The notes: generated from the letters alone by a model not told the origin. A stretch of DNA of 64,000 bases from an uncultured Alphaproteobacteria bacterium (GCA_902621305.1 CACNLM010000004.1:54488-118487), one strand, 5' to 3'; counted from the first letter of the stretch, positions 1 to 64,000 are shown. Numbers and translations are program-made.

Positions 1-1
1 T

Positions 2-877
2 AATAATATTCCTGCATCAGAGAGAGATTTATCGATGGTATTCCAATCATACGCTTTGTATCCGCATATGTCAGTTAAAAAAAATCTTTCATTTGGTTTA
101 GAAAATTTAAGAATAGATAAGAGTGAAATAGAAGAAAGAATTAAATCTGCAGCAAAATTACTAAGAATTGAAGAACTTATGGCAAGAAGACCAGGACAAT
201 TATCCGGAGGTCAAAGACAAAGAGTTGCTATAGGAAGATCAATAGTAAGAAAACCAATTATTTTTCTATTTGATGAACCCTTATCAAATCTCGATGCCGA
301 ATTAAGAATGCAAATGAGGGTCGAATTATCAGACTTGCATGAAGAACTTGGAAATACAATGATTTATGTAACACATGATCAGATTGAAGCTATGACAATG
401 GCAGATAGAATTGTCGTAATGAGAGACGGGGTAATTGAACAAATTGGTACACCTTTGGAATTATATAATTATCCTACTAACAAATTTGTTGCTGGATTTA
501 TTGGTGCTCCACAAATGAATTTTATAAATGCAAAAAAAATGCCTGATGGTCTTACAATAGTAAATAATCATCATATTAAATCAGTTTATAATAATGATAA
601 TCAAAACAGTGAATTGATATTAGGAATTAGACCTGAACATATAGAAGTATCTCTTGAGGGTGAAGGTGATTTAAAAGCAATTATAGATAATTTTGAACAA
701 CTAGGCTCTGTTACATATATTTATTTAAAACTGGAGTCTAATGAGTCACTTACTGTACAACTGCCTTATCAAGTATCTTTAAAAAGAAATCAAAAAATTG
801 CAGTTTCATTTGATAATGAAAAAATACATATATTTGACGGTGAAACTGAAAAAATTTTGAATAGTAAAAAACCTTGA
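2..877 (+). CDS. Sugar ABC transporter ATP-binding protein, MalK/UgpC type (5' end outside window)
   Basis: ATPase of a CUT1-type carbohydrate importer, energising uptake at the inner membrane. The listed ORF starts at base 35, but the frame is open to the window edge and reads N-N-I-P-A-S-E-R-D before the Q-loop region (MVFQSYALYPHM), so ATG 35 is internal and the Walker A part lies upstream. Visible are the signature LSGGQRQR, Walker B (IIFLFDEP), the H-loop (VTHDQ) and a C-terminal TOBE-like regulatory domain typical of MalK. Its stop overlaps the next gene (TTGA), indicating one operon. The matching CUT1 permeases are not in the window except for a broken MalG-type remnant at about 18.4 kb. 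Substrate unknown. Confidence 0.9.
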   Translation, partial: NNIPASERDLSMVFQSYALYPHMSVKKNLSFGLENLRIDKSEIEERIKSAAKLLRIEELMARRPGQLSGGQRQRVAIGRSIVRKPIIFLFDEPLSNLDAELRMQMRVELSDLHEELGNTMIYVTHDQIEAMTMADRIVVMRDGVIEQIGTPLELYNYPTNKFVAGFIGAPQMNFINAKKMPDGLTIVNNHHIKSVYNNDNQNSELILGIRPEHIEVSLEGEGDLKAIIDNFEQLGSVTYIYLKLESNESLTVQLPYQVSLKRNQKIAVSFDNEKIHIFDGETEKILNSKKP

Positions 878-1938
878 ACGCTTCCAAAAAATATGGAGTT
901 GTCCTTATTGGATTAGGCATGGTTAGTAAAGTCTATGTTGAAGCATTAAATTCATTGTCAAATAATATATCTGTTGTAGGAATTATTGCTTCAAATATTA
1001 ATTCAAGTAATAAATTTTTATCCCGCAATGAAATTGAGATTTTTAAAAATATTAAAATTTTTTCTAGCATTGAAGAGATTTGTAATAATGATTCTATAGA
1101 TTTTGCAATTTTAACTACACCACCAAATGCACGAATTGGAATAGTTAAAAAATTAATACAAAGTAAAATACCTATATTAATGGAAAAACCAATTGAAAGG
1201 AACTTATCTAATGCAAAAGAAATTGAAATTTTAAGTCTAAAAGCTCAAATACCTATTGGAATTATGCTCCAACATCGAGCAAGACCCTCAGCTATTAAAT
1301 GGAAACAAATATTATCTGAAGATTTTCAAAAAATTGGAAAATTATCAGCAGTTGAAATTTATATCCCATGGTGGAGAGAACAATCTTACTATGATCAACC
1401 TGGAAGGGGAACTTACAGTAGAGATGGAGGCGGTGTATTAATAAGTCAAGCAATTCATACATTGGATCTTGCCTTACAGTTTACGGGACAAATTAATGCT
1501 GTTACTTCAATGAATAAAACATCCTCTTTTCATTCAATGGAGTCTGAAGATTTCGTAAGTGCAGGATTAGAATTTGAAGATCAGGTCTTCGGCACATTAT
1601 TTGCTTCAACCGCATCCTATCCAGGAAGAACAGAAGAAATCATTCTGCATTATAAAAATGTAACAGTTTTATTAAAATCTAATCTTTTAAAACTATTTTG
1701 GCAAAATGGAAAAGAAGAAACTATAGGGGGTCAAGAATCTTCAGGAGCAGGAGCAGATCCCATGGCATTCACAAGTGATTGGCATAGAGATATGATTTTA
1801 GATTTTCAGAACTCAATTAAAGACGAACGTGAACCAATAGCTTCAATAAGTTCTGCAATAGAGGTTCATAGATTAATATCTATGCTTGAATATTCTTCAA
1901 AAAAACAAATAAGAATAAAAAGAGAAGAAATTAAATGA
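874..1938 (+). CDS. Gfo/Idh/MocA family oxidoreductase (first of three)
   Basis: NAD(P)-dependent sugar or polyol dehydrogenase family. The N-terminal Rossmann motif is VVLIGLGMVSK, the family motif is EKPIERNL near residue 110, and a C-terminal alpha/beta substrate domain follows. The start is TTG at 874, overlapping the upstream TGA by four bases. The first in-frame ATG falls inside the Rossmann glycine motif and cannot be the start. Length (354 residues) is normal. It begins a run of three family members with low mutual similarity, so they are not a recent tandem duplication. Substrate cannot be read from sequence; the sugar-transport and uronate context suggests oxidation or epimerisation of a sugar acid or polyol. 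Confidence 0.85.
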   Translation: MNASKKYGVVLIGLGMVSKVYVEALNSLSNNISVVGIIASNINSSNKFLSRNEIEIFKNIKIFSSIEEICNNDSIDFAILTTPPNARIGIVKKLIQSKIPILMEKPIERNLSNAKEIEILSLKAQIPIGIMLQHRARPSAIKWKQILSEDFQKIGKLSAVEIYIPWWREQSYYDQPGRGTYSRDGGGVLISQAIHTLDLALQFTGQINAVTSMNKTSSFHSMESEDFVSAGLEFEDQVFGTLFASTASYPGRTEEIILHYKNVTVLLKSNLLKLFWQNGKEETIGGQESSGAGADPMAFTSDWHRDMILDFQNSIKDEREPIASISSAIEVHRLISMLEYSSKKQIRIKREEIK

Positions 1939-2945
1939 AAAAGTTAAAACTAGGGGTATTGGGAATCGATCACGGGCATATTTACGATATGCTAGGCGAA
2001 ATGTTAAATTTAGGCTGCACATGTGATTATTGGTGGACAAAAGAAGAAACAAATAACAATAAATCTTTCCAAGATAAATTTCCTTTCCTATCTAAAGTTG
2101 AAGATAAAATGAAAATAATTGAAGATGATACAATTGATATGATTTTAATTTCTTCGATACCTAAAGATCGAGCTAATTTAGCAATTTTAGCAATGCAAAA
2201 TGGAAAAGATATAATGGTTGATAAACCAGGATGCACAACTTTAGAGCAACTTGACCAAATTAAATCAGTAGTAAAAAAACATCGAAGAATATGGTCAGTA
2301 AATTTTTCTGAAAGATTTCAAGTTCCAGCTGTTGCAAAAGCAGAAGATTTAGTCAACAGTGGTGTGATAGGGAAAGTTATACAAACTATTGGAACAGGTC
2401 CACATAGACAAGGAAATTATGCAAGACCAGATTGGTTCTATGATAGAGAATCGTACGGAGGAATATTAACTGATATTGGTTCTCATCAAGTACATCAGTT
2501 TTTAATTTTTACAGGATCAACTACTGCAAAAATAAACCATGCATTAGTGCAAAATTCTAGTATGCCAGAAAAAAAAGGTTTTCAAGATTTTGGTGAAATA
2601 AATTTGACTGGAGACTCCGGTCATGGATATATAAGATTGGATTGGTTTACTCCAGATGCTTTACCAACTTGGGGAGATGGCAGATTATTTATACTAGGTG
2701 AAAAAGGTTATATTGAACTTAGAAAATACACTGACATAGCTAAAAAATCTTCGGGGGATCATTTATTTTATGCAAACAATACAGAAGTTAAATACATTGA
2801 TTGTACCAATATAAAGCTTCCATATTTTTCAAACTTAATAAGCGATGTATTAAACAGAACTGAAACGGCAACCTCACAAAAAATTACATTTTTATCAATG
2901 GAGCTTGCATTGCAAGCTCAAAGAATTGCAGAAAATGATCAATAG
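1935..2945 (+). CDS. Gfo/Idh/MocA family oxidoreductase (second)
   Basis: NAD(P)-binding oxidoreductase of 336 residues. The nucleotide-binding motif is the unusual GVLGIDHGHIYDM instead of the common GxGxxG form; such GxDHGH variants occur in a Gfo/Idh subgroup. The family lysine is in VDKPGC, and SERFQVPAV followed by GGILTDIGSHQVHQ corresponds to the substrate-pocket segment with the conserved D-x-G-x-H. Translationally coupled to the preceding gene through ATGA. Its substrate is probably different from those of its two neighbours; function unknown beyond family. Confidence 0.82.
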   Translation: MKKLKLGVLGIDHGHIYDMLGEMLNLGCTCDYWWTKEETNNNKSFQDKFPFLSKVEDKMKIIEDDTIDMILISSIPKDRANLAILAMQNGKDIMVDKPGCTTLEQLDQIKSVVKKHRRIWSVNFSERFQVPAVAKAEDLVNSGVIGKVIQTIGTGPHRQGNYARPDWFYDRESYGGILTDIGSHQVHQFLIFTGSTTAKINHALVQNSSMPEKKGFQDFGEINLTGDSGHGYIRLDWFTPDALPTWGDGRLFILGEKGYIELRKYTDIAKKSSGDHLFYANNTEVKYIDCTNIKLPYFSNLISDVLNRTETATSQKITFLSMELALQAQRIAENDQ

Positions 2946-4017
2946 ACTATTTAAAGTAGCTATAATTGGAGCAGGTATTGGTAAGAATCACTTGAATGCA
3001 TTTAATACGCAATTGGATAGATTTAGCGTAAAATATATTTGTGATTTAGATGTTGATAAAGCAAATAGATTAATTTCAAATAATAATACAAAAATAACTG
3101 AAGATTATGAAGAAGTCCTCAATGATGATGAAGTAGATCTAATTGATATATGTTTACCTCCTGATTTACATTTTGAATATGTGAAAAAAGCCTTAGAAGC
3201 AGGTAAGCACGCAATTTGTGAAAAACCATTAGCTGGTAGTCTTGAAGAAGTGGATCAATTAATAAAAATTTCTAAAAAAACAAAAAAGAATATTTACCCT
3301 GTTTTTCAATATAGATTTGGCAAAGGTACAAAACAATTAAACTTATTAATAGAAAGTGGATTAGCTGGAAAACCTTTTGTTGCTTCTCTAGAGACATATT
3401 GGAATAGGGACTCAAATTATTATGATGTTGAATGGAGAGGAACATGGAAAGGTGAAAGAGGAGGAGTTATTCTTGGTCACGCTATACATATTCATGATTT
3501 ATTAACTATGATATTTGGTGATATACTTTCTGTTTATGCAAAATTATCAACTAGAGTAAATAATATTGAAGTAGAGGATTGTGCTGCACTATCAATCCAA
3601 ATGCAAAATGGCTCTCTTGTTACTAGCTCAATTACTCTAGGAGCTGCAAATGATACCTCAAGACTAAAGTTTTCATTTGAGAATTTAACAGCCACATCAG
3701 GAAATTCACCTTATAAGCCAGCAGAAGATACTTGGAGTTTTGAGGCCAGAAAACCAAATTATCAAAAAAAAATTGATGAAGTTATTGGAAACGTTGAAAA
3801 CATTCAATCAGGTTATGCAGGTTTGTTTAACGAGATTGCTAACAACTTAGAAGGAAAAAAAAGTAATGAGGTAAATTTAAATGATGGAAGAAAATCAATA
3901 GAATTTGTAACTGCCGTTTATAAATCATTTAATGAGGATAAAAATATAATTTTACCAATAGAAAAGGAAAGTATTTATTATAAATCTTGGATACCTAAAA
4001 AATATAATAAAAAATAA
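2935..4017 (+). CDS. Gfo/Idh/MocA family oxidoreductase (third)
   Basis: Rossmann motif KVAIIGAGIGKNH at the N terminus, CEKPLAGS near residue 90 (family Lys), and GGVILGHAIHIHDLL in the C-terminal domain. I place the start at ATG 2935 (protein beginning MINRLFKV). The ORF-track start at 2905 adds ten residues that overlap the upstream gene and precede the Rossmann strand. The chosen start overlaps the upstream gene by 11 bases. About 360 residues, full length. Third of a three-member dehydrogenase series feeding into a 2-hydroxyacid dehydrogenase; probably an inositol-, sugar- or sugar-lactone-type dehydrogenase, substrate unassigned. Confidence 0.83.
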   Translation: MINRLFKVAIIGAGIGKNHLNAFNTQLDRFSVKYICDLDVDKANRLISNNNTKITEDYEEVLNDDEVDLIDICLPPDLHFEYVKKALEAGKHAICEKPLAGSLEEVDQLIKISKKTKKNIYPVFQYRFGKGTKQLNLLIESGLAGKPFVASLETYWNRDSNYYDVEWRGTWKGERGGVILGHAIHIHDLLTMIFGDILSVYAKLSTRVNNIEVEDCAALSIQMQNGSLVTSSITLGAANDTSRLKFSFENLTATSGNSPYKPAEDTWSFEARKPNYQKKIDEVIGNVENIQSGYAGLFNEIANNLEGKKSNEVNLNDGRKSIEFVTAVYKSFNEDKNIILPIEKESIYYKSWIPKKYNKK

Positions 4018-5027
4018 TGGTAAAGCCTTTAATTTTTTTTGACGCTTATCCAAGAACTAAAGAAATGGTTTTATCATCAAATTTAGAAAAAAAATTAAAA
4101 AAAATTTCTAGATTAAAAACCTATTTCGGTAAAAGAGCACCAATAAATATTGTTGAGAGTATTTTACCAGATGTAGAAATTATTGTAGGTCAAACTTCAA
4201 TGGACAAGAGAAGATTAAAATTATCTAAAAAACTAAAAGCAATTATCAACGTTAAGGGTAATTGGGAAAATAATATTGATTATAAAGAAGCATACAAAAA
4301 AGGAATATACGTCTTATCTGCAGCTCCTGCTATGGCCCCAGCAGTGGCAGAGGCTTGCATTGGTTATGCTATTGCACTATCAAGAAATACTTATGCAAAT
4401 CATAACGATTTTGTTGTTGCTAAAGAAAAATATGGAATTGAAGGAAATAGAAATTCATATAATTTATACGATGCAAAAGTAGGTTTTATTGGATTTGGGA
4501 ATCTTGCTAAATCTCTTATTAAATTGCTTAAACCATTTAATTGTAAAATTTCATCCTATGATCCATGGTTAACAAAACAAGAATTTGATAAATTTAATGT
4601 CAGAAAGACTAATTTAAACTCAATTTTAAAAAATAATCAATTTATATTTATTTTATCTGGTGTCACAAAAGATAATATAAATTTTTTAAATAGAACTAAG
4701 TTAAAAATGATTAAAAAAGATTCCTCAGTTATTTTGATAAGTAGAGCAGAGGTTATAGATTTTGAAGCATTTGTTGAATTAGCTGAAAAAAAATATTTCA
4801 GAGCAGCTATAGATGTTTTTCCAGAAGAGCCTGTTCCATTAGATTCTTCTTTAAGAAAGAAAAAAAATATTATTTTTAATTCACATTTAGCAGGTGGTAT
4901 GTATTTTTCTTATATGAAAATTAGAGATATGATGTTTGATGATATATCAAGAATACTTAATAATAAAAAACCAAGAAATTTAGAGCATGCAATTCCAGAT
5001 AAAGCAAAATTGAGAATCGATAAATGA
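4017..5027 (+). CDS. D-isomer-specific 2-hydroxyacid dehydrogenase family protein
   Basis: NAD-dependent interconversion of a 2-hydroxyacid and a 2-ketoacid. The NAD motif is KVGFIGFGNLAKS. The catalytic triad of the family is recognisable: Arg in LISRAEVID, Glu in DVFPEEP and His in FNSHLAGG. A helix-rich AAPAMAPAVAEACIGYAIAL segment matches the family's dimerisation or interdomain region. It starts on the A of the previous stop (TAATG) and overlaps the next gene by four bases (ATGA), so it is co-translated with the dehydrogenase trio and the uronate isomerase. Likely a sugar-acid reductase; substrate unknown. Confidence 0.85.
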   Translation: MVKPLIFFDAYPRTKEMVLSSNLEKKLKKISRLKTYFGKRAPINIVESILPDVEIIVGQTSMDKRRLKLSKKLKAIINVKGNWENNIDYKEAYKKGIYVLSAAPAMAPAVAEACIGYAIALSRNTYANHNDFVVAKEKYGIEGNRNSYNLYDAKVGFIGFGNLAKSLIKLLKPFNCKISSYDPWLTKQEFDKFNVRKTNLNSILKNNQFIFILSGVTKDNINFLNRTKLKMIKKDSSVILISRAEVIDFEAFVELAEKKYFRAAIDVFPEEPVPLDSSLRKKKNIIFNSHLAGGMYFSYMKIRDMMFDDISRILNNKKPRNLEHAIPDKAKLRIDK

Positions 5028-6232
5028 AAAAAGTAGAAGTTCAAACTATTGTAAATAATACATTAAACAAAATTAAAATTTTAGATATTCATACACATTT
5101 ATTCCCTCCACAACATGAAAAATATTATTTAAGTGGACTCGTGGAAACTTTAAATTATCATTATCTAATTGCGGAGTTATTTGTTTCAACAAATATTAAT
5201 ATTGAGAAATTTAAATCATTAGATAAATTACAAAAGGCTGAAGTCGTATGGAATGAATTATTTGATAAAAGAACACCAATATCTGAAGCTTGTAAAGGGG
5301 TTTTAACAATACTAAAATCATTATCTATTCCAATAAAAGATAAAAATTTTTCACAAATAAACAAACTATACTGTGGTTTAAAGTTAACTGATAAAGAAAT
5401 ATTTAAAAAAAGTAACATAGATTCAATAGTCATGACAAATAATCCATTTAATGAAGATGAATGGTCAATTTTTTCTTCTAAAGCTTGGGATAAAAAAAGA
5501 TATCGTTCTTCCTTAAGATTGGATAGTCTTATGTTGGAATTTAATAAATCTATTTCAATAGCTCAAAATTTTAGCAATGAAACTTCAAATAAGTCTATTC
5601 AAATAATAGATTATTTAGAACTTTGTTTTCAAAAATCTCAACCAATCTATGCTGCAATTTCTTTAGATACAGAAAAATTTAGAGAAATGCTTAAAAGTGA
5701 TTTATGGAAAGAAATATTAAAATGGTTATTAAGAAAGAACCTACCATTATCTTTAATGTTGGGAGTTAAAAGAGGAGTAAACAAGAGTTTTGATGAAGCA
5801 GGTGATGGGATTGGAAATATAGATTTAAAAGATTTATCTAAACTTTGTAACAATTATCCTGAAAATAAATTTTTAGTAACTTGTTTGTCATTAAATGATC
5901 AACATGAGCTAACTGTTTTAGGAAGAAAACATCAAAATTTAAAAATTTTTGGTTTCTGGTGGTTTATGAATCAACCAAGTATAATTGAACCAATTTTAAA
6001 AATGAGAATAGATTTATTAGGTCTTTCCTTAATCCCTCAACATTCTGATGCTAGAATTACAGATCAATTAATATATAAATGGTCTCATTTTAAAAAAATT
6101 TTATCATCAGTAATGATAGAAAATTATGAGCATTTAATTAAAAAAAATTATCCATTAAGTAAGGAAATTATAAATAGAGATTTAAATAATCTCTTAAGCG
6201 ACAATGCAAAAAATTTTTTAAGAATTAAATAA
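5024..6232 (+). CDS. uxaC: Uronate isomerase (UxaC)-like amidohydrolase-fold protein
   Basis: Probable aldose-ketose isomerase for D-glucuronate or D-galacturonate, the entry step of hexuronate catabolism. Amidohydrolase-type metal motif ILDIHTHLFPP sits near residue 20, followed by LNYHYLIAELF, which resembles the UxaC N-terminal segment. The C-terminal FGFWWFMNQPS and SDARITDQLIYKW blocks match the UxaC pattern of WWF and a later S/D-x-R. It is about 70 residues shorter than E. coli UxaC (about 470) and divergent, so the precise substrate is uncertain. UxuB and UxuA homologues nearby support a uronate role. It closes the left-hand operon and faces a convergent SDR gene four bases away. Confidence 0.7.
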   Translation: MKKVEVQTIVNNTLNKIKILDIHTHLFPPQHEKYYLSGLVETLNYHYLIAELFVSTNINIEKFKSLDKLQKAEVVWNELFDKRTPISEACKGVLTILKSLSIPIKDKNFSQINKLYCGLKLTDKEIFKKSNIDSIVMTNNPFNEDEWSIFSSKAWDKKRYRSSLRLDSLMLEFNKSISIAQNFSNETSNKSIQIIDYLELCFQKSQPIYAAISLDTEKFREMLKSDLWKEILKWLLRKNLPLSLMLGVKRGVNKSFDEAGDGIGNIDLKDLSKLCNNYPENKFLVTCLSLNDQHELTVLGRKHQNLKIFGFWWFMNQPSIIEPILKMRIDLLGLSLIPQHSDARITDQLIYKWSHFKKILSSVMIENYEHLIKKNYPLSKEIINRDLNNLLSDNAKNFLRIK

Positions 6233-6236
6233 ATTT

Positions 6237-6989
6237 CTAACTTAAAATTGGGTCTTTAACAGGAATAATTGGTACTCCGCCTGGGGATTGTTCTGTACCA
6301 GAAATTTCAATAGTACTTATATTGCTTCGCCATCTAACACTCAAAGCAAACATTATTGCATCAGCAATATCTCTCGGTTCGAGAAGAGTAAAACCAGACA
6401 TAAATTTTTTTGCTTTATTTTTATTTGTAAAAGCAGCTTTACCAAAATTTGTTTTAGTTCTTCCAGGGCATATTTCAGAAACTTTTACTCTTGATCCACT
6501 TAGTTCAATTCTTAAACTTTGAGCAATTCTATGTATAGCACCTTTTTGACCACCATAAACAGTACTCATTTGTGGATATAGACCTGCAAGAGACCCCATT
6601 AAAACTACATGACCTTTTCTTCTTTTTATCATTCCTGGAACAGTAGCTTTTAAGGTATGAAGATAAGACTCGACATTTAATCTTGTAGATAACTCAATAT
6701 CTTGTCTTGACGCTTTTAATATACCTTCAGCTCCTCTTCCAATACCAGCATTACAAACTACAATATCAACTTTAAGTTTACTAAGTTTTTTATAAATTTG
6801 ATCAGTATCAAATAGATCAATTTGAATTATTTCAAATTTATGTTTTTTTTGTAATTTCTCTAATGCTGAAATATTTTTATCAAGAGCGTAAATTTTTATT
6901 TTTTCTTTAAAAAATCTTTTAAGAGTTTCCAAGCCAATACCACTTGAAGCACCTGTTATTAATACACTTTTATATATTTTATTGATCAT
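6237..6989 (-). CDS. Short-chain dehydrogenase/reductase, YdfG-like
   Basis: Classical SDR of 250 residues: cofactor motif TGASSGIGLE, NAG motif (VVCNAGIG), catalytic Ser in MGSLAG and Tyr/Lys in VYGGQKGA. The C terminus (EPRDIADAIMFALSV then NISTIEISGTEQ) resembles the YdfG 3-hydroxyacid dehydrogenase group. It is the only gene on the minus strand between the left-hand operon and uxuB and is divergent to uxuB, with a 30-base spacer. In this context it could be the 2-keto-3-deoxy-L-fuconate dehydrogenase of the fucose route, or a reductase giving KDG or mannonate. The sequence alone does not decide. Confidence 0.85.
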   Translation of the reverse strand: MINKIYKSVLITGASSGIGLETLKRFFKEKIKIYALDKNISALEKLQKKHKFEIIQIDLFDTDQIYKKLSKLKVDIVVCNAGIGRGAEGILKASRQDIELSTRLNVESYLHTLKATVPGMIKRRKGHVVLMGSLAGLYPQMSTVYGGQKGAIHRIAQSLRIELSGSRVKVSEICPGRTKTNFGKAAFTNKNKAKKFMSGFTLLEPRDIADAIMFALSVRWRSNISTIEISGTEQSPGGVPIIPVKDPILS

Positions 6990-7019
6990 CTTCCGTTAAA
7001 GTATATTTTAAATAGTAAT

Positions 7020-8447
7020 ATGCAATTAAATAAAAATATAAACAGAAATCTTTTAAAAGAACAATCATTTCCGAGTTATAATATTAACAATAATGAAGAT
7101 TGCATACTACATTTCGGTATTGGTAATTTTCATAGGGCTCACCAAGCATTGTATATTCATGAAATGTTGGAAAATAATAAAAATATTTCCATAATTGGAA
7201 TTAATTTAAGGTCTGAAGAAACAAAAAATAAAATGGAAAATCAAGATCACTTGTATTCTTTAGTAAGGATATCAAATAACTACAAGAAAATTGATATTTT
7301 AAATCCAATAAAAAAAATATTATTTGGTTTAAAAGATAAGAGTGAAATTAGAAATTTAATTGCATCTGAAAAAATTAAATTAATTACTATTACTGTTACA
7401 GAAAAAGGTTATCATTATGATAAAAACAAAAATTTAAACTTTTCTAATGAAATTAAAAATGATCTTAACGATAATGATTTATCCACAATGATAGCTCATT
7501 TAGCTTTTGGAATAATTGAAAGATATAAAAAAAATAAAAAAAAATTAATTGTTTTAAGTTGTGATAATTTATCTGAAAATGGAAAAATTTTAAAAAATTT
7601 AGTTAAGCAATTTATAGAAATTAAACACCCAGAATGTTTAGACTGGTTTGAAAAAAATATTGAATTTCCATTATCTATGGTTGATGGCATAGTTCCCAAT
7701 AATAATAAAAAATCTAATTTTTTCAGCTTACCATATACTGATAATTCAATTGTGGTTACAGAGCCTTACAGAGACTGGTATATTGAGTCAGGTAGTTTGG
7801 AATTAAAAAAAATTTTATCAAACAATAAAATAAATTTTGTAAATGATGTAAAATTTTATGAAAATATTAAACTTAAAATACTTAATGCCACACACTCAGC
7901 TTTAGCATATATTGGACATTTATGCGGCTATACATATGTTCATGAAGCTATACAAGATAAATCTATATATAAATTTATTTTAAATTTTTTAGACAACGAG
8001 GTTATTCCAACTTTAGATAAAGTAGCGGGATTTGATATAAATAATTATAAATTTACAATATTAGAAAGATTTAAAAATATTTATATTGAGGATAAGCTTT
8101 TAAGAATATCAATGGATGGATCAATAAAAATTCCAATCAGAATACTTGATACATATGTAAAAAATACTAATCAAACTAAGTATATCCAATTTATTGTAAC
8201 AAGTTGGCTTTATTTTATTATGCAATTACTGGAAAACGATAATGAATTGTTTGTGGATCCAAATAAAGAATATTTTAAAAGAGTTTACTATGAAAATAAA
8301 TCAAACTTTTCCAAAGAGATTCTTAACAATAAAAATATATTTAATTTAAGCCCCATAAAAAGTAACGAAATGATTAAAGATGTTAATTATAATTTAAAAT
8401 TAATTACAGAAAAATCTATAAAAAAAGTTATAGAAGAATTTAAATAA
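7020..8447 (+). CDS. uxuB: Fructuronate reductase / mannitol dehydrogenase family (UxuB-like)
   Basis: Long-chain polyol dehydrogenase family enzyme, probably reducing D-fructuronate (or tagaturonate) to the aldonate with NADH. The N-terminal ILHFGIGNFHRAHQALY is the family signature, and the catalytic Lys/Asn/His segment is seen as LKILNATHSALAYIGHLCGY. Length 475 residues matches UxuB or MtlD (480-490). Lysine- and asparagine-rich, as expected for this base composition. Immediately followed without gap by an Ldh-family gene. uxuA lies 1.0 kb away on the opposite strand, and the linkage favours fructuronate over mannitol. Confidence 0.82.
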   Translation: MQLNKNINRNLLKEQSFPSYNINNNEDCILHFGIGNFHRAHQALYIHEMLENNKNISIIGINLRSEETKNKMENQDHLYSLVRISNNYKKIDILNPIKKILFGLKDKSEIRNLIASEKIKLITITVTEKGYHYDKNKNLNFSNEIKNDLNDNDLSTMIAHLAFGIIERYKKNKKKLIVLSCDNLSENGKILKNLVKQFIEIKHPECLDWFEKNIEFPLSMVDGIVPNNNKKSNFFSLPYTDNSIVVTEPYRDWYIESGSLELKKILSNNKINFVNDVKFYENIKLKILNATHSALAYIGHLCGYTYVHEAIQDKSIYKFILNFLDNEVIPTLDKVAGFDINNYKFTILERFKNIYIEDKLLRISMDGSIKIPIRILDTYVKNTNQTKYIQFIVTSWLYFIMQLLENDNELFVDPNKEYFKRVYYENKSNFSKEILNNKNIFNLSPIKSNEMIKDVNYNLKLITEKSIKKVIEEFK

Positions 8448-9497
8448 ATGAAAATTTTTTCAACAAAAGTAAAAAAATTTTTTGATAAAATCTTAATTGA
8501 ACTCAAAATTCCAAAAAATCATAGAGATTTATTAATAAAATCATTGATCGATTCTTCTATAAGAGGTGTAGATAGTCACGGTATAAGATTATTTTCTCAT
8601 TATGTAAAATGTATTGAAAATGGAAGAATTAAAGCAAAACCACAAATGAAGTTAATTAAAAAAAACAAAGGCATTGCAGTCTATGATGCTGACGATGGTT
8701 TAGGTCATGTAGCTGCATTGAAAGCATCAAATATAGTTTCCAAAATGGCAAAAAAAAATGGAATTGCATCAATAGCAATAATTAACTCTTCTCACTATGG
8801 AGCAGCAGGTGTATATTCACATGAAATTGCAAAAGATCAGTGTGTAGGTTTTTCTTTTACCCATACTGATGCATTTGCTATGCCATACAATGGAAAAGGT
8901 GCTTTTCATGGAACGAATCCATATTCATTTACAACTCCTATAAATAATAAAGATTACTTGCATGTTGATTTTTCATCTACATCTATAGCTTGGAATAAAG
9001 TAATGCGAGCTAGATCAAATTCTACAAAATTAAGCTCCGAAGTTGCTATTGATAGTAAAGGAAATTATACAACAGATCCTTATGAAGCTATAGCTCTAGC
9101 ACCTATGGGTGGTAAGGAATATGGGCATAAAGGTTTCGGTTTATCGTCTTCTGTTGAAATAATGTGTGGACCACTTATTGGAATGGCTCATGGTTATCGA
9201 CTGTTATCAATGATAGGACCTGATTTTAGCACACCGAGAAAACTTGGACATTTTTTAATCGCAATCTCCCTAGATTCTTTTACTACTAAAAAGAAATATT
9301 TTAATGGCATCAAGCAATATATAAAAGACTTAAAGAAACAAAAATCAAAAAATATAAGGAATCCTATTTTATATCCTGGTGAATTGGAAAAAATTACTTC
9401 AAAGCATAGACTTAAATATGGTATTCCGATAGATAAAGAATTGAAAACTGATTTTTTATATCTTGCAAAAAAATTTAAAATTAATTTTAATTTATAG
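8448..9497 (+). CDS. Ldh family (malate/L-lactate/ureidoglycolate-type) oxidoreductase
   Basis: NAD(P)-dependent dehydrogenase of the YlbC/YiaK/MdhII fold, acting on 2-hydroxy- or 2-keto-acids. Family blocks are SSIRGVDSHGIRLFSHY (catalytic His in DSHG), NSSHYGAAGVYS, and GKEYGHKGFGLSSSVEIMCGPL. 349 residues, full length. The start abuts the uxuB stop (TAAATG), indicating one transcript. Relatives include 2,3-diketo-L-gulonate reductase (YiaK) and L-lactate or malate dehydrogenases. In this cluster it might act on a keto-acid from uronate or fucose breakdown, including lactate from the fucose route; inference only. Converges with uxuA, overlapping it by 11 bases. Confidence 0.82.
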   Translation: MKIFSTKVKKFFDKILIELKIPKNHRDLLIKSLIDSSIRGVDSHGIRLFSHYVKCIENGRIKAKPQMKLIKKNKGIAVYDADDGLGHVAALKASNIVSKMAKKNGIASIAIINSSHYGAAGVYSHEIAKDQCVGFSFTHTDAFAMPYNGKGAFHGTNPYSFTTPINNKDYLHVDFSSTSIAWNKVMRARSNSTKLSSEVAIDSKGNYTTDPYEAIALAPMGGKEYGHKGFGLSSSVEIMCGPLIGMAHGYRLLSMIGPDFSTPRKLGHFLIAISLDSFTTKKKYFNGIKQYIKDLKKQKSKNIRNPILYPGELEKITSKHRLKYGIPIDKELKTDFLYLAKKFKINFNL

Positions 9498-10674
9498 CTT
9501 TAATAATTCCTTTTAATTGATCTAAACCTTTCATCCTTCCGAGTAGTGAATATCCTGGTATTACTTTTTGATTTTGATCATACAGTATAGTATGTCCGTG
9601 ATCAGGTCTCATTGGTATCTGTTGTATTGAATGTTTATTTTTTTTTCTTTTTTTTTCTTCTTTCAAAATTTCTTTAATTATCCCAACCATATTCAGGCTA
9701 CCCTCTAGGTGATCATCTTCATAAAAGTCTAAAGATTTTGAAATTCGTTTTATATTTCTTAAATGTATAAAATTTATATATGGACCATGTTTTTTTACTA
9801 TTCTTAATAAATTATTTTTTCTACTCACTCCAAGTGAACCAGTACAAAATGTTAGACCAATATTTGTATCTTTTTTTAAACCTAAAATATATTCTATATC
9901 ATCTTCATTTGAAACTATTCTAGGAAGCCCATAAATATTGTAAGGAGGATCATCTGGATGTATATTGTAGTTTAATTTATATTTTTTTATAATGGGATAA
10001 ATTTCATTAATAAATTCTTTTAAATTATTTCGAAGATCTTTAGGTTTAATTTCTTCAAATTGATCAATTTCATAATTTAAGTCTTTAATACTATATTTTC
10101 TATCTGTTGCAACTAAACCTCCTAGTAATGATTTTTTTAATACATTTAAATCAGCAGCGTTCATATTTTTAAAAATTTTCTTTGATTTAAAAATTTCTTC
10201 AGGAGAATATCTTAATTTTGCTGTCTTCGATTTTAAAATAAAGTTTTCAAATGCACAAACATGAAGGTGGTTATATTTCAATGCAATAGCTCCATTTGAT
10301 AATTGATGATTTAAATCTGTTCTAACCCAATCTATTAATGGCATAAAGTTATAACAAATATTTTTAATACTATTCTTACCCAAATTAACTAAAGAATCTT
10401 TATATTGATCAATATAATATTTATACTTTCCAGATCTTTTTTTTATGTCATTATGAACTGGAAGGCTCTCAACCACATTCCAGGTTAAATTTTTGCTTTC
10501 AGTAATCTTAAAACTTTCTATGTATTTTTTTCTTTTTTTAATATCATTTGATTTCCATTTTTCACCATATTTAATCTGATTAAGTGAAGAGACGATTCCT
10601 TCAACGCCAATCTGTCGAATTTGATCTAATTTTGAAGGATCATTATGACCAAACCATCTAAATGAATACAGCAT
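9487..10674 (-). CDS. uxuA: Mannonate dehydratase
   Basis: Dehydrates D-mannonate to 2-keto-3-deoxy-D-gluconate (KDG). UxuA-family TIM barrel: N-terminal SFRWFGHNDP and IRQIGVEGIVSSL, metal-site Cys in FCTGSLGV, His in FIHLRNIKR, and the diagnostic IPMRPDHGHTILYD near the C terminus. Full length at 395 residues. It is on the minus strand, divergent from the sugar-binding protein gene across a 104-base regulatory spacer, so both may share a control region. Its product is consumed by KdgK and Eda encoded 10 kb downstream. Confidence 0.93.
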   Translation of the reverse strand: MLYSFRWFGHNDPSKLDQIRQIGVEGIVSSLNQIKYGEKWKSNDIKKRKKYIESFKITESKNLTWNVVESLPVHNDIKKRSGKYKYYIDQYKDSLVNLGKNSIKNICYNFMPLIDWVRTDLNHQLSNGAIALKYNHLHVCAFENFILKSKTAKLRYSPEEIFKSKKIFKNMNAADLNVLKKSLLGGLVATDRKYSIKDLNYEIDQFEEIKPKDLRNNLKEFINEIYPIIKKYKLNYNIHPDDPPYNIYGLPRIVSNEDDIEYILGLKKDTNIGLTFCTGSLGVSRKNNLLRIVKKHGPYINFIHLRNIKRISKSLDFYEDDHLEGSLNMVGIIKEILKEEKKRKKNKHSIQQIPMRPDHGHTILYDQNQKVIPGYSLLGRMKGLDQLKGIIKAIN

Positions 10675-10727
10675 GCGACAATAGTATAATCAATATAATT
10701 ATAAATAAATACTTTATTTTATTTTTG

Positions 10728-10756
10728 TTGATTTAAGTTCTAATTCTGCATACATT
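10728..10756 (+). promoter_or_regulatory. Candidate sigma70-type promoter for the CUT2 sugar operon
   Basis: TTGATT, a 17-base spacer and TACATT (preceded by TG) lie in the uxuA/binding-protein intergenic region. A start site near 10763 would leave a very short leader carrying the AAGGAGG Shine-Dalgarno. In a region this AT-rich, chance matches are common. No clear operator dyad was found. Confidence 0.4.
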
Positions 10757-10778
10757 AAAATAAATTTAAGGAGGAATG

Positions 10779-11807
10779 ATGAAAAAATTTATAATATTTT
10801 TAACTTCTTTTTTTGCTTTGCTAGCATCACCTGTTTTTGCAGGTGGTCATGGTGTTACTAAAGTAGCTCTAGTCCCTGGTGGCCCGCACCCTTATTTTGC
10901 TGCGTGGGAACAAGCAGGTTTAGACGCTGTAGAGGACTTTGGTTTAGGAAAAGCAGATTACAGAGTTCCTGCAGAGTGGGATCTAAGTCAACAAAACGAG
11001 TTAATTGAAAGTTTAGTTGGTCAAGGTTACAATGCAGTACTTGTATTCCCTGGTGATGCAGTTGGTACAAATAAAATTTTAGGTGAACTAGATGATGCTG
11101 GTATACCAACAGCTGCCTTAGCAGGTTGTGTTGAGCAACCAACTCAAGCAAAATTTTGTTTTGGAACTGACACTGGTCACTCAGCTTATCTTGGTACAAA
11201 AGAATTGATTAAAGCTTTAGGTGGCAAAGGAAAAATTGCTCACTTTACTGGTTTCTTAGTTGATCCAAATACAACTCTAAGAATCAATGCTGTTGAACAA
11301 GCTGTTTCAGAAGCAGGCGGTGGAGTAGAAATTATTCAAGTTATTGCTGATATTGATGCTTATGAACCGGCTGATGAAAAAATTAATGCTTTCATGGCAG
11401 CTCAAGGAAGTGAAGTAGATGGTATTGTTACTACTGCTTGGGTTCCTGCTGTTGTAGCAGCACAAGCTTTAACTAATATGGGCGATAAAAGAATTAAAAT
11501 GGTTGGTATTGATCATGACGAAGTAGTTTTAAAAGCTATTAAAGATGGTTATGTTCACGGAACTATGCTTCAAAACCCATATGGACAAGGTTACATTGGT
11601 TCATATGTAATGGACAAAGTTAGACAAGGTTGTGAGTTCAAAGCTGATGCACCTTGGAAATCAACTGCACAAACTGATCAATTTATTGATTCAGGCACTG
11701 TATTTGTTGATATTAGTGATGTTGATACATACGTTATGGCTATGAGAGGAATTTCTCTAGAAATTTTAGAAACTTTTGATAGCACATATCTTAACTGTCC
11801 AAGTTAA
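10779..11807 (+). CDS. Periplasmic sugar-binding protein of CUT2 (Rbs-type) ABC importer
   Basis: Binds a monosaccharide in the periplasm and delivers it to the two downstream permeases. Sec signal peptide MKKFIIFLTSFFALLASPVFA, then a Peripla_BP_4/LacI-like fold with GGPHPYFAAWEQAGLDAV. A perfect AAGGAGG lies at 10768-10774: only one base before the ATG at 10776 but four before the second ATG, so I start at 10779. Codon use is noticeably richer in G/C than its neighbours, typical of a highly expressed gene. L-fucose is the likeliest ligand, because fucose dehydrogenase, lactonase and dehydratase follow in the same operon; inferred from context. Confidence 0.92.
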   Translation: MKKFIIFLTSFFALLASPVFAGGHGVTKVALVPGGPHPYFAAWEQAGLDAVEDFGLGKADYRVPAEWDLSQQNELIESLVGQGYNAVLVFPGDAVGTNKILGELDDAGIPTAALAGCVEQPTQAKFCFGTDTGHSAYLGTKELIKALGGKGKIAHFTGFLVDPNTTLRINAVEQAVSEAGGGVEIIQVIADIDAYEPADEKINAFMAAQGSEVDGIVTTAWVPAVVAAQALTNMGDKRIKMVGIDHDEVVLKAIKDGYVHGTMLQNPYGQGYIGSYVMDKVRQGCEFKADAPWKSTAQTDQFIDSGTVFVDISDVDTYVMAMRGISLEILETFDSTYLNCPS

Positions 11808-11815
11808 AATAATAT

Positions 11816-11839
11816 GGGGGCATTAAGCCCCCTTTTTTT
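11816..11839 (+). terminator. Rho-independent-type hairpin between binding protein and permease
   Basis: GGGGGC-ATTAA-GCCCCC (six GC pairs, five-base loop) is followed immediately by seven T residues, and the permease ATG is the next base. It would act as a partial terminator or mRNA 3'-end stabiliser, giving high binding-protein and lower permease expression. It leaves the permease gene no room for a Shine-Dalgarno. Confidence 0.85.
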
Positions 11840-12826
11840 ATGAATAATAAAATTCCTAATTTTGTAAAAACTAATCAGTTTGGTTTACTTATATTGGTAA
11901 TTGTATTTATTTGTATTTTTTCCTTTTCAACTGATGGATTTACTTCAAGATTTAATATTTATGCTCTCTCAAGAGTAGTCGCTCTGGATATAATGATTGG
12001 TTTAGCAATGATGGTAGTTATACTTACTGGAGGTTTAAATCTATCTCTAGGTGCTTTAGGTGTTTCTGCAGCAATGTTTGGTGGTTGGTGTATGGAAAGT
12101 ATGGGGATTCCTATTTCTATAACTATTATTTTAGTTTTAGCCTTTGGTTCATTCCTAGGTTGGATTAATGGATTTGTAACTGTCAGAACGGGGGTTCACA
12201 GTTTCATTGTTACACTGGCAACGATGAGTATTTATTTTGGCTTCATGACCTTGCTCACTGAAGCAGAAGCATTTAGAAAATTACCAGAGGCTTTTACCAA
12301 TTTTGGAAGTTTAAAACTTTTTAATAAATATATTTCACCACTACTGATTATTAGTGTGCTAACTTGTTTTGTTCTTTATTACATATTTAAATACACTGAT
12401 ATTGGACGAAAGCTTATTGCAGCTGGAGCTAATCCTGATGCTGCAGAATTATCAGGTATTTCCGTAGATAGAATGTTTATTTATTGTCATATGCTTTCGG
12501 GTTTCTTAGCAGCACTTGCAGGTATTATGTTAACAGCAAGAATTGGAGCTGCAATTCCGTCTATGGCTGGTCATTTAGGATTTGACTGGTTATTACCAGC
12601 TTTCTTAGCTCCAGTATTAGGAGGAACACTTCTTTCTGGAGGCAAGGTTACAGTTTTTGGAACAATGCTAGGAGCAATTCTTGTTACATTAATAAATAAT
12701 GGATTATACCTAATTGATGTTGGTGAATTCTGGGTAAGATTTTTTCTTGGGATCATATTATTGGGAGCTGTTCTTCTAGATAGAGCTAGAGAATATTTTA
12801 CTGTTAAAAATTCAATTGTCTCATGA
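11840..12826 (+). CDS. CUT2 sugar ABC transporter permease (RbsC-like), first subunit
   Basis: Inner-membrane permease of 328 residues with multiple hydrophobic helices and the BPD_transp_2 signature: GGLNLSLGALGVSAAMFGG, NGFVTVRTGVHSFIVTLATM, and DIGRKLIAAGANPDAAELSGI (cytoplasmic coupling segment). The start codon directly follows the terminator T-tract, so translation must be leaderless-like or depend on readthrough. It overlaps the second permease by four bases (ATGA); the pair probably forms a heterodimer. Confidence 0.9.
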   Translation: MNNKIPNFVKTNQFGLLILVIVFICIFSFSTDGFTSRFNIYALSRVVALDIMIGLAMMVVILTGGLNLSLGALGVSAAMFGGWCMESMGIPISITIILVLAFGSFLGWINGFVTVRTGVHSFIVTLATMSIYFGFMTLLTEAEAFRKLPEAFTNFGSLKLFNKYISPLLIISVLTCFVLYYIFKYTDIGRKLIAAGANPDAAELSGISVDRMFIYCHMLSGFLAALAGIMLTARIGAAIPSMAGHLGFDWLLPAFLAPVLGGTLLSGGKVTVFGTMLGAILVTLINNGLYLIDVGEFWVRFFLGIILLGAVLLDRAREYFTVKNSIVS

Positions 12827-13791
12827 GCGCACTTTTAAAAAAAGATTGGTTTGGACTTGGTTTAGTTTTAATTTTTGGCTCAATTTTAATTTCATTGTTT
12901 AAGCCTGCATTTATTTCTCCATTTAACTTATATGTTTTAATGCTGAGTGTTAGTTTGATGCTCGTTGTGGCAATGTCACAAATGATTATAATTGCAATTG
13001 GTCAAATGAACTTATCTGTTGGAGCAATTGGAGGCTTAGTTGCAATTTCATTTACCGGATTAATGGAAGTTTATAGCATGTCTATTTTGCCTGCTGTTCT
13101 TATTGGATTATTAATTGGTCTTGCTTGTGGTTTTATAAATGGATACATCACCGTTAAAACTGGCATATCAGCTTTTATTATTACTCTAGCTACACTTTAC
13201 ATTTTTAAAGGAATGAATTTAGGGATAACAGAGGCTCAACCTTTTTATGAAATTCCCGAAGCTGTAAAATTTTTTGGAAACGCAAAAATCTTTGGCCCTA
13301 TACCTTACTTAGTAATCATACCAATTATTATAACTGTTCTGATGTGGATTTTAATGAATAGAACATCTCTTGGAAGATATATGCTAGCATATGGTAATAA
13401 TGTTCAATCATCAGAATTAATAGGTATATCTTCAACAAAAATAGTTATCTATGCTCATGTTATATCCGGTCTTTTGGCAGCCATAGGTGGAATGTTAGTT
13501 GTTTGTAGATTACAACTTGGGACACCTAACATAGGAGATTCGTGGTTGTTACCTTCATTTGCTGCACCAGTAATTGGAGGTGCTATACTGGCTGGAGGAA
13601 AAGTAGATGTTATTGCTACTGCTTTTGGAGTAATATTAGTTTCTATAATTTCTCAAGCTTTAGTTATTTTTAAGATTGATCCTTTTTTTGTTCAAATATT
13701 TTTAGGCTTTATGATTTTATTAGCAGTATTTATAAATAGATACAGAGAATATAGAGAAGAGAGAAGAACAAAGGTTTTTTCAGATGAGTGA
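12823..13791 (+). CDS. CUT2 sugar ABC transporter permease (RbsC-like), second subunit
   Basis: Second BPD_transp_2 permease, 322 residues, with GQMNLSVGAIGGLVA, NGYITVKTGISAFIITLATL and SLGRYMLAYGNNVQSSELIGI in the same order as its neighbour. The paralogous pair instead of a homodimeric RbsC is common in CUT2 importers for deoxy-sugars and oligosaccharides. Coupled by ATGA to the upstream permease and overlapping the ATPase gene by eight bases. Confidence 0.9.
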   Translation: MSALLKKDWFGLGLVLIFGSILISLFKPAFISPFNLYVLMLSVSLMLVVAMSQMIIIAIGQMNLSVGAIGGLVAISFTGLMEVYSMSILPAVLIGLLIGLACGFINGYITVKTGISAFIITLATLYIFKGMNLGITEAQPFYEIPEAVKFFGNAKIFGPIPYLVIIPIIITVLMWILMNRTSLGRYMLAYGNNVQSSELIGISSTKIVIYAHVISGLLAAIGGMLVVCRLQLGTPNIGDSWLLPSFAAPVIGGAILAGGKVDVIATAFGVILVSIISQALVIFKIDPFFVQIFLGFMILLAVFINRYREYREERRTKVFSDE

Positions 13792-15292
13792 TTATATTTT
13801 AGAACTTAATAATATTACAAAAAATTTTCCTGGTGTTAAAGCGCTTGATAATGCAAATTTTAAACTCAAAAAAAAATCAATCCATGCACTTCTCGGTGAA
13901 AATGGAGCAGGTAAATCTACATTAATTAAAATCATAACAGGAGTTTATAACCAAAATGAAGGAAAACTATTTTTAAATAATCAAGAGAAGTCTTTTTCTT
14001 CACCCAATGAAGCAATGAATGCTGGAATTTCAGTTGTGCACCAAGAAAGAAATTTAATTAGGAGGTTTTCGGTTGGTGAAAATTTAATGTTAACTAACCT
14101 TCCTAAAAATAATTTAGGTTTAATAGATTATAATACTGTTGCAAAAGAATCAAAAAAATGGCTCGATATTATGGAGTTGGACATAGACCCAAATACTATA
14201 GTCTCAGATTTAACAGTTGCAAAAATGCAACTGTGTGAAATAGCTAAAGCTTTATCCTTAGAGTCAAAAATACTATTATTAGATGAGCCAACTTCATCAT
14301 TATCTCCACAAGATACAAAAAATTTATTTGCATTACTTAAACGATTAGTTGCAGAGCAAAATGTAAGTATAGTTTTTGTTAGTCACAAATTAGAGGAAGT
14401 ATTTGAAATTTGTGATGAAGTCACTGTTTTGAGAGATGGTAAAAATGCTTGTGAATCTGAACAAATCACTAATCTTAATAGACAGAAACTTGTTAAATTA
14501 ATGATTGGTAGGGATGAGCAAATAATTAAATCTAAGAAGGATATTGATTTTACGGATGAAAATTTACTAGATCTACAATCAATAAACACTGATCTTGGTC
14601 ATAAAAATATTAATTTAAATTTAAAAAAAGGTGAAATACTTGGATTGTACGGTTTAGTTGGGGCAGGAAGAACCGAATTAATAAAATGTGTCCTTGGGCT
14701 TGATAAAATTAATTCTGGACAAATTTTACTCAACAATAAAGAAATTAAAATTAAATCTCCAAAAGATGCGTTAGAAAAATATAAAATTGGATACATAAGT
14801 GAAGACAGAAAAAAAGAAGGACTAATTCTAATGCATGATGTTTTATCCAATGCTGGAATAACAGTCTGGTCAAATTTGAAAAAAATATTATCCTTTTTAA
14901 ATGATAATATAGTTTATAATAAAGTAGATCCATATGTGAAACAACTTGAAGTAAAAACACCTTCATACCAACAAATCGTTTCTAATTTATCTGGAGGTAA
15001 TCAGCAAAAAATTAGTGTAGCTAAATGGCTTGCTTCTGGAACTGATATATTATTTATTGATGAACCTACAGTTGGTATTGATATAAAAACAAAATCTTAC
15101 CTTCATGAATTAATTATTGAACTATCTTTAAAAGGTACATCGATTATTTTAATAACTAGTGATATGCCTGAAATGATTAGTTTAGCTGATAGAATTATAA
15201 CGATGAAAGATTTTAAAGTAGTTGGAGAAACAATAAATAATCATAGCTATGAAGAAATGAGTTCATCAATTATGAGTAATATTCATGAATAA
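13784..15292 (+). CDS. CUT2 sugar ABC transporter ATP-binding protein (RbsA-like, two ABC domains)
   Basis: Powers the CUT2 importer. The N-terminal ABC domain has Walker A GENGAGKST and Walker B ILLLDEPTSSLS. The C-terminal domain has the degenerate Walker A-like GLVGAGRTEL, signature LSGGNQQKISVAKWL and Walker B ILFIDEPTVGID, the usual RbsA/MglA arrangement. Length 502 residues is normal. Overlaps the permease upstream and the aldo/keto reductase downstream by eight bases each, tying transport to catabolism in one polycistronic unit. Confidence 0.93.
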   Translation: MSDYILELNNITKNFPGVKALDNANFKLKKKSIHALLGENGAGKSTLIKIITGVYNQNEGKLFLNNQEKSFSSPNEAMNAGISVVHQERNLIRRFSVGENLMLTNLPKNNLGLIDYNTVAKESKKWLDIMELDIDPNTIVSDLTVAKMQLCEIAKALSLESKILLLDEPTSSLSPQDTKNLFALLKRLVAEQNVSIVFVSHKLEEVFEICDEVTVLRDGKNACESEQITNLNRQKLVKLMIGRDEQIIKSKKDIDFTDENLLDLQSINTDLGHKNINLNLKKGEILGLYGLVGAGRTELIKCVLGLDKINSGQILLNNKEIKIKSPKDALEKYKIGYISEDRKKEGLILMHDVLSNAGITVWSNLKKILSFLNDNIVYNKVDPYVKQLEVKTPSYQQIVSNLSGGNQQKISVAKWLASGTDILFIDEPTVGIDIKTKSYLHELIIELSLKGTSIILITSDMPEMISLADRIITMKDFKVVGETINNHSYEEMSSSIMSNIHE

Positions 15293-16286
15293 AAGACAAC
15301 TTGGAAACACAAATATAAACTTAACCGCTATAGGATTTGGCGGAGCACCTTTGGGTAATTTGTTTGAAAATCTCGATGAACGAAATTGTTATGATATTCT
15401 AGAAAAAACCTATAACGAGGGTATTAATATTTACGATACATCTCCGCTTTATGGTTATGGTTTAAGTGAACACAGATTAGGTAACTTTTTAAAAACTGTA
15501 GATGAAGAAAGTTATTTTTTATCAACTAAAGTTGGCAGGTATCTTACTCCAGCAAAAAAAGAAAGTATAGATAGGGGAAGATTTGCAGGAAGTTTAAATT
15601 TTTCTCCTAATTTAGATTATTCTTATGATGGTGTGATGAGAGCATTTGAACAATCATTGCTAAGATTAGCTGTTTCAAAAGTAGATATTTGCTTAATTCA
15701 TGATGTAGATCGATTTAATTTTGGTGAAGAGGTTGATCATTATTTTAAATTAGCAATGGATGGAGCATATAAAGCCGTTCAAAAACTAAAAGAAGAAAAA
15801 ATAATTAAGGCTATTGGCGTAGGTGTAAATGATTCTGATATATGTGCAAGATTTGCTAATGCTGGCGATTTTGATTGCATGGTTCTAGCAGGTAGATATT
15901 CATTATTAGATCAAAATGCTTTAAATGATTTTTTCCCAATTGCTGAAAAAAACAACATAGGCATTATTCTTGCTGGAATTTTTAATTCTGGAATTTTAGC
16001 TAAAGGTTTGGGTGAAAATATTACCTACTTTTATGATAAAATTCCTGAAGAAGTTAAACAAAGATACTTAAAAATTGCTAATATATGTAAAAAATATGAG
16101 GTACCTGTTCCAGCAGCAGCAATTCAATTTTGTTACACAAATAAACTTGTCACTTCCATGATTTTGGGGATGGATAGAGTGGAGCAAGTAAAGCAAAATT
16201 TAGATTATTTAAATTTTCCTATTCCTGAAGATTTATGGAAAGATTTACTTAATGAAAAATTAATTGATGAAAGATGCCCAATATGA
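15285..16286 (+). CDS. Aldo/keto reductase, probable L-fucose (D-threo-aldose) 1-dehydrogenase
   Basis: Presumed to oxidise L-fucose to L-fuconolactone. The AKR tetrad is visible: Asp in IYDTSPLYGYG, Tyr in the same segment, Lys in LSTKVGRYL and His in CLIHDVDRF. N-terminal IGFGGAPLGNLFE is typical of the D-threo-aldose/L-galactose dehydrogenase branch of AKRs. 333 residues, full length. The assignment to fucose rests on neighbours: L-fuconate dehydratase starts inside its 3' end, and the lactonase and mutarotase follow. D-arabinose and L-galactose are plausible alternative substrates. Confidence 0.82.
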   Translation: MNKRQLGNTNINLTAIGFGGAPLGNLFENLDERNCYDILEKTYNEGINIYDTSPLYGYGLSEHRLGNFLKTVDEESYFLSTKVGRYLTPAKKESIDRGRFAGSLNFSPNLDYSYDGVMRAFEQSLLRLAVSKVDICLIHDVDRFNFGEEVDHYFKLAMDGAYKAVQKLKEEKIIKAIGVGVNDSDICARFANAGDFDCMVLAGRYSLLDQNALNDFFPIAEKNNIGIILAGIFNSGILAKGLGENITYFYDKIPEEVKQRYLKIANICKKYEVPVPAAAIQFCYTNKLVTSMILGMDRVEQVKQNLDYLNFPIPEDLWKDLLNEKLIDERCPI

Positions 16287-17569
16287 AAATAATTGATATT
16301 AAAACTCAGGATATTCGTTTTCCAACCTCAAAAGATAATTTGGGGACTGATGCAGTTCATGTAGATTGTGATTACTCTGCAACATACGTGACAATATTTA
16401 CAGATCAAGAAGATTTAAATGGTATTGGCCTAACTTTTACAATTGGAAAGGGTAATGATCTTTGTTGTACAGTCATAGAATATTTCAAAGAATTTATAAT
16501 TGGAAAAGATATTCAGGAAATAGAAAAGAATATTGCATCGATATGGGAAAAAATTACAAACCACAGTCAATTGCGTTGGGTAGGACCACAAAAAGGTGTT
16601 ACACATCTTGCAGCAGCAGCTTTTTTTAATGCAATATGGGATTTAATTTCTAAATTCCATAAAAAGCCACTATGGAGATACATAATAGAATTAGAAACAA
16701 GAGATTTATTAGATAAACTTTCTTTTTCTTATATTGATGATGTCATCACTAAAGATGAAGCGGCTGAAATAATTAATCAGAAAAAAACAAATCTACCTTC
16801 AAATTTAGACGATTTAAATTCTACTATTTTTCCAGCATATACAACAGCTGCAGGATGGTTAGGATATTCAGATGAAAAAATGAAAAGGCTAGTTCAAGAA
16901 AATTTATCTAAGGGCTGGACTCATTTTAAAATGAAAGTTGGTCAGGATATAGAAAGGGATATTCATCGCTGTAAGTTAGTAAGAGAATTAATAGGTAATG
17001 ACAATAAATTAATGGTAGACTCAAATCAAATATGGAGTGTTAATGAGACCATTGAAAATATTAGAAAATTAAAACAATTTGATATTTTATTTTATGAAGA
17101 ACCAACTAATCCTGATGATGTATTAGGTTTTAAAAAAATTAAAGATGCACATCCAGATGTTAACCTAGCAACTGGAGAAATGATACAAAATAAAGTTATG
17201 TTTAAACAATTTATAGAAAATAAATCTTTAGATTATTGTCAAATTGATAGCTGTAGAATTGCAAGTATTAATGAAATTTTACCAGTTCTTTTAATAGCAA
17301 GTAAGTATAATACCCCAGTTATTCCTCACGCTGGCGGCGTTGGTTTATGTGAATATGTTCAACATCTTAATCTAATTAATAAGTTTATAATATCTAATCA
17401 CGATTTATTATTAAGTGAATATGCTGAAAGCTGCTCTGAACATTTTGTAAATCCAGCAATAATAAAAGATGGTGGATATGTAACTCCAACAAATCCAGGA
17501 TACTCAGTGAAAATAAAGGATAGTTCTCTTAATGAATTTGATTATAATAATGGAACATATTGGAAATAA
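16283..17569 (+). CDS. fucD: L-fuconate dehydratase (enolase superfamily)
   Basis: Converts L-fuconate to 2-keto-3-deoxy-L-fuconate in the non-phosphorylating fucose pathway. The N-terminal DIRFPTSKDNLGTDAVH and DCDYSATYV are characteristic of L-fuconate dehydratase within the mandelate racemase/enolase group. Catalytic and metal residues: KMK in THFKMKVGQD, Asp in LMVDSNQIW, Glu in FYEEPTNPDD, Glu in TGEMIQN and His in VIPHAGGVGLCEY. ATG 16283 overlaps the upstream TGA by four bases, the spacing used elsewhere in this operon; ATG 16274 would add three residues. About 428 residues, full length. Ends one base before the lactonase start. Confidence 0.93.
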   Translation: MKIIDIKTQDIRFPTSKDNLGTDAVHVDCDYSATYVTIFTDQEDLNGIGLTFTIGKGNDLCCTVIEYFKEFIIGKDIQEIEKNIASIWEKITNHSQLRWVGPQKGVTHLAAAAFFNAIWDLISKFHKKPLWRYIIELETRDLLDKLSFSYIDDVITKDEAAEIINQKKTNLPSNLDDLNSTIFPAYTTAAGWLGYSDEKMKRLVQENLSKGWTHFKMKVGQDIERDIHRCKLVRELIGNDNKLMVDSNQIWSVNETIENIRKLKQFDILFYEEPTNPDDVLGFKKIKDAHPDVNLATGEMIQNKVMFKQFIENKSLDYCQIDSCRIASINEILPVLLIASKYNTPVIPHAGGVGLCEYVQHLNLINKFIISNHDLLLSEYAESCSEHFVNPAIIKDGGYVTPTNPGYSVKIKDSSLNEFDYNNGTYWK

Positions 17570-18394
17570 ATGTACGTAGATAGTCATCAACATTTTTGGA
17601 AACTTGCAAGAGGAGATTATTTATGGATGACTCCAGATATGAAAGTTTTATATAAAGATTTTTTTCCGGAAGATCTTGAACCGTTAATTAAAGATAAAAA
17701 TATAACCCAAACAGTTATTGTTCAAGCAGCGGATACAGTAGCAGAAACAGAATTCACCTTAAGTTTAGCATCCAAGCATGATTTTATTGCAGGTGTTGTT
17801 GGTTGGGTTGATTTAGATAACGATAAAGCTAAGGATGATATTGATAAACTTTGTGAAAGTAATTTTTTAAAAGGTTTCAGACCAATGATACATGATATTC
17901 AAGATGACGAATGGATGTTAAAAGAAAATCTCAGTGAAAATTTAAAATATATGAATAAAAAAAATTTAACATTTGACGCCTTAGTTAGGCCAAATCATCT
18001 TAAGCACCTAATAAAATTTGTAAATAAATATGATTTTCTACCAGTCGTAATAGATCATATTGCTAAACCCTTAATTATAAATTCAGAAATTGATGAATGG
18101 AAAAAAGATATGACTGAATTATCAAAGGCTAATAACGTTCATTGTAAATTTTCAGGAATTGTTACTGAAGTGGGTAAAGATTATAAAAAAAATCAATTAG
18201 ATCCTTATATAGATTTTATTCTCAATTTATTTGGTCCAGATAAATTAATGTGGGGAAGTGATTGGCCCGTATTAACTATGGCAGATTCATATGGAAATTG
18301 GTTTGATTTAGCTATGGATTATTGCTCCTCTTTCTCGGAAGATGAAAAAAACAAAATTTTTTCATTAAATGCAAAAAATTTTTACAATCTTTAA
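17570..18394 (+). CDS. L-fuconolactone hydrolase (amidohydrolase family)
   Basis: Hydrolyses L-fucono-lactone to L-fuconate. Amidohydrolase-2 fold: metal motif DSHQHFWKLARGDYLWM at the N terminus, VIDHIAKPL (His) in the middle, and LMWGSDWPVL with the catalytic Asp near the C terminus; ends normally with NAKNFYNL. 274 residues, full length. Follows fucD without spacer (TAAATG). The product order dehydrogenase-dehydratase-lactonase differs from reaction order, as is common in these operons. Immediately downstream the DNA switches to a truncated permease. Confidence 0.9.
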   Translation: MYVDSHQHFWKLARGDYLWMTPDMKVLYKDFFPEDLEPLIKDKNITQTVIVQAADTVAETEFTLSLASKHDFIAGVVGWVDLDNDKAKDDIDKLCESNFLKGFRPMIHDIQDDEWMLKENLSENLKYMNKKNLTFDALVRPNHLKHLIKFVNKYDFLPVVIDHIAKPLIINSEIDEWKKDMTELSKANNVHCKFSGIVTEVGKDYKKNQLDPYIDFILNLFGPDKLMWGSDWPVLTMADSYGNWFDLAMDYCSSFSEDEKNKIFSLNAKNFYNL

Positions 18395-18906
18395 TTTTCT
18401 TTTATTTCCTTCTAGGAATGATGATACCGCCACAAGTAATATTAATTCCTGCATTTAAAATAATGAATACAATTGGTTTGGTTAATACATATTTTGCGGT
18501 AATATTTACTTACTTAGCCTGGGTTCCTTTTGCTATATTTTTTTTCAGAGCTTATTTTCTTGGAATACCTAAAGATTTAATTGAAGCTGCAAAAATTGAT
18601 GCGGCATCTGACTTAGTAATATTTTTTCAAATCATGATGCCTTTAGCTAAACCTGCTGTTGTTACAGTTGCAATAATTTACTTTGTTTGGATATTTAATG
18701 ATTTTATGTGGCCTTTAATTTATTTAAATGATCACGATCTCAGAACAGTAACTCTTGGAATGATGTCCTTCCAAGGAAAATATAGTGGAGCTACAACTTT
18801 AAAAACTGTAGCTTTAATGTTAGCCACAATGCCACCAATGATAGTATTCCTAATATTTAGAAATCAAATTCAAAGTGGGCTTGTTGATGGTGCCTTAAAA
18901 AGATAG
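18395..18906 (+). pseudogene. 5'-truncated MalG-type (CUT1) sugar permease remnant
   Basis: Encodes only the C-terminal part of a carbohydrate permease normally around 275-280 residues. The homologous sequence begins just after the lactonase stop, reading IFFYFLLGMMIPPQVILIP in frame with the ORF-track protein (first ATG 18418). It keeps the coupling EAA loop (EAAKIDAASDLVIFFQIMMPLAKPA) and the C-terminal NQIQSGLVDGALKR. About 110 N-terminal residues, including the first membrane helices, are absent, and the frame upstream meets a stop at 18343. This looks like a deletion junction that fused the tail of a malG-like gene to the fucose operon. The fragment has no other lesion, so it may be recent or still translated. 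No malF or binding protein accompanies it. Confidence 0.85.
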
Positions 18907-18915
18907 GAGAATAAT

Positions 18916-20379
18916 ATGAGTATAGGAATGCAATATCAATCTACATGGGAGTCTATAAAACAACATACAACTCCTAGTTGGTTTAAAAAAGCTAAATATG
19001 GAATTTATGCCCATTGGGGACCTTACTCAGTTCCTGCGGCTGGACCAAATGTTACATGGTATCCTTATTGGATGTATAGAGAACCGAGTCCACAATTTGA
19101 TCATCATGTTAAACATTTTGGTCATCCTTCAAAATTTGGATACAAAGATTTCATTCCAATGTTTACTGCAGAAAAGTTTGATGCAGAAGAATGGGCAGAT
19201 TTATATTCCCGCTCAGGTGCAAAATTTGCCGGTCCTGTAGCAGAACATCATGATGGATTTCCAATGTGGGACTGTTCCGACACTGAATGGTGCGCTTCTA
19301 AAATGGGCCCAAAAAGAGATGTTGTTGGAGAATTAGAAAAAGCAATTAGAGATAAAGGTATGAAATATATGGTTGCAATGCACCATGCTGAAAATTGGTA
19401 TTTTTTTCCTCATTGGAATAAAGACTTTGATACTTCAAAAAAAGAATTTGAAGGCTTATATGGAGAACTTCACAATTTAGATAATAGTGATAACCAGGCA
19501 ATATATCCAGATCATTGGGGTAGAAAGACAGAATATCAAGATAAACCTAGTAAAGCTTTTCATGATCGTTGGTTAAATAGATTAAAAGAAGTAGTAGATA
19601 ATTACCGACCAGATTATGTTTGGTTTGATTTTGGTATTAGATATATTCATGAAAAATATAAAAAAGATTTTCTTTCATATTACTATAATAAAGAGAAAGA
19701 ATGGGATAGTGAAGTTGTAGTATCATATAAATGGCATGACTTACCTCCTGGTTCTGGCTTATTGGATCTTGAATTGGGAAGAGAGTCTGAATTAACACAT
19801 TATGACTGGATAACAGATACTACAGTCCACGATGGAAGTGCATGGGCATATATGAAAGATTCAGAATACAAATCAACAACTGATTTAGTTCATTACTTGA
19901 TAGATAATGTAAGTAAAAATGGATACATGCTCTTAAATATAGGACCAAAACCTGATGGAACAATTCCAGATGAAGATAAAAGTCTTTTAGAAGGTATTGG
20001 AAAGTGGCTCGAGGTAAGTGGAGAAGCGATTTTTGATACTGAGACTTGGGATAAATATGGAGAAGGAACAACAGAAATGACAGAAGCTGGTCCATTTTCT
20101 GATAATCGTGCAAAGCTTAAATATACAGCTCAAGATTTTCGTTTTACTACTAAAGGAAATTCACTTTATGCGACTGCATTAGGTTGGCCAAGTAAAGATT
20201 TTACATTAGAAAGTATGGATAAACTCTTTGATAATGAGGTTGAGTCAGTTGAGCTTCTTGGTAGCAATGAAAAAGTTGAATGGAAACAAACAAAAGACGG
20301 TCTTCATATTTCTAGACCTGATAATAAGCCATGTGACCATGCAGTTAGTTTCAAAATCAATAGAAAGGAAAATCTTTAA
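18916..20379 (+). CDS. Alpha-L-fucosidase, GH29, predicted cytoplasmic
   Basis: Retaining exo-fucosidase releasing L-fucose from fucosylated glycans or glycosides. GH29 blocks: WFKKAKYGIYAHWGPYSVPA near the N terminus, KFAGPVAEHHDGFPMWDC, and YVWFDFG with candidate nucleophile Asp238; GYMLLNIGPKPDG follows, and a small C-terminal beta domain. 487 residues. The N terminus (MSIGMQYQSTW) has no signal peptide or lipobox, so it should act in the cytoplasm on imported substrate, unlike most secreted or periplasmic GH29 enzymes. AGGAG six bases upstream supports the start. The MalG remnant directly precedes it. Confidence 0.93.
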   Translation: MSIGMQYQSTWESIKQHTTPSWFKKAKYGIYAHWGPYSVPAAGPNVTWYPYWMYREPSPQFDHHVKHFGHPSKFGYKDFIPMFTAEKFDAEEWADLYSRSGAKFAGPVAEHHDGFPMWDCSDTEWCASKMGPKRDVVGELEKAIRDKGMKYMVAMHHAENWYFFPHWNKDFDTSKKEFEGLYGELHNLDNSDNQAIYPDHWGRKTEYQDKPSKAFHDRWLNRLKEVVDNYRPDYVWFDFGIRYIHEKYKKDFLSYYYNKEKEWDSEVVVSYKWHDLPPGSGLLDLELGRESELTHYDWITDTTVHDGSAWAYMKDSEYKSTTDLVHYLIDNVSKNGYMLLNIGPKPDGTIPDEDKSLLEGIGKWLEVSGEAIFDTETWDKYGEGTTEMTEAGPFSDNRAKLKYTAQDFRFTTKGNSLYATALGWPSKDFTLESMDKLFDNEVESVELLGSNEKVEWKQTKDGLHISRPDNKPCDHAVSFKINRKENL

Positions 20380-20703
20380 ATGATACGATTAGGTATGACT
20401 CTTGGTGTTAGAGAAGATAAAATTGATGAATACAAAAGATTGCATGCAAATGTATGGCCAGAAATTTTAGATAATTTGACAGAGCTTAATTTTAAAAACT
20501 TTTCTATCTATTTACATAAAAACACACTATTTGGTTACATGGAATATCACGGTGACGATCTTGAAAGAGACAACAAATTAATGGCAGCAAATCCTAAGGT
20601 ACAAGAATGGTGGAGTTTATGTGGACCATGTCAAGTTCCAGATCCAAATAGGAAAAAAGGTGAATGGTGGTCAATAATGGAAGAGGTTTTTCACCACGAT
20701 TAA
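20380..20703 (+). CDS. L-rhamnose/L-fucose mutarotase (RhaM family)
   Basis: Interconverts sugar anomers so the dehydrogenase receives the right one. RhaM/YiiL family: MIRLGMTLGVREDKIDEYKRLH at the N terminus (active-site His in KRLHANVWPEI), NFSIYLHKNTLFGYMEY, and the Trp pair in VQEWWSL; 107 residues, full length. Starts directly at the fucosidase stop. RhaM homologues in fucose operons serve as L-fucose mutarotases; here fucose is the likelier ligand because no rhamnose genes are present. Confidence 0.88.
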   Translation: MIRLGMTLGVREDKIDEYKRLHANVWPEILDNLTELNFKNFSIYLHKNTLFGYMEYHGDDLERDNKLMAANPKVQEWWSLCGPCQVPDPNRKKGEWWSIMEEVFHHD

Positions 20704-20712
20704 TATAAAAAT

Positions 20713-21609
20713 ATGAAAATAAACGTATGCTCAATCGGTGAAGCTATGATAGAGATTTCAAATATAAAAAATAGTTTGTACAATCAATCTTTTGCTGGTG
20801 ATACACTTAATTTTTGTAATTATCTTGATAAGAAAAAATTAAAAGCTTTTTTTTTAAGTGCCATAGGAAAATCTGAAATTAATCAATCGTTTTTAGATTT
20901 TGTAAAATCTAAAAAAATATCAACAAAATATATAAAACAAATTAATAAATTTGAAGCGGGATTATATTTAATTAAAAATAAAGATAATGGAGAAAAGCAA
21001 TTTTTTTATTGGAGAGATGAAAGTGCAGCAAAACAATACTTCAATAATATTGATTTCTTAAATTTATTTAAAGAGCTTAAAAATTTTGATTATATTTATT
21101 TTTCTGGCATAACTCTATCAATAATACATATATCAAAACTAAATAATTTTATTAAATTATTAAAGCTATTAAATAATAAAAAAATAAAAATTGTTTTTGA
21201 TTTGAATATTCGCCCAAGTCGATGGAATAAAAAAAATTTAAATATTTTTTTAGACTCAGTCCTAAAATTGGTAGATATATGTTTTTTATCCGGTGAAGAT
21301 ATGAATTATTGGAAAAACAAAAGCAATATCAAGTCTTATGAGCAAATAGTAAGGAAATATAAGATAAAACACAGTATATTCAGAAAAAATGCTGAATATA
21401 CATACGTATTTCTTAATAAAACTAGATATGTTTTTAAGAATAAATTACTTAAAAAGGTGGTTGATACTTCAGGTGCTGGCGATGGATTTAATGCTGCTTA
21501 TTTATCTAATTTTATTGTAAATAATGATCCAGTTTTAGCATTAAAAGCTGGCAGCAGTTTAGGTTCTAAAATAGTAATGAAAAAAGGCGCTATTGTAGAT
21601 GTTAAATAA
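20713..21609 (+). CDS. kdgK: 2-keto-3-deoxygluconate kinase (PfkB family)
   Basis: Phosphorylates KDG to KDPG. PfkB/ribokinase fold: N-terminal SIGEAMIEIS, QSFAGDTLNFCNYL, KQFFYWRDESAAKQYF, FDLNIRPSRW, and the catalytic-base motif DTSGAGDGFNAAYL. 298 residues, typical of KdgK. Overlaps eda by 11 bases, confirming the Entner-Doudoroff exit of the uronate route. The fucose branch could also use it only if 2-keto-3-deoxyfuconate lacked the 6-hydroxyl requirement; a 6-deoxy sugar cannot be phosphorylated at C6, so this gene serves the uronate branch. Confidence 0.88.
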   Translation: MKINVCSIGEAMIEISNIKNSLYNQSFAGDTLNFCNYLDKKKLKAFFLSAIGKSEINQSFLDFVKSKKISTKYIKQINKFEAGLYLIKNKDNGEKQFFYWRDESAAKQYFNNIDFLNLFKELKNFDYIYFSGITLSIIHISKLNNFIKLLKLLNNKKIKIVFDLNIRPSRWNKKNLNIFLDSVLKLVDICFLSGEDMNYWKNKSNIKSYEQIVRKYKIKHSIFRKNAEYTYVFLNKTRYVFKNKLLKKVVDTSGAGDGFNAAYLSNFIVNNDPVLALKAGSSLGSKIVMKKGAIVDVK

Positions 21610-22159
21610 TCAATTAAAATCTGAGCTCCACAAACAACAATTATTACCAATTTTAAATACAACAAATCTGGAGAGTGATATTGAAAGATTAAAAAAATAT
21701 TTAAATCAAAATAAATCAATTGAATATATAGAGATAACATTAAGAGAAAAAGAATCGTTTTCTATTGCTGTAGAATTAAAAAAATACTTTTCAGATTGTA
21801 AATTTGGACTAGGCTCTGTTTTAACGAAAGAAGATTTAGTCAGAGGTCAAGATCATAATTTTAATTTTTATGTTTCCCCTGGTATTATTGAAGAAATATT
21901 AGAAATGAAAAATCCATTCTATATTCCAGGAGCCGAGACGGTTAGTGAATTCATATATCTTAGTAAAAAAGGTTATGAAATAATTAAATTTTTCCCAGCT
22001 AATTTAAATGGAGAAAATAAAAAATTACAATCTATTAAAAATATTTTAAGGAATATAAAATTCATACCAACAGGTGGTGTCAATAAAGATAATATTGATA
22101 AATATCTAAATTTGAAAAATGTATTATGTGTTGGAACTTCTAATTTTGAAGAATTTTAA
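21599..22159 (+). CDS. eda: KDPG aldolase
   Basis: Cleaves 2-keto-3-deoxy-6-phosphogluconate to pyruvate and glyceraldehyde-3-phosphate. Class I aldolase with general-base Glu in YIEITLREKE, Schiff-base Lys in IKFFPANLNG, the FIPTGGVN phosphate-binding block and FGLGSVLTKEDL. 186 residues, slightly short of E. coli Eda (213) because the C-terminal helix is trimmed. Last gene of the plus-strand island; its stop overlaps the convergent ureohydrolase gene by four bases. Confidence 0.9.
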   Translation: MLNNQLKSELHKQQLLPILNTTNLESDIERLKKYLNQNKSIEYIEITLREKESFSIAVELKKYFSDCKFGLGSVLTKEDLVRGQDHNFNFYVSPGIIEEILEMKNPFYIPGAETVSEFIYLSKKGYEIIKFFPANLNGENKKLQSIKNILRNIKFIPTGGVNKDNIDKYLNLKNVLCVGTSNFEEF

Positions 22160-23094
22160 TTTGCCTTTGTCATTGTGCAAAGTATTTCAAATGCAATTGT
22201 TGCTCCAACTAATGAAGTCATATTATTAACATCAAATGGAGGAGAAACTTCTACTACATCACCACCTACAAAATTAATATTCTTTAGTGCCCTTATAATA
22301 GTTTGCGCTTCTCTTACATTAAACCCCCCAACTTCAGGAGTTCCAGTCCCTGGTGCGAAAGTTGGGTCTATTCCATCTATATCAAATGTAAAATAAGTAT
22401 CTGTTGTCGCTAGAACTTCATAAATTTTTTCAATACATTTATTAAATCCCATTTCATAATAATCATCTATAGTAATTATAGTTACACCTTGTTCTCTAGC
22501 CCAACTCAAATCTTCAGGGTCATATAAAGCACCACGAAGACCAAGGATTACATATTTTTTTGGATCTATCAGATTTTCTTCTATAGCTCTTCTAAATGGT
22601 GTGCCATGCGTATATTTAAATCCTCCAAAATAGGTATCCCAAGTATCAGAATGAGAATCAAACTGAAATAAACCTAAAGGTTTTTCTTTCGCAATACCTC
22701 TAAGAATTGGTAGGCTAATTAAATGATCACCTCCAATTGATAATGGTATTGTTTTGGAATTATAAATATTCGAGTAAAATTTTTCTATTTTACTTAAACT
22801 ATCATTTAAGTCTGCTGGATTTACCGGACAATCACCAATATCTGCAACATTAAATTTATCATAAGGGCTCCTAAGTGAAATAGGGTGATAAAGCCTTACA
22901 AGTGATGATGAATTTCTAATTTCTCTTGGACCATGTCTAGCCCCAGGTCTATTAGTAGTTCCTCCATCCCATGGTACACCTGCAATACAGTAGTCTAATT
23001 TATTTAAATCTTTCACAACAGGTAAACGAAAAAAAGTAGCAACATCAGCAAAGCGAGGAGTTTCCATACTAGATAGAGGTTTAATTTGAGTCAT
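22156..23094 (-). CDS. Ureohydrolase (agmatinase/guanidino-acid hydrolase family)
   Basis: Mn-dependent hydrolysis of a guanidino compound to urea and an amine. 312 residues. Metal ligands are in LSIGGDHLIS, FDSHSDTWD and TFDIDGIDPTFAPGTGTPE. The second motif carries Ser where arginase and agmatinase have DAHxD. TTNRPGARHGPREIR near residue 45 is typical of agmatinase-like enzymes. Substrate could be agmatine, guanidinobutyrate or guanidinopropionate; no urease genes are nearby. Convergent with eda and divergent from the peroxiredoxin. Confidence 0.88.
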   Translation of the reverse strand: MTQIKPLSSMETPRFADVATFFRLPVVKDLNKLDYCIAGVPWDGGTTNRPGARHGPREIRNSSSLVRLYHPISLRSPYDKFNVADIGDCPVNPADLNDSLSKIEKFYSNIYNSKTIPLSIGGDHLISLPILRGIAKEKPLGLFQFDSHSDTWDTYFGGFKYTHGTPFRRAIEENLIDPKKYVILGLRGALYDPEDLSWAREQGVTIITIDDYYEMGFNKCIEKIYEVLATTDTYFTFDIDGIDPTFAPGTGTPEVGGFNVREAQTIIRALKNINFVGGDVVEVSPPFDVNNMTSLVGATIAFEILCTMTKAN

Positions 23095-23142
23095 AAAAGT
23101 ATCTTATGTTATATAGAGTTGGATTATACAAGACAAATTAAT

Positions 23143-23685
23143 ATGGATTATAGCAAATTTCCTAAACCACAAAATGATGGAAAAGCTGATCATCTTTTAA
23201 ATAAGTTTTTACCAGATATTTCTCTTAAAAATCAACAGGGAAATCAATTAAAAATAAAAAGGTCTGACACTTTTCGTTTAGTTTTATATTTTTATCCTAT
23301 GACAGGTAATCCAAATGAAAGTTTACCTAAAAATTGGAATCAAACACCAGGAGCTATTGGGTGTACTGTGCAGACCTGTAGTTTTAGAGATAATTACGAA
23401 GAATTAATCAAACTAAATGCACTGCCTATAGGAATATCCACTCAAACAATAGATTATATTAAGGAAATGACAGATAGATTAGTAATTCCTTACGATGTTT
23501 TAAGTGATTCAGAAAATATTTTGCTCAATTCATTAAAAATGCCACATTTTGAAATTGAAAACAAAATTTATTTCAAAAGATTAACTCTTATTGTGGAAAA
23601 AGATATTGTTAAAAAAGTATTCTACCCTATTTTTCCTCCTAACAAACATATAAATGAAGTTTTACAATGGCTAAAAGCAAACTAA
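23143..23685 (+). CDS. Peroxiredoxin, AhpC/TSA (BCP-like)
   Basis: Thiol peroxidase reducing H2O2 or organic peroxides. The active-site segment is NQTPGAIGCTVQTCSFRDNYEEL, aligning with the PGxTxxCT...FRD of BCP-type peroxiredoxins, with a second Cys four residues after the peroxidatic one. I choose ATG 23143 (MDYSKFPKP). The ORF-track start at 23086 would overlap the divergent ureohydrolase start and adds a non-homologous extension. About 180 residues. The PMTGNPNESLPKNWN insertion is longer than in standard BCP. Its 3' end overlaps the next gene by 19 bases. Confidence 0.82.
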   Translation: MDYSKFPKPQNDGKADHLLNKFLPDISLKNQQGNQLKIKRSDTFRLVLYFYPMTGNPNESLPKNWNQTPGAIGCTVQTCSFRDNYEELIKLNALPIGISTQTIDYIKEMTDRLVIPYDVLSDSENILLNSLKMPHFEIENKIYFKRLTLIVEKDIVKKVFYPIFPPNKHINEVLQWLKAN

Positions 23686-24002
23686 CTATTTTTTTATTTT
23701 CTGTATTTTTGTTTTTTTCCAACCTGTCAATAGCTAATCCAAATATAGATCAATGGCTAGAATCAGAGAAATCTTATAAAGATCTTATTAATGAAGGATT
23801 TGAAGTAAAGAGCTACGCAATAAGTGATATAGAGGTTGGAAATGATTTAACAATTATCTTATTTGTTACTGTTCTCCAAAAAGATAATGAATTATATGAG
23901 TGTCAGGAATATCAAACTATAGATAAAAATGTTGAGACTTTAGATATGAACTTAATATGTAAAGAATTAGTTCAACCTTATGAAAGAGGTATAGGAACTT
24001 AG
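23667..24002 (+). CDS. Small secreted protein of unknown function
   Basis: 111 residues with a clear Sec signal peptide (KSKLTIFLFSVFLFFSNLSIAN, cleavage after SIA). The mature part is about 88 residues, acidic, with two Cys (LYECQEYQT and NLICKELVQ) that could form a disulphide in the periplasm. I do not recognise the family. Overlaps the peroxiredoxin 3' end and the convergent NUDIX gene by four bases. Its downstream position suggests co-expression with the peroxiredoxin; function not assignable. Confidence 0.7.
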   Translation: MAKSKLTIFLFSVFLFFSNLSIANPNIDQWLESEKSYKDLINEGFEVKSYAISDIEVGNDLTIILFVTVLQKDNELYECQEYQTIDKNVETLDMNLICKELVQPYERGIGT

Positions 24003-24580
24003 GTTCGTTCAATATTTAAAAAAAACCATTGTAATGCTATTAGTGTAAGCCCATTTAAAATTTTTTTTTTATTCATCTTTATTTTTACTTCATCAAAACT
24101 ATAACTTTTAACTAATATATCCTCATTTTCATTATCTAGACCTCTTATAATTTCTTTATTTGGTGCAATTACCTCACCTAAAAAAAGATTATAAAAAGAT
24201 TCTGATGATCCTGGAGCAGGAAAGTAACCTTGTATAGATGTAAGATTGCTTACTTCACATCCAGTTTCTTCCAAGCATTCTCTCTTTGCGGTATCTTCTG
24301 GAGTTTCACCAGGGTCAATTATTCCAGCAACTATTTCATCTAGATAATTTTGATTATCTTTAGAAATTGTCCCTGGTCTGAACTGTTGAATTAAAACAAT
24401 TTTTTTATTTATAGGGTCATATGGTAAGACTGCAGATACTTGTGCACCACCAAATAACTCCCTTTTTATTTCATTACTCCAATCTCCGTTATATTTTTTG
24501 TATTTAAGAGTAACTTCATTCATTTTAAAGAAACCATCGTGAATATTCTTTTTATCTAAAATTTTAAATTTTGAGCTCAT
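23999..24580 (-). CDS. nudF: NUDIX hydrolase, ADP-ribose pyrophosphatase type
   Basis: Hydrolyses ADP-ribose or related nucleoside diphosphate sugars. The complete Nudix box is GIIDPGETPEDTAKRECLEETG, preceded by VLIQQFRPGTI and followed by YFPAPGSSESFYNLFLGE, a pattern of NudF-type enzymes. 193 residues, full length. Divergent from msrA across a 40-base spacer. Confidence 0.88.
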   Translation of the reverse strand: MSSKFKILDKKNIHDGFFKMNEVTLKYKKYNGDWSNEIKRELFGGAQVSAVLPYDPINKKIVLIQQFRPGTISKDNQNYLDEIVAGIIDPGETPEDTAKRECLEETGCEVSNLTSIQGYFPAPGSSESFYNLFLGEVIAPNKEIIRGLDNENEDILVKSYSFDEVKIKMNKKKILNGLTLIALQWFFLNIERT

Positions 24581-24620
24581 AAAAATTGATATATTTTATA
24601 TTACATATATATTTATAAAT

Positions 24621-25082
24621 ATGGAAAAAGCATTATTTGGTGCAGGTTGTTTCTGGGGTGTGGAAGAAACATTTTGTAAAACCCCAGGAGTAATAAATAC
24701 CTTAGTTGGTTATTCTGGAGGCGATACTATTAACCCTTCCTATGAAAGTGTTTGCCGAGGAAATACAAATCATACTGAGGTTGTTTTAGTTGAATTTGAT
24801 AATTCTAAAATATCTTATGAAGATCTTTTGATGGTTTTCTGGAAGTGTCATGATCCTACCACATTAAACAGACAAGGTCCCGATATTGGAACACAATATA
24901 GATCAGCGATATATTATTATAACGAAGATCAAAAAAATAAATCTATTCATTCTAAAAATGAATATGCTAAAAGTTCAGGATTAAATATTGTTACTGAAAT
25001 ATCAGTAGCTAAGGAATTCTATAAAGCTGAAGAATATCATCAAAAATATATCCAAAAAACTGGTTTACACTGCGCTATATAG
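24621..25082 (+). CDS. msrA: Peptide-methionine (S)-S-oxide reductase
   Basis: Repairs methionine-S-sulfoxide. Starts MEKALFGAGCFWGVEETF with the catalytic GCFWG; GYSGG, THTEVV-like NHTEVVLVEFD, and QGPDIGTQYRSAIYY blocks follow. 153 residues, a short form lacking the long C-terminal tail; the end GLHCAI retains one possible resolving Cys. A TTGATA/TATATT pair sits so close to the ATG that the transcript may be leaderless, though the region is extremely AT-rich. Confidence 0.93.
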   Translation: MEKALFGAGCFWGVEETFCKTPGVINTLVGYSGGDTINPSYESVCRGNTNHTEVVLVEFDNSKISYEDLLMVFWKCHDPTTLNRQGPDIGTQYRSAIYYYNEDQKNKSIHSKNEYAKSSGLNIVTEISVAKEFYKAEEYHQKYIQKTGLHCAI

Positions 25083-25102
25083 AGTAATTCTTTAGGGAGC
25101 TA

Positions 25103-25285
25103 ATGTCTGTCGATTTTTATTATGCATTTTTAACAGGCTGGGTAATACTTTTATTATTTTGGAGTACTATTGTTTTCTTTATATATTTGAGAAAACCTCC
25201 TAAATCCAAATTAACTAAAAGTTTTGTAATCAAATCCTATCTGTTTTTTTTGGCACTATTGTTTATAATTATATTTTTTCGGTAA
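25103..25285 (+). CDS. Small two-helix membrane protein, unknown
   Basis: 60 residues with two hydrophobic segments (about residues 7-28 and 44-59) separated by a basic loop (LRKPPKSKLTK). AGGGAG at 25094-25099 precedes the ATG, rare in this window and supportive of a real gene. It follows msrA by 20 bases, so it is probably co-transcribed. Family not recognised. Confidence 0.6.
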   Translation: MSVDFYYAFLTGWVILLLFWSTIVFFIYLRKPPKSKLTKSFVIKSYLFFLALLFIIIFFR

Positions 25286-25439
25286 ACCGATTCGTTTTTC
25301 TTATAAATTATGTATCAACATATAGTAGGTCAAAAAGATTAAGATACTAACATATTGATAATTAACAACTTTTTTATATTTAATGTTGAATACTGGTTTT
25401 TTCATAAATATAAACTACCTCGAAATTAATAAAATTATT

Positions 25440-25664
25440 ATGTCTATATTGAAAAACTATTTTAAACAAAACAGTGTGATGCACAGTTTCTCAAGTTGCC
25501 AATGGCCAATTGGAGATCCACAAGAGAAAGATTTTCATTTTTGTGAAGCTGATACCGTTGCTGGGAAGCCATATTGTCAGAGTCACTGTGACGTTGCGTA
25601 TATTGACGAAAAAGAGCTTAAAAAAGAAAAAGAAGCTCAAAAAAATCGTCGCATTGCCGCTTAA
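25440..25664 (+). CDS. GcrA family protein reduced to the C-terminal sigma-interaction domain
   Basis: GcrA is an alphaproteobacterial cell-cycle co-activator that binds sigma70 through its C-terminal domain and methylated DNA through an N-terminal HTH. Here SSCQWPIGDPQEKDFHFC and GKPYCQSHCDVAYI are a clear match to the C-terminal domain, with four regularly placed Cys and a basic KNRRIAA tail. The whole protein is about 74 residues (or 93 from ATG 25383), and I see no HTH upstream in any plus frame. It may be a stand-alone sigma-interacting protein or a truncated gcrA whose HTH was lost. The 154-base spacer upstream holds only a weak TCGG-TAAA-CCGA hairpin near 25282. Confidence 0.75.
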   Translation: MSILKNYFKQNSVMHSFSSCQWPIGDPQEKDFHFCEADTVAGKPYCQSHCDVAYIDEKELKKEKEAQKNRRIAA

Positions 25665-25714
25665 GTCAATCTCTACAAATTATTTTCTCATCAAATGTTA
25701 ATAATTCAGAGTTA

Positions 25715-25742
25715 TTGACATCAGAGATGTTTTTCTTAAAAT
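25715..25742 (+). promoter_or_regulatory. Near-consensus sigma70 promoter for cfa
   Basis: TTGACA (perfect -35), 16-base spacer, TAAAAT (5/6 -10). The cfa ATG lies only eight bases after the -10, so transcription would start at or just before the initiation codon (leaderless mRNA). Confidence 0.65.
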
Positions 25743-25750
25743 AAAAAAAA

Positions 25751-26935
25751 ATGTTATTCAGTGTACTGAAAAAACTTAACTTTGATGGAACATTAGAAAT
25801 CATAGATTCTAATGACGAGATTTATAAATTTGGAAATTCCAACCCTCACGTTTGTATAAGATTAAAAAACAAATCTATCGAAAGAAAACTATTCTTAAAC
25901 CCTAATCTTTATATAGGTGAAGCATATATGAATGAGGAGTTAGTTGTTGAAAAAGGCACTATAGAAGACTTTCTTAATTTAATAACTAATTCTTACGATG
26001 ACTTTATTTCTAACAATAAGTTTTATAAATTTTATGAATATTTATCTTCTATTTTTATGCCATTTCAGCAGATTAATCAGCTAGTAAATTCAAAAAAAAA
26101 TGTAGCACACCACTATGATATAAATGAGGATTTATATAAATTATTTCTTGATCAGGATATGCAATACTCTTGCGCATATTTTCATAATCCGAATATGAGT
26201 TTGGATCAAGCGCAGAAAGATAAAAAACAACATATAATTAAAAAACTTCAAATTAAAGAAAATATGGATGTTCTTGATATTGGGTGTGGTTGGGGAGGAA
26301 TGGCAATTGAAATAGCTAAATCTACTGGTGCCAAAGTTAAAGGAATTACACTTTCAGAAAATCAATTTAAAACAGCATCTGAGCGAGCACAAAAAGAAGG
26401 TTTGGCTGATAAAGTTTCTTTTGCACTACAAGATTATAGAAATGAGACCGAAAAATATGATCGCATAGTTTCCGTTGGTATGTTTGAGCATGTTGGTGTT
26501 AAATATTTTAAAACTTATTTAAGTAAAGCTAATGATATTCTGAAAGAAAATGGAGTTTTTCTTTTGCATACAATTGGTCAAAGGGGCAAACCAACTGCTA
26601 CAAGTCCTTGGATAAGAAAATACATTTTTCCTGGTGGTTATATTCCATCATTATCTGAAGTAATGAGTGCAACACAAAAACTTAATATAAATGTAACAGA
26701 TGTTGAAGTATTAAGACTACATTACGCTCATACACTTTCCAAATGGTATCAAAATGTTATCGAAAATAAAGATAAAATTATAAATATGTTTGATCAGCGC
26801 TTTTTTAGAATGTGGGAGTTTTATCTATTGGCAAGTAAGTATTCCTTTGTAAATATGGGTAATGTTGTTTTCCAAATACAAATTGCAAAAAATATTAACA
26901 ATTTGCCTCTCACAAGAAATTATATCTACAACTAA
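25751..26935 (+). CDS. cfa: Cyclopropane-fatty-acyl-phospholipid synthase
   Basis: Methylates unsaturated acyl chains of membrane phospholipids using SAM. The N-terminal domain has LNPNLYIGEAYMNEEL. NVAHHYDINEDLYKLFLDQDMQYSCAYF is the diagnostic CFA synthase block, followed by the SAM motif VLDIGCGWGGMAIEIA and later VSVGMFEHVGVK and LLHTIGQ. 394 residues, full length. Monocistronic in appearance, with its own strong promoter. Confidence 0.93.
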   Translation: MLFSVLKKLNFDGTLEIIDSNDEIYKFGNSNPHVCIRLKNKSIERKLFLNPNLYIGEAYMNEELVVEKGTIEDFLNLITNSYDDFISNNKFYKFYEYLSSIFMPFQQINQLVNSKKNVAHHYDINEDLYKLFLDQDMQYSCAYFHNPNMSLDQAQKDKKQHIIKKLQIKENMDVLDIGCGWGGMAIEIAKSTGAKVKGITLSENQFKTASERAQKEGLADKVSFALQDYRNETEKYDRIVSVGMFEHVGVKYFKTYLSKANDILKENGVFLLHTIGQRGKPTATSPWIRKYIFPGGYIPSLSEVMSATQKLNINVTDVEVLRLHYAHTLSKWYQNVIENKDKIINMFDQRFFRMWEFYLLASKYSFVNMGNVVFQIQIAKNINNLPLTRNYIYN

Positions 26936-26985
26936 ACAGTTTATATTTATTGAATTTCCAAGACAGGTAATATAGTCTTTTGTTT

Positions 26986-28011
26986 ATGGCGTTATCTCTT
27001 AATAATTATATAATTAGAGCATCAATTTTCTTAGTCGCTGTCTTTGTTATTGTTGTTTTATTATACCCAGTTCTACAAAATGCTTTTTTATCAAATATTT
27101 TTATTAACATTATAATTTTATTAGCCCTTTTAACTGGAATTGTATTTAATTTTTTTCATCTCATTAACTTAAATTATAAGTATATATCTTTCTCGAACTT
27201 TAATATTACAAATTCTATAGAAGCATTTTCTAATTTAAGAGGGCAAGACAAAAATATTTCTCTTGAATTAAAAAATCTTGAAGGAAAATTTTTTTTTAAA
27301 AGTTCATCAATAAATAGATTGATAGAGAATTCTGATATGACTTTGATAAGCATAAGAGAAACTTCTCGTTACCTTGTAGGCTTGCTAGTTTTTTTAGGAC
27401 TCCTTGGAACTTTCTGGGGACTGTTAAAAACTATTGGATCTGTTGGCAATGTTATCAGCGGCCTTGGTATAGATGATACAAATGTTGCAGGTTTTTTTAA
27501 TTCTCTTAAAGATGGATTAAATGCTCCACTTGAAGGAATGAGTATTGCATTTAGCAGTTCTTTATTAGGTTTAGCTGGCTCTTTAATATTAGGATTACTT
27601 GATTTAAATCTTGGACAAGCTCAAAATAAATTTAGTCAATACTTTGAAAAAATCCTTAATAGCAATTCTTCTCCAGATTTTTCTACAGTAGAAGATAAGC
27701 CTACAGGAGAAGCAATTCAAAAAATCTATGACAACTTAGAAAACCTCCTAAATGCTTTTAAAAAATCATCTGACAATCAAACTAAAATTTCAAACAATTT
27801 AGAGAAGTTTAATGAAATACTTAACAAAATCAATTCCAACTCTTCAAATCTTGATAAGCAATTATCAAATTTCTTATCTTCACAATTAAACACACAATCT
27901 TCATTAATGAACCTTACAGAAGCTTTAAGCAAAAATGGAATATTAGAAGCAAAAAAAGTTAAAGAATATTTTCAGAAAATTGAAAAAGAACTAAAGAAAA
28001 TTAAAAAATAA
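26986..28011 (+). CDS. MotA/TolQ/ExbB-like proton-channel protein
   Basis: About 341 residues. Two N-terminal membrane helices (residues about 10-55), a cytoplasmic domain, then two conserved helices with LVGLLVFLGLLGTFWGLLKTIG and LNAPLEGMSIAFSSSLLGLAGSLILGLL, the MotA/TolQ/ExbB pore signature. The C-terminal about 100 residues are coiled-coil-like. I prefer ATG 26986 to TTG 26980. Three bases separate it from an OmpA-domain partner, so the pair likely forms a proton-driven complex linking inner membrane and peptidoglycan. No flagellar genes are present. Confidence 0.85.
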   Translation: MALSLNNYIIRASIFLVAVFVIVVLLYPVLQNAFLSNIFINIIILLALLTGIVFNFFHLINLNYKYISFSNFNITNSIEAFSNLRGQDKNISLELKNLEGKFFFKSSSINRLIENSDMTLISIRETSRYLVGLLVFLGLLGTFWGLLKTIGSVGNVISGLGIDDTNVAGFFNSLKDGLNAPLEGMSIAFSSSLLGLAGSLILGLLDLNLGQAQNKFSQYFEKILNSNSSPDFSTVEDKPTGEAIQKIYDNLENLLNAFKKSSDNQTKISNNLEKFNEILNKINSNSSNLDKQLSNFLSSQLNTQSSLMNLTEALSKNGILEAKKVKEYFQKIEKELKKIKK

Positions 28012-28013
28012 TA

Positions 28014-29780
28014 ATGTCTACTAGGTCTTTAAGAAATAGACTTGCTGATACAACTAATATTTGGCCCGGTTTTGTCGATGTTCTAGCTACTCTTTTAATA
28101 GTAATCATATTTGTGCTAATGGTTTTTACTGTTTCCCAAATATATCTGAGTGATGCTATATCCGGCCGAGATAAGGCGCTTCAAGATTTAAGAACACAAA
28201 TAAATGAATTATCTAAAATACTTGTTATTGAAACTAAAGATAAAGAAAAAGCTCTTTCAACTCTTTCTGAAACTGAGAAAAAACTTGAAGATACAGAATT
28301 AAATTTGCAAAGTGAGCAATTATTAAGTGAGCAATTACAAACTGATGTTGCAAAAAAACGATCAGAAATATTTGTTCAGGAACAAAATATAATAGCATTA
28401 TCCGAGCAAATTAGTAGTCTTTTAAAAGAATTGAGAATAGTTGCAAATGCATTAGAAACATACGAAGGACAAGAAATTACTTTACTTGAAACTGAGGGGC
28501 TTGGAGAACGAATTAATAAAGCACTTGCAACAAGAATTGATCAACTAAAAATACTTAATCAAGAATTAGATAATGCTAATTTTAAACTACTTGAAAGTGA
28601 AAAATCTCTCAAATCTACAATTGCAGAATTAAATGAGAAGAATGAAAATTTAATTGCAATTAATGAAAGTCTTGGTTTAGAGGAAGGCGGAATTGAAGAG
28701 CAATTGCTTGCAATTAAAAATAAAAATGAACAACTCTTAAATTTAAATGATGAATTGGAAAAAACAAATATCGAACTATCATTAAGAGATGAAGAATTAC
28801 AAAGTCAAATATCCCAATATCAAGAACTAATGAATGATCTTTTAGAAATTAATGATAGTCTTGGCTTAAAAGATGCATCACTTAATGAACAACTTGATGC
28901 AATTAGGTTTAAAAATGAAGAATTAGCAAGATTAAATAAAGATTTAATTCAGAAAGATAGCACTATTTTCAATTTGCGAGGAAAAATATCTGAACTAAAT
29001 AATGTTCTTTCTTTGTCTGAAGATAAACAAAAACAACAACTTGATAAACTTGAGCTACTTCAAAATCAAATTGCATTATTAGAGCAAGAAAATCAAACAC
29101 AAAAAGAAACATCGCTTGAAGAAATTAAAAATATGGAAAAGCAAGCATCAAAAACATTAGAACAGGTAGAAATTCTATCTAATCAAATTGACACTCTGCA
29201 AAAAGAAATTGCTTTGCTTAATAGTGCTCTAGAAGCTAGTGAAAGTCAGGCTTTGATTAAAGATTTAGAAATAGAGGTGCTAGGTGAAAAGTTAAATAAA
29301 GCCCTTACATCAAAAGTATTTGAACTTCAAAAATATAGATCTGAGTTTTTTGGAAAACTACAATCTATTTTAGGTGATAGAAAAGATATTAAAATTGTAG
29401 GAGATAGATTTATTTTTGAATCAGAGCTATTATTTGATTCTGCTTCAGCAGATTTACAACTATCTGGTAAAGAAAAGTTAAGTGAAATTGGCCTTACTTT
29501 AAAAGAGACTACTAATGATATTCCCTCAGATATTGACTGGATTATCATGGTAGAAGGACACACTGACAAAAAACCTATTCAAACAATTAGATATCCTTCT
29601 AACTGGGAATTATCTTCAGCTAGAGCTAATACAGTTTTAAAACTTCTTCTTGATCTTGGTTTTCCACCAAATAGATTAGCATCTGCAGGATATGGAGAGT
29701 TTTATCCTATCAGTAATGGAGAAACTGAAAGTGATCTACAACAGAATAGAAGGATTGAATTAAAACTCACTTCACGCTAA
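28014..29780 (+). CDS. MotB-like coiled-coil protein with C-terminal OmpA peptidoglycan-binding domain
   Basis: 588 residues. One N-terminal membrane helix (WPGFVDVLATLLIVIIFVLM, with the MotB/ExbD-like Asp), about 400 residues of heptad-rich coiled coil, then an OmpA/MotB domain (DSASADLQLSGKEKL, VEGHTDKKPI, NWELSSARANTVLKLL, GYGEFYPISNGETE, QNRRIELKL). Inner-membrane anchored, spanning the periplasm to bind peptidoglycan. The pair recurs in alphaproteobacteria as a non-flagellar MotAB-like system of unclear role. Three units of exactly 63 residues repeat in the coiled coil (listed separately). No ZorC/ZorD-type effector is adjacent. Confidence 0.88.
   Translation: MSTRSLRNRLADTTNIWPGFVDVLATLLIVIIFVLMVFTVSQIYLSDAISGRDKALQDLRTQINELSKILVIETKDKEKALSTLSETEKKLEDTELNLQSEQLLSEQLQTDVAKKRSEIFVQEQNIIALSEQISSLLKELRIVANALETYEGQEITLLETEGLGERINKALATRIDQLKILNQELDNANFKLLESEKSLKSTIAELNEKNENLIAINESLGLEEGGIEEQLLAIKNKNEQLLNLNDELEKTNIELSLRDEELQSQISQYQELMNDLLEINDSLGLKDASLNEQLDAIRFKNEELARLNKDLIQKDSTIFNLRGKISELNNVLSLSEDKQKQQLDKLELLQNQIALLEQENQTQKETSLEEIKNMEKQASKTLEQVEILSNQIDTLQKEIALLNSALEASESQALIKDLEIEVLGEKLNKALTSKVFELQKYRSEFFGKLQSILGDRKDIKIVGDRFIFESELLFDSASADLQLSGKEKLSEIGLTLKETTNDIPSDIDWIIMVEGHTDKKPIQTIRYPSNWELSSARANTVLKLLLDLGFPPNRLASAGYGEFYPISNGETESDLQQNRRIELKLTSR
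28470..29036 (+). repeat. Intragenic tandem repeat, three units of 189 bases (63 residues)
   Basis: Within the OmpA-domain protein, INESLGLEE at codon 216 recurs as INDSLGLKD at codon 279. The anchors LNQELDN, LNDELEK and LNKDLIQ fall exactly 189 bases apart. Copies 2 and 3 are most alike (both contain EQLxAI and KNE); copy 1 is more diverged. 63 residues equal nine heptads. Confidence 0.75.
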
Positions 29781-29821
29781 TTTGCCTTAAATTTAACATA
29801 AACTGATCATAAAAATTAAGT

Positions 29822-30325
29822 ATGAGATTTTTAATTATATTTGTCTTAAGTTTCTTTAGCACATATTCTGTATTTGCTGCATGCAGTGATCAGCCAGCAA
29901 ATGAGGTTGATTGGACTAATTGTAATTTTGTAGAAAACCTCGATCTTTCCGGTACTGGTTTGGCAAATTCTCAAATGTCAGGAGTTAATTTATCTTTATC
30001 TAATTTTGAAAAATCTCAACTAAATAATTCAAATTTATCTATTGGTAATTTTATCTTCTCAAATTTCAGTAATTCTAATTTATATGCTTCAAATTTACAG
30101 GGAGCTAATTGTAATAATGCTAACTTTGATAATGCAAACCTTGCAAAAGTAAACTTTGAGGGATCTAATCTCTTTGGAGCGACTTTTAAAGGTGCAAATC
30201 TATATGAGGCAAATCTACTTGGTGCTAATATTTCTGGAGCAATGTTTGATGAAGCAAATTTGTCAAATGCTATATGGATAGACGGTAAAAAATGTGCTCT
30301 TGGTTCTATAGGCAGTTGCCAATAA
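29822..30325 (+). CDS. Secreted pentapeptide-repeat protein
   Basis: 167 residues. Signal peptide MRFLIIFVLSFFSTYSVFAA, then a right-handed quadrilateral beta-helix of about 20 A(N/D)LXX-type repeats (for example GANCNNANFDNANLAKVNF, GANLYEANLLGANISGAMF). Cys pairs cap both ends (ACSDQ, TNCNF, KKCALGSIGSC), consistent with periplasmic disulphides. Lies 41 bases after the OmpA-domain gene. Function unknown; periplasmic pentapeptide proteins have no common activity. Confidence 0.85.
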   Translation: MRFLIIFVLSFFSTYSVFAACSDQPANEVDWTNCNFVENLDLSGTGLANSQMSGVNLSLSNFEKSQLNNSNLSIGNFIFSNFSNSNLYASNLQGANCNNANFDNANLAKVNFEGSNLFGATFKGANLYEANLLGANISGAMFDEANLSNAIWIDGKKCALGSIGSCQ

Positions 30326-30453
30326 TTATTTTATTTCTTTTTATTGCCAGTTGCAAAATGTCAGACGTATCTGAAATACAAAAAAATGATGATAATAAAG
30401 TTAATTTTAAGATCTCAGGAAGTAAAGAAACTGGTATTCAAATAAATAATTAA
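30292..30453 (+). CDS. Candidate small lipoprotein (absent from ORF track)
   Basis: A 53-codon frame: ATG 30292, reading MCSWFYRQL then a hydrophobic core PIIILFLFIAS and Cys, a good lipobox (I-A-S-C), followed by a hydrophilic tail of about 34 residues ending GIQINN. A shorter TTG 30316 start would remove the basic n-region. It overlaps the pentapeptide gene's 3' end by 34 bases. It accounts for most of the 174-base gap before the EamA gene. No homologue recognised. Confidence 0.4.
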   Translation: MCSWFYRQLPIIILFLFIASCKMSDVSEIQKNDDNKVNFKISGSKETGIQINN

Positions 30454-30499
30454 AATATTAATTTACTTTTATCAAATTTAATGATTTGACTTTTAAACA

Positions 30500-31402
30500 A
30501 TGAGTCAAAATTCTTATATATATGCCTTTAGTGTAGTTTTTCTTGCTGGAATTTTTTGGAGTTTTGGAGCGTTGACTGTTAGATATATGGTGGAAGGTCA
30601 TCAATATGTTTTTCAATATTTATTTTATAGAGGCTTAACTATTTCAATAATACTTCTTATATATTTATTTTTTCGGGAAGGATTTGCTTTTTATAAAAAT
30701 TTTCTCAAAATAGGAATACCATCTATACTTGGAGGTTTATTTCTAGCAACAGCTTTTACTGGGTTCATTTTTTCTATTACTATGACTACGGCTGCCGTAA
30801 CATTATTTATGTTAGCAGCGATGCCTTTTATTGCAGCCATTGTTGGTTATTTTGTTCTTGGCGAAATACTAAAAAGATCAACATTAATTGCCATGGTTGT
30901 AGCATTTATAGGTGTGTGCGTAATGATTATAAATGACAGTATTTCTGGAACTGCTTTAGGTGCAATAATAGGATTTATTTCTGCAACTGGTTTTGCATTA
31001 TACACGGTAACAATAAGATGGAAACCTGAAACACCAAAATTCACAACAGTTGTTTTAGCGGGACTATTTTGTACAATATTTGCATTCTTTATTTTAGGCT
31101 TCTCTTTTGAACCTTTTATTCTAATGCCTGAAATAAATAGTTATTTGAGTATACTTCATGGAATAATTGTTGCAGCCGGTTTAATACTTTACAGTCTTGG
31201 AGCAAAATACTTACCCTCAGCTGAGTTAGCACTTTTATCTTTAATGGAAGTTGTTGGAGGAGTTCTGTGGGTTTGGCTTCCTATTTTTGGAATTAACGAA
31301 GTACCAAGTACAACTGTAATAATTGGAGGTTTCATAATAACTTTAGCTGTAGTTTATTATGGTTTTGCTGCTAGGCAGATTGATATGAATATTAAAACTT
31401 AA
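30500..31402 (+). CDS. DMT superfamily (EamA) transporter
   Basis: Inner-membrane exporter or importer of small metabolites; 300 residues with ten predicted hydrophobic helices in two EamA halves (about 9-140 and 150-290). [16 protein letters not shown] at the N terminus, and [30 protein letters not shown] is the typical second-half signature. Substrate unknown. Its stop overlaps the convergent hemA by four bases. Confidence 0.88.
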
Positions 31403-32634
31403 ATATTTGCTGTAACTTTATTAATATTTTTTCTTGGTAAATTGTTTTTAGACCAAACTGAATCAAGAGCCTTAATCATTTTTTCAATATGCTCTTTTCT
31501 GTGTTTTGGGGTAACAGTTATTCTCAGTCTTTCTAAACCTTTTGGTACAGTTGGGTAAAAAATTGGTTGTGCATAAATACCATGATCATCAATTAAATCT
31601 TTAGACACTTTTTTGCATAAAAAAGGATCATTAATTAATACTGCTACAATATGAGAATTTGTATCCAAATAAGGAATTGCTAAGGAATCTAAATTTTCTC
31701 TTATTAAAGCTGCATTTTCTTTTATTCTTATTCTTAGTTGTTCTGCCAGAGAAACAATATCTATTGCTTTAGCTGCTCCTGCAGCAATTGATGGGCAGAT
31801 TGAAGTTGTAAAAATAAAACCTGGAGCGAAACTTCTAATGTAATCAATTATTTCTGAACTAGCTGCAATATAACCTCCCATTTGACCATATGCTTTTGCT
31901 AAAGTTCCATTAATAATATCTATTTTATCTTCAACTCCCATTTCTACTGCAATACCTTTACCTTCTTCACCGTAAAGTCCAACTGAATGAACTTCATCAA
32001 GATATGTCATACAGTTATATTTTTTTGCTAACTCTACAATTTTAACTATAGGCGATCTTATACCTTCCATAGAGTATAAACTTTCAAAAACGATTAACTT
32101 AGGATTATCTACATTTGACTCTTTTAGTAACTGTTCTAAATGATCAATGTCATTGTGTTTAAATATATGACACTTAGCTCCACTATTCTTAATACCTTGT
32201 ATTAAAGATGCGTGATTTAATTCATCAGAAAATATCTCAATATTTTTAATTTTTTTTCCTAAAGTCCATAAAGTAGATTGGTTTGCTGTATACGCAGAAG
32301 CAAAAACTAATGCTGCTTCTTTATTGTGAACATTTGCCAGTTTTTTTTCAAGTTCAGTATGATAAGTTGATGTACCAGAAATATTTCTTGTTCCACCTGA
32401 ACCTGATCCATATTCAAGTAGTGTTTTTACAATTTCATTTACTACTTCTGGATGCTGACTCATGTTGAGATAGTCATTAGAACACCAAACCTCAACTTCT
32501 CTTTCTTTGTTTTTAAAACTTTCATCTGCATTTGGAAAACTTTTTATAGGTCTGTCTATGTTTCTAAAGTCTCTATAAAGCCCTTGTTCTTTGAGATTTT
32601 TTAATTCAGATTTAAAGAAACTTTTGTATTGCAT
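31399..32634 (-). CDS. hemA: 5-aminolevulinate synthase
   Basis: Condenses glycine and succinyl-CoA to ALA (Shemin pathway), first step of haem synthesis. PLP fold-type [15 protein letters not shown] near residue 50, [25 protein letters not shown], and the PLP Lys in [15 protein letters not shown]. 411 residues, matching alphaproteobacterial ALAS. Faces the remaining hem genes with cytochrome b561 between. Confidence 0.95.
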
Positions 32635-32689
32635 AAATATTAGATATCTTACCCAATCTTTAATTGTAAGTATTTAATTGAATGAATTG

Positions 32690-33253
32690 TCACACCTTAT
32701 GTCTACTAAAAGACATTCTCTTCCAGACACCATATTTATCTTTAATCATAAATCTATGATACAATGCCGCTGCAATATGAAGTGAAAAAAGAGCTGTTAA
32801 TATAAGTGCTGAGTAGTAGTGTATAGCTAGAGCTTGAGGGTATAGAAAAAAGTTCTCTTCGATTAAAGGTGGTATTTTAATTAATCCCAAGAGATGGACA
32901 TCTTCTCCTCCAAGCCATGTCATAAAGGTACCTTGAATAGGAATAAGAATAACTAAACCATAAAGTACAAAATGGACTAAATTCGAAACCAATTTATGAA
33001 ATAAAGGAATATTTTCATATTTCGGATGAGTATTAAATATGTATTTCCACATTAATCTAAGTACAACTAAACTAAAGACTAAGGTGCCAAAAAATTTATG
33101 AGTAATAATAAAACCCATTTTAAGAGGAGAAAATTCCATATTATGAAGGCTAATCCCTGTTGCAACTTGCCAAAAAAGAAGAAGTGCTAATGACCAATGA
33201 AAAAGTTTTGCAACCAAGCCCCACGAAGATTTTGTACCTTTAAATTCAACCAT
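32690..33253 (-). CDS. Cytochrome b561 family protein
   Basis: Di-haem b membrane protein that passes electrons to or from the quinone pool, 187 residues with four membrane helices. Haem-ligand His candidates lie in AKLFHWSLALLLFWQ, MGFIITHKFFGTLV, LAIHYYSALI and LFSLHIAAALYHRFM. Start MVEFKGTKSSWG. Divergent from hemC by 42 bases. Being flanked by haem-biosynthesis genes it may relate to haem or quinone redox; inference from location. Confidence 0.88.
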   Translation of the reverse strand: MVEFKGTKSSWGLVAKLFHWSLALLLFWQVATGISLHNMEFSPLKMGFIITHKFFGTLVFSLVVLRLMWKYIFNTHPKYENIPLFHKLVSNLVHFVLYGLVILIPIQGTFMTWLGGEDVHLLGLIKIPPLIEENFFLYPQALAIHYYSALILTALFSLHIAAALYHRFMIKDKYGVWKRMSFSRHKV

Positions 33254-33295
33254 TACTAATTTTATTATATAGTGCTATCTAAATAAATATAATCC

Positions 33296-34804
33296 ATGAA
33301 AATTAGAGTTTTATCGAGAAAAAGTGACTTAGCAATTATTCAAGCACGTGAGTTTTCTGATTACTTAGTATCAAAACATCCATTTGTAGAAATAGAATTT
33401 TTAACGAGAAGTACCTCTGGAGATAAAGATCTAAAGACCCCTCTTTCTGAAATGCTAACAGAAGGTGTTTTTACTAATGATTTAAGAGATGAATTAATAA
33501 ATAATAAATGTGATTTAATTGTCCACTCTTGGAAGGATCTTCCAATTGAAGTTGGTGAGAAAACTAAAATTGCTGCTACATTAAAACGTGCTGATAAACG
33601 AGATATATTATTCTTAAAAAAAAACATAACATTAGATAGTAAGAAAATTACTATTCTTTGCTCATCGCCTCGAAGACAATATAATTTAGAAAATTTTATT
33701 GAAAATTATCTTCCACAAAAGTTTGATGAAGTTTGCTTTGAAAATATAAGAGGTAACATACCTACTAGATTTAAAAAATTTTTGGAAGATTCTAATAGTG
33801 ATGGTTTCATTGTTGCTAAGGCAGCAATTGATAGATTACTTTTAAATAATTATTCTGAATTTAATGAATTAAAAACAACTCTAAAAAAATATATTAACGA
33901 ATGTCTATGGTCTGTTTTACCATTGTCTATAAATCCTTGTTCTCCTGGACAAGGAGCTCTAGCGATTGAAACAAGAATTAAAGATAATAAACTTAACGAA
34001 ATTTTAAATGATATTAATTTTTCCAAAGATTATTCAAATGTTATTCAAGAAAGAAATATTTTAAAAAATTATGGAGGAGGATGTCACCAAAAAATAGGAG
34101 TATCTTACATCTCACATAAATTAGGATTAGTTGTATCTAAAAGAGGTGAAGATGAAAATGGCAATCATTTTGAGAGCTGGGATTTTATTTATCCAAAAGA
34201 TATAAGTTTTTCTAGTAATACAACAGATGAAATTTATCCTGAAAATTTAAAAAATTATAAAATATTTTCTAGAAAACAATTAAATGAAAATATTGATGAT
34301 ATAAATAATTTACAAAATAAATGTATTTATGTTTCACGAATTAGCTCATTCCCAGATAAGTCAAAAATCCAATCAAACAATGTTATTTGGACTAGTGGTT
34401 TAAGAACATGGAAAAATTTATCTGAAAGAGGTATTTGGGTTAATGGAACTTCAGATGGTCTTGGTGAGGATTTTGATAAAGATATTAATTCACTTACAAA
34501 TAATCCTTGGGTTAAGTTAACTCATTCTCAATCTCCTGAAAGTTCCATAAAAAATAAAATTGAAACATATCAATTGGAGTCTATTGATTTTGAAATAGAT
34601 ATAGAAAAGAAAAAGTACTTTTATTGGATGAGCAGTTCAGCTTTTAAGGCGAGTATTGATAAATATCCTAAAATTATAGAAAAATATCATTTTTGTGGCC
34701 CAGGAAATACTTACAATGAGATTAGTAAAATATTAGGTAATGATAAAAATCTTTTTGTTGAGCTATCTTATGATAGTTGGAAGAAAAAATTACTAAAAGC
34801 CTAA
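33296..34804 (+). CDS. hemC: Porphobilinogen deaminase with C-terminal HemD-like extension
   Basis: Polymerises porphobilinogen into hydroxymethylbilane. The HemC domain (about residues 1-280) has KIRVLSRKSDLAIIQA, TRSTSGDKD, HSWKDLPIE (usually HSMKDV/L), RGNIPTRFKKF, CSPGQGALAIE and the dipyrromethane-cofactor Cys263 in YGGGCHQKIGV. A further 220 residues include GIWVNGTSDGLGED and YFYWMSSSAFKASI followed by FCGPGNTYNEI, which resembles the uroporphyrinogen-III synthase substrate region. A HemC-HemD fusion is therefore plausible, and no separate hemD is seen. Two bases precede hemE. Confidence 0.85.
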   Translation: MKIRVLSRKSDLAIIQAREFSDYLVSKHPFVEIEFLTRSTSGDKDLKTPLSEMLTEGVFTNDLRDELINNKCDLIVHSWKDLPIEVGEKTKIAATLKRADKRDILFLKKNITLDSKKITILCSSPRRQYNLENFIENYLPQKFDEVCFENIRGNIPTRFKKFLEDSNSDGFIVAKAAIDRLLLNNYSEFNELKTTLKKYINECLWSVLPLSINPCSPGQGALAIETRIKDNKLNEILNDINFSKDYSNVIQERNILKNYGGGCHQKIGVSYISHKLGLVVSKRGEDENGNHFESWDFIYPKDISFSSNTTDEIYPENLKNYKIFSRKQLNENIDDINNLQNKCIYVSRISSFPDKSKIQSNNVIWTSGLRTWKNLSERGIWVNGTSDGLGEDFDKDINSLTNNPWVKLTHSQSPESSIKNKIETYQLESIDFEIDIEKKKYFYWMSSSAFKASIDKYPKIIEKYHFCGPGNTYNEISKILGNDKNLFVELSYDSWKKKLLKA

Positions 34805-34806
34805 AA

Positions 34807-35805
34807 ATGACAAATATTTTATTCGAAAATGCTATCAAAAGAAATATTCAAAAAACACCACCCATTTGGTTCATGAGACAGGCTGGGAGGTACCATTCGC
34901 ATTATCGCAAGCTAAAAGAAAAATATACTTTTGAAGAACTTTGTAAAACTCCGGATCTAGCCGCAGAAGTCGCTTTTGGTCCAATACAAGAGTTTGATTA
35001 CGATATTGCAATTTTATTTAGTGATATTTTATTTATCTTGGAGGGACTTGGTTTAGAATTAAAGTTTGACCCAGGACCTAAATTTAATTCTTATATAAAT
35101 TCAGAAAACATTAGTAATTATAGTAATATTGATCGTGGCATTGAGCATATGCAGTTTCAATTTGAAGCTATAAAAATAACAAAAGAGAAATTGCCTAATA
35201 ATAAAAGTTTAATTGGATTTGTTGGTGGACCTTGGACATTATCAAAATATGCATTTGGAAATAAGAACTCTGATTTAATCGACACTAAAATGAATTTAGA
35301 ATTTATTTCAAAAATTCTTTTACCTCTTCTTAAGAAAAATATTCAATTACAATTAGATGCAGGTGTTGAACTTGTCATGATTTTTGATAGCTCCTTGTAT
35401 GATTTAGATAAAATAAATTTTCATGAAATTTATTCAAAATTTTTGGAAGAGATTGCAATTTCTTTTCCAAATAAACTTGGCTATTATTCAAGAGGTAAGA
35501 GTTTAACAGATCTTAATTCTATCATCAGTTTTCCCTTTGCTGGTTTTGGCTATGATCATACAATAGATCTTAAATTTATGTTTGAAAATCAAAAACATGG
35601 ATTTATTCAAGGAAATTTTAATGAACAATTAATGTTAAGCGAAACAGATATATTTCTTAATGATTTAAAAGATTTTATTAAAAAAATGAAATCAATTGAA
35701 AATCTTAATGGCTGGATTTGTGGCCTTGGACATGGAATTAACAAAAATACTCCAGAAAAAAATGTTCATTTATTTATAGAAAATATCAGAAAAGAATTTA
35801 GCTAA
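34807..35805 (+). CDS. hemE: Uroporphyrinogen decarboxylase
   Basis: Converts uroporphyrinogen III to coproporphyrinogen III in the cytoplasm. Diagnostic PPIWFMRQAGRYHSHYRKL at the N terminus, FSDILFILEGLGL with the catalytic Asp, and GFVGGPWTLSKY. I start at ATG 34807 (MTNILFENA), just after the hemC stop; the ORF-track start at 34777 lies inside hemC. About 332 residues, full length. Confidence 0.94.
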   Translation: MTNILFENAIKRNIQKTPPIWFMRQAGRYHSHYRKLKEKYTFEELCKTPDLAAEVAFGPIQEFDYDIAILFSDILFILEGLGLELKFDPGPKFNSYINSENISNYSNIDRGIEHMQFQFEAIKITKEKLPNNKSLIGFVGGPWTLSKYAFGNKNSDLIDTKMNLEFISKILLPLLKKNIQLQLDAGVELVMIFDSSLYDLDKINFHEIYSKFLEEIAISFPNKLGYYSRGKSLTDLNSIISFPFAGFGYDHTIDLKFMFENQKHGFIQGNFNEQLMLSETDIFLNDLKDFIKKMKSIENLNGWICGLGHGINKNTPEKNVHLFIENIRKEFS

Positions 35806-35810
35806 TAGAT

Positions 35811-36836
35811 ATGGTTAAATATATAGGTGAAAAAGATTATGAGCACGGGAGTAAAGAAAAAATTGGTGTTTTAATTACTAACCTAGGCACTCCAGATGCT
35901 CCAAATAAAAAAGAACTAAAAGTTTATCTTAATCAATTTTTGTCAGACCCTAGAGTAATTGAATTACCTAAAATCTTATGGCAAATTATATTGAAGTTAG
36001 TAATTTTACAAATAAGACCATCAAAGTCAGCAGAAGCATACAAACAAATTTGGACTGATAAGGGTTCTCCACTTTTAGATATCGCAAACAGACAATTAAA
36101 TAAAATCCAATCATCTTTTTCTTCAAAAAATGAAAATATAGTTTTTGAAGTTGGGATGCGTTATGGCAATCCATCTATTCCAGATGCTTTGTTAAAACTT
36201 CAAAAAAAACAAGTAAGAAGATTATTAGTTCTACCTATGTATCCACAATATTGTGCTGCAACAACAGGCAGTACATTTGATGAAGTAACAAATGTATTAC
36301 AAAAATGGCGTTGGATACCTGAAATGCGTTTTATCAATCAGTACTTTGAAGAAAAAAATTATATTGAAGCATTGTCAAAATCAATAAAGTCATTTTGGAA
36401 AAAAACTTCAAAACCACAAAAAATTATTTTTAGTTATCATGGTATACCAAAACGGTATTTGACGAATGGTGATCCTTATCATTGCTTTTGTCTTAAAACC
36501 ACAAGACTTGTTAAAGAATATATGGGATTATCCGATGATGAGATAATGACTACTTTCCAAAGTAGATTTGGAAGAGAGGAATGGTTAAAGCCATATACAA
36601 GTGAAACATTAAAAGAATTACCAAAACAAGGGATTAAAAATATACATATAATATCTCCTGGTTTCAGTAGTGATTGTCTTGAAACACTTGAAGAACTTGA
36701 AGAAGAAAATAAAGAATATTTTATGGAGTCAGGTGGAGAAAATTATCATTATATACCTTGCTTGAATGATAACGATGATCACATAGACGTTTTTGTAAAT
36801 CTGATAAAAAAACATATTCAAGGTTGGCCATTATGA
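35811..36836 (+). CDS. hemH: Ferrochelatase
   Basis: Inserts Fe2+ into protoporphyrin IX, the last step of protohaem synthesis. GVLITNLGTPDAPNKKELKVYL and FLSDPRVIELP at the N terminus, LPMYPQYCAATTGST, the metal-site His in FSYHGIPKRYL, and SPGFSSDCLETLEELEEE with the conserved acidic face. 341 residues. Overlaps hemF by four bases (ATGA). Confidence 0.95.
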   Translation: MVKYIGEKDYEHGSKEKIGVLITNLGTPDAPNKKELKVYLNQFLSDPRVIELPKILWQIILKLVILQIRPSKSAEAYKQIWTDKGSPLLDIANRQLNKIQSSFSSKNENIVFEVGMRYGNPSIPDALLKLQKKQVRRLLVLPMYPQYCAATTGSTFDEVTNVLQKWRWIPEMRFINQYFEEKNYIEALSKSIKSFWKKTSKPQKIIFSYHGIPKRYLTNGDPYHCFCLKTTRLVKEYMGLSDDEIMTTFQSRFGREEWLKPYTSETLKELPKQGIKNIHIISPGFSSDCLETLEELEEENKEYFMESGGENYHYIPCLNDNDDHIDVFVNLIKKHIQGWPL

Positions 36837-37642
36837 TTGCTGATCCCAAATTTAATACTGCAAAAGAATGGTTTGAAAAATTACGCGATAACTTAGTTGA
36901 AACTATTCAAAGCATTGATGAAAATCAATTTGAAATAAGTAACTGGGATCATAAAGGTGATGGTGGTGGTAAAATGAGTAAAATTAAGGGTAATATTATT
37001 GAAAAAGGTGGAGTAAATATTTCTACCGTCTCTGGGACATTTAACGAAAAGATGAGAGAAGCTATACCGGGCGCTGAACAAGATCCAAATTATAATGCAA
37101 CTGGCATCAGTGTTGTATTACATCCTGTTTCACCCAAAATTCCATCTATGCATTTTAATACAAGATTTATTAAAACTACTCAGCAATGGTTTGGTGGAGG
37201 TATGGATATTACACCTTGTGTAATATTTGAGGATGAGGAAAAATATCATCGTGGTTTAGAACTTTTATGTAATAAATATGATAAATCATATTATCCTAAA
37301 TTTAAAAAATGGTGTGATGACTATTTTTTTCTTAAACATAGAAACGAACCAAGAGGTGTTGGAGGAATATTTTTTGATTACCTTCAAACTGGTGATTGGG
37401 GAAAAGATTTTGAATTTGTCCAAGGTGTAGGTACTTATTTTCATCACTTTATCAAAAATACTTTAACTTCACTTAAGGATGAGGAGTGGAATGAAGAGGA
37501 AAAAAAGATACAATTAGTTAAGCGTAGTCGCTATGCTGAATTTAACTTATTATATGATAGAGGTACAAAATTTGGTCTGGAGACTGGTGGGAATGTTGAT
37601 GCTATATTAATGTCAATGCCTCCACACGCGGTATGGGAATAA
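36833..37642 (+). CDS. hemF: Oxygen-dependent coproporphyrinogen III oxidase
   Basis: Aerobic oxidative decarboxylation of coproporphyrinogen III. Family blocks: GGVNISTVSG, SVVLHPVSPKIPSMHFNTRF, WFGGGMDITPCVIFED, RNEPRGVGGIFFDYL and RSRYAEFNLLYDRGTKFGLETGG. Start ATG 36833 overlaps the hemH stop; the track's TTG 36824 would add three residues. About 269 residues, slightly short at the N terminus relative to E. coli (299). Its presence indicates an aerobic lifestyle. Confidence 0.94.
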   Translation: MIADPKFNTAKEWFEKLRDNLVETIQSIDENQFEISNWDHKGDGGGKMSKIKGNIIEKGGVNISTVSGTFNEKMREAIPGAEQDPNYNATGISVVLHPVSPKIPSMHFNTRFIKTTQQWFGGGMDITPCVIFEDEEKYHRGLELLCNKYDKSYYPKFKKWCDDYFFLKHRNEPRGVGGIFFDYLQTGDWGKDFEFVQGVGTYFHHFIKNTLTSLKDEEWNEEEKKIQLVKRSRYAEFNLLYDRGTKFGLETGGNVDAILMSMPPHAVWE

Positions 37643-37645
37643 ATA

Positions 37646-38065
37646 ATGTTATTTAATACGCTGAAAGTTATTCATATTTTTAGTATCATAGCTTGGATGG
37701 CTGGACTTTTGTATCTACCACGTTTGTTTGTAAATCATGCTAATCCTGAAATTACTAAAGAAACTTCAGAAACATTCAAATTAATGGAAGGAAAATTATA
37801 TAGAATAATTATGTTTCCATCTTTTATAGTTACATGGATTTCTGGTATTTCACTTATACATTACGTGGGTATTGATACTTGGTTGCTTTTAAAAATCTTT
37901 TTTGTAGTATTGTTATCTGGCTATCATTTTTTTTGTTTAAAATGTCTTAATGATTTTAAAAATGATAAAAATAAATATTCCACTAAATTTTTTAGAATTA
38001 CAAACGAAGCGCCAGCAGTAATTTTGATTTTTATACTTATACTTGTTGTATTCCAGCCCTTTTAA
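37646..38065 (+). CDS. hemJ: Protoporphyrinogen IX oxidase, HemJ type
   Basis: Oxidises protoporphyrinogen IX to protoporphyrin IX in the inner membrane. 139 residues and four membrane helices, with the HemJ/UPF0093 features LKVIHIFSIIAWMAGLLYLPRLFV (essential His), MEGKLYRIIMFPSF and FRITNEAPAVILI. Replaces HemG and HemY in most alphaproteobacteria. Three bases follow hemF, completing the plus-strand hemC-E-H-F-J operon. Confidence 0.9.
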   Translation: MLFNTLKVIHIFSIIAWMAGLLYLPRLFVNHANPEITKETSETFKLMEGKLYRIIMFPSFIVTWISGISLIHYVGIDTWLLLKIFFVVLLSGYHFFCLKCLNDFKNDKNKYSTKFFRITNEAPAVILIFILILVVFQPF

Positions 38066-38068
38066 CTA

Positions 38069-38719
38069 CTACTTTTTTGTTTTAATAGGTGTTTTTCTCT
38101 TTGGATTACAAAATCTGCATATTTCGCATTCTAAACCATAACAACTTCTTGCCTGACAAAATTCTCTTCCATAAAATATTATTTGTAAATGAAGTTTATT
38201 CCAAGATTTTTTTGGAAATAGATGTTTTAAATCTTTTTCTGTTTGGACAACATTTTTACCGTTTGTTAAACCCCAACGTTGAGCTAAACGATGAATGTGT
38301 GTATCAACTGGAAATGCTGGATGACCAAATCCTTGAGACATAACAACACTAGCCGTTTTGTGACCAACACCTGGTAATTTTTCTAATTCTTCAAAACTTT
38401 CTGGAACTTTTCCTTTAAATTTTTTAACAAGTATTCTTGATAGTTCAAATATTGCTTTCGATTTTTGAGGTGCTAAACCACATGGGCGAATAATATTATA
38501 AATTGTTTTTTTTGGCACTTTTGTCATTTTTATAGCTGAGTTTGCTTTTTTAAATAGCGTTGGTGTAACTTGGTTAACTCTTTCATCTGTACATTGTGCA
38601 CTAAGAAGTACAGCTACAACTAATTCAAATTTATTTTTATGGGAAAGAGGAATAGGTACTTTTTTATATATACGATTGAGTATTTTTGAGACCTCTTGTG
38701 CCTTCTCTATTCTTTTCAC
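38069..38719 (-). CDS. nth: Endonuclease III
   Basis: Bifunctional DNA glycosylase/AP lyase for oxidised pyrimidines. The HhH motif is LEKLPGVGHKTASVVM with the catalytic Lys, and the catalytic Asp is in FPVDTHIHRLAQRWG. LLSAQCTDERVNQVTP is the family helix. The C-terminal cluster region FCQARSCYGLECEICRFC has five Cys spaced X4-X4-X2-X2, not the E. coli X6-X2-X5 pattern. 216 residues, full length. Convergent with hemJ; divergent from the peptide-binding protein gene. Confidence 0.92.
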   Translation of the reverse strand: MKRIEKAQEVSKILNRIYKKVPIPLSHKNKFELVVAVLLSAQCTDERVNQVTPTLFKKANSAIKMTKVPKKTIYNIIRPCGLAPQKSKAIFELSRILVKKFKGKVPESFEELEKLPGVGHKTASVVMSQGFGHPAFPVDTHIHRLAQRWGLTNGKNVVQTEKDLKHLFPKKSWNKLHLQIIFYGREFCQARSCYGLECEICRFCNPKRKTPIKTKK

Positions 38720-38751
38720 TATATTAAGCCTCCTTCAGGGGTTACGTGCTA

Positions 38752-38801
38752 ATTAATATTAATAATTATGACAAAATATAGCACTTATTAATACTAATAA
38801 T
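38752..38801. repeat. Two imperfect direct repeats in the nth / peptide-importer spacer
   Basis: ATTAATATTAATAAT (38752-38766) and ATTAATACTAATAAT (38787-38801) differ at one of 15 bases and are 35 bases apart, with partly matching flanks (GCTA / ACTT). They could be a tandem regulator site for the peptide-importer operon or for nth. Low-complexity AT sequence makes chance repetition possible. Confidence 0.4.
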
Positions 38802-38861
38802 ATTGAATATTTCCATTGAAGTAGTATGGGTCTACCATCAAATTTCTATGGAGGAAATAAT

Positions 38862-40436
38862 ATGAAAAAAACTTTAAGCATTGTTTTGTCTATGCTTTTC
38901 ATGGGTATTTTTTCGCCAGCATTTGCAAACAGTATTAAATGGTCAATGCCAGGTGATTCGTTAACTCTTGATCCGCACGCACAAAACGAAGGACCAACAC
39001 ACATGGTTTCACGTCAAGTATACGAAGGTTTAGTAACTCCAGGTATCAATATGGAAATACTTCCGCAGCTTGCTGAGTCATGGGAAACAACTGCTGCTGA
39101 TACTTGGGTATTTAACATTCGTAAGGGTGTAAAATTCCATGATGGATCAGACTTAACAGCTAGCGATATCGCTTTTAGTATCAATAGAGCAAAAACTGCT
39201 CCATCTGATATGGTAGATTTAATTAAAAGTATTAAATCAGCATCAGCTTTAGATGATCATACGGTTCAAGTTGTAACAGATGGACCAAATCCAATTCTTT
39301 TAAACCAACTAACTCAGATATTTGTAATGTCTGAAGATTGGGCAAAAGGAAATGGTTGTGAAGTTTCATACAACTGGGATGCTGGTGAAACATCTTACTG
39401 TGCTTCTAATGCGAATGGAACTGGACCTTTCAAAATTACATTTAGAGAACAAGACGTAAGAACTGTTTTTGAAAAAAATAATGATTGGTGGGGTGATGAT
39501 AGTACTTTCAATGTAGATACTATTGAATTACTTCCAATTGCAAATGATGCAACAAGAGTTGCAGCACTTCTATCTGGAGAAATTGACTACACAAATGTAG
39601 TTCCGGTGCAAGATATTGAGAGAATCAAATCTTCTGCTGGACATGGTGTAAAAATGACTCCTCAAAATAGAACAATATTTTTTGGTATGGATCAAGGTTC
39701 TGCTGAATTAAACTCATCTAATATCAAGGGTAAAAATCCTTTTGCAGATAAAAGAGTTCGTTTAGCTATGTACCATGCTTTAGATATGGATGCTATTAAG
39801 GATAAGGTAATGAGAGGGCAAAGTGTTCCTGCTGGAATTATAACTGCTCCTGGTGTAAACGGTCATACAGCTGCACGTGATGAAAGATTACCTTATGATC
39901 CAGAGCTATCAAAAAAACTATTAGCAGAAGCTGGTTATCCAGATGGATTTGAGGTTACACTAGATTGTCCAAATGATCGTTATATAAACGATGAAGCAAT
40001 CTGTGTTGCTGCAATTGGTATGTTTGCTAAAATCGGAGTTGATGTAACTCTTGATGCAAAAACTAAAAGCCAACACTTCTCAGAAGTTAAAGAAGGTGAC
40101 GCAAATGGTATGACTAGTGATATGTACATGTTAGGTTGGGGTGTTCCAACTTTTGACAGTCATTACGTATACTCATACTTATTTGATAGTGCTGGTAGCT
40201 GGAATAAAGTTAATTTCAGCAATGCTAGAGTTGACGAGTTAGTTGCTGCAATGGGTGTTGAAACTGATGCAGATAAAAGAAATGCTATGATTGCGGAAGC
40301 TTGGGATATTACTCAAGATGATGTAACATATCTTCCTTTACATCATCAAGTTGTTAACCAAGCATCAAAAAGTAATGTCGATGTTCCAATTAGAATGAAC
40401 AACGAGCCATTATTTAGATTTGCAAACGTAAACTAA
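38862..40436 (+). CDS. Periplasmic di/oligopeptide-binding protein of ABC importer
   Basis: SBP_bac_5 family, delivering peptides (or similar solutes) to DppBC-like permeases. Start ATG 38862 has GGAGG seven bases upstream and gives the signal peptide MKKTLSIVLSMLFMGIFSPAFA; the track start at 38826 lies upstream of this Shine-Dalgarno. Mature motifs: SLTLDPHAQNEGPTHMV, RQVYEGLV, WVFNIRKGVKFHDGSDLTA and DKRVRLAMYHALD. 524 residues. Higher G/C at third positions suggests high expression. The ligand could be dipeptides, oligopeptides or another class-C solute; the adjacent M24 peptidase favours peptides. Confidence 0.9.
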   Translation: MKKTLSIVLSMLFMGIFSPAFANSIKWSMPGDSLTLDPHAQNEGPTHMVSRQVYEGLVTPGINMEILPQLAESWETTAADTWVFNIRKGVKFHDGSDLTASDIAFSINRAKTAPSDMVDLIKSIKSASALDDHTVQVVTDGPNPILLNQLTQIFVMSEDWAKGNGCEVSYNWDAGETSYCASNANGTGPFKITFREQDVRTVFEKNNDWWGDDSTFNVDTIELLPIANDATRVAALLSGEIDYTNVVPVQDIERIKSSAGHGVKMTPQNRTIFFGMDQGSAELNSSNIKGKNPFADKRVRLAMYHALDMDAIKDKVMRGQSVPAGIITAPGVNGHTAARDERLPYDPELSKKLLAEAGYPDGFEVTLDCPNDRYINDEAICVAAIGMFAKIGVDVTLDAKTKSQHFSEVKEGDANGMTSDMYMLGWGVPTFDSHYVYSYLFDSAGSWNKVNFSNARVDELVAAMGVETDADKRNAMIAEAWDITQDDVTYLPLHHQVVNQASKSNVDVPIRMNNEPLFRFANVN

Positions 40437-40448
40437 TCAATTTTATAT

Positions 40449-40474
40449 TTTCTGGCCAGTTAACTGGCCAGAAA
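40449..40474 (+). promoter_or_regulatory. Perfect 26-base palindrome between binding protein and permease
   Basis: TTTCTGGCCAGTTAACTGGCCAGAAA is fully self-complementary (RNA: 11-base-pair stem, TTAA loop) and lies 13 bases after the binding-protein stop and eight before the permease ATG. There is no T-tract, so it is more likely an mRNA-stabilising or attenuating hairpin than a full terminator. Confidence 0.75.
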
Positions 40475-40481
40475 TTTATCC

Positions 40482-41459
40482 ATGTTTAGCTATTTCTTTA
40501 AAAGACTCTTTCAATCTATTATTGTAATGATTGTTGTTGCCTTTGTTTCATTTTCCTTATTTAATTTTGTAGGTGATCCAGTAAATAGCATGACTGGAGA
40601 AGATGCTTCAGATGAAAGACGTGCTGAAGTTAGAGAAGTATTGGGTTTAAATGATCCTGTCTATGTTCAATTTTCTCGTTTTTTAGGTAATGTAATTCAG
40701 GGCGATTTTGGAATATCATATCAATTAAAAAGAGAAGTATCAGACTTAATTGCTGAAAGAATGCCTGCTACTTTAGAATTAGTTTTTGTTTCAGCTTTAA
40801 TTGCTATCATCAGTGGTGTTATCTTAGGTGTATATACTGGTATCCATAGAGATAGTTTTATTTCTAATATTATCCTTGTGATTTCTCTAGCAGGAGTTTC
40901 CTTACCAACATTCATTATAGGAATAATGTTAATTTATTTGTTTTCAGTAATTTTAGGAGTTCTTCCATCCTTTGGAAGAGGTGAAGTCACACAATTAGGT
41001 TTTTGGACTACAGGGTTTTTAACTACTTCTGGTTTAAAAGCACTAATACTTCCATCTGTTACGTTAAGTTTATTTCAAATGACTTATGTTATTAGATTAG
41101 TTCGCGCTGAAATGATGGAAATTTTACAAACAGATTATATTAAATTTGCCAAAGCAAGAGGTATAAAAAGGAGTGCTATTAACTATAAGCATGCACTAAA
41201 AAATGGATTAATTCCAGTTATTACAATTACTGGTATCAACATCGGAACGTTAATTGCTTTTTCAATTATTACAGAAACAGTTTTTCAATGGCCAGGCATG
41301 GGGTCATTATTTATCAAGGCAGTATACTTTGTCGATATTCCTATAATGTCAGCATATATGATCATGGTAGCATTTATATTTGTTATGATAAATTTTATTG
41401 TAGATATCACATACTATTTTATTGATCCTAGAATTAGGCTTAAGGAAGAGGGTAGTTAA
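40482..41459 (+). CDS. Peptide ABC transporter permease, DppB type
   Basis: Inner-membrane permease, 325 residues. N-terminal FFKRLFQSIIVMIVVAFVSFSLF, extracytoplasmic domain with LGLNDPVYVQFSRFLGNVIQGDFGIS, and the coupling segment YIKFAKARGIKRSAINYKHALKNGLIPVI, all standard for DppB/OppB. Two bases before the DppC gene. Follows the palindromic hairpin, consistent with reduced expression relative to the binding protein. Confidence 0.93.
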   Translation: MFSYFFKRLFQSIIVMIVVAFVSFSLFNFVGDPVNSMTGEDASDERRAEVREVLGLNDPVYVQFSRFLGNVIQGDFGISYQLKREVSDLIAERMPATLELVFVSALIAIISGVILGVYTGIHRDSFISNIILVISLAGVSLPTFIIGIMLIYLFSVILGVLPSFGRGEVTQLGFWTTGFLTTSGLKALILPSVTLSLFQMTYVIRLVRAEMMEILQTDYIKFAKARGIKRSAINYKHALKNGLIPVITITGINIGTLIAFSIITETVFQWPGMGSLFIKAVYFVDIPIMSAYMIMVAFIFVMINFIVDITYYFIDPRIRLKEEGS

Positions 41460-41461
41460 AA

Positions 41462-42385
41462 ATGCTACTTAAAATGTATGATAAAATATATGATACTGAT
41501 ATTGGATACAGTTTTTTTAATTCTAAATTAGCAGTAATTTCCTCAACAATATTTTTTATTATACTTTTTTGTTCTGTATTTGCTGGGATAGTTGCCCCTT
41601 ATAATCCATTTGATCCAGCATCAGTTTCTTTGATGGATGCCTTTACCCCACCAGTATGGTCGGAGGGAGGAAGTTTTAGCTTTATTTTAGGTACTGATCA
41701 GCAGGGAAGAGATATGTTTTCAACAATGATATATGGTTCAAGAATTTCACTTATCGTTGGTTTTGCATCTATAATTTTTGCTATGATACTTGGAGTATTT
41801 CTTGGAATAACAGCTGGATATATTGGCGGTAGATATGAGATTATTGTAATGCGCCTTACAGATGTACAGTTAACTATTCCAAGTATTTTAATGGCCTTAC
41901 TTGTTGATGGAATTGCAAGGGCAATTATCTCACAATCTATGCATGATGAAATGGCAATTTATGTTTTGATTTTTGCCATTGGTATTTCTGAATGGCCTCA
42001 GTTTGCAAGAGTTTCAAGAGCATCAACTTTAGTAGAAAAAAATAAAGAGTATGTTTCAGCTTCGAGAATTATTGGACTATCAAATATATTAATTATGTTT
42101 AAGCATATTTTACCAAATATACTTCGCCCTATCTTAGTAATTGCTACAATTGGATTAGCACTTGCAATTATTACAGAGTCCACATTAAGTTTTTTAGGTG
42201 TTGGCGTCCCACCAACAACACCTTCTCTTGGTACTCTAATAAGGTTTGGAAATAATTTTTTATTTTCAGGTGAGTGGTGGATTACTTTTTTTCCAGCAAT
42301 TTTCTTAATAGTTTTAGCGTTATCAATTAATTTATTAGGGGATTGGATGAGGGATGCTTTAAATCCAAAATTAAAAAAGAGATGA
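41462..42385 (+). CDS. Peptide ABC transporter permease, DppC type
   Basis: Second permease, 307 residues. LGTDQQGRDMFSTMIYGSRISLIVGF is the DppC/OppC hallmark; the coupling loop is YVSASRIIGLSNILIMFKHILPNILRPI, with FLGVGVPPTTPSLGTLI near the C terminus. Overlaps the ATPase gene by four bases (ATGA). Confidence 0.93.
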   Translation: MLLKMYDKIYDTDIGYSFFNSKLAVISSTIFFIILFCSVFAGIVAPYNPFDPASVSLMDAFTPPVWSEGGSFSFILGTDQQGRDMFSTMIYGSRISLIVGFASIIFAMILGVFLGITAGYIGGRYEIIVMRLTDVQLTIPSILMALLVDGIARAIISQSMHDEMAIYVLIFAIGISEWPQFARVSRASTLVEKNKEYVSASRIIGLSNILIMFKHILPNILRPILVIATIGLALAIITESTLSFLGVGVPPTTPSLGTLIRFGNNFLFSGEWWITFFPAIFLIVLALSINLLGDWMRDALNPKLKKR

Positions 42386-44100
42386 GTTTTTTAGAAGTTA
42401 AAAATTTAAATATAAGTTATCCAACACGAAAGGAGATTATTGTTGCAAGCAAAAATGTAGAATTTTCTCTAGAAAGAGGTGAAATCTTAGGAATTGTCGG
42501 TGAGTCTGGATCTGGAAAATCTACAATAGCAAATGCGATAATTAACTTGATTGATCCTCCAGGTGAAATCACAGATGGCTCAATAAAAATAGACAATATT
42601 GAATTAAGAAGTAATGAAGAGATAATTCAAAATATTAGAGGAAAAAAAATAGGATTTGTATTTCAAGACCCTCAAACTTCATTAAACCCTCTATTTAAAA
42701 TAAAAGATCAATTAATTGAAACTATTCAGGCTCATTTAAATTTAAGTTATCAAGATTCACTTAAAAAATCAATTCAACTACTTAAAGAGGTTGGAATAGA
42801 GAACGCCGAAAAAAGAATTGAGGACTATCCACACCAATTTAGTGGTGGTATGCGTCAAAGAGTTGTAATAGCTTTAGCGATAAGTTGTGAACCTGACTTA
42901 ATAATTGCAGATGAACCAACGACAGCTTTAGATGTAAGTATTCAATATCAAATTTTAGAACTTCTCAAAGATCTTACAAAAAAAAGAAATCTTGGAGTTA
43001 TAATTATTACCCATGATATGGGAGTCATAGCAGAGACGACTGATAAAGTTATTGTCATGAGATATGGACATATTGTTGAACAAGGTGAGACTAAAGAATT
43101 ATTAACAAATCCAAAATCAACAGAAGCAAGAAGCCTAGTAATTTCAGTGCCACCAACAAATAAGAAAATTGATAGATTTAAATTGATTAGCCCCGATGGT
43201 AAGGAAATAACATCTAGTTCCAATGATTTGACTAAAAATATTATTAAAACATGGGGAATAAGAGAAAATAAAAATCAAAAATTATTAAAACTTGAGGAAG
43301 TGACAAAAGTTTTTGATGATAATTCTTTAGGTAGTGGTTTTTCATTTATTTCTAATAAAAGTTTGAATGATAAAATAGTAAAAGCTGTCGACAATGTATC
43401 GTTTGAACTATTTGAAGGTGAGACACTTGGATTAGTTGGAGAGTCTGGTTCAGGTAAATCAACTATTGCAAAAATTATTACTGGACTAATTGGTCCCAAC
43501 AAAGGTGATTTAACTTATAATAATGAACCTCTATACAATTCAAATAAAAAATATCAAATTCATAATAGTAGAGGTCAAATTCAAATGATTTTTCAAGATC
43601 CTTACTCATCTCTAAATCCTCGTTTCAAAGTTAGAGATATTATTGCAGAACCAATTAAATTTTTTCAAAAAAATATTAGCAATAATGATCTTTTACAAAA
43701 TGTTTATGACCTAATTGATATTGTTGGAATGAGCAGACAATCTCTAGATCGATACCCACATGAATTCTCAGGTGGGCAAAGGCAGAGAATATCTATTGCT
43801 CGTGCCTTGGCAACAAGACCACGACTATTAATATGTGATGAACCAACTTCTGCATTGGATGTAAGTATACAAGCACAAATATTGAATTTATTAAAAGATA
43901 TACAAGATGAACTTCATCTCACTATGCTATTTATTAGTCATGATCTCCCTGTAATTCGACAAATGTGTAACCGAATAATTGTACTAAAAAATGGTGCTGT
44001 TTGTGAAACAAAAGATACAGAGGAATTATTTAATAATCCTGAGCATGAATATACAAAGGAATTAATTAGACTTATGCCTAAAATTGAATCAATAATTTAA
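42382..44100 (+). CDS. Peptide ABC transporter ATPase, fused DppD-DppF
   Basis: One 572-residue protein carrying both ATPases. The first ABC domain has Walker A GESGSGKST, signature FSGGMRQRVVIALA and Walker B LIIADEPTTALD. The second has GESGSGKST, FSGGQRQRISIARAL and LLICDEPTSALD. Each is followed by the oligopeptide-transporter C-terminal extension. Such double-length YejF/GsiA-like ATPases are common in alphaproteobacteria. I use ATG 42382, overlapping the permease stop, instead of the track's 42343. Its stop abuts the convergent peptidase stop. Confidence 0.93.
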   Translation: MSFLEVKNLNISYPTRKEIIVASKNVEFSLERGEILGIVGESGSGKSTIANAIINLIDPPGEITDGSIKIDNIELRSNEEIIQNIRGKKIGFVFQDPQTSLNPLFKIKDQLIETIQAHLNLSYQDSLKKSIQLLKEVGIENAEKRIEDYPHQFSGGMRQRVVIALAISCEPDLIIADEPTTALDVSIQYQILELLKDLTKKRNLGVIIITHDMGVIAETTDKVIVMRYGHIVEQGETKELLTNPKSTEARSLVISVPPTNKKIDRFKLISPDGKEITSSSNDLTKNIIKTWGIRENKNQKLLKLEEVTKVFDDNSLGSGFSFISNKSLNDKIVKAVDNVSFELFEGETLGLVGESGSGKSTIAKIITGLIGPNKGDLTYNNEPLYNSNKKYQIHNSRGQIQMIFQDPYSSLNPRFKVRDIIAEPIKFFQKNISNNDLLQNVYDLIDIVGMSRQSLDRYPHEFSGGQRQRISIARALATRPRLLICDEPTSALDVSIQAQILNLLKDIQDELHLTMLFISHDLPVIRQMCNRIIVLKNGAVCETKDTEELFNNPEHEYTKELIRLMPKIESII

Positions 44101-45243
44101 TTAATTAATAATAGGTAAATTTTCAGGAGTTCTGGTACTTAAAAGTTTATAGGAATCTTTAGTTATTAATAAATTTTCCTCTTGTACTAATATTTTATTT
44201 TCGTCCATTTCAATTGATGGTTCAAGAGTTATAATCATATTTTCTTCAAGTAATGTTTTGTCATTTTTCATAATACTCGGCGGCTCAGTTAGTTGTAAAC
44301 CTAAACCATGACCCATCCTGCCAACTGATATGTTGTTAGTTGTTAAACTATGAGATAATTTAGAAAATATTTCTGTACAGCTAATTCCGGGTTTTATAAT
44401 TTCTAAAGTTTTCTCAGTTGCTTCCCACAATTTATTATATGCATCTAGAACTTGCTTATGAATTTTTCCAAAGCCAAAATTTCTATCAAAATCTGAAAAA
44501 TAACCATTTAAAGTTGCACCGGTATCAATAATTAGAATATCACCATTTTTAGTTACTCTTTCTGTTGGGTTACAGATAATCTGATTATAACCATTAAATC
44601 CAGAAGCACACGCCATGTATTGAATATAATCTGCGCCATTCTCAATTAATTCTTTTTTAAATATTGATGCAATTTGTTTTTCACTCATACCTAAATTAAT
44701 TTTTTGAGGAAAATCATCAAATACCTTACTTGTAATAGAACAAATTTCTCTAATATTATTGATCTCTTTTTCAGATTTTATTTTTCTTATACACCAAAGT
44801 ATTTTACTAGCATCAACAAAATTATATTCTGATAAATTTTTTTGAATATCCTGATAATCGTTAATACTCATTCGCAAAAAAGTTTCATTTCCTAATTCAA
44901 ATCCAATATTTGAATCTTTAGGAAAACTTTTGATGTTTCTTTTCAATAAAGATATTCCTTCATCTTTCGGATTTGGAGATTCCCAAGTTTCGATATCATT
45001 GACTAATGTTTTTTGCATAGCTGTAATACCAATAGATGGTATAATAGCTTTAATTGGATTTTTTTTTGAAATAATTAAATACCAGGGTCTTGTAGGACTT
45101 TCCCAAAAATTACTATCAAGTCCAGTGAAATATCTAAAATTTGACGGTGAAGTTATAATAACTGCATCAATATTTTCTTTTTCAATATGTATTTGTATTT
45201 TTTCAATTCTGTAAATAAATTCTTCTTTTGGAAAATCGTTCAT
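44101..45243 (-). CDS. M24 family metallopeptidase (Xaa-Pro aminopeptidase-like)
   Basis: Pita-bread fold, 380 residues: an N-terminal creatinase-type domain (SPSNFRYFTGLDSNFWES) and a C-terminal catalytic domain with all five metal ligands. These are Asp pair in LIIDTGATLNGYFSDFDR, His in GRMGHGLGLQL, Glu in IITLEPSIE and Glu in LVQEENLLIT. Cytoplasmic, no signal peptide. Convergent with the peptide importer, suggesting that imported proline peptides are trimmed here; M24 homologues can also be creatinase- or ectoine-hydrolase-like. Confidence 0.88.
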   Translation of the reverse strand: MNDFPKEEFIYRIEKIQIHIEKENIDAVIITSPSNFRYFTGLDSNFWESPTRPWYLIISKKNPIKAIIPSIGITAMQKTLVNDIETWESPNPKDEGISLLKRNIKSFPKDSNIGFELGNETFLRMSINDYQDIQKNLSEYNFVDASKILWCIRKIKSEKEINNIREICSITSKVFDDFPQKINLGMSEKQIASIFKKELIENGADYIQYMACASGFNGYNQIICNPTERVTKNGDILIIDTGATLNGYFSDFDRNFGFGKIHKQVLDAYNKLWEATEKTLEIIKPGISCTEIFSKLSHSLTTNNISVGRMGHGLGLQLTEPPSIMKNDKTLLEENMIITLEPSIEMDENKILVQEENLLITKDSYKLLSTRTPENLPIIN

Positions 45244-45292
45244 AAATTGATAAGTAAGATAACATTAACATAAATTAACAATAAGAAATACT

Positions 45293-45709
45293 TTGATCTA
45301 TTCATCATTATTTATTTTTTGTTTGTCTTTAGGTACTTTTTTTCCTTTTGCTTCAGAGACATATTTATCTACACTATTATTAACTAATAATTATAATCCA
45401 TTTTTATTATTATTTTTTGCTTCAGCTGGTAATATTTTAGGATCTCTAATCAGTTGGATATGTGGTTACTTTGTAAATTTTCTTATTAAGAAACATTGGT
45501 TTCCAGTAAATAAATATTTATTACAGAAAGCTAGAGATATTTTCAAAAAGTATGGAAAATGGTCATTATTATTTTCATGGGCGCCTATTATTGGAGATCC
45601 AATCGCATTTGCAGCAGGCACACTCAAATATAATATTACTTTTTTTTTAATATTTGTATCTATTGGGAAAATTGCTAGATATTTGATAATATATTTATAT
45701 TTTATCTAA
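45293..45709 (+). CDS. YqaA/DedA-like small membrane protein
   Basis: 138 residues, inner membrane. Hydrophobic helices flank the SAGNILGSLISWICGYF and YGKWSLLFSWAPIIGDPIAFAAGTL segments, resembling the YqaA branch of the SNARE-associated/VTT family. The start is TTG at 45293; no in-frame ATG is suitably placed. Possibly lipid-carrier or envelope maintenance; function inferred from family only. Confidence 0.75.
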   Translation: MIYSSLFIFCLSLGTFFPFASETYLSTLLLTNNYNPFLLLFFASAGNILGSLISWICGYFVNFLIKKHWFPVNKYLLQKARDIFKKYGKWSLLFSWAPIIGDPIAFAAGTLKYNITFFLIFVSIGKIARYLIIYLYFI

Positions 45710-45715
45710 TTTGTG

Positions 45716-46675
45716 ATGTTTGAAAATCTTATCTTTGTTTTCATTATTGGTTTTTTATCTGGAGTTGGTTTTTTATCAATTTTATTTTTTCTTCGCAAAA
45801 CAAAAAGTTCTGAAATAAAAGATGATACTGATCTTACTTCCTTAAAAAATCACATGCAATCAATTCAGCAATCTTTACAAAATTTTAATTTAGCTCAAGA
45901 TAGAATTGAGAATACATTAATTAGAGGTGGTGCGCTTCAACAAGGTCCTTGGGGAGAATTTGTACTTAAAAATATTTTAGATAGTGTTGGTTTAAGAGAA
46001 GGAGAAGAGTACTCAACTCAGAAAACTTTTAGAGATGAAGATGGTAATTTACAAAAACCTGATGTAATTGTTCATATGCCAGGTAATAGACACATAATTA
46101 TAGATTCAAAAGTGTCCTTAGATTCTTGGCATGATTATTCTAATACAAATGACAATGAACAAAAGAAGATATTTTTGAAAAAATTTTTGGATTCAACAAA
46201 AACTTCGATTAGAAGTTTGAGTAAAGATAATTATTCAAAAATATATGGAATCAATACAATTGATAATGTTTTAATGTTTGTTCCAATAGAACCAGCATTA
46301 CTTACTTTATATAATGAGGCAAATAAACTTATCGAAGATTCATGGAATAATAAAATAATTATTGTTGGTCCATCAACTTTACCCTTTTTACTTAAAGCTG
46401 TAGAAAATATGTGGCGGGTTGATAAACAATCTAAAACAATAAAAGATATAGCATCAGCTGCATCGGATATTTATGATAAAACAGTCAGTGTATATGAGTC
46501 GTTTGTAAAAGCTAATCAGTCAATTGATTTAGCTAAATCAAAAATGGATGAAGCTAAACAAAGATTGCAAGATGGTTCAGGAAGTTTGACTAAAAAAGTA
46601 GAAAAGATGAAAAAATTAGGAAGATTAAGTACTAAAAAACAGTTGCCAGATATAAATGACGATGTAATAAACTAA
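45716..46675 (+). CDS. rmuC: DNA recombination protein RmuC-like
   Basis: One N-terminal membrane helix, a short coiled coil (LKNHMQSIQQSLQNFNLAQ), then the RmuC nuclease-like domain: GPWGEFVLKNILDSVGLREGEEY, KPDVIVHMPGNRHIIIDSKVSLDSW, and LMFVPIEPALLTLY. About 319 residues, shorter than E. coli RmuC (475) because the coiled coil is reduced. ATG 45716 is preferred over GTG 45713. Limits DNA inversions in E. coli; role here by homology. Confidence 0.88.
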   Translation: MFENLIFVFIIGFLSGVGFLSILFFLRKTKSSEIKDDTDLTSLKNHMQSIQQSLQNFNLAQDRIENTLIRGGALQQGPWGEFVLKNILDSVGLREGEEYSTQKTFRDEDGNLQKPDVIVHMPGNRHIIIDSKVSLDSWHDYSNTNDNEQKKIFLKKFLDSTKTSIRSLSKDNYSKIYGINTIDNVLMFVPIEPALLTLYNEANKLIEDSWNNKIIIVGPSTLPFLLKAVENMWRVDKQSKTIKDIASAASDIYDKTVSVYESFVKANQSIDLAKSKMDEAKQRLQDGSGSLTKKVEKMKKLGRLSTKKQLPDINDDVIN

Positions 46676-46679
46676 ATAA

Positions 46680-47165
46680 ATGCCTAGTTTTGATATTGTA
46701 AACAGATTAGATCATCAAGAAATTGATAACGCACTAGGAAATGCGACAAGAGAAATTACTACAAGATACGATTTTAAAGGATCAGATACTTCAATTGAAA
46801 AAAAAGAAAATACTATAGTTGTTATTACTGATGATGAAATGAAAGCTGGTCAAGTAAATGACATGCTCGTTACACATTTTGTTAGACGAAAAGTTGATCC
46901 TTTATGTTTAAAAAAAAATGATATGGAAAAAGCTGGTGGAAATAAAATTCGTCAGACGTATGAATTAGTAGAAGGAATTGAGCAAAACCTGTGTAAAAAA
47001 ATTACTTCTGATGTCAAAAGTTCAAAATTAAAAGTTCAAGTAAAGATCAATGGGAATGAACTTCGTGTTGAAGGAAAGAAAAAAGATGATTTACAAAGTG
47101 CAATGAAGCTTATTGAGGATGCTAAGATAGGTATACCAGTCCAATTTGTAAATTTTAGAGATTAA
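46680..47165 (+). CDS. yajQ: YajQ family nucleotide-binding protein
   Basis: 161 residues, full length: MPSFDIVNRLDHQEIDNALGNATREITTRYDFKG at the N terminus, and KKITSDVKSSKLKVQVKINGNELRVEGKKKDDLQ later, both diagnostic of YajQ (UPF0234). Xanthomonas and Pseudomonas members bind cyclic di-GMP. Four bases after rmuC and three before a LysE gene. Confidence 0.92.
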   Translation: MPSFDIVNRLDHQEIDNALGNATREITTRYDFKGSDTSIEKKENTIVVITDDEMKAGQVNDMLVTHFVRRKVDPLCLKKNDMEKAGGNKIRQTYELVEGIEQNLCKKITSDVKSSKLKVQVKINGNELRVEGKKKDDLQSAMKLIEDAKIGIPVQFVNFRD

Positions 47166-47168
47166 AAA

Positions 47169-47777
47169 ATGATTTCATGGGAATTAATAGCTGCTTTAGC
47201 AGTGTATAATTTTATTATGTACGTAACACCAGGACCAAACAATAGTATCTTAACTGCATCAGGCATTAAATTTGGATTTATAAGATCTATACCTAATATT
47301 TTTGGTATCCCCTCTGGTCATGGTTTGCAATTAGCACTTGTATGTCTAGGTCTTGGATCTTTATTTATTACCTATCCTATACTTTATGATATTTTAAGAT
47401 ATGTTGGCGCAGGCTACATTCTTTATTTAGCATATAAAATGTTTGGGTCTTTAAATATTTCAAAGACTGAAGATAGATCAAGGCCATTAAAATATCATGA
47501 AGCAATTTTGTTTCAATTTGTAAATCCAAAAGCTTGGGTAATCTGTTCAACTGCAGTAACATTATATTATCCAAAAGATGAAAATATAATAATTGGAACA
47601 CTATTTATGGTTATAATGTCTACAGTAGTTAATATTCCTTCCATTAGTATATGGGCATATGGAGGAAGTGTTATAAGACAATATCTTAATAATGAAAAAT
47701 TAAAAAAAATTGTTGAATGGTTTTTAGCAATCCTTTTAATTATGACTGCAGGCTCAGTTTTATTTTACAATGCTTAA
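47169..47777 (+). CDS. LysE family amino-acid exporter
   Basis: 202 residues with about six membrane helices. NFIMYVTPGPNNSILTASGIKFGF is the LysE/RhtB signature, with FQFVNPKAWVICSTAV in the second half. Exports amino acids or related metabolites; substrate unknown. Overlaps the convergent GST gene by four bases. Confidence 0.88.
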   Translation: MISWELIAALAVYNFIMYVTPGPNNSILTASGIKFGFIRSIPNIFGIPSGHGLQLALVCLGLGSLFITYPILYDILRYVGAGYILYLAYKMFGSLNISKTEDRSRPLKYHEAILFQFVNPKAWVICSTAVTLYYPKDENIIIGTLFMVIMSTVVNIPSISIWAYGGSVIRQYLNNEKLKKIVEWFLAILLIMTAGSVLFYNA

Positions 47778-48397
47778 GGTTGAGGGATTTCATAAAATTC
47801 ACCTACAGAATTATATCCTTTAATAACAGCAGGTCTTGTTGATATTTGTTTATACCATCTTAACACATTTGGATAATCATGCAAATTTATTTGATGTCTT
47901 TCATAACGAGCTGTCCAAGGCCAAATTGAAATATCAGCTATTGAATAGGTATCCGAAAAATATTCTTGTTTAGAAAGTCTTTTATCCAAAATTGAATATA
48001 TATGTTGTGCATAGCCTTTTGTTTTATCTTCCGCAAATTTGCTTTTACCAGGATGATAAAATAAATATTGATGAGCCTGGCCTAGCATTGGCCCAACGTA
48101 AGCCATTTGAAAAAAAACCCATTGTATTATTTCCCAATACTTATCTTTATTTAGAAATTTATCATATTTTTTTGCCAGATAAAGAAGGATAGCCCCGGAT
48201 TCGAATACTGTTTGGTTGTTATCATTATCTACAATTACAGGAATTTTATTCGCAGGAGATATTTTTGAAAACTCTTCACTAAACTGTTCTTTTTTATCTA
48301 AATTTATTGAAATAGGATTAAAATCCACACCTAATTCTTCAAGCATTATGCTAATTTTTCGACCATTAGGGGTAGGTGATGAATACAAATCAATCAT
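47774..48397 (-). CDS. Glutathione S-transferase family protein
   Basis: 207 residues: N-terminal thioredoxin-like domain with LYSSPTPNGRKISIMLEELGV, SPANKIPVIVD (cis-Pro) and VFESGAILLYLAKKY, then an all-helical C-terminal domain with SIADISIWPWTARYE. The pattern (SPTPNGxK) matches the YfcG/Ure2-like nu class of GSTs, which often act as disulphide reductases. Cytoplasmic. Confidence 0.9.
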   Translation of the reverse strand: MIDLYSSPTPNGRKISIMLEELGVDFNPISINLDKKEQFSEEFSKISPANKIPVIVDNDNNQTVFESGAILLYLAKKYDKFLNKDKYWEIIQWVFFQMAYVGPMLGQAHQYLFYHPGKSKFAEDKTKGYAQHIYSILDKRLSKQEYFSDTYSIADISIWPWTARYERHQINLHDYPNVLRWYKQISTRPAVIKGYNSVGEFYEIPQP

Positions 48398-48437
48398 TTT
48401 TTTTAGAATTTAATTAATAAAGAACTATATTCATAAT

Positions 48438-48671
48438 ATGCACGAGAACATAGATAATATTATTAAATTAGCCTGGTGCGATAAAACCTCTTTTGAAAAA
48501 ATAAAAAGAACTCACGGTGTAACCGAATCAGAGGTTATAAAAATAATGAGAACAAATCTGAAACCTAGATCATTTAAGTTATGGAGAACTAGAGTAACAG
48601 GGAGAACGAGAAAGCATGAAAAGAAAAGAAATCTATCCGAAAAATCATTTAAATATGAGAGTTATCTCTAA
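48438..48671 (+). CDS. TIGR03643/DUF2805 family protein
   Basis: 77 residues. IIKLAWCDKTSFEKIKRTHGVTESEVIKIMR looks like a helix-turn-helix, followed by KPRSFKLWRTRVTGRTRKHEKKR, the conserved basic part of this family of unknown function. A small DNA- or RNA-binding role is plausible from charge and fold but unproven. Its 3' end overlaps the TPR gene by 17 bases. Confidence 0.82.
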   Translation: MHENIDNIIKLAWCDKTSFEKIKRTHGVTESEVIKIMRTNLKPRSFKLWRTRVTGRTRKHEKKRNLSEKSFKYESYL

Positions 48672-49209
48672 AATATTAATTATCAGTATAAGTCTTTTTT
48701 TTGCTAGTAAGATAGCATTAGCAGATCAAAATGATCCGCGGCTAAATAATTTGTTTAAAAAATTAAATGAGACTGAGAATCAGGATGAAATAAGAGATTT
48801 AATATCTGACATTTGGAATATATGGTATGAAGTTGATGATCCAAAAGTAATTGAATATTTTGAGAAGGGTATTCAAGCTATGAATTTAAGAAATTATCCA
48901 CTAGCAATTAGATTTTTTAATAATTTAATTGAAGAAGATCCTAATTTTGCAGAAGGTTGGAACAAAAGAGCTACAGTTCACTTTATGATGGGTAATTTTG
49001 ATCAATCTATGCAAGACATTATTAAAACTCTTGAATTAGAACCAAGACATTTTGGTGCCCTAGATGGAATGGGTTTAATTTTTATTCATCAGGGTCAGTT
49101 TCAACAGGCACTTGATGTATATGATAAAATGCTAGAGATTTTCCCTTTTAGTGTAAAAACTATGGATAAAAAAGAGAGAATACAATCGTTTATTTCTCAA
49201 TCTACGTAA
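48655..49209 (+). CDS. Secreted TPR-repeat protein
   Basis: About 184 residues from ATG 48655, giving the signal peptide MRVISKILIISISLFFASKIALA; the track start at 48616 would put a charged extension before it. Then a short helical domain (IRDLISDIWNIWYEVDD) and TPRs with EGWNKRATVHFMMGNFDQS and ELEPRHFGALDGMGLIF. The same architecture is widespread as a single-copy alphaproteobacterial periplasmic TPR protein; role unknown. Confidence 0.85.
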   Translation: MRVISKILIISISLFFASKIALADQNDPRLNNLFKKLNETENQDEIRDLISDIWNIWYEVDDPKVIEYFEKGIQAMNLRNYPLAIRFFNNLIEEDPNFAEGWNKRATVHFMMGNFDQSMQDIIKTLELEPRHFGALDGMGLIFIHQGQFQQALDVYDKMLEIFPFSVKTMDKKERIQSFISQST

Positions 49210-50149
49210 TATCAAAAAATACTAATAATAAAGACAGTGTAAAAAAACTAATAAACGTACTCAATACTACATTGGAAGAAACTACAGCTTTTAGTGAGTT
49301 ATATCTGTATGCAAAATAATATGACTGAGACCCACTTGGTAAAGCTGCAGCCATAGTAACAATAATTACCAAGAGACTATCAAGCTCTAATATAAAATGT
49401 GCTAAACAAAATGCAATTATAGGGTGAATAAAATTTTTTAAGATAGTTAATAGAATTGCATCATAAATATTTTCTCTAATTTTAAAATTTCCTAATGCAA
49501 GACCTAAAGAAATAAGAACCATTGGAAGAGCAAGGTTTACAAAAATATCTAAAGGCTGTTTCATAATAGACGGGACAATAAGATTAGAATAATTAAGAAT
49601 GATTCCAATTATCATTCCAAAAAGTACAATATTTTTAATTATACCTAATAATATTTGGTAAAAAATTTCGACAATGCTTTTTTGTCTATTTCTATAAACT
49701 TCTATTATAATAACAGTATAGCTAAAATGAACAATACCATGAAAAAAAACTAATATCATATAAGGAATTGTATTTATTGGACCTAAAACCGCATACATAA
49801 GAGGTATTCCCATTGCCACTGTGTTACCAAAACAAGCAGCTAATCCAAAAAGTGCAGAGTCATCTGTTTTATAATTTAAAAATTGTTTGCTAATTAAAAA
49901 TCCAGTTATGGATATAAAAATTCCTGAAGCAAAAAATGAGATGATCAGGCCAATAGAATTAATTTGAGGAAATGAGACTTGCCAAAAATATATAATTAAA
50001 GCTAAAGGTAAAAGAATGTTGAAACCTGTAAAATCAAAATAATCAATATATTTTTTTGGAAGTATTTGTAATTTATTTACAAAAAATCCAAAAAGGATAT
50101 ACCCAAACACACTGCTAACTATATTTAATAAGTCAATCATTGAAATCAA
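49202..50149 (-). CDS. AEC (auxin efflux carrier) family transporter
   Basis: 315 residues, about ten membrane helices in two halves. SVFGYILFGFFVNKLQILPK at the start, AACFGNTVAMGIPLMYAVLG in the first half and MVLISLGLALGNF in the second are typical of AEC carriers, which move malonate, malate or other organic acids. Convergent with the TPR gene (eight-base overlap) and overlapping the AsmA-like gene upstream by 17 bases. Confidence 0.88.
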   Translation of the reverse strand: MISMIDLLNIVSSVFGYILFGFFVNKLQILPKKYIDYFDFTGFNILLPLALIIYFWQVSFPQINSIGLIISFFASGIFISITGFLISKQFLNYKTDDSALFGLAACFGNTVAMGIPLMYAVLGPINTIPYMILVFFHGIVHFSYTVIIIEVYRNRQKSIVEIFYQILLGIIKNIVLFGMIIGIILNYSNLIVPSIMKQPLDIFVNLALPMVLISLGLALGNFKIRENIYDAILLTILKNFIHPIIAFCLAHFILELDSLLVIIVTMAAALPSGSQSYYFAYRYNSLKAVVSSNVVLSTFISFFTLSLLLVFFDIT

Positions 50150-51011
50150 AAAAATTATTTAAAAATTGAATGACGCTTTCCTCAATCATATTATTTTTAT
50201 TTGAGTTTGAATTTTGAAAAAATTTTGAATTTTTATCAAAACTTATATTAGGATTATTTAAGTTTCCTTTTATCAAAGTAGTTAAATATATTTCATTATT
50301 TTGAGATAAGTTTAAAATAATATCTATTAAATTATTACTGTAATTGTATTCTCCTTTTATAACAATTCTATTGTTTTTATTACTAATTTCTATTTTGTTA
50401 GTTTCTAAAATATCTTTATTTTTATTTATTGCGCCTTTAAAATTAGAACTTTCATTACCAAAAGCATTTATTAATTCAGAAAATGCGAATTTTTGATTTT
50501 TTTGATTTTCTAATTTTTCAAAGAATAATTTTAAAAATGAAATAAGAAATTTTTCTTCATTAGTTGTTTTTAAAGTTATTTTTCCATTAATTTTATAAAT
50601 TGAGTCAAATAAATTTTCTAAATTATCACTATATTTAAGATAATTTTCAATATAATTTACTTTTCCATTAATATTTACTTCACTAAAATTAATATTCTTA
50701 ATATTCAAATTATCAATTAGAATATTTAAATTTCCTGAAACTTGAAATATGGGCTGAGAAATATCAATTCTAATATTATCAAAGTATAAATTATTTTTGT
50801 AATCCTTAATTTCTAAGTTTGTGTTAAGTTTTACAATTGGAAAAATATTGATTTTAGTTTTACTTTTTTCATTAATTTTAATTTCAAATTTCTTCTCGAT
50901 ATCACTAATTATTTTTTCTTTTTCAAAATTATTTAAAAAAATATAAATAAAGATAGATAAAATTATTAATATAATTACTACTATAGAAAAAAATAATCTA
51001 ATTTTTTTCAT
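50133..51011 (-). CDS. AsmA-like envelope protein
   Basis: 292 residues: one N-terminal membrane helix (FFSIVVIILIILSIFIYIFL), then a beta-rich periplasmic region with AsmA-type features (FEIKINEKSKTKINIFPIVKL and repeated short strands such as LNILIDNLNIKNINFSEVNI). Much shorter than E. coli AsmA (617). Extremely rich in Asn, Lys and Ile. Likely participates in outer-membrane lipid handling; assignment by pattern only. Confidence 0.6.
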   Translation of the reverse strand: MKKIRLFFSIVVIILIILSIFIYIFLNNFEKEKIISDIEKKFEIKINEKSKTKINIFPIVKLNTNLEIKDYKNNLYFDNIRIDISQPIFQVSGNLNILIDNLNIKNINFSEVNINGKVNYIENYLKYSDNLENLFDSIYKINGKITLKTTNEEKFLISFLKLFFEKLENQKNQKFAFSELINAFGNESSNFKGAINKNKDILETNKIEISNKNNRIVIKGEYNYSNNLIDIILNLSQNNEIYLTTLIKGNLNNPNISFDKNSKFFQNSNSNKNNMIEESVIQFLNNFFDFND

Positions 51012-51029
51012 ATATTAGATCGTAAAAAA

Positions 51030-53477
51030 CTATATTTTTGTAAAATTATTTTCAGGATCATGCAATGGATTAAATTGAACAGACATAACATATTTATTTT
51101 TAGCAACTTCAACTTCAAAATTGCTGCCATTTAATTTTTTTAAATCTATTTCTGAATCTATATATCCAAAGACCATATTTTTATTATAACAAAATGAATA
51201 ATTGCTAGAAGTTGTTTCTCCTACAATCTTATTTTTATAATAAATCGGCTCATCATGTAATAAGAGTGGATTTCCTGGCGTAGATTTTTCTAAAACAAAA
51301 TTTGTTAGTTGTTTCTTCTTAATTCTATTTTTTGTTTTTAAAGCTTCTTTACCTATAAAATCTGTTTTTTTATTTAATTTAACAGTAAATTCTAATCCAG
51401 CTTCAAATGGGTTTTCAGCTGGTGAAATATCATGACCCCAATGTAAATATCCCTTTTCCATTCTCATGATATCTAGTGCATGGGCACCAGCATGTGAAAG
51501 GTTATATTTTTCTCCAACTTTAACTAACTCTAAATAAATTTCTCTAGATATATTTATAGGAACATAAATTTCCCAACCAAGTTCACCAACAAAAGATAAT
51601 CTTTGGAAGATTAATTTATCATTATTCATTAAAATTTCTTTAGAAGTTCTAAATTTAAAATTATCTTTTGAAAAATGTTGTCCAAATATTTCTGTTAGAA
51701 TTTCTCTACTTTTAGGACCAAAAATACCAAAGCAAGCTAGACTTTCAGTGATATCTATTAAAGTTGTGTTTTTACTTAAATTTTCTTGAATATGTTTTTT
51801 ATCATGTTCTCTCACAGATGAACCCGTTACAATACGAAAAGAATTAGTATCAATACAAGTAACTGTTAAATCGGCAACAATGCCACCATTTGAATTAAGC
51901 ATTTGCGTGTAAGTTGTATTACCAGGATAATTTTTAATATTATTACAGCATAATCGTTGAAGATCGTTGAAGGCAGTGTCTCCCTTAATTTCAAATTTTG
52001 CAAAAGCACTTAAGTCAAATAATCCAGCATTTTTTCTTGTATTTATTGTTTCATATTTTGCAGCATCATACCAATTTTGATAGCCATAACTATAATCATA
52101 CTCGGGTTTCTTACCATTTAGAGCATACCACATCGGTCTTTCAAAACCGGCCACTTGACCAAAACAAGCTCCTTTTTTTTTCAAATCATTATGAAAAGGA
52201 AGTAGTTTAATATTTCTCGAAGATATATGTTGTTTGTATGGCCAGTGCATTGCATATAAATCTCCTAATGACTCAGTAACTCTTTCAGTTATAAATTTTG
52301 TCTCAGAGTGAAATTTTTCAAATCTTGAAATATCTAAGGAGTAAAGATCATCATTAACCTCACCGTTCATCATCCATTCTGCAGTTACCTTACCTGCACC
52401 ACCAGCACTCTGAATACCAATACTATTAAATCCACAACAAACATAAAAGTTTTTTACTTCTGGTGTTTCTCCTAAAAGATAATTTGTATCTGGAGTAAAA
52501 GCCTCAGGTCCGTTAAAGAATTTTCTTATACCTACATTTTCAAGGGCTGGTATTCTTTTCATAGCATTTTTTAAATGCGGTTCAAAATGATCAAAATCTT
52601 CAGGTAGTTCTCCAAAAGAAAAATCATTGGGCACTCTATATGTATCAATAAATGCAGGTTTAGCTTTAGGCTCAAAAATTCCTACTAAAATTTTTCCAGC
52701 ATCCTCTTTTAGATATAAGCAATTATTGTAATCTCTAAGAACTGGAAGTGATTTAGAAATTTCTTTTAATGGCTCACTTAATATATAGAAGTGTTCATTT
52801 GGATATAGCGGTATACTAACGTTAATATCATTTGCTATCTGTCTTGACCACATTCCAGATGCTAGAACAATATACTCACATTTAATTTTTCCATGTTTTG
52901 TATCTACACCTTCTATTGATCCATTTTTAGTAAGGATTTTATTTACAGAACAATGTTCAAATATTTTAGCACCATACATTTTTGCCGATTTAGCAAGAAC
53001 ATTTGTTATACCAACAGGATCTGCTTGACCATCTTTTGGAATAAATATTCCACCAACAACATCATCAGTATTTATAAGAGAATAAATATCCTTAATCTGA
53101 TTTTTTTCTAATTCATTAACTTCTATATTAAATCTTTGAGCAAAAGTAGCTTGCCTTTTTAATTCTTCTAATCGATCATTAGTTGTTGCAATAGTTAAAG
53201 AGCCGTTTTGCTTTAAACCTGTTGCTAATCCTGTTTCTTTTTCCAGGTCTTTATATAAATTTAACGAATAATTTCTAAGTTTTGTAATGGTTGCTGATGC
53301 ACCAATCTGACCAATCAGTCCTGCTGCATGCCAAGTAGTTCCAGAAGTTAATTGATCTCTTTCTAGCAAGATCACATCTTTCCATCCAAATTTTGCTAAA
53401 TGATAAGCTACAGAACATCCAGCTATACCACCACCTATTACTACTACTTTAGCAGAAGTGGGAATTTTATTATTCAT
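51030..53477 (-). CDS. FAD-dependent dimethylglycine/sarcosine dehydrogenase-like protein
   Basis: Oxidative demethylation of an N-methylated glycine, transferring the C1 unit to tetrahydrofolate. N-terminal DAO domain with KVVVIGGGIAGCSVAYHLA and TSGTTWHAAGLIGQ (His of the covalent-FAD type), FAO_M linker, then a GcvT-like folate domain (KNAGLFDLSAFAKFEIKGD, FVGELGWEIYVP, KGYLHWGHDISPAENPFEAGL). 815 residues, the full length of this family. Points to use of glycine betaine breakdown products; no betaine demethylase is adjacent. Confidence 0.9.
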   Translation of the reverse strand: MNNKIPTSAKVVVIGGGIAGCSVAYHLAKFGWKDVILLERDQLTSGTTWHAAGLIGQIGASATITKLRNYSLNLYKDLEKETGLATGLKQNGSLTIATTNDRLEELKRQATFAQRFNIEVNELEKNQIKDIYSLINTDDVVGGIFIPKDGQADPVGITNVLAKSAKMYGAKIFEHCSVNKILTKNGSIEGVDTKHGKIKCEYIVLASGMWSRQIANDINVSIPLYPNEHFYILSEPLKEISKSLPVLRDYNNCLYLKEDAGKILVGIFEPKAKPAFIDTYRVPNDFSFGELPEDFDHFEPHLKNAMKRIPALENVGIRKFFNGPEAFTPDTNYLLGETPEVKNFYVCCGFNSIGIQSAGGAGKVTAEWMMNGEVNDDLYSLDISRFEKFHSETKFITERVTESLGDLYAMHWPYKQHISSRNIKLLPFHNDLKKKGACFGQVAGFERPMWYALNGKKPEYDYSYGYQNWYDAAKYETINTRKNAGLFDLSAFAKFEIKGDTAFNDLQRLCCNNIKNYPGNTTYTQMLNSNGGIVADLTVTCIDTNSFRIVTGSSVREHDKKHIQENLSKNTTLIDITESLACFGIFGPKSREILTEIFGQHFSKDNFKFRTSKEILMNNDKLIFQRLSFVGELGWEIYVPINISREIYLELVKVGEKYNLSHAGAHALDIMRMEKGYLHWGHDISPAENPFEAGLEFTVKLNKKTDFIGKEALKTKNRIKKKQLTNFVLEKSTPGNPLLLHDEPIYYKNKIVGETTSSNYSFCYNKNMVFGYIDSEIDLKKLNGSNFEVEVAKNKYVMSVQFNPLHDPENNFTKI

Positions 53478-53485
53478 TTGTAATA

Positions 53486-54490
53486 TTATAGATAAAGATT
53501 TTCAGTATGAGTTTCAAAATAAAAATCTAGATCTTCTATATTTATTTCATCTATTGTTGATGGTTCCCAAATAGGATTATGATCTTTTGAAATTAGCACA
53601 GAATTTACACCATTATCAAAGTCACTACGGTATACTATTTTTTGACTTAATTGAAATTCAGTTTCTAAACATTCTTTTAACGATTTACCTTTTGCATCAT
53701 CTACAAGTTTAGTGCTTATTGCAAGACTCATTGGACATTTAACTAAAAGAATATCTAAAATTTTTTTTGAAAACTCTGAGTTATGACTTTTTAAATTTGA
53801 TATGATTGTTTGAATATTTCCATTGAATAGTTCATTTATTAAAGTCATATTTTTAATTAGATATGTATCATTCTCTACTTCAAAATTATCGTGTGAAATT
53901 TCTCCTTTTGTAATAAATTTTTCTTTAACATCTTCTATTTTATTACTTTTAAAGTAGTGAGTTGCTAGTCCAAAAAAAATTAATTCATTTAACCCTAAAA
54001 CCTCACCCGTTAAACCAATATACTTACCAATGTTACCTGGAAGATTTGATAAAAAATAACTTCCACCAACATCTGGAAAAAAACCAATGGCAGATTCTGG
54101 CATTGCAAATTTTGAATTGTCTGTTGCCAATCTGTGATCACCATAAATTGATAAACCAACCCCGCCTCCCATCACTACACCATTCCAAACCGAAAGAAAT
54201 TCTTTACTAAATTGGCTTATTAAATAATTAAGTTTGTACTCAATTTTAAAAAAATCATGTTTTAAAGAGTTTTCTTTTCCAGCAAGAACAAGAGATTTTA
54301 CATCACCTCCTGCACAAAAATGTTTACCTTCTCCAACTAACAATACTCTTAAGATATTATCTTTTTCTCCCCATTCTAATAATTTGTCATGGAATTTTTT
54401 TGCCATTTCTAAATTGAGAGCATTTAAAGCTTTAGGACGATTTAGTTTAATGATTCCAGTTTGGTTAGTTTCTGAAAATACAATATCCAT
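53486..54490 (-). CDS. 3-hydroxyisobutyryl-CoA hydrolase / enoyl-CoA hydratase family
   Basis: Crotonase fold, 334 residues. LNRPKALNALNLEMAK, GKHFCAGGDVKSL (oxyanion-hole segment), GVVMGGGVGLSIYGDHRLAT, and MPESAIGFFPDVGGSYFLS with the Glu and Asp pattern of HIBYL-CoA hydrolases in valine degradation. The length is that of HIBCH rather than a simple hydratase (about 260). Ends eight bases before the DMGDH-like start and begins at the uvrB stop. Confidence 0.87.
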   Translation of the reverse strand: MDIVFSETNQTGIIKLNRPKALNALNLEMAKKFHDKLLEWGEKDNILRVLLVGEGKHFCAGGDVKSLVLAGKENSLKHDFFKIEYKLNYLISQFSKEFLSVWNGVVMGGGVGLSIYGDHRLATDNSKFAMPESAIGFFPDVGGSYFLSNLPGNIGKYIGLTGEVLGLNELIFFGLATHYFKSNKIEDVKEKFITKGEISHDNFEVENDTYLIKNMTLINELFNGNIQTIISNLKSHNSEFSKKILDILLVKCPMSLAISTKLVDDAKGKSLKECLETEFQLSQKIVYRSDFDNGVNSVLISKDHNPIWEPSTIDEINIEDLDFYFETHTENLYL

Positions 54491-56544
54491 TAATTCTTTT
54501 TAAACTGCAAAACTTTATTAGAAAGACCCACTTCTTTTGCCTTTAATCTATTAATTTCATCTCGCAATCTTGCTGCATCTTCAAATTCAAGTTTTGAAGC
54601 AAATTCATTCATTTTTTTCTCTAAATTTTTAATATGTTTATTAAGATCCTTACCAACTAATTCTTTAGCATTATCAATTTCAACTGTAACATGATCTTGT
54701 TCAGCTGTGTTCTCAATTATTTCTTGAATATTTTTTTTAATACTGATTGGCGTAATTTTATTTATTTTATTATATTCTAGTTGTTTTGTTCGCCTTCTAT
54801 CTGTCTCTTCGATAGCTTCTTTCATACTAGTGGTAATGTTATCAGCATACATTAGGACTTTACTCTCAACATTTCTTGCAGCTCTACCAATAGTCTGAAT
54901 TAAACTAGTTCTAGAACGAAGGTAACCTTCCTTATCAGCATCTAGTATAGCCATTAAAGCACATTCTGGAATATCTAAACCTTCTCTAAGAAGATTTATT
55001 CCTACTAAAACATTAAAAACTCCTAGTCTTAGATCTCTAATAATTTCTATTCTTTCTAATGTATCGATATCAGAGTGAAGATACCTTACCTTTAATCCTT
55101 CTTCATTAATATATTCAGTAAGATCTTCGGCCATTTTTTTTGTAAGTGTTGTGATTAGAACACGATGACCTTTATCTATAGTCTTTTTACATTCATCAAT
55201 TAAGTTATCAATTTGATGTTTAGTTGGCCTTATCTCAATAGGTGGATCAATTAAACCAGTTGGTCTAATTACTTGTTCAACAAAGGTTCCACCTGTCTTT
55301 TCTAGTTCATAATCTCCTGGCGTTGCACTTACAAATATTGTTTGTGGACGCATTGCATCCCATTCTTCTCTTTTTAAAGGTCTGTTATCAACACAACTTG
55401 GTAGTCTAAAACCATATTGAGCTAAAGTTGATTTTCTAGAAAAATCACCTTTGTACATTCCAGCTATTTGACCACATGTCTGATGGCTTTCATCTATAAA
55501 CAATAAAGAGTCTTCTGGAATATATTCATAAAGTGTAGGAGGAGGCTCGCCTGGCTTTCTTCCTGACAAATATCTAGAATAATTTTCAATACCACTACAA
55601 CTTCCAGTAGTTTCCATCATTTCTAAGTCAAATGTAGTTCTTTCATCTAACCTTTGTCTTTCTAAGTATTTTTTTTCTTTTTCAAAAATCTCTAATTGTT
55701 TTTTTAGATCATTTTTAATCATAGTAATCGCTTTTTTTATTGTTGGCTTTGGGGTTACATAATGAGAGTTTGCAAAGATTCTTATTTGTTCAAGTTCCCC
55801 AAGCTTCTCTCCAGTAAGTGGGTCCACTTGCGTTATACTCTCTATGTCATCTCCAAACATAGAAATTTTCCAAGAAATATCTTCATAGTGAGAAGGGAAA
55901 ATTTCTAAAATATCTCCCTTTGCCCTAAAACTACCTCTTCTAAAATCCATGTCACGACGTTTGTATAAAAGTTCTACCAACTTTCTGATAATTATCTCTC
56001 TACTTATTGATTGATTTTTATCTAAAGTAAAAGACATTGAAGAATAAGCATCAACTGATCCAATACCATAAATACAAGAAACCGATGCTACTATGATTGT
56101 ATCTCTTCTTTCCACTAAAGATCTAGTAGCTGAATGTCTTAGACGATCAATTTGTTCGTTGATTGAAGATTCTTTTTCAATATATGTATCCGTCCTTGGT
56201 ACATATGCTTCAGGTGTGTAATAATCATAATAACTTACAAAATATTCAACAGCATTATTTGGAAACAAATTTTTCATTTCGCCATAAAGTTGTGCCGCTA
56301 ATGTTTTGTTTGGAGCCATTATCAAAGTAGGTTTCTGGACTTTTTCAATCACTTTAGCCATTGTAAATGTCTTACCTGATCCAGTGACACCTAAAAGAAC
56401 TTGTTCTTGTTCTCCTTCATTTAGACTTTTAACAATACTTTTAATTGCTTCAGGCTGATCACCACTTGGATTAAAATCACTCACAATTTTAAAAGGTGTT
56501 GTGATTCCAGAAGAGAGATGATGTTTTTTTTCTGCTTTATTCAT
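54490..56544 (-). CDS. uvrB: Excinuclease ABC subunit B
   Basis: Damage-verifying helicase of nucleotide excision repair. FNPSGDQPEAIKSI, Walker A LLGVTGSGKTFTMA, beta-hairpin VSYYDYYTPEAYVPRTD, DESHQT, GINLLREGLDIPE and the C-terminal UVR motif (FASKLEFEDAARLRDEINRL). I start at ATG 56544 (MNKAEKKHHL), which overlaps the upstream gene by eight bases; the track start at 56562 extends further into it. About 684 residues, full length. Confidence 0.96.
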   Translation of the reverse strand: MNKAEKKHHLSSGITTPFKIVSDFNPSGDQPEAIKSIVKSLNEGEQEQVLLGVTGSGKTFTMAKVIEKVQKPTLIMAPNKTLAAQLYGEMKNLFPNNAVEYFVSYYDYYTPEAYVPRTDTYIEKESSINEQIDRLRHSATRSLVERRDTIIVASVSCIYGIGSVDAYSSMSFTLDKNQSISREIIIRKLVELLYKRRDMDFRRGSFRAKGDILEIFPSHYEDISWKISMFGDDIESITQVDPLTGEKLGELEQIRIFANSHYVTPKPTIKKAITMIKNDLKKQLEIFEKEKKYLERQRLDERTTFDLEMMETTGSCSGIENYSRYLSGRKPGEPPPTLYEYIPEDSLLFIDESHQTCGQIAGMYKGDFSRKSTLAQYGFRLPSCVDNRPLKREEWDAMRPQTIFVSATPGDYELEKTGGTFVEQVIRPTGLIDPPIEIRPTKHQIDNLIDECKKTIDKGHRVLITTLTKKMAEDLTEYINEEGLKVRYLHSDIDTLERIEIIRDLRLGVFNVLVGINLLREGLDIPECALMAILDADKEGYLRSRTSLIQTIGRAARNVESKVLMYADNITTSMKEAIEETDRRRTKQLEYNKINKITPISIKKNIQEIIENTAEQDHVTVEIDNAKELVGKDLNKHIKNLEKKMNEFASKLEFEDAARLRDEINRLKAKEVGLSNKVLQFKKN

Positions 56545-57766
56545 TAATTCTAATATAATCATTTAGATAATTGTACTTTTCTAAAAAACTACCATCTGTT
56601 GTTATTGTTCCATTTAATAATCTTCCATCATCTTCTTTTAATAAAAAAGGAAGAACTTCGTTGATAATACCTTCACTAAATTCTGTACTTGAATCCCGTG
56701 GTAATTCAGATGGTAAATTATCAACTGCCATAACAGCAATTCCATCATTATTTTCATCTATCTCTTTTAAATTATATCTTTCAATCCAATAATTTGGCTC
56801 CTCAATTGTTGTTGATCGTATTGTAGTTGGGACAGAGCCATTAATATCACAAGTAATATCGCCAACAATTTTTAGATTTTGTAAATCTTTTAAGTCTTCA
56901 TTCTCAAATATTTTTGGAGAGGATGGGTCCCAGTAATGTGCACTTATAAGTATATTAGTTTCTTTTAAATATTGTAATGCAGAACTCGAATAATCTTGAG
57001 GATTATTAATAAAATGCTCAAGGTTAAAATTAGTTGAAGAATTATTTGTAACATAATCTTTAGTTTCCAAATTACAAAAAATAGGCTGATCAAATTTTTT
57101 TTCCAAAAAGTCTTTTTTTGATACTGCTTTAATGTTTGTTTGATTCAAAAGTTCAATTACTCCTTTCGCAACTCTACCATCACCAGTAACTAGAATTTTA
57201 GTTTTAGGAAAATATAAATTTTTTAAATTTAATACCAATCTTTCATAATCATCAATTTTATAGGCACTAGCAAGAGATTGTTTACCAATCACTCTAAGCA
57301 ATAAATTTAATGTATTATAACAACCAACAATACCTGCAAATCTTCCAAAACCTAAACATCTTGTACCATTTTTACCTCTGATATTTTCATAATCGATCAA
57401 TGTAATTTTTTTATTTAAAATTGATAAGAGTAGGTCTTTCTTATGTTTTTCAATATTTTTTTGTTGTTTATTAATTTTAAAAGTGTGAGAAAAAAAAAGA
57501 TATGTCCTATTATTAATTAAAATATTTGGATCAATTTCTTTAACTCCGAATATGATTGAGCATTCATTTAAATTATCATTAATTTTAGCACCACATAATT
57601 CATATTCTTCATCAGAAAAACATCTACTATTTGATGGCTGAATAATGAAATTAACATTCGGATTGCTTTCTTTGTATTTTTTAATATGCTCTGGGACTAG
57701 AGGAGTTCTATTTTCATCATTTCTAGACTCTCTAACAATACCAATATTGGTTAATTGATTATCCAT
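56537..57766 (-). CDS. Saccharopine dehydrogenase (LYS1/lysine-ketoglutarate reductase-like)
   Basis: 409 residues of the alanine dehydrogenase/transhydrogenase fold: IGIVRESRNDENRTPLVPEHI at the N terminus, FGRFAGIVGCYNTL, nucleotide motif KILVTGDGRVAKGV, and VVGDITCDINGSVPTTI and GIAVMAVDNLPSELPRDSS, typical of LKR/LYS1 enzymes. Forms or cleaves the lysine-saccharopine bond. Overlaps the partner gene by eight bases, giving a two-gene version of the eukaryotic LKR/SDH fusion, probably for lysine degradation. Confidence 0.85.
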   Translation of the reverse strand: MDNQLTNIGIVRESRNDENRTPLVPEHIKKYKESNPNVNFIIQPSNSRCFSDEEYELCGAKINDNLNECSIIFGVKEIDPNILINNRTYLFFSHTFKINKQQKNIEKHKKDLLLSILNKKITLIDYENIRGKNGTRCLGFGRFAGIVGCYNTLNLLLRVIGKQSLASAYKIDDYERLVLNLKNLYFPKTKILVTGDGRVAKGVIELLNQTNIKAVSKKDFLEKKFDQPIFCNLETKDYVTNNSSTNFNLEHFINNPQDYSSSALQYLKETNILISAHYWDPSSPKIFENEDLKDLQNLKIVGDITCDINGSVPTTIRSTTIEEPNYWIERYNLKEIDENNDGIAVMAVDNLPSELPRDSSTEFSEGIINEVLPFLLKEDDGRLLNGTITTDGSFLEKYNYLNDYIRINE

Positions 57767-58886
57767 TCTCTTGTTGGATATTAATTTTATAATCTTTTAA
57801 AATTTTAAAAAAATACATTATATCTTCTGTTTTATGTGGTGCAGTTTTAACACCAGACTCAATTTTATTATCTAAAATTAAATCAATCGCAGCTGATAAA
57901 GTAATCGATACAAGTTTGCCCATTGCAGTATTTTCACCACTTCCTTTTTCATCTAAAAAATAAGAACTATCAAAAATTTTATCATGATTTTCAAAAGCTT
58001 TAAGTTTTACAGAAAGTACAACGCGATCTTCTTCCTCAGGTAAATATTTATTATCTTTTAATAATTCGTCACTTTTTTTATTGATTTCAGCTTCTATATT
58101 ATCTGAATTATTTTCTAGCATTAAAAAAATATCTTTCCATGCCTCTTTCCAACCATTAAGTCGTAAAGTTCCTCTTACGAACTCTTTGACTTTCCATTTC
58201 TCATCAAACGAGTATTCACTTACATATGGTGTTGAATCTCTGTTTGGATAAGCTTCAAAATTTTCACCAGATATTGAATAAGAACTAATAGATTTGTAAG
58301 GAATTACAGTATTTATTTTACCTTTTGTTATATATTTTGCATCATTGTTTAAGGCTTTGATTACTCCAGCTGGAGACCAACTAAATTTATATTTGAAATC
58401 ATTTGGAATTGCTGGAAAACCTCCACAATATGATTCATATACCACTTCTGTTTCTTCAGTCGAAATTTTTTTAAGATCATTGACAAGTAAATGAGAAAAA
58501 AAATGATCAATACCTGGGTCTAAACCGACCTCATTGATAAATACTAAATTTTCTTTTTTTACATCTGAATTTAGCATGTTTATTTCTGGATTAAGGTAAC
58601 TAGTACATGCAAAATGACATTTATGTTTTAAACAAAGTTCAGCTATTTCTAAATGTTTGTTTGCTGGTAGTTGAGAAATAACAATATCACCTGGATTTGT
58701 TTCGTTAAATAATAAATTAACATCAAACTGTTTTGCATTCACATTGTTTTTATCTACATGGTCAATACTCTTTGTAGCTTTATCTAATGTTCTATTCCAT
58801 ACTGTAAAATTATCTAAATTTTTAGCTAATCTTCTAATTCCTGGTATGGAAGATAATCCTGTTCCTATCCAATGTACATGTTTCAT
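57759..58886 (-). CDS. Saccharopine dehydrogenase (LYS9/SDH-like)
   Basis: 375 residues. Rossmann segment HVHWIGTGLSSIPGIRRLAK, ISQLPANKHLEIAELCLKHKCHFACTSY, FINEVGLDPGIDHFFSHLL (the DPGIDH block is diagnostic) and SYCGGFPAI with SWSPAGVIKAL. Oxidises saccharopine to glutamate and aminoadipate semialdehyde, following the LKR-like partner immediately downstream. Divergent from the TauE-family gene. Confidence 0.87.
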   Translation of the reverse strand: MKHVHWIGTGLSSIPGIRRLAKNLDNFTVWNRTLDKATKSIDHVDKNNVNAKQFDVNLLFNETNPGDIVISQLPANKHLEIAELCLKHKCHFACTSYLNPEINMLNSDVKKENLVFINEVGLDPGIDHFFSHLLVNDLKKISTEETEVVYESYCGGFPAIPNDFKYKFSWSPAGVIKALNNDAKYITKGKINTVIPYKSISSYSISGENFEAYPNRDSTPYVSEYSFDEKWKVKEFVRGTLRLNGWKEAWKDIFLMLENNSDNIEAEINKKSDELLKDNKYLPEEEDRVVLSVKLKAFENHDKIFDSSYFLDEKGSGENTAMGKLVSITLSAAIDLILDNKIESGVKTAPHKTEDIMYFFKILKDYKINIQQENG

Positions 58887-58951
58887 AGTCTTATTTACTT
58901 TTATATTAAATTGTTTACTACATTAATAAAACTTAAAATACGGTAATTTAT

Positions 58952-59761
58952 TTGACTTCAATAGTATTTATTTTTTTATTAACAGGTCTAGTCTCTGGTT
59001 TTATTGCAGGATTATTAGGAGTTGGAGGTGGAATAATAATAGTACCTGTAACTTACTTTATTTTACTTAATCTTGGTTATAGCTCTGAAATTGTCATGCA
59101 TGTTGCTGTAGCATCTTCCCTTGGTGTAATTTGTTTTACTTCAATTTCTTCCATAAGATCCCATGTTAAACTTAAAAATACAAATTTGATAATTGTAAAA
59201 AAATGGGCAGTAGGAATAATAATAGGATCAATTGTAGGTTCAATTGCAGCAAGTTCTATTTCAGGACAGAGTTTAGTAATTCTTTTTGTAATTCTAGCAT
59301 TTTTGATTTCATTAAATATGCTGTTTCAACAAAACCCAATAATTGTAAGTAAGGATATACCATCATCTAATATAATTAATTTTGCATTAAGCTCTTCTAT
59401 TGGTTTTTTATCTGCAACAATAGGTATAGGTGGTGGCAGTTTTAGTGTCCCAACTTTAACAATGTTTTCAAAAAAGATTCATGAAGCAGTTGGTACATCT
59501 GCTGTTTTTGGTTTTTTAATTGCTTTTCCAGGAACACTTACATTTATGTATACTGGGTCAAATATTAATGAACTTCCCATTTATTCTCTTGGTTATGTAA
59601 ATATAATAATAGTTTTTTTTATATCGATAACTAGTATATTTACTGCTGGAATTGGTGCAAAAGTTTCATCAAATATAGATAAGTTAGTATTAAGAAAGAT
59701 TTTTGCTATTTTTTTGTTGTTAACTTGTGCTAGTCTAATTATTGAACATTTTATAATTTAA
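58952..59761 (+). CDS. TSUP family (TauE/SafE) membrane transporter
   Basis: 269 residues with about eight helices and the two half-repeats of the family: GLVSGFIAGLLGVGGGIIIVPVTYF and SIGFLSATIGIGGGSFSVPTLTMF. Moves sulfite, sulfoacetate or organosulfur anions in characterised members; substrate unknown here. The start is TTG at 58952, since no ATG precedes the first helix. Directly followed by the aminotransferase (TAAATG spacing). Confidence 0.87.
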   Translation: MTSIVFIFLLTGLVSGFIAGLLGVGGGIIIVPVTYFILLNLGYSSEIVMHVAVASSLGVICFTSISSIRSHVKLKNTNLIIVKKWAVGIIIGSIVGSIAASSISGQSLVILFVILAFLISLNMLFQQNPIIVSKDIPSSNIINFALSSSIGFLSATIGIGGGSFSVPTLTMFSKKIHEAVGTSAVFGFLIAFPGTLTFMYTGSNINELPIYSLGYVNIIIVFFISITSIFTAGIGAKVSSNIDKLVLRKIFAIFLLLTCASLIIEHFII

Positions 59762-60964
59762 ATGAATTTTGTTGCAGATAGACTAAGTAAAATAAAACCT
59801 TCAATGACTGTAGGTATAAATGTCAAAGCCAAAGCTTTGAAGGACGAAGGTAAAGATGTAATTGTTCTTGCAGCAGGTGAGCCAGATTTTAACACACCAA
59901 AAAATATAAGAGATGCTGCTAGTAAAGCGATGGAAGAGGGTAAAACAAAATATGTACCAGGTAAAGGTACACCAGAATTACAAAAAGCAATTCAGAAAAA
60001 ATTCAGAGAAGATAATAATATTGATTATCAATTAGATGAAATCATATGCGGTGTAGGAGGTAAACATATTATCTATAATGCTATGATGGCAACAATTAAT
60101 CCAGGAGATGAAGTCATTATAACAGCTCCTTTTTGGGTTAGTTATCCAGATATTGTTTTATTAGCAGAAGGGAAGCCCGTGATAGTTAAGTGTCCTCAAT
60201 CACAGAATTTTAAAATTACGCCAGAACAACTTGAAAAAAATATAAACTCTAAAACAAAATGGTTAATGTTAAATAGTCCTAGCAATCCAACTGGATCTGT
60301 TTATTCAAAAAAAGAGTTAGAAGACTTAGCACTTATCTTAAAAAATTATCCTAATGTTCTTATAATGTGTGATGATATATACGAAAAAATTATTTACGAT
60401 GGAGTAGAATTTCATACACTTGCTTCTATTGAGCCTTCACTAAAAAACAGATGTTTGACACTAAACGGTGTTTCAAAATCATATTGTATGACAGGATGGA
60501 GACTTGGATATTGTGGAGCTCCAAAAGAGATTATTGCTGCTATGAACAAAATACAATCGCAAAGCACAACATCAACTTCTTCAATAACAATGGCTGCTGC
60601 AGTTGAAGCAATAAGTGGCCCACAGGATTTTATAAACGATCATAATAAAAAATTTTTGAAACGCAGAGATTTAGTATTGAATAAATTAAATGATATTGAT
60701 GGAATTACATGTCAAAAACCGGAAGGAGCTTTTTACGTTTATCCAAATTGTGAGGATATAATTGGAAAACAGACACCAAATGGAAAACATATCTCCAATG
60801 ATGAAGATTTCATGACATACCTTTTAGAAGATCAAGGCGTAGCAGGAGTTCATGGTGCAGCATTTGGTTTATCGCCTTATTTTAGATTATCTTATGCAAC
60901 TAGTGATGCAATTCTAGAAGATGCGTGCAACAGAATAAAAGAAGCTTGTAATAAGCTTACTTAA
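59762..60964 (+). CDS. aspC: Aspartate aminotransferase (class I, Ib subgroup)
   Basis: PLP enzyme, 400 residues. VIVLAAGEPDFNTPKNIRDAA at the N terminus, NSPSNPTGSVYSKKEL, CDDIYEKIIYDG, PLP-binding Lys in LNGVSKSYCMTGWRLGYCG, and the C-terminal Arg in SPYFRLSYATS. Matches alphaproteobacterial AspAT (also able to act as prephenate or arogenate aminotransferase in some members). Convergent with pyruvate kinase, eight-base overlap. Confidence 0.92.
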   Translation: MNFVADRLSKIKPSMTVGINVKAKALKDEGKDVIVLAAGEPDFNTPKNIRDAASKAMEEGKTKYVPGKGTPELQKAIQKKFREDNNIDYQLDEIICGVGGKHIIYNAMMATINPGDEVIITAPFWVSYPDIVLLAEGKPVIVKCPQSQNFKITPEQLEKNINSKTKWLMLNSPSNPTGSVYSKKELEDLALILKNYPNVLIMCDDIYEKIIYDGVEFHTLASIEPSLKNRCLTLNGVSKSYCMTGWRLGYCGAPKEIIAAMNKIQSQSTTSTSSITMAAAVEAISGPQDFINDHNKKFLKRRDLVLNKLNDIDGITCQKPEGAFYVYPNCEDIIGKQTPNGKHISNDEDFMTYLLEDQGVAGVHGAAFGLSPYFRLSYATSDAILEDACNRIKEACNKLT

Positions 60965-62393
60965 GATCTTTATCAGCAATTATTTCAGCTAATCTAAGTA
61001 GATTAGTAGTGCCAGCACTTCCAAATGGAACACCAGCTGAGATAACCACGTTATCTCCTGGTTTTACTAATTTTTTATTTTTAGCAATTGAACATGCAAT
61101 ATTAACCATATCTTGTGCATTTTGAGCATCTTCTTGAGTATGACAGGAGTTTACACCCCAGTATAATTGCATTTTTCTTGTAGTATTAATATTTGGAGAT
61201 AAACCAACAATTTGAACTGGCGCTCTTTCTCTAGCCATTCTAGTCGTTGTTCTTCCACTTACAGAAAATGTAATTATTGCTTTTGCATCTGATTTTTTTG
61301 CAATTGAGTACGCTGCTAATGTTATTGCATCTGTATTATCAACATCATCAATATTTTCTTGTATAATTCGTAAATCATAATTATTTTTATCGTTTTCAAC
61401 ATTTTCTATAATTTTATTCATAGTTATTACTACTTCTATTGGATGTGCTCCAACGGCAGATTCACCAGATAACATTACAGCATCTGCTCCGTCGTAAATA
61501 GCATTAGCAACATCCGATGCTTCAGCTCTAGTTGGAACAAGATTTTCAATCATACTTTCAAGCATTTGTGTAGCAACAACAACTGGTTTACCAAAGTGCC
61601 TACATCTCTTAATAATATTTTTTTGAACTATAGGAACTTGTTCTGTTGGCATTTCAACACCCAAATCACCTCTGGCTATCATAATACCATCTGCAGCATT
61701 TATAATATCATCAATATTTTTTACTGCTGAAGGTTTTTCAATTTTTGCCATCACGAGTACTTTATTGTTAATTATTTTTTTTAGTTTGAGAATATCCTCT
61801 GCTTGTTGCACGAAAGAAAGTGCAACCCAATCAACGCCCATATCTAATGCCTTCATTAGATCAGATTTGTCTTTTTTGGTAAGAGCGTCTATTGGAAGAA
61901 TAACATCTGGAATATTTACACCTTTGTTATTTGAGATTTCAGCATCATTTAAAACTTCTGTTATTAAACTATCTTTTTTTTGTTCAATAACTTGTAATCT
62001 AATCCTTCCATCATTTACTAATAAAATAGTATTAGGTGTTAAAAAATCATATATTTCTTCATGGGGAAAGTTAACCCTATTATTATCTCCGGGTTCAGTT
62101 GAAAGATCTAGTATAAAATTTTGACCTTTAACTAAATTTTCTTTTGTATTCTTAAATTTACCCACTCTTAACTTGGGTCCTTGTAAGTCAGCTAATATGC
62201 ATGATGCATGATTATGTTTTTCTTCAAGAGATCTAATAGTTTCATAATTTTTTCTATGAGATTCTAAATCACCATGTGAAAAATTTAATCTAAAAACATC
62301 ACATCCAGCCACAAATAAATCTTCTATTATTTTTTTATCTGATGATGCAGGTCCTAAAGTAGCTAAAATTTTAGCTTTTCTGTTACGTTTCAT
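60957..62393 (-). CDS. pyk: Pyruvate kinase
   Basis: Converts PEP and ADP to pyruvate and ATP. KILATLGPASSDKK, FRLNFSHGDLESH, ADLQGPKLRVG, the signature VLVMAKIEKPSAVKNID, IMIARGDLGVEMP, KPVVVATQMLESMI, and PTRAEASDVANAIYDGADAVMLSGE. 478 residues, full length. It takes Entner-Doudoroff intermediates from the uronate island to pyruvate in principle. Divergent from the DUF1244 gene, a neighbourhood familiar from alphaproteobacteria. Confidence 0.96.
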   Translation of the reverse strand: MKRNRKAKILATLGPASSDKKIIEDLFVAGCDVFRLNFSHGDLESHRKNYETIRSLEEKHNHASCILADLQGPKLRVGKFKNTKENLVKGQNFILDLSTEPGDNNRVNFPHEEIYDFLTPNTILLVNDGRIRLQVIEQKKDSLITEVLNDAEISNNKGVNIPDVILPIDALTKKDKSDLMKALDMGVDWVALSFVQQAEDILKLKKIINNKVLVMAKIEKPSAVKNIDDIINAADGIMIARGDLGVEMPTEQVPIVQKNIIKRCRHFGKPVVVATQMLESMIENLVPTRAEASDVANAIYDGADAVMLSGESAVGAHPIEVVITMNKIIENVENDKNNYDLRIIQENIDDVDNTDAITLAAYSIAKKSDAKAIITFSVSGRTTTRMARERAPVQIVGLSPNINTTRKMQLYWGVNSCHTQEDAQNAQDMVNIACSIAKNKKLVKPGDNVVISAGVPFGSAGTTNLLRLAEIIADKDLK

Positions 62394-62446
62394 TAATTAT
62401 TATATATATATCACAAAAAAAGATTTATATAATTTATTTACGTAAT

Positions 62447-62737
62447 ATGACAAAAAACTTTGATAGAGATTTACTTGCTGATGTTGCAGAAAGATTGATT
62501 CATCATCTAAAAAATAGAACAGATGTTCAAAATATTGATTTAATGAATTTGTCAGGTTTTTGTAGAAACTGTCTTTCAAAATGGTATGTTAGTGCTGCAG
62601 AGAAGAAAAATATTTCTATTTCATACGATGAGGCACGAGAAATGATTTATGGTATGCCATACGCAGAGTGGAAAACAAAATTTCAAAAAGAAATAACTCC
62701 TGAACAAAAAGAAAAGTTTGATAAAGGAAAAACTTAA
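62447..62737 (+). CDS. DUF1244 family protein
   Basis: 96 residues: DVAERLIHHLKNRTDVQNIDLMNLSGFCRNCLSKWY with paired Cys, then YDEAREMIYGMPYAEWKTKFQ. Family of small alpha/gammaproteobacterial proteins without established function; the FCRNCL element suggests metal or thiol chemistry. Overlaps the convergent acyl-CoA synthetase by four bases. Confidence 0.9.
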   Translation: MTKNFDRDLLADVAERLIHHLKNRTDVQNIDLMNLSGFCRNCLSKWYVSAAEKKNISISYDEAREMIYGMPYAEWKTKFQKEITPEQKEKFDKGKT

Positions 62738-64000
62738 TATAGTTTTTCTAAATTCTCTCCATACATCTCTTTTACTTTAAACCTTCTTACTTTCATGGAA
62801 GGAGTCATCATATTGTTTTCAATTGTAAACTCGTGATCAATTAGAATAAATTTTCTTATTTGTTCAATACTAGAGAGACTTTTATTGACTTTATCTATAA
62901 CTTCTCTCATCTTTTTATCAAATGAAGAATTTTGAATTATTTTATTTAAATCGCCTTCAACATTATTTTCTTTTGCCCATTCTAAAGCTAAATCCTTATT
63001 AGGAACCAGGATTGCTACTAAGTAATTTTTGAAATCTCCATATAACATTGATTGAGCAATTTCAGGTTCAATATCTAGTTTTGCCTCTATTCTTGAAGGA
63101 GAAATATTATCTCCACCAGCATTTACAATAATATCTTTTTTCCTATCCGTTATTTTTAAATAATCTTCTTCATCAAATTCACCAATATCACCTGTATGAA
63201 CCCACCCATCAATTATAGTTTTATTAGTTGACTCAGGATCATTCCAATAACCATTCATAATTAGTTCACCACGAGCTAAAATTTCTCCATCTTCAGAAAT
63301 TTTTACTTCATTTCCTTGAAGAACTTTTCCAACAGTATCTAATTTAATTTTTTCAGGAGGGTTTGCAGAAATAACAGGAGCAGTTTCAGTTTGTCCGTAT
63401 CCTTGAAGTAGTGGAAGGCCAAGGGCGCTTAGGTATAATCCAACTTCAAAATTTAGTGCTGCGCCTCCGGATATCAATGCTCTCAGACTTCCGCCAAATC
63501 TTTTTTTAACCTTTTTTCTTACTATTCTATCCATTAATCCATTCATAAATCTTTCAAAGAAACTCATGTCTTCATCAAAATATTTTTTCTTTCCTAGATT
63601 TAATGTAATTGCAAAGAACCTTTGACTTAATTTACTTTGGTTTTTTAAGTCCTTGTGAAATACGTGTGTGTAAAGAGTCATAAAATCTTGGAACAGCTGT
63701 CATAAAATGTGGAGCAGCTTCAGCCATATTCACTAATAGTTTATCAATACTTTCCGCGTAATAGATCTGTGCACCTTGCCCCATTTCTAAGAATTGTAAA
63801 GTATGCTCATAGGAATGGGATAAAGGCAACCATGATAAATATCTAATTTCTTTTGTTAAATCACTGGTAAGACTCTCAAGTAATTTATCACAGGAAGCAC
63901 AGTTTCTTAGCATAGCTCCGTGACTCAACATTACTCCCTTAGGGTTCCCCCCTGTCCCAGAGGTATATATAATACATGCTGTATCTTTTCTGTTAAAATT
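62734..64000 (-). pseudogene. Long-chain acyl-CoA synthetase (AMP-binding), frameshifted and cut by window edge
   Basis: Activates fatty acids to acyl-CoA. The minus-strand frame is open to base 64000 and contains the P-loop-like YTSGTGGNPKGVMLSHGAM (canonical has TT), then WLPLSHSYEHTLQF and MTAVPRFYDSLHTRI. It terminates at 63632 after SQGLKKPK, while the continuation (NQSKLSQRFF, SGGAALNFEVGLYL, LQGYGQTETAP, GWVHTGDIGE, DRKKDIIVNAGGDNISPSRIE) is in another frame. The two join cleanly as GLKNQSKLSQ if the A6 run at 63641-63646 (T6 on the plus strand) had five bases. A sequencing or assembly indel, a recent mutation or slippage could each explain it. No other lesion is visible, so the gene is probably functional or recently lost. 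Confidence 0.85.

Follow-up and report, generated by a model that had tools for sequence, protein, structure and literature searches.

How does a glycoside hydrolase confined to the cytoplasm obtain its substrate, and is the fucose operon that encodes it a complete system? These questions are raised by a 64,000-nucleotide stretch of DNA from an uncultured alphaproteobacterium (GCA_902621305.1 CACNLM010000004.1:54488-118487; here, the window), in which a preliminary description had recognized a self-contained importer and non-phosphorylating L-fucose pathway with a GH29 fucosidase. We concluded, with a probability of roughly 0.7, that the locus is a non-phosphorylating L-fucose catabolic operon, that its GH29 gene belongs to an accessory cassette, and that the CUT1 importer associated with this gene was lost by deletion.

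Profile matches and coordinates bore out the gene run at 10776-20703: all of the families first named lie on the + strand in the order described (Table 1). Neighboring genes are mostly linked, with overlaps of 4, 8, 8, and 13 bp, and with 0 bp separating the genes for L-fuconate dehydratase (FucD1) and lactonase, as well as those for GH29 and RhaM. The original gene list was incomplete, having missed a truncated CUT1 permease gene and the genes for KdgK and KdgA, which extend the same run to 22159. The importer consists of a periplasmic binding protein with a signal peptide (MMKKFIIFLTSFFALLASPVFA), BPD_transp_2 permeases, and a fused double ATPase, as expected of a CUT2 ABC importer. Between its binding-protein and permease genes lies a perfect GGGGGC-ATTAA-GCCCCC hairpin with a T7 tail, which is probably an attenuator that keeps expression of the permeases below that of the binding protein. 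Shuffled sequence gave more consensus promoter matches than the actual sequence, and no promoter was assigned; a search of the window for tRNAs and Rfam families found none.

Table 1. Features of the fucose gene run (positions are those of the window).
Feature	Position	Strand	Evidence
CUT2 substrate-binding protein, signal peptide	10776..11807	+	PF13407 1.7e-41; N-terminal hydrophobic stretch
Terminator-like hairpin, T7 tail, 3' of binding-protein gene	11816..11832	+	Pattern in 22 related loci
CUT2 permease A	11840..12826	+	PF02653 9.7e-36
CUT2 permease B	12823..13791	+	PF02653 1e-32
CUT2 double-domain ATPase (AraG/RbsA type)	13784..15292	+	PF00005 x2 stretches; AraG model 492 bits
Aldo-keto reductase (AKR), probable L-fucose/L-galactose 1-dehydrogenase	15285..16286	+	PF00248; solved relatives
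L-fuconate dehydratase (FucD1), enolase superfamily	16274..17569	+	Xanthomonas 1yey, 405 bits, full length
L-fuconolactonase	17570..18394	+	NF052480 221 bits (cut-off 400); PDB 4dlf 128 bits
Deletion junction, TTAATTTTC exact 9-bp repeat	18391..18405	.	14/15 bp common to both parental sites
CUT1 MalG permease remnant, C-terminal 162 codons	18418..18906	+	PF00528 2.2e-18, domain start missing
Cytoplasmic GH29, exo-alpha-L-fucosidase or alpha-L-galactosidase	18916..20379	+	PF01120 316 bits; D238, E286
RhaM-family mutarotase	20380..20703	+	PF05336 3.5e-32
2-keto-3-deoxygluconate kinase (KdgK)	20713..21609	+	NF052444 196 bits
KDPG aldolase (KdgA)	21599..22159	+	PF01081 2.8e-30

Among the catabolic enzymes, FucD1 conserves the KxK, Asp, Glu, Glu, and His positions in alignments with Xanthomonas campestris FucD. 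The lactonase finds its best full-length model in NF052480, yet scores below the NCBIfam curated cut-off, and the best solved relatives of the AKR are L-galactose dehydrogenases, its sequence alone not resolving the substrate. The assignment to a non-phosphorylating L-fucose pathway was supported, but the operon encodes the steps only as far as 2-keto-3-deoxy-L-fuconate (L-KDF). Candidates for the remaining steps lie on a separate contig of the window's genome, G000 (G000:C1, ~31.4-34.2 kb; L134 9443-12182), which encodes a short-chain dehydrogenase (SDR), an FAH-family hydrolase, and an FMN L-lactate dehydrogenase-like protein. Together with the probable importer deletion described below, this corrects the reading of the operon as a complete, self-contained system.

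The distal SDR matches BDH2/DHRS6 and the Herbaspirillum L-KDF dehydrogenase (L-KDFDH). Relative to 8y4j it keeps all five equivalents, Arg148, Thr183, Arg192, Arg214, and Trp252, of the R-T-R-R plus Trp set that forms the L-KDFDH ligands (PMC11199699). The FAH-family hydrolase adjoins this dehydrogenase and has its best matches in the L-rhamnonate counterpart, namely 8gsr, an L-2,4-diketo-3-deoxyrhamnonate hydrolase, and NF053535 (389 of 500 bits, below the curated cut-off); the fucose and rhamnose routes have the diketo intermediate in common (PMC11199699). As in route 3 of Xanthomonas and Herbaspirillum huttiense (PMC11199699), then, there are candidates for the dehydrogenase, lactonase, dehydratase, L-KDF dehydrogenase, and diketo hydrolase. 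The present pathway departs from route 3 in starting with an AKR, in having its lower steps encoded on a different contig beside an L-lactate dehydrogenase gene, and in combining its upper steps with GH29 and a CUT2 importer. KdgK and KdgA were set aside as fucose enzymes, given that L-KDF has no 6-OH to phosphorylate and that UxuA/UxuB-like genes adjoin; KdgK probably serves these neighboring hexuronate genes. We also rejected an HpcH-type aldolase that would cleave L-KDF: G000 has one good match, which reads as a citrate-lyase/malyl-CoA-lyase-like protein, and a second, weak match within a long frame.

The distribution of the lower module extends beyond this operon. Its hydrolase occurs in 81 of the 102 genomes of our genus set (the window's own included), and it therefore also serves other sugars or the route through a second, ~52% identical dehydratase, FucD2, which lies beside this hydrolase in 42 of 42 placed cases. 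FucD1 was found in 36 genomes and FucD2 in 43; both co-occur in a single genome versus 15 expected (Fisher p 2e-10, a value that ignores phylogeny and genome incompleteness). These numbers fit a replacement of FucD2 by FucD1 as supplier of the same lower module, and the near-exclusive pattern favors a 6-deoxy sugar whose breakdown ends in L-lactate.

We then considered the GH29 enzyme itself. Its ATG is preceded by a GGAG Shine-Dalgarno site and sits 9 bp past the preceding stop, and the frame is open for only 3 codons upstream. The N terminus has no hydrophobic stretch nearby and no room upstream for a signal peptide, which upholds the earlier statement that the enzyme lacks one. That such a location is unusual for GH29 could not be sustained, as members without a signal peptide, from T. 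maritima and R. gnavus ATCC_03833, are among those characterized (PMC10154630). The catalytic domain contains an Asp nucleophile and a Glu acid/base, neither of which varies among 80 homologues, BpGH29, and FgFCO1.

The fucosidase label is less secure, as the nearest solved structure is that of an exo-alpha-L-galactosidase. A structure model built from 40 sequences (mean pLDDT 92.9; a 6-sequence model reached only 44.5) came closest to BpGH29 of Bacteroides plebeius (7lk7; TM 0.90), followed by Fusarium fucosidases (TM 0.87) and the T. maritima fucosidase (TM 0.75). The likeness to BpGH29 (7lk7, 7ljj, and 7snk) covers the fold and the catalytic Asp and Glu. The two nevertheless differ in clade: in our tree, the GH29s of the genus form a single clade (100/100) among Chloroflexota sequences, apart from the BpGH29 clade, the BpGH29 and FgFCO1 branches both being long. 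They differ also in that the window GH29 has a 2-residue insertion and, next to W48, carries T47 where BpGH29 and FgFCO1 carry Glu; T or S occupies this position in the window clade and its relatives. In the T. maritima fucosidase, the equivalent Glu presumably contributes to the sugar-binding site. A best bit score to BpGH29 had suggested a clear alpha-L-galactosidase, an assignment we dropped because the pairwise identities are about equal (41.4% to BpGH29 versus 39.7% to the fucosidase FgFCO1). With identities of ~40% to both and the changed Glu, the enzyme may act on alpha-L-fucosides or on alpha-L-galactosides.

The same likeness bears on the identity of the pathway sugar, which might be L-galactose instead of or besides L-fucose, with GH29 acting as an exo-alpha-L-galactosidase, the AKR as an L-galactose dehydrogenase, and KdgK and KdgA involved. 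The nearest solved relatives of both GH29 (by score and by fold) and the AKR point in this direction, and L-KDGal is accepted by L-KDFDH, at lower efficiency (PMC11199699). We consider this quite improbable, given that GH29 is about as close to FgFCO1 as to BpGH29 and falls in a different clade from the latter, that the lower module yields L-lactate and includes an L-lactate dehydrogenase, which is what the breakdown of a 6-deoxy sugar would call for, and that the UxuA/UxuB-like genes account for KdgK and KdgA.

The case for L-fucose as the sugar leaves the question of how GH29 is supplied, on which the permease remnant directly 5' of it is informative. The remnant is in frame and of the MalG/UgpE type, and it matches only the later part of family models: its alignment starts at position 28 of PF00528 (184 positions) and at approximately position 110-121 of models for full-length permeases, GlcU and UgpE among them. 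It is 99% identical to the C terminus of the full malG product in a sister locus (L033). Five sister genomes (G030, G087, G086, G007, and G075) carry a full CUT1 locus at the same site, with GH29s 96 to 99% identical to that of the window, except for one at 76%. In these genomes the CUT2-AKR-FucD1-lactonase genes are followed by those for a 3-hydroxybutyrate-dehydrogenase-type SDR, fatty-acid-hydroxylase-like proteins, a GntR/FCD regulator, a PhyH-type protein (opposite strand), a CUT1 binding protein (432 aa), MalF (294 aa), and MalG (277 aa), and then by GH29, RhaM, KdgK, KdgA, and an agmatinase-like gene. The sisters' extra ~7484 bp includes the complete CUT1 binding protein, MalF, and MalG directly 5' of GH29, and the window corresponds to G086 or G087 minus exactly 7484 bp. 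One side of the junction falls just past the lactonase stop and the other inside malG, both flanks being 98 to 100% identical to the sisters, so that of CUT1 only the last 162 MalG codons remain at the window locus. An orthologue of the CUT1 binding protein is present in 6 of the 102 genomes and absent from G000, where the best match is 26% identical.

We infer that the window represents a full CUT1 locus from which a segment was deleted across a 9-bp repeat, and a natural deletion is the probable cause. Whole-genome amplification or assembly could also have produced the truncated malG and the missing 7.5 kb, with the real cell keeping the full CUT1 locus. An amplification chimera is possible because no second genome was found to have the same junction and because SCGC single-cell assemblies contain, on average, ~1.5 misassemblies in every 100 kb (PMC11247762). 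The close relatives are single-cell (GORG-type) or metagenome assemblies, the sequence on both sides of the break is nearly that of the sisters, and short homology of the kind seen at the junction is also used by amplification chimeras. The break, however, spares both the stop codon of the lactonase gene and the complete GH29 gene, G000 has no close copies elsewhere of the SDR and CUT1 binding protein that were deleted, and the same segment is also absent from G151 and from the group represented by G069, G003, and G076. On balance, an artifact seems somewhat unlikely. The deleted SDR was ruled out as the missing L-KDF dehydrogenase, being of the 3-hydroxybutyrate-dehydrogenase type. Within the deleted segment, L033 (14439-16438) encodes two fatty-acid-hydroxylase-family membrane proteins in opposite orientation, and G075 has an extra BKACE and SDR pair in the same variable segment (L037 14536-16217).

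Other states of the locus were found across the genus, in which 34 of the 102 genomes have a GH29 of the window type. In G151, a 95% identical GH29 is joined directly 3' of the lactonase and preceded by sequence matching the leader and start region of the SDR gene in the full loci, as if this genome had lost the same segment independently. The G069, G003, and G076 group has lactonase-GH29-RhaM with no malG remnant; the CUT2 operon of G006, G057, and G088 lacks GH29; and G021 and G078 keep AKR and GH29, while CUT2, FucD1, and lactonase are not at the site. Given these differing states, GH29 acts as a cassette inside a core fucose operon, whether CUT1 accompanies it or not. A further locus, that of G002 (L040 2617-5367), has decayed: the ATPase and RhaM genes are 3' stubs, FucD1 and lactonase are gone, and GH29 is kept; this genome carries FucD2 elsewhere.

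The preliminary description had treated GH29 and CUT2 as one self-contained system in which fucosylated oligosaccharides or glycosides must enter whole through CUT2. Some CUT2 systems do take small glycosides, and 28 of the 34 GH29-bearing genomes lack a CUT1 binding-protein orthologue and have kept GH29 without CUT1. Yet in three genomes the CUT2 operon has no GH29 gene, for which reason CUT2 most likely imports free fucose. GH29 occurs without this CUT2 set at the site in G021, G078, and G002, and in the sisters it is CUT1 that accompanies GH29 as an oligosaccharide importer. Obligatory entry through CUT2 is not supported by these loci, and we regard the pairing of GH29 with CUT2 as having little likelihood. 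The CUT1-GH29 link is supported by the closest GH29s outside the genus, which are from Chloroflexota, because at the nearest outside homologue locus (L065, Anaerolineae) homologues of the CUT1 binding protein, MalF, MalG, and lactonase lie <10 kb from GH29. Three Chloroflexota loci hold the nearest GH29 homologues (L065, L067, and L069), and a lactonase homologue lies 3' of GH29 in L065 and L067.

In the accessory-cassette reading that we prefer, CUT2 would import free L-fucose, a substrate suggested by its family and context. The RhaM-type mutarotase would equilibrate the anomers, the AKR would oxidize L-fucose to the lactone, the lactonase would yield L-fuconate, and FucD1 would dehydrate this to L-KDF. 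Flux would then pass to the separate module, with L-KDF dehydrogenase, 2,4-diketo-3-deoxyfuconate hydrolase, and L-lactate dehydrogenase finishing the route. GH29, a cassette of probable Chloroflexota-type origin between lactonase and RhaM, would act in the cytoplasm on small glycosides brought in from outside, freeing L-fucose and perhaps L-galactose as well, and in the sister cells the CUT1 oligosaccharide importer directly 5' would supply these glycosides. The 7484-bp deletion between short repeats would have taken the CUT1 binding protein, MalF, and the first 115 MalG codons, fusing GH29-RhaM-KdgK-KdgA to the fucose operon. The window GH29 may now depend on substrate arriving via CUT2 or another importer, or may be decaying.

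The pathway is of a known kind and has very likely been reported before in this group. In 20% of AEGEAN-169 Ca. Indicimonas genomes, Oggerin et al. 2024 (PMC11366302) describe a GH29 within a non-phosphorylating fucose pathway whose genes keep a conserved arrangement. These bacteria are apparently the same group as the window's, and the operon is probably the one described there, sharing the pathway, one GH29 per genome, the conserved gene order, and a streamlined alphaproteobacterial host. The relatives of the window's genome, GORG-type single cells, agree with the streamlined marine alphaproteobacterium first proposed; a GH29 fucose operon, ecologically notable in that description, had already been reported in AEGEAN-169. 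SAR202, which uses fucose and rhamnose by non-phosphorylating routes, likewise combines oxidative fucose catabolism with an oligotrophic oceanic life, but its JH545 genome has expanded paralog sets and no GH29, unlike the compact operon of the window (PMC10444878). Our analysis adds the deletion scar, the CUT1 importer that is linked to GH29 in the sisters, the place in the genome where the lower pathway is encoded, and the question of specificity in this GH29 subclade; the importer, scar, and specificity go beyond the AEGEAN-169 account in the portion consulted. That account leaves how cells access fucose to be explored (PMC11366302). The CUT1 importer beside GH29, in 6 of the 34 GH29-bearing genomes, is a candidate, and "selfish" uptake of fucosylated glycans versus scavenging of free fucose becomes testable within one genus.

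An Nx[T/S]WY motif (mostly PNxTWY), in place of the usual xEWY, marks a subclade spanning Chloroflexota, Spirochaetota, Bacteroidota, Lentisphaerota, and the window's marine genus. As a speculative reading that we hold to be rather unlikely as a whole, this uncharacterized subclade may have a distinct specificity, it may act on a modified L-fucoside or L-galactoside that a CUT1 importer brings in intact, and that importer may have been repeatedly gained and lost in these oceanic cells.

Upstream of the gene run, positions 35-10674 of the window form a sugar-acid locus encoding a MalK/UgpC-like ATPase, three Gfo/Idh/MocA proteins, a D-2-hydroxyacid dehydrogenase, a weak glucuronate-isomerase match, a fructuronate-reductase/arabinitol-dehydrogenase-like protein, an Ldh_2 protein, and the mannonate dehydratase UxuA.
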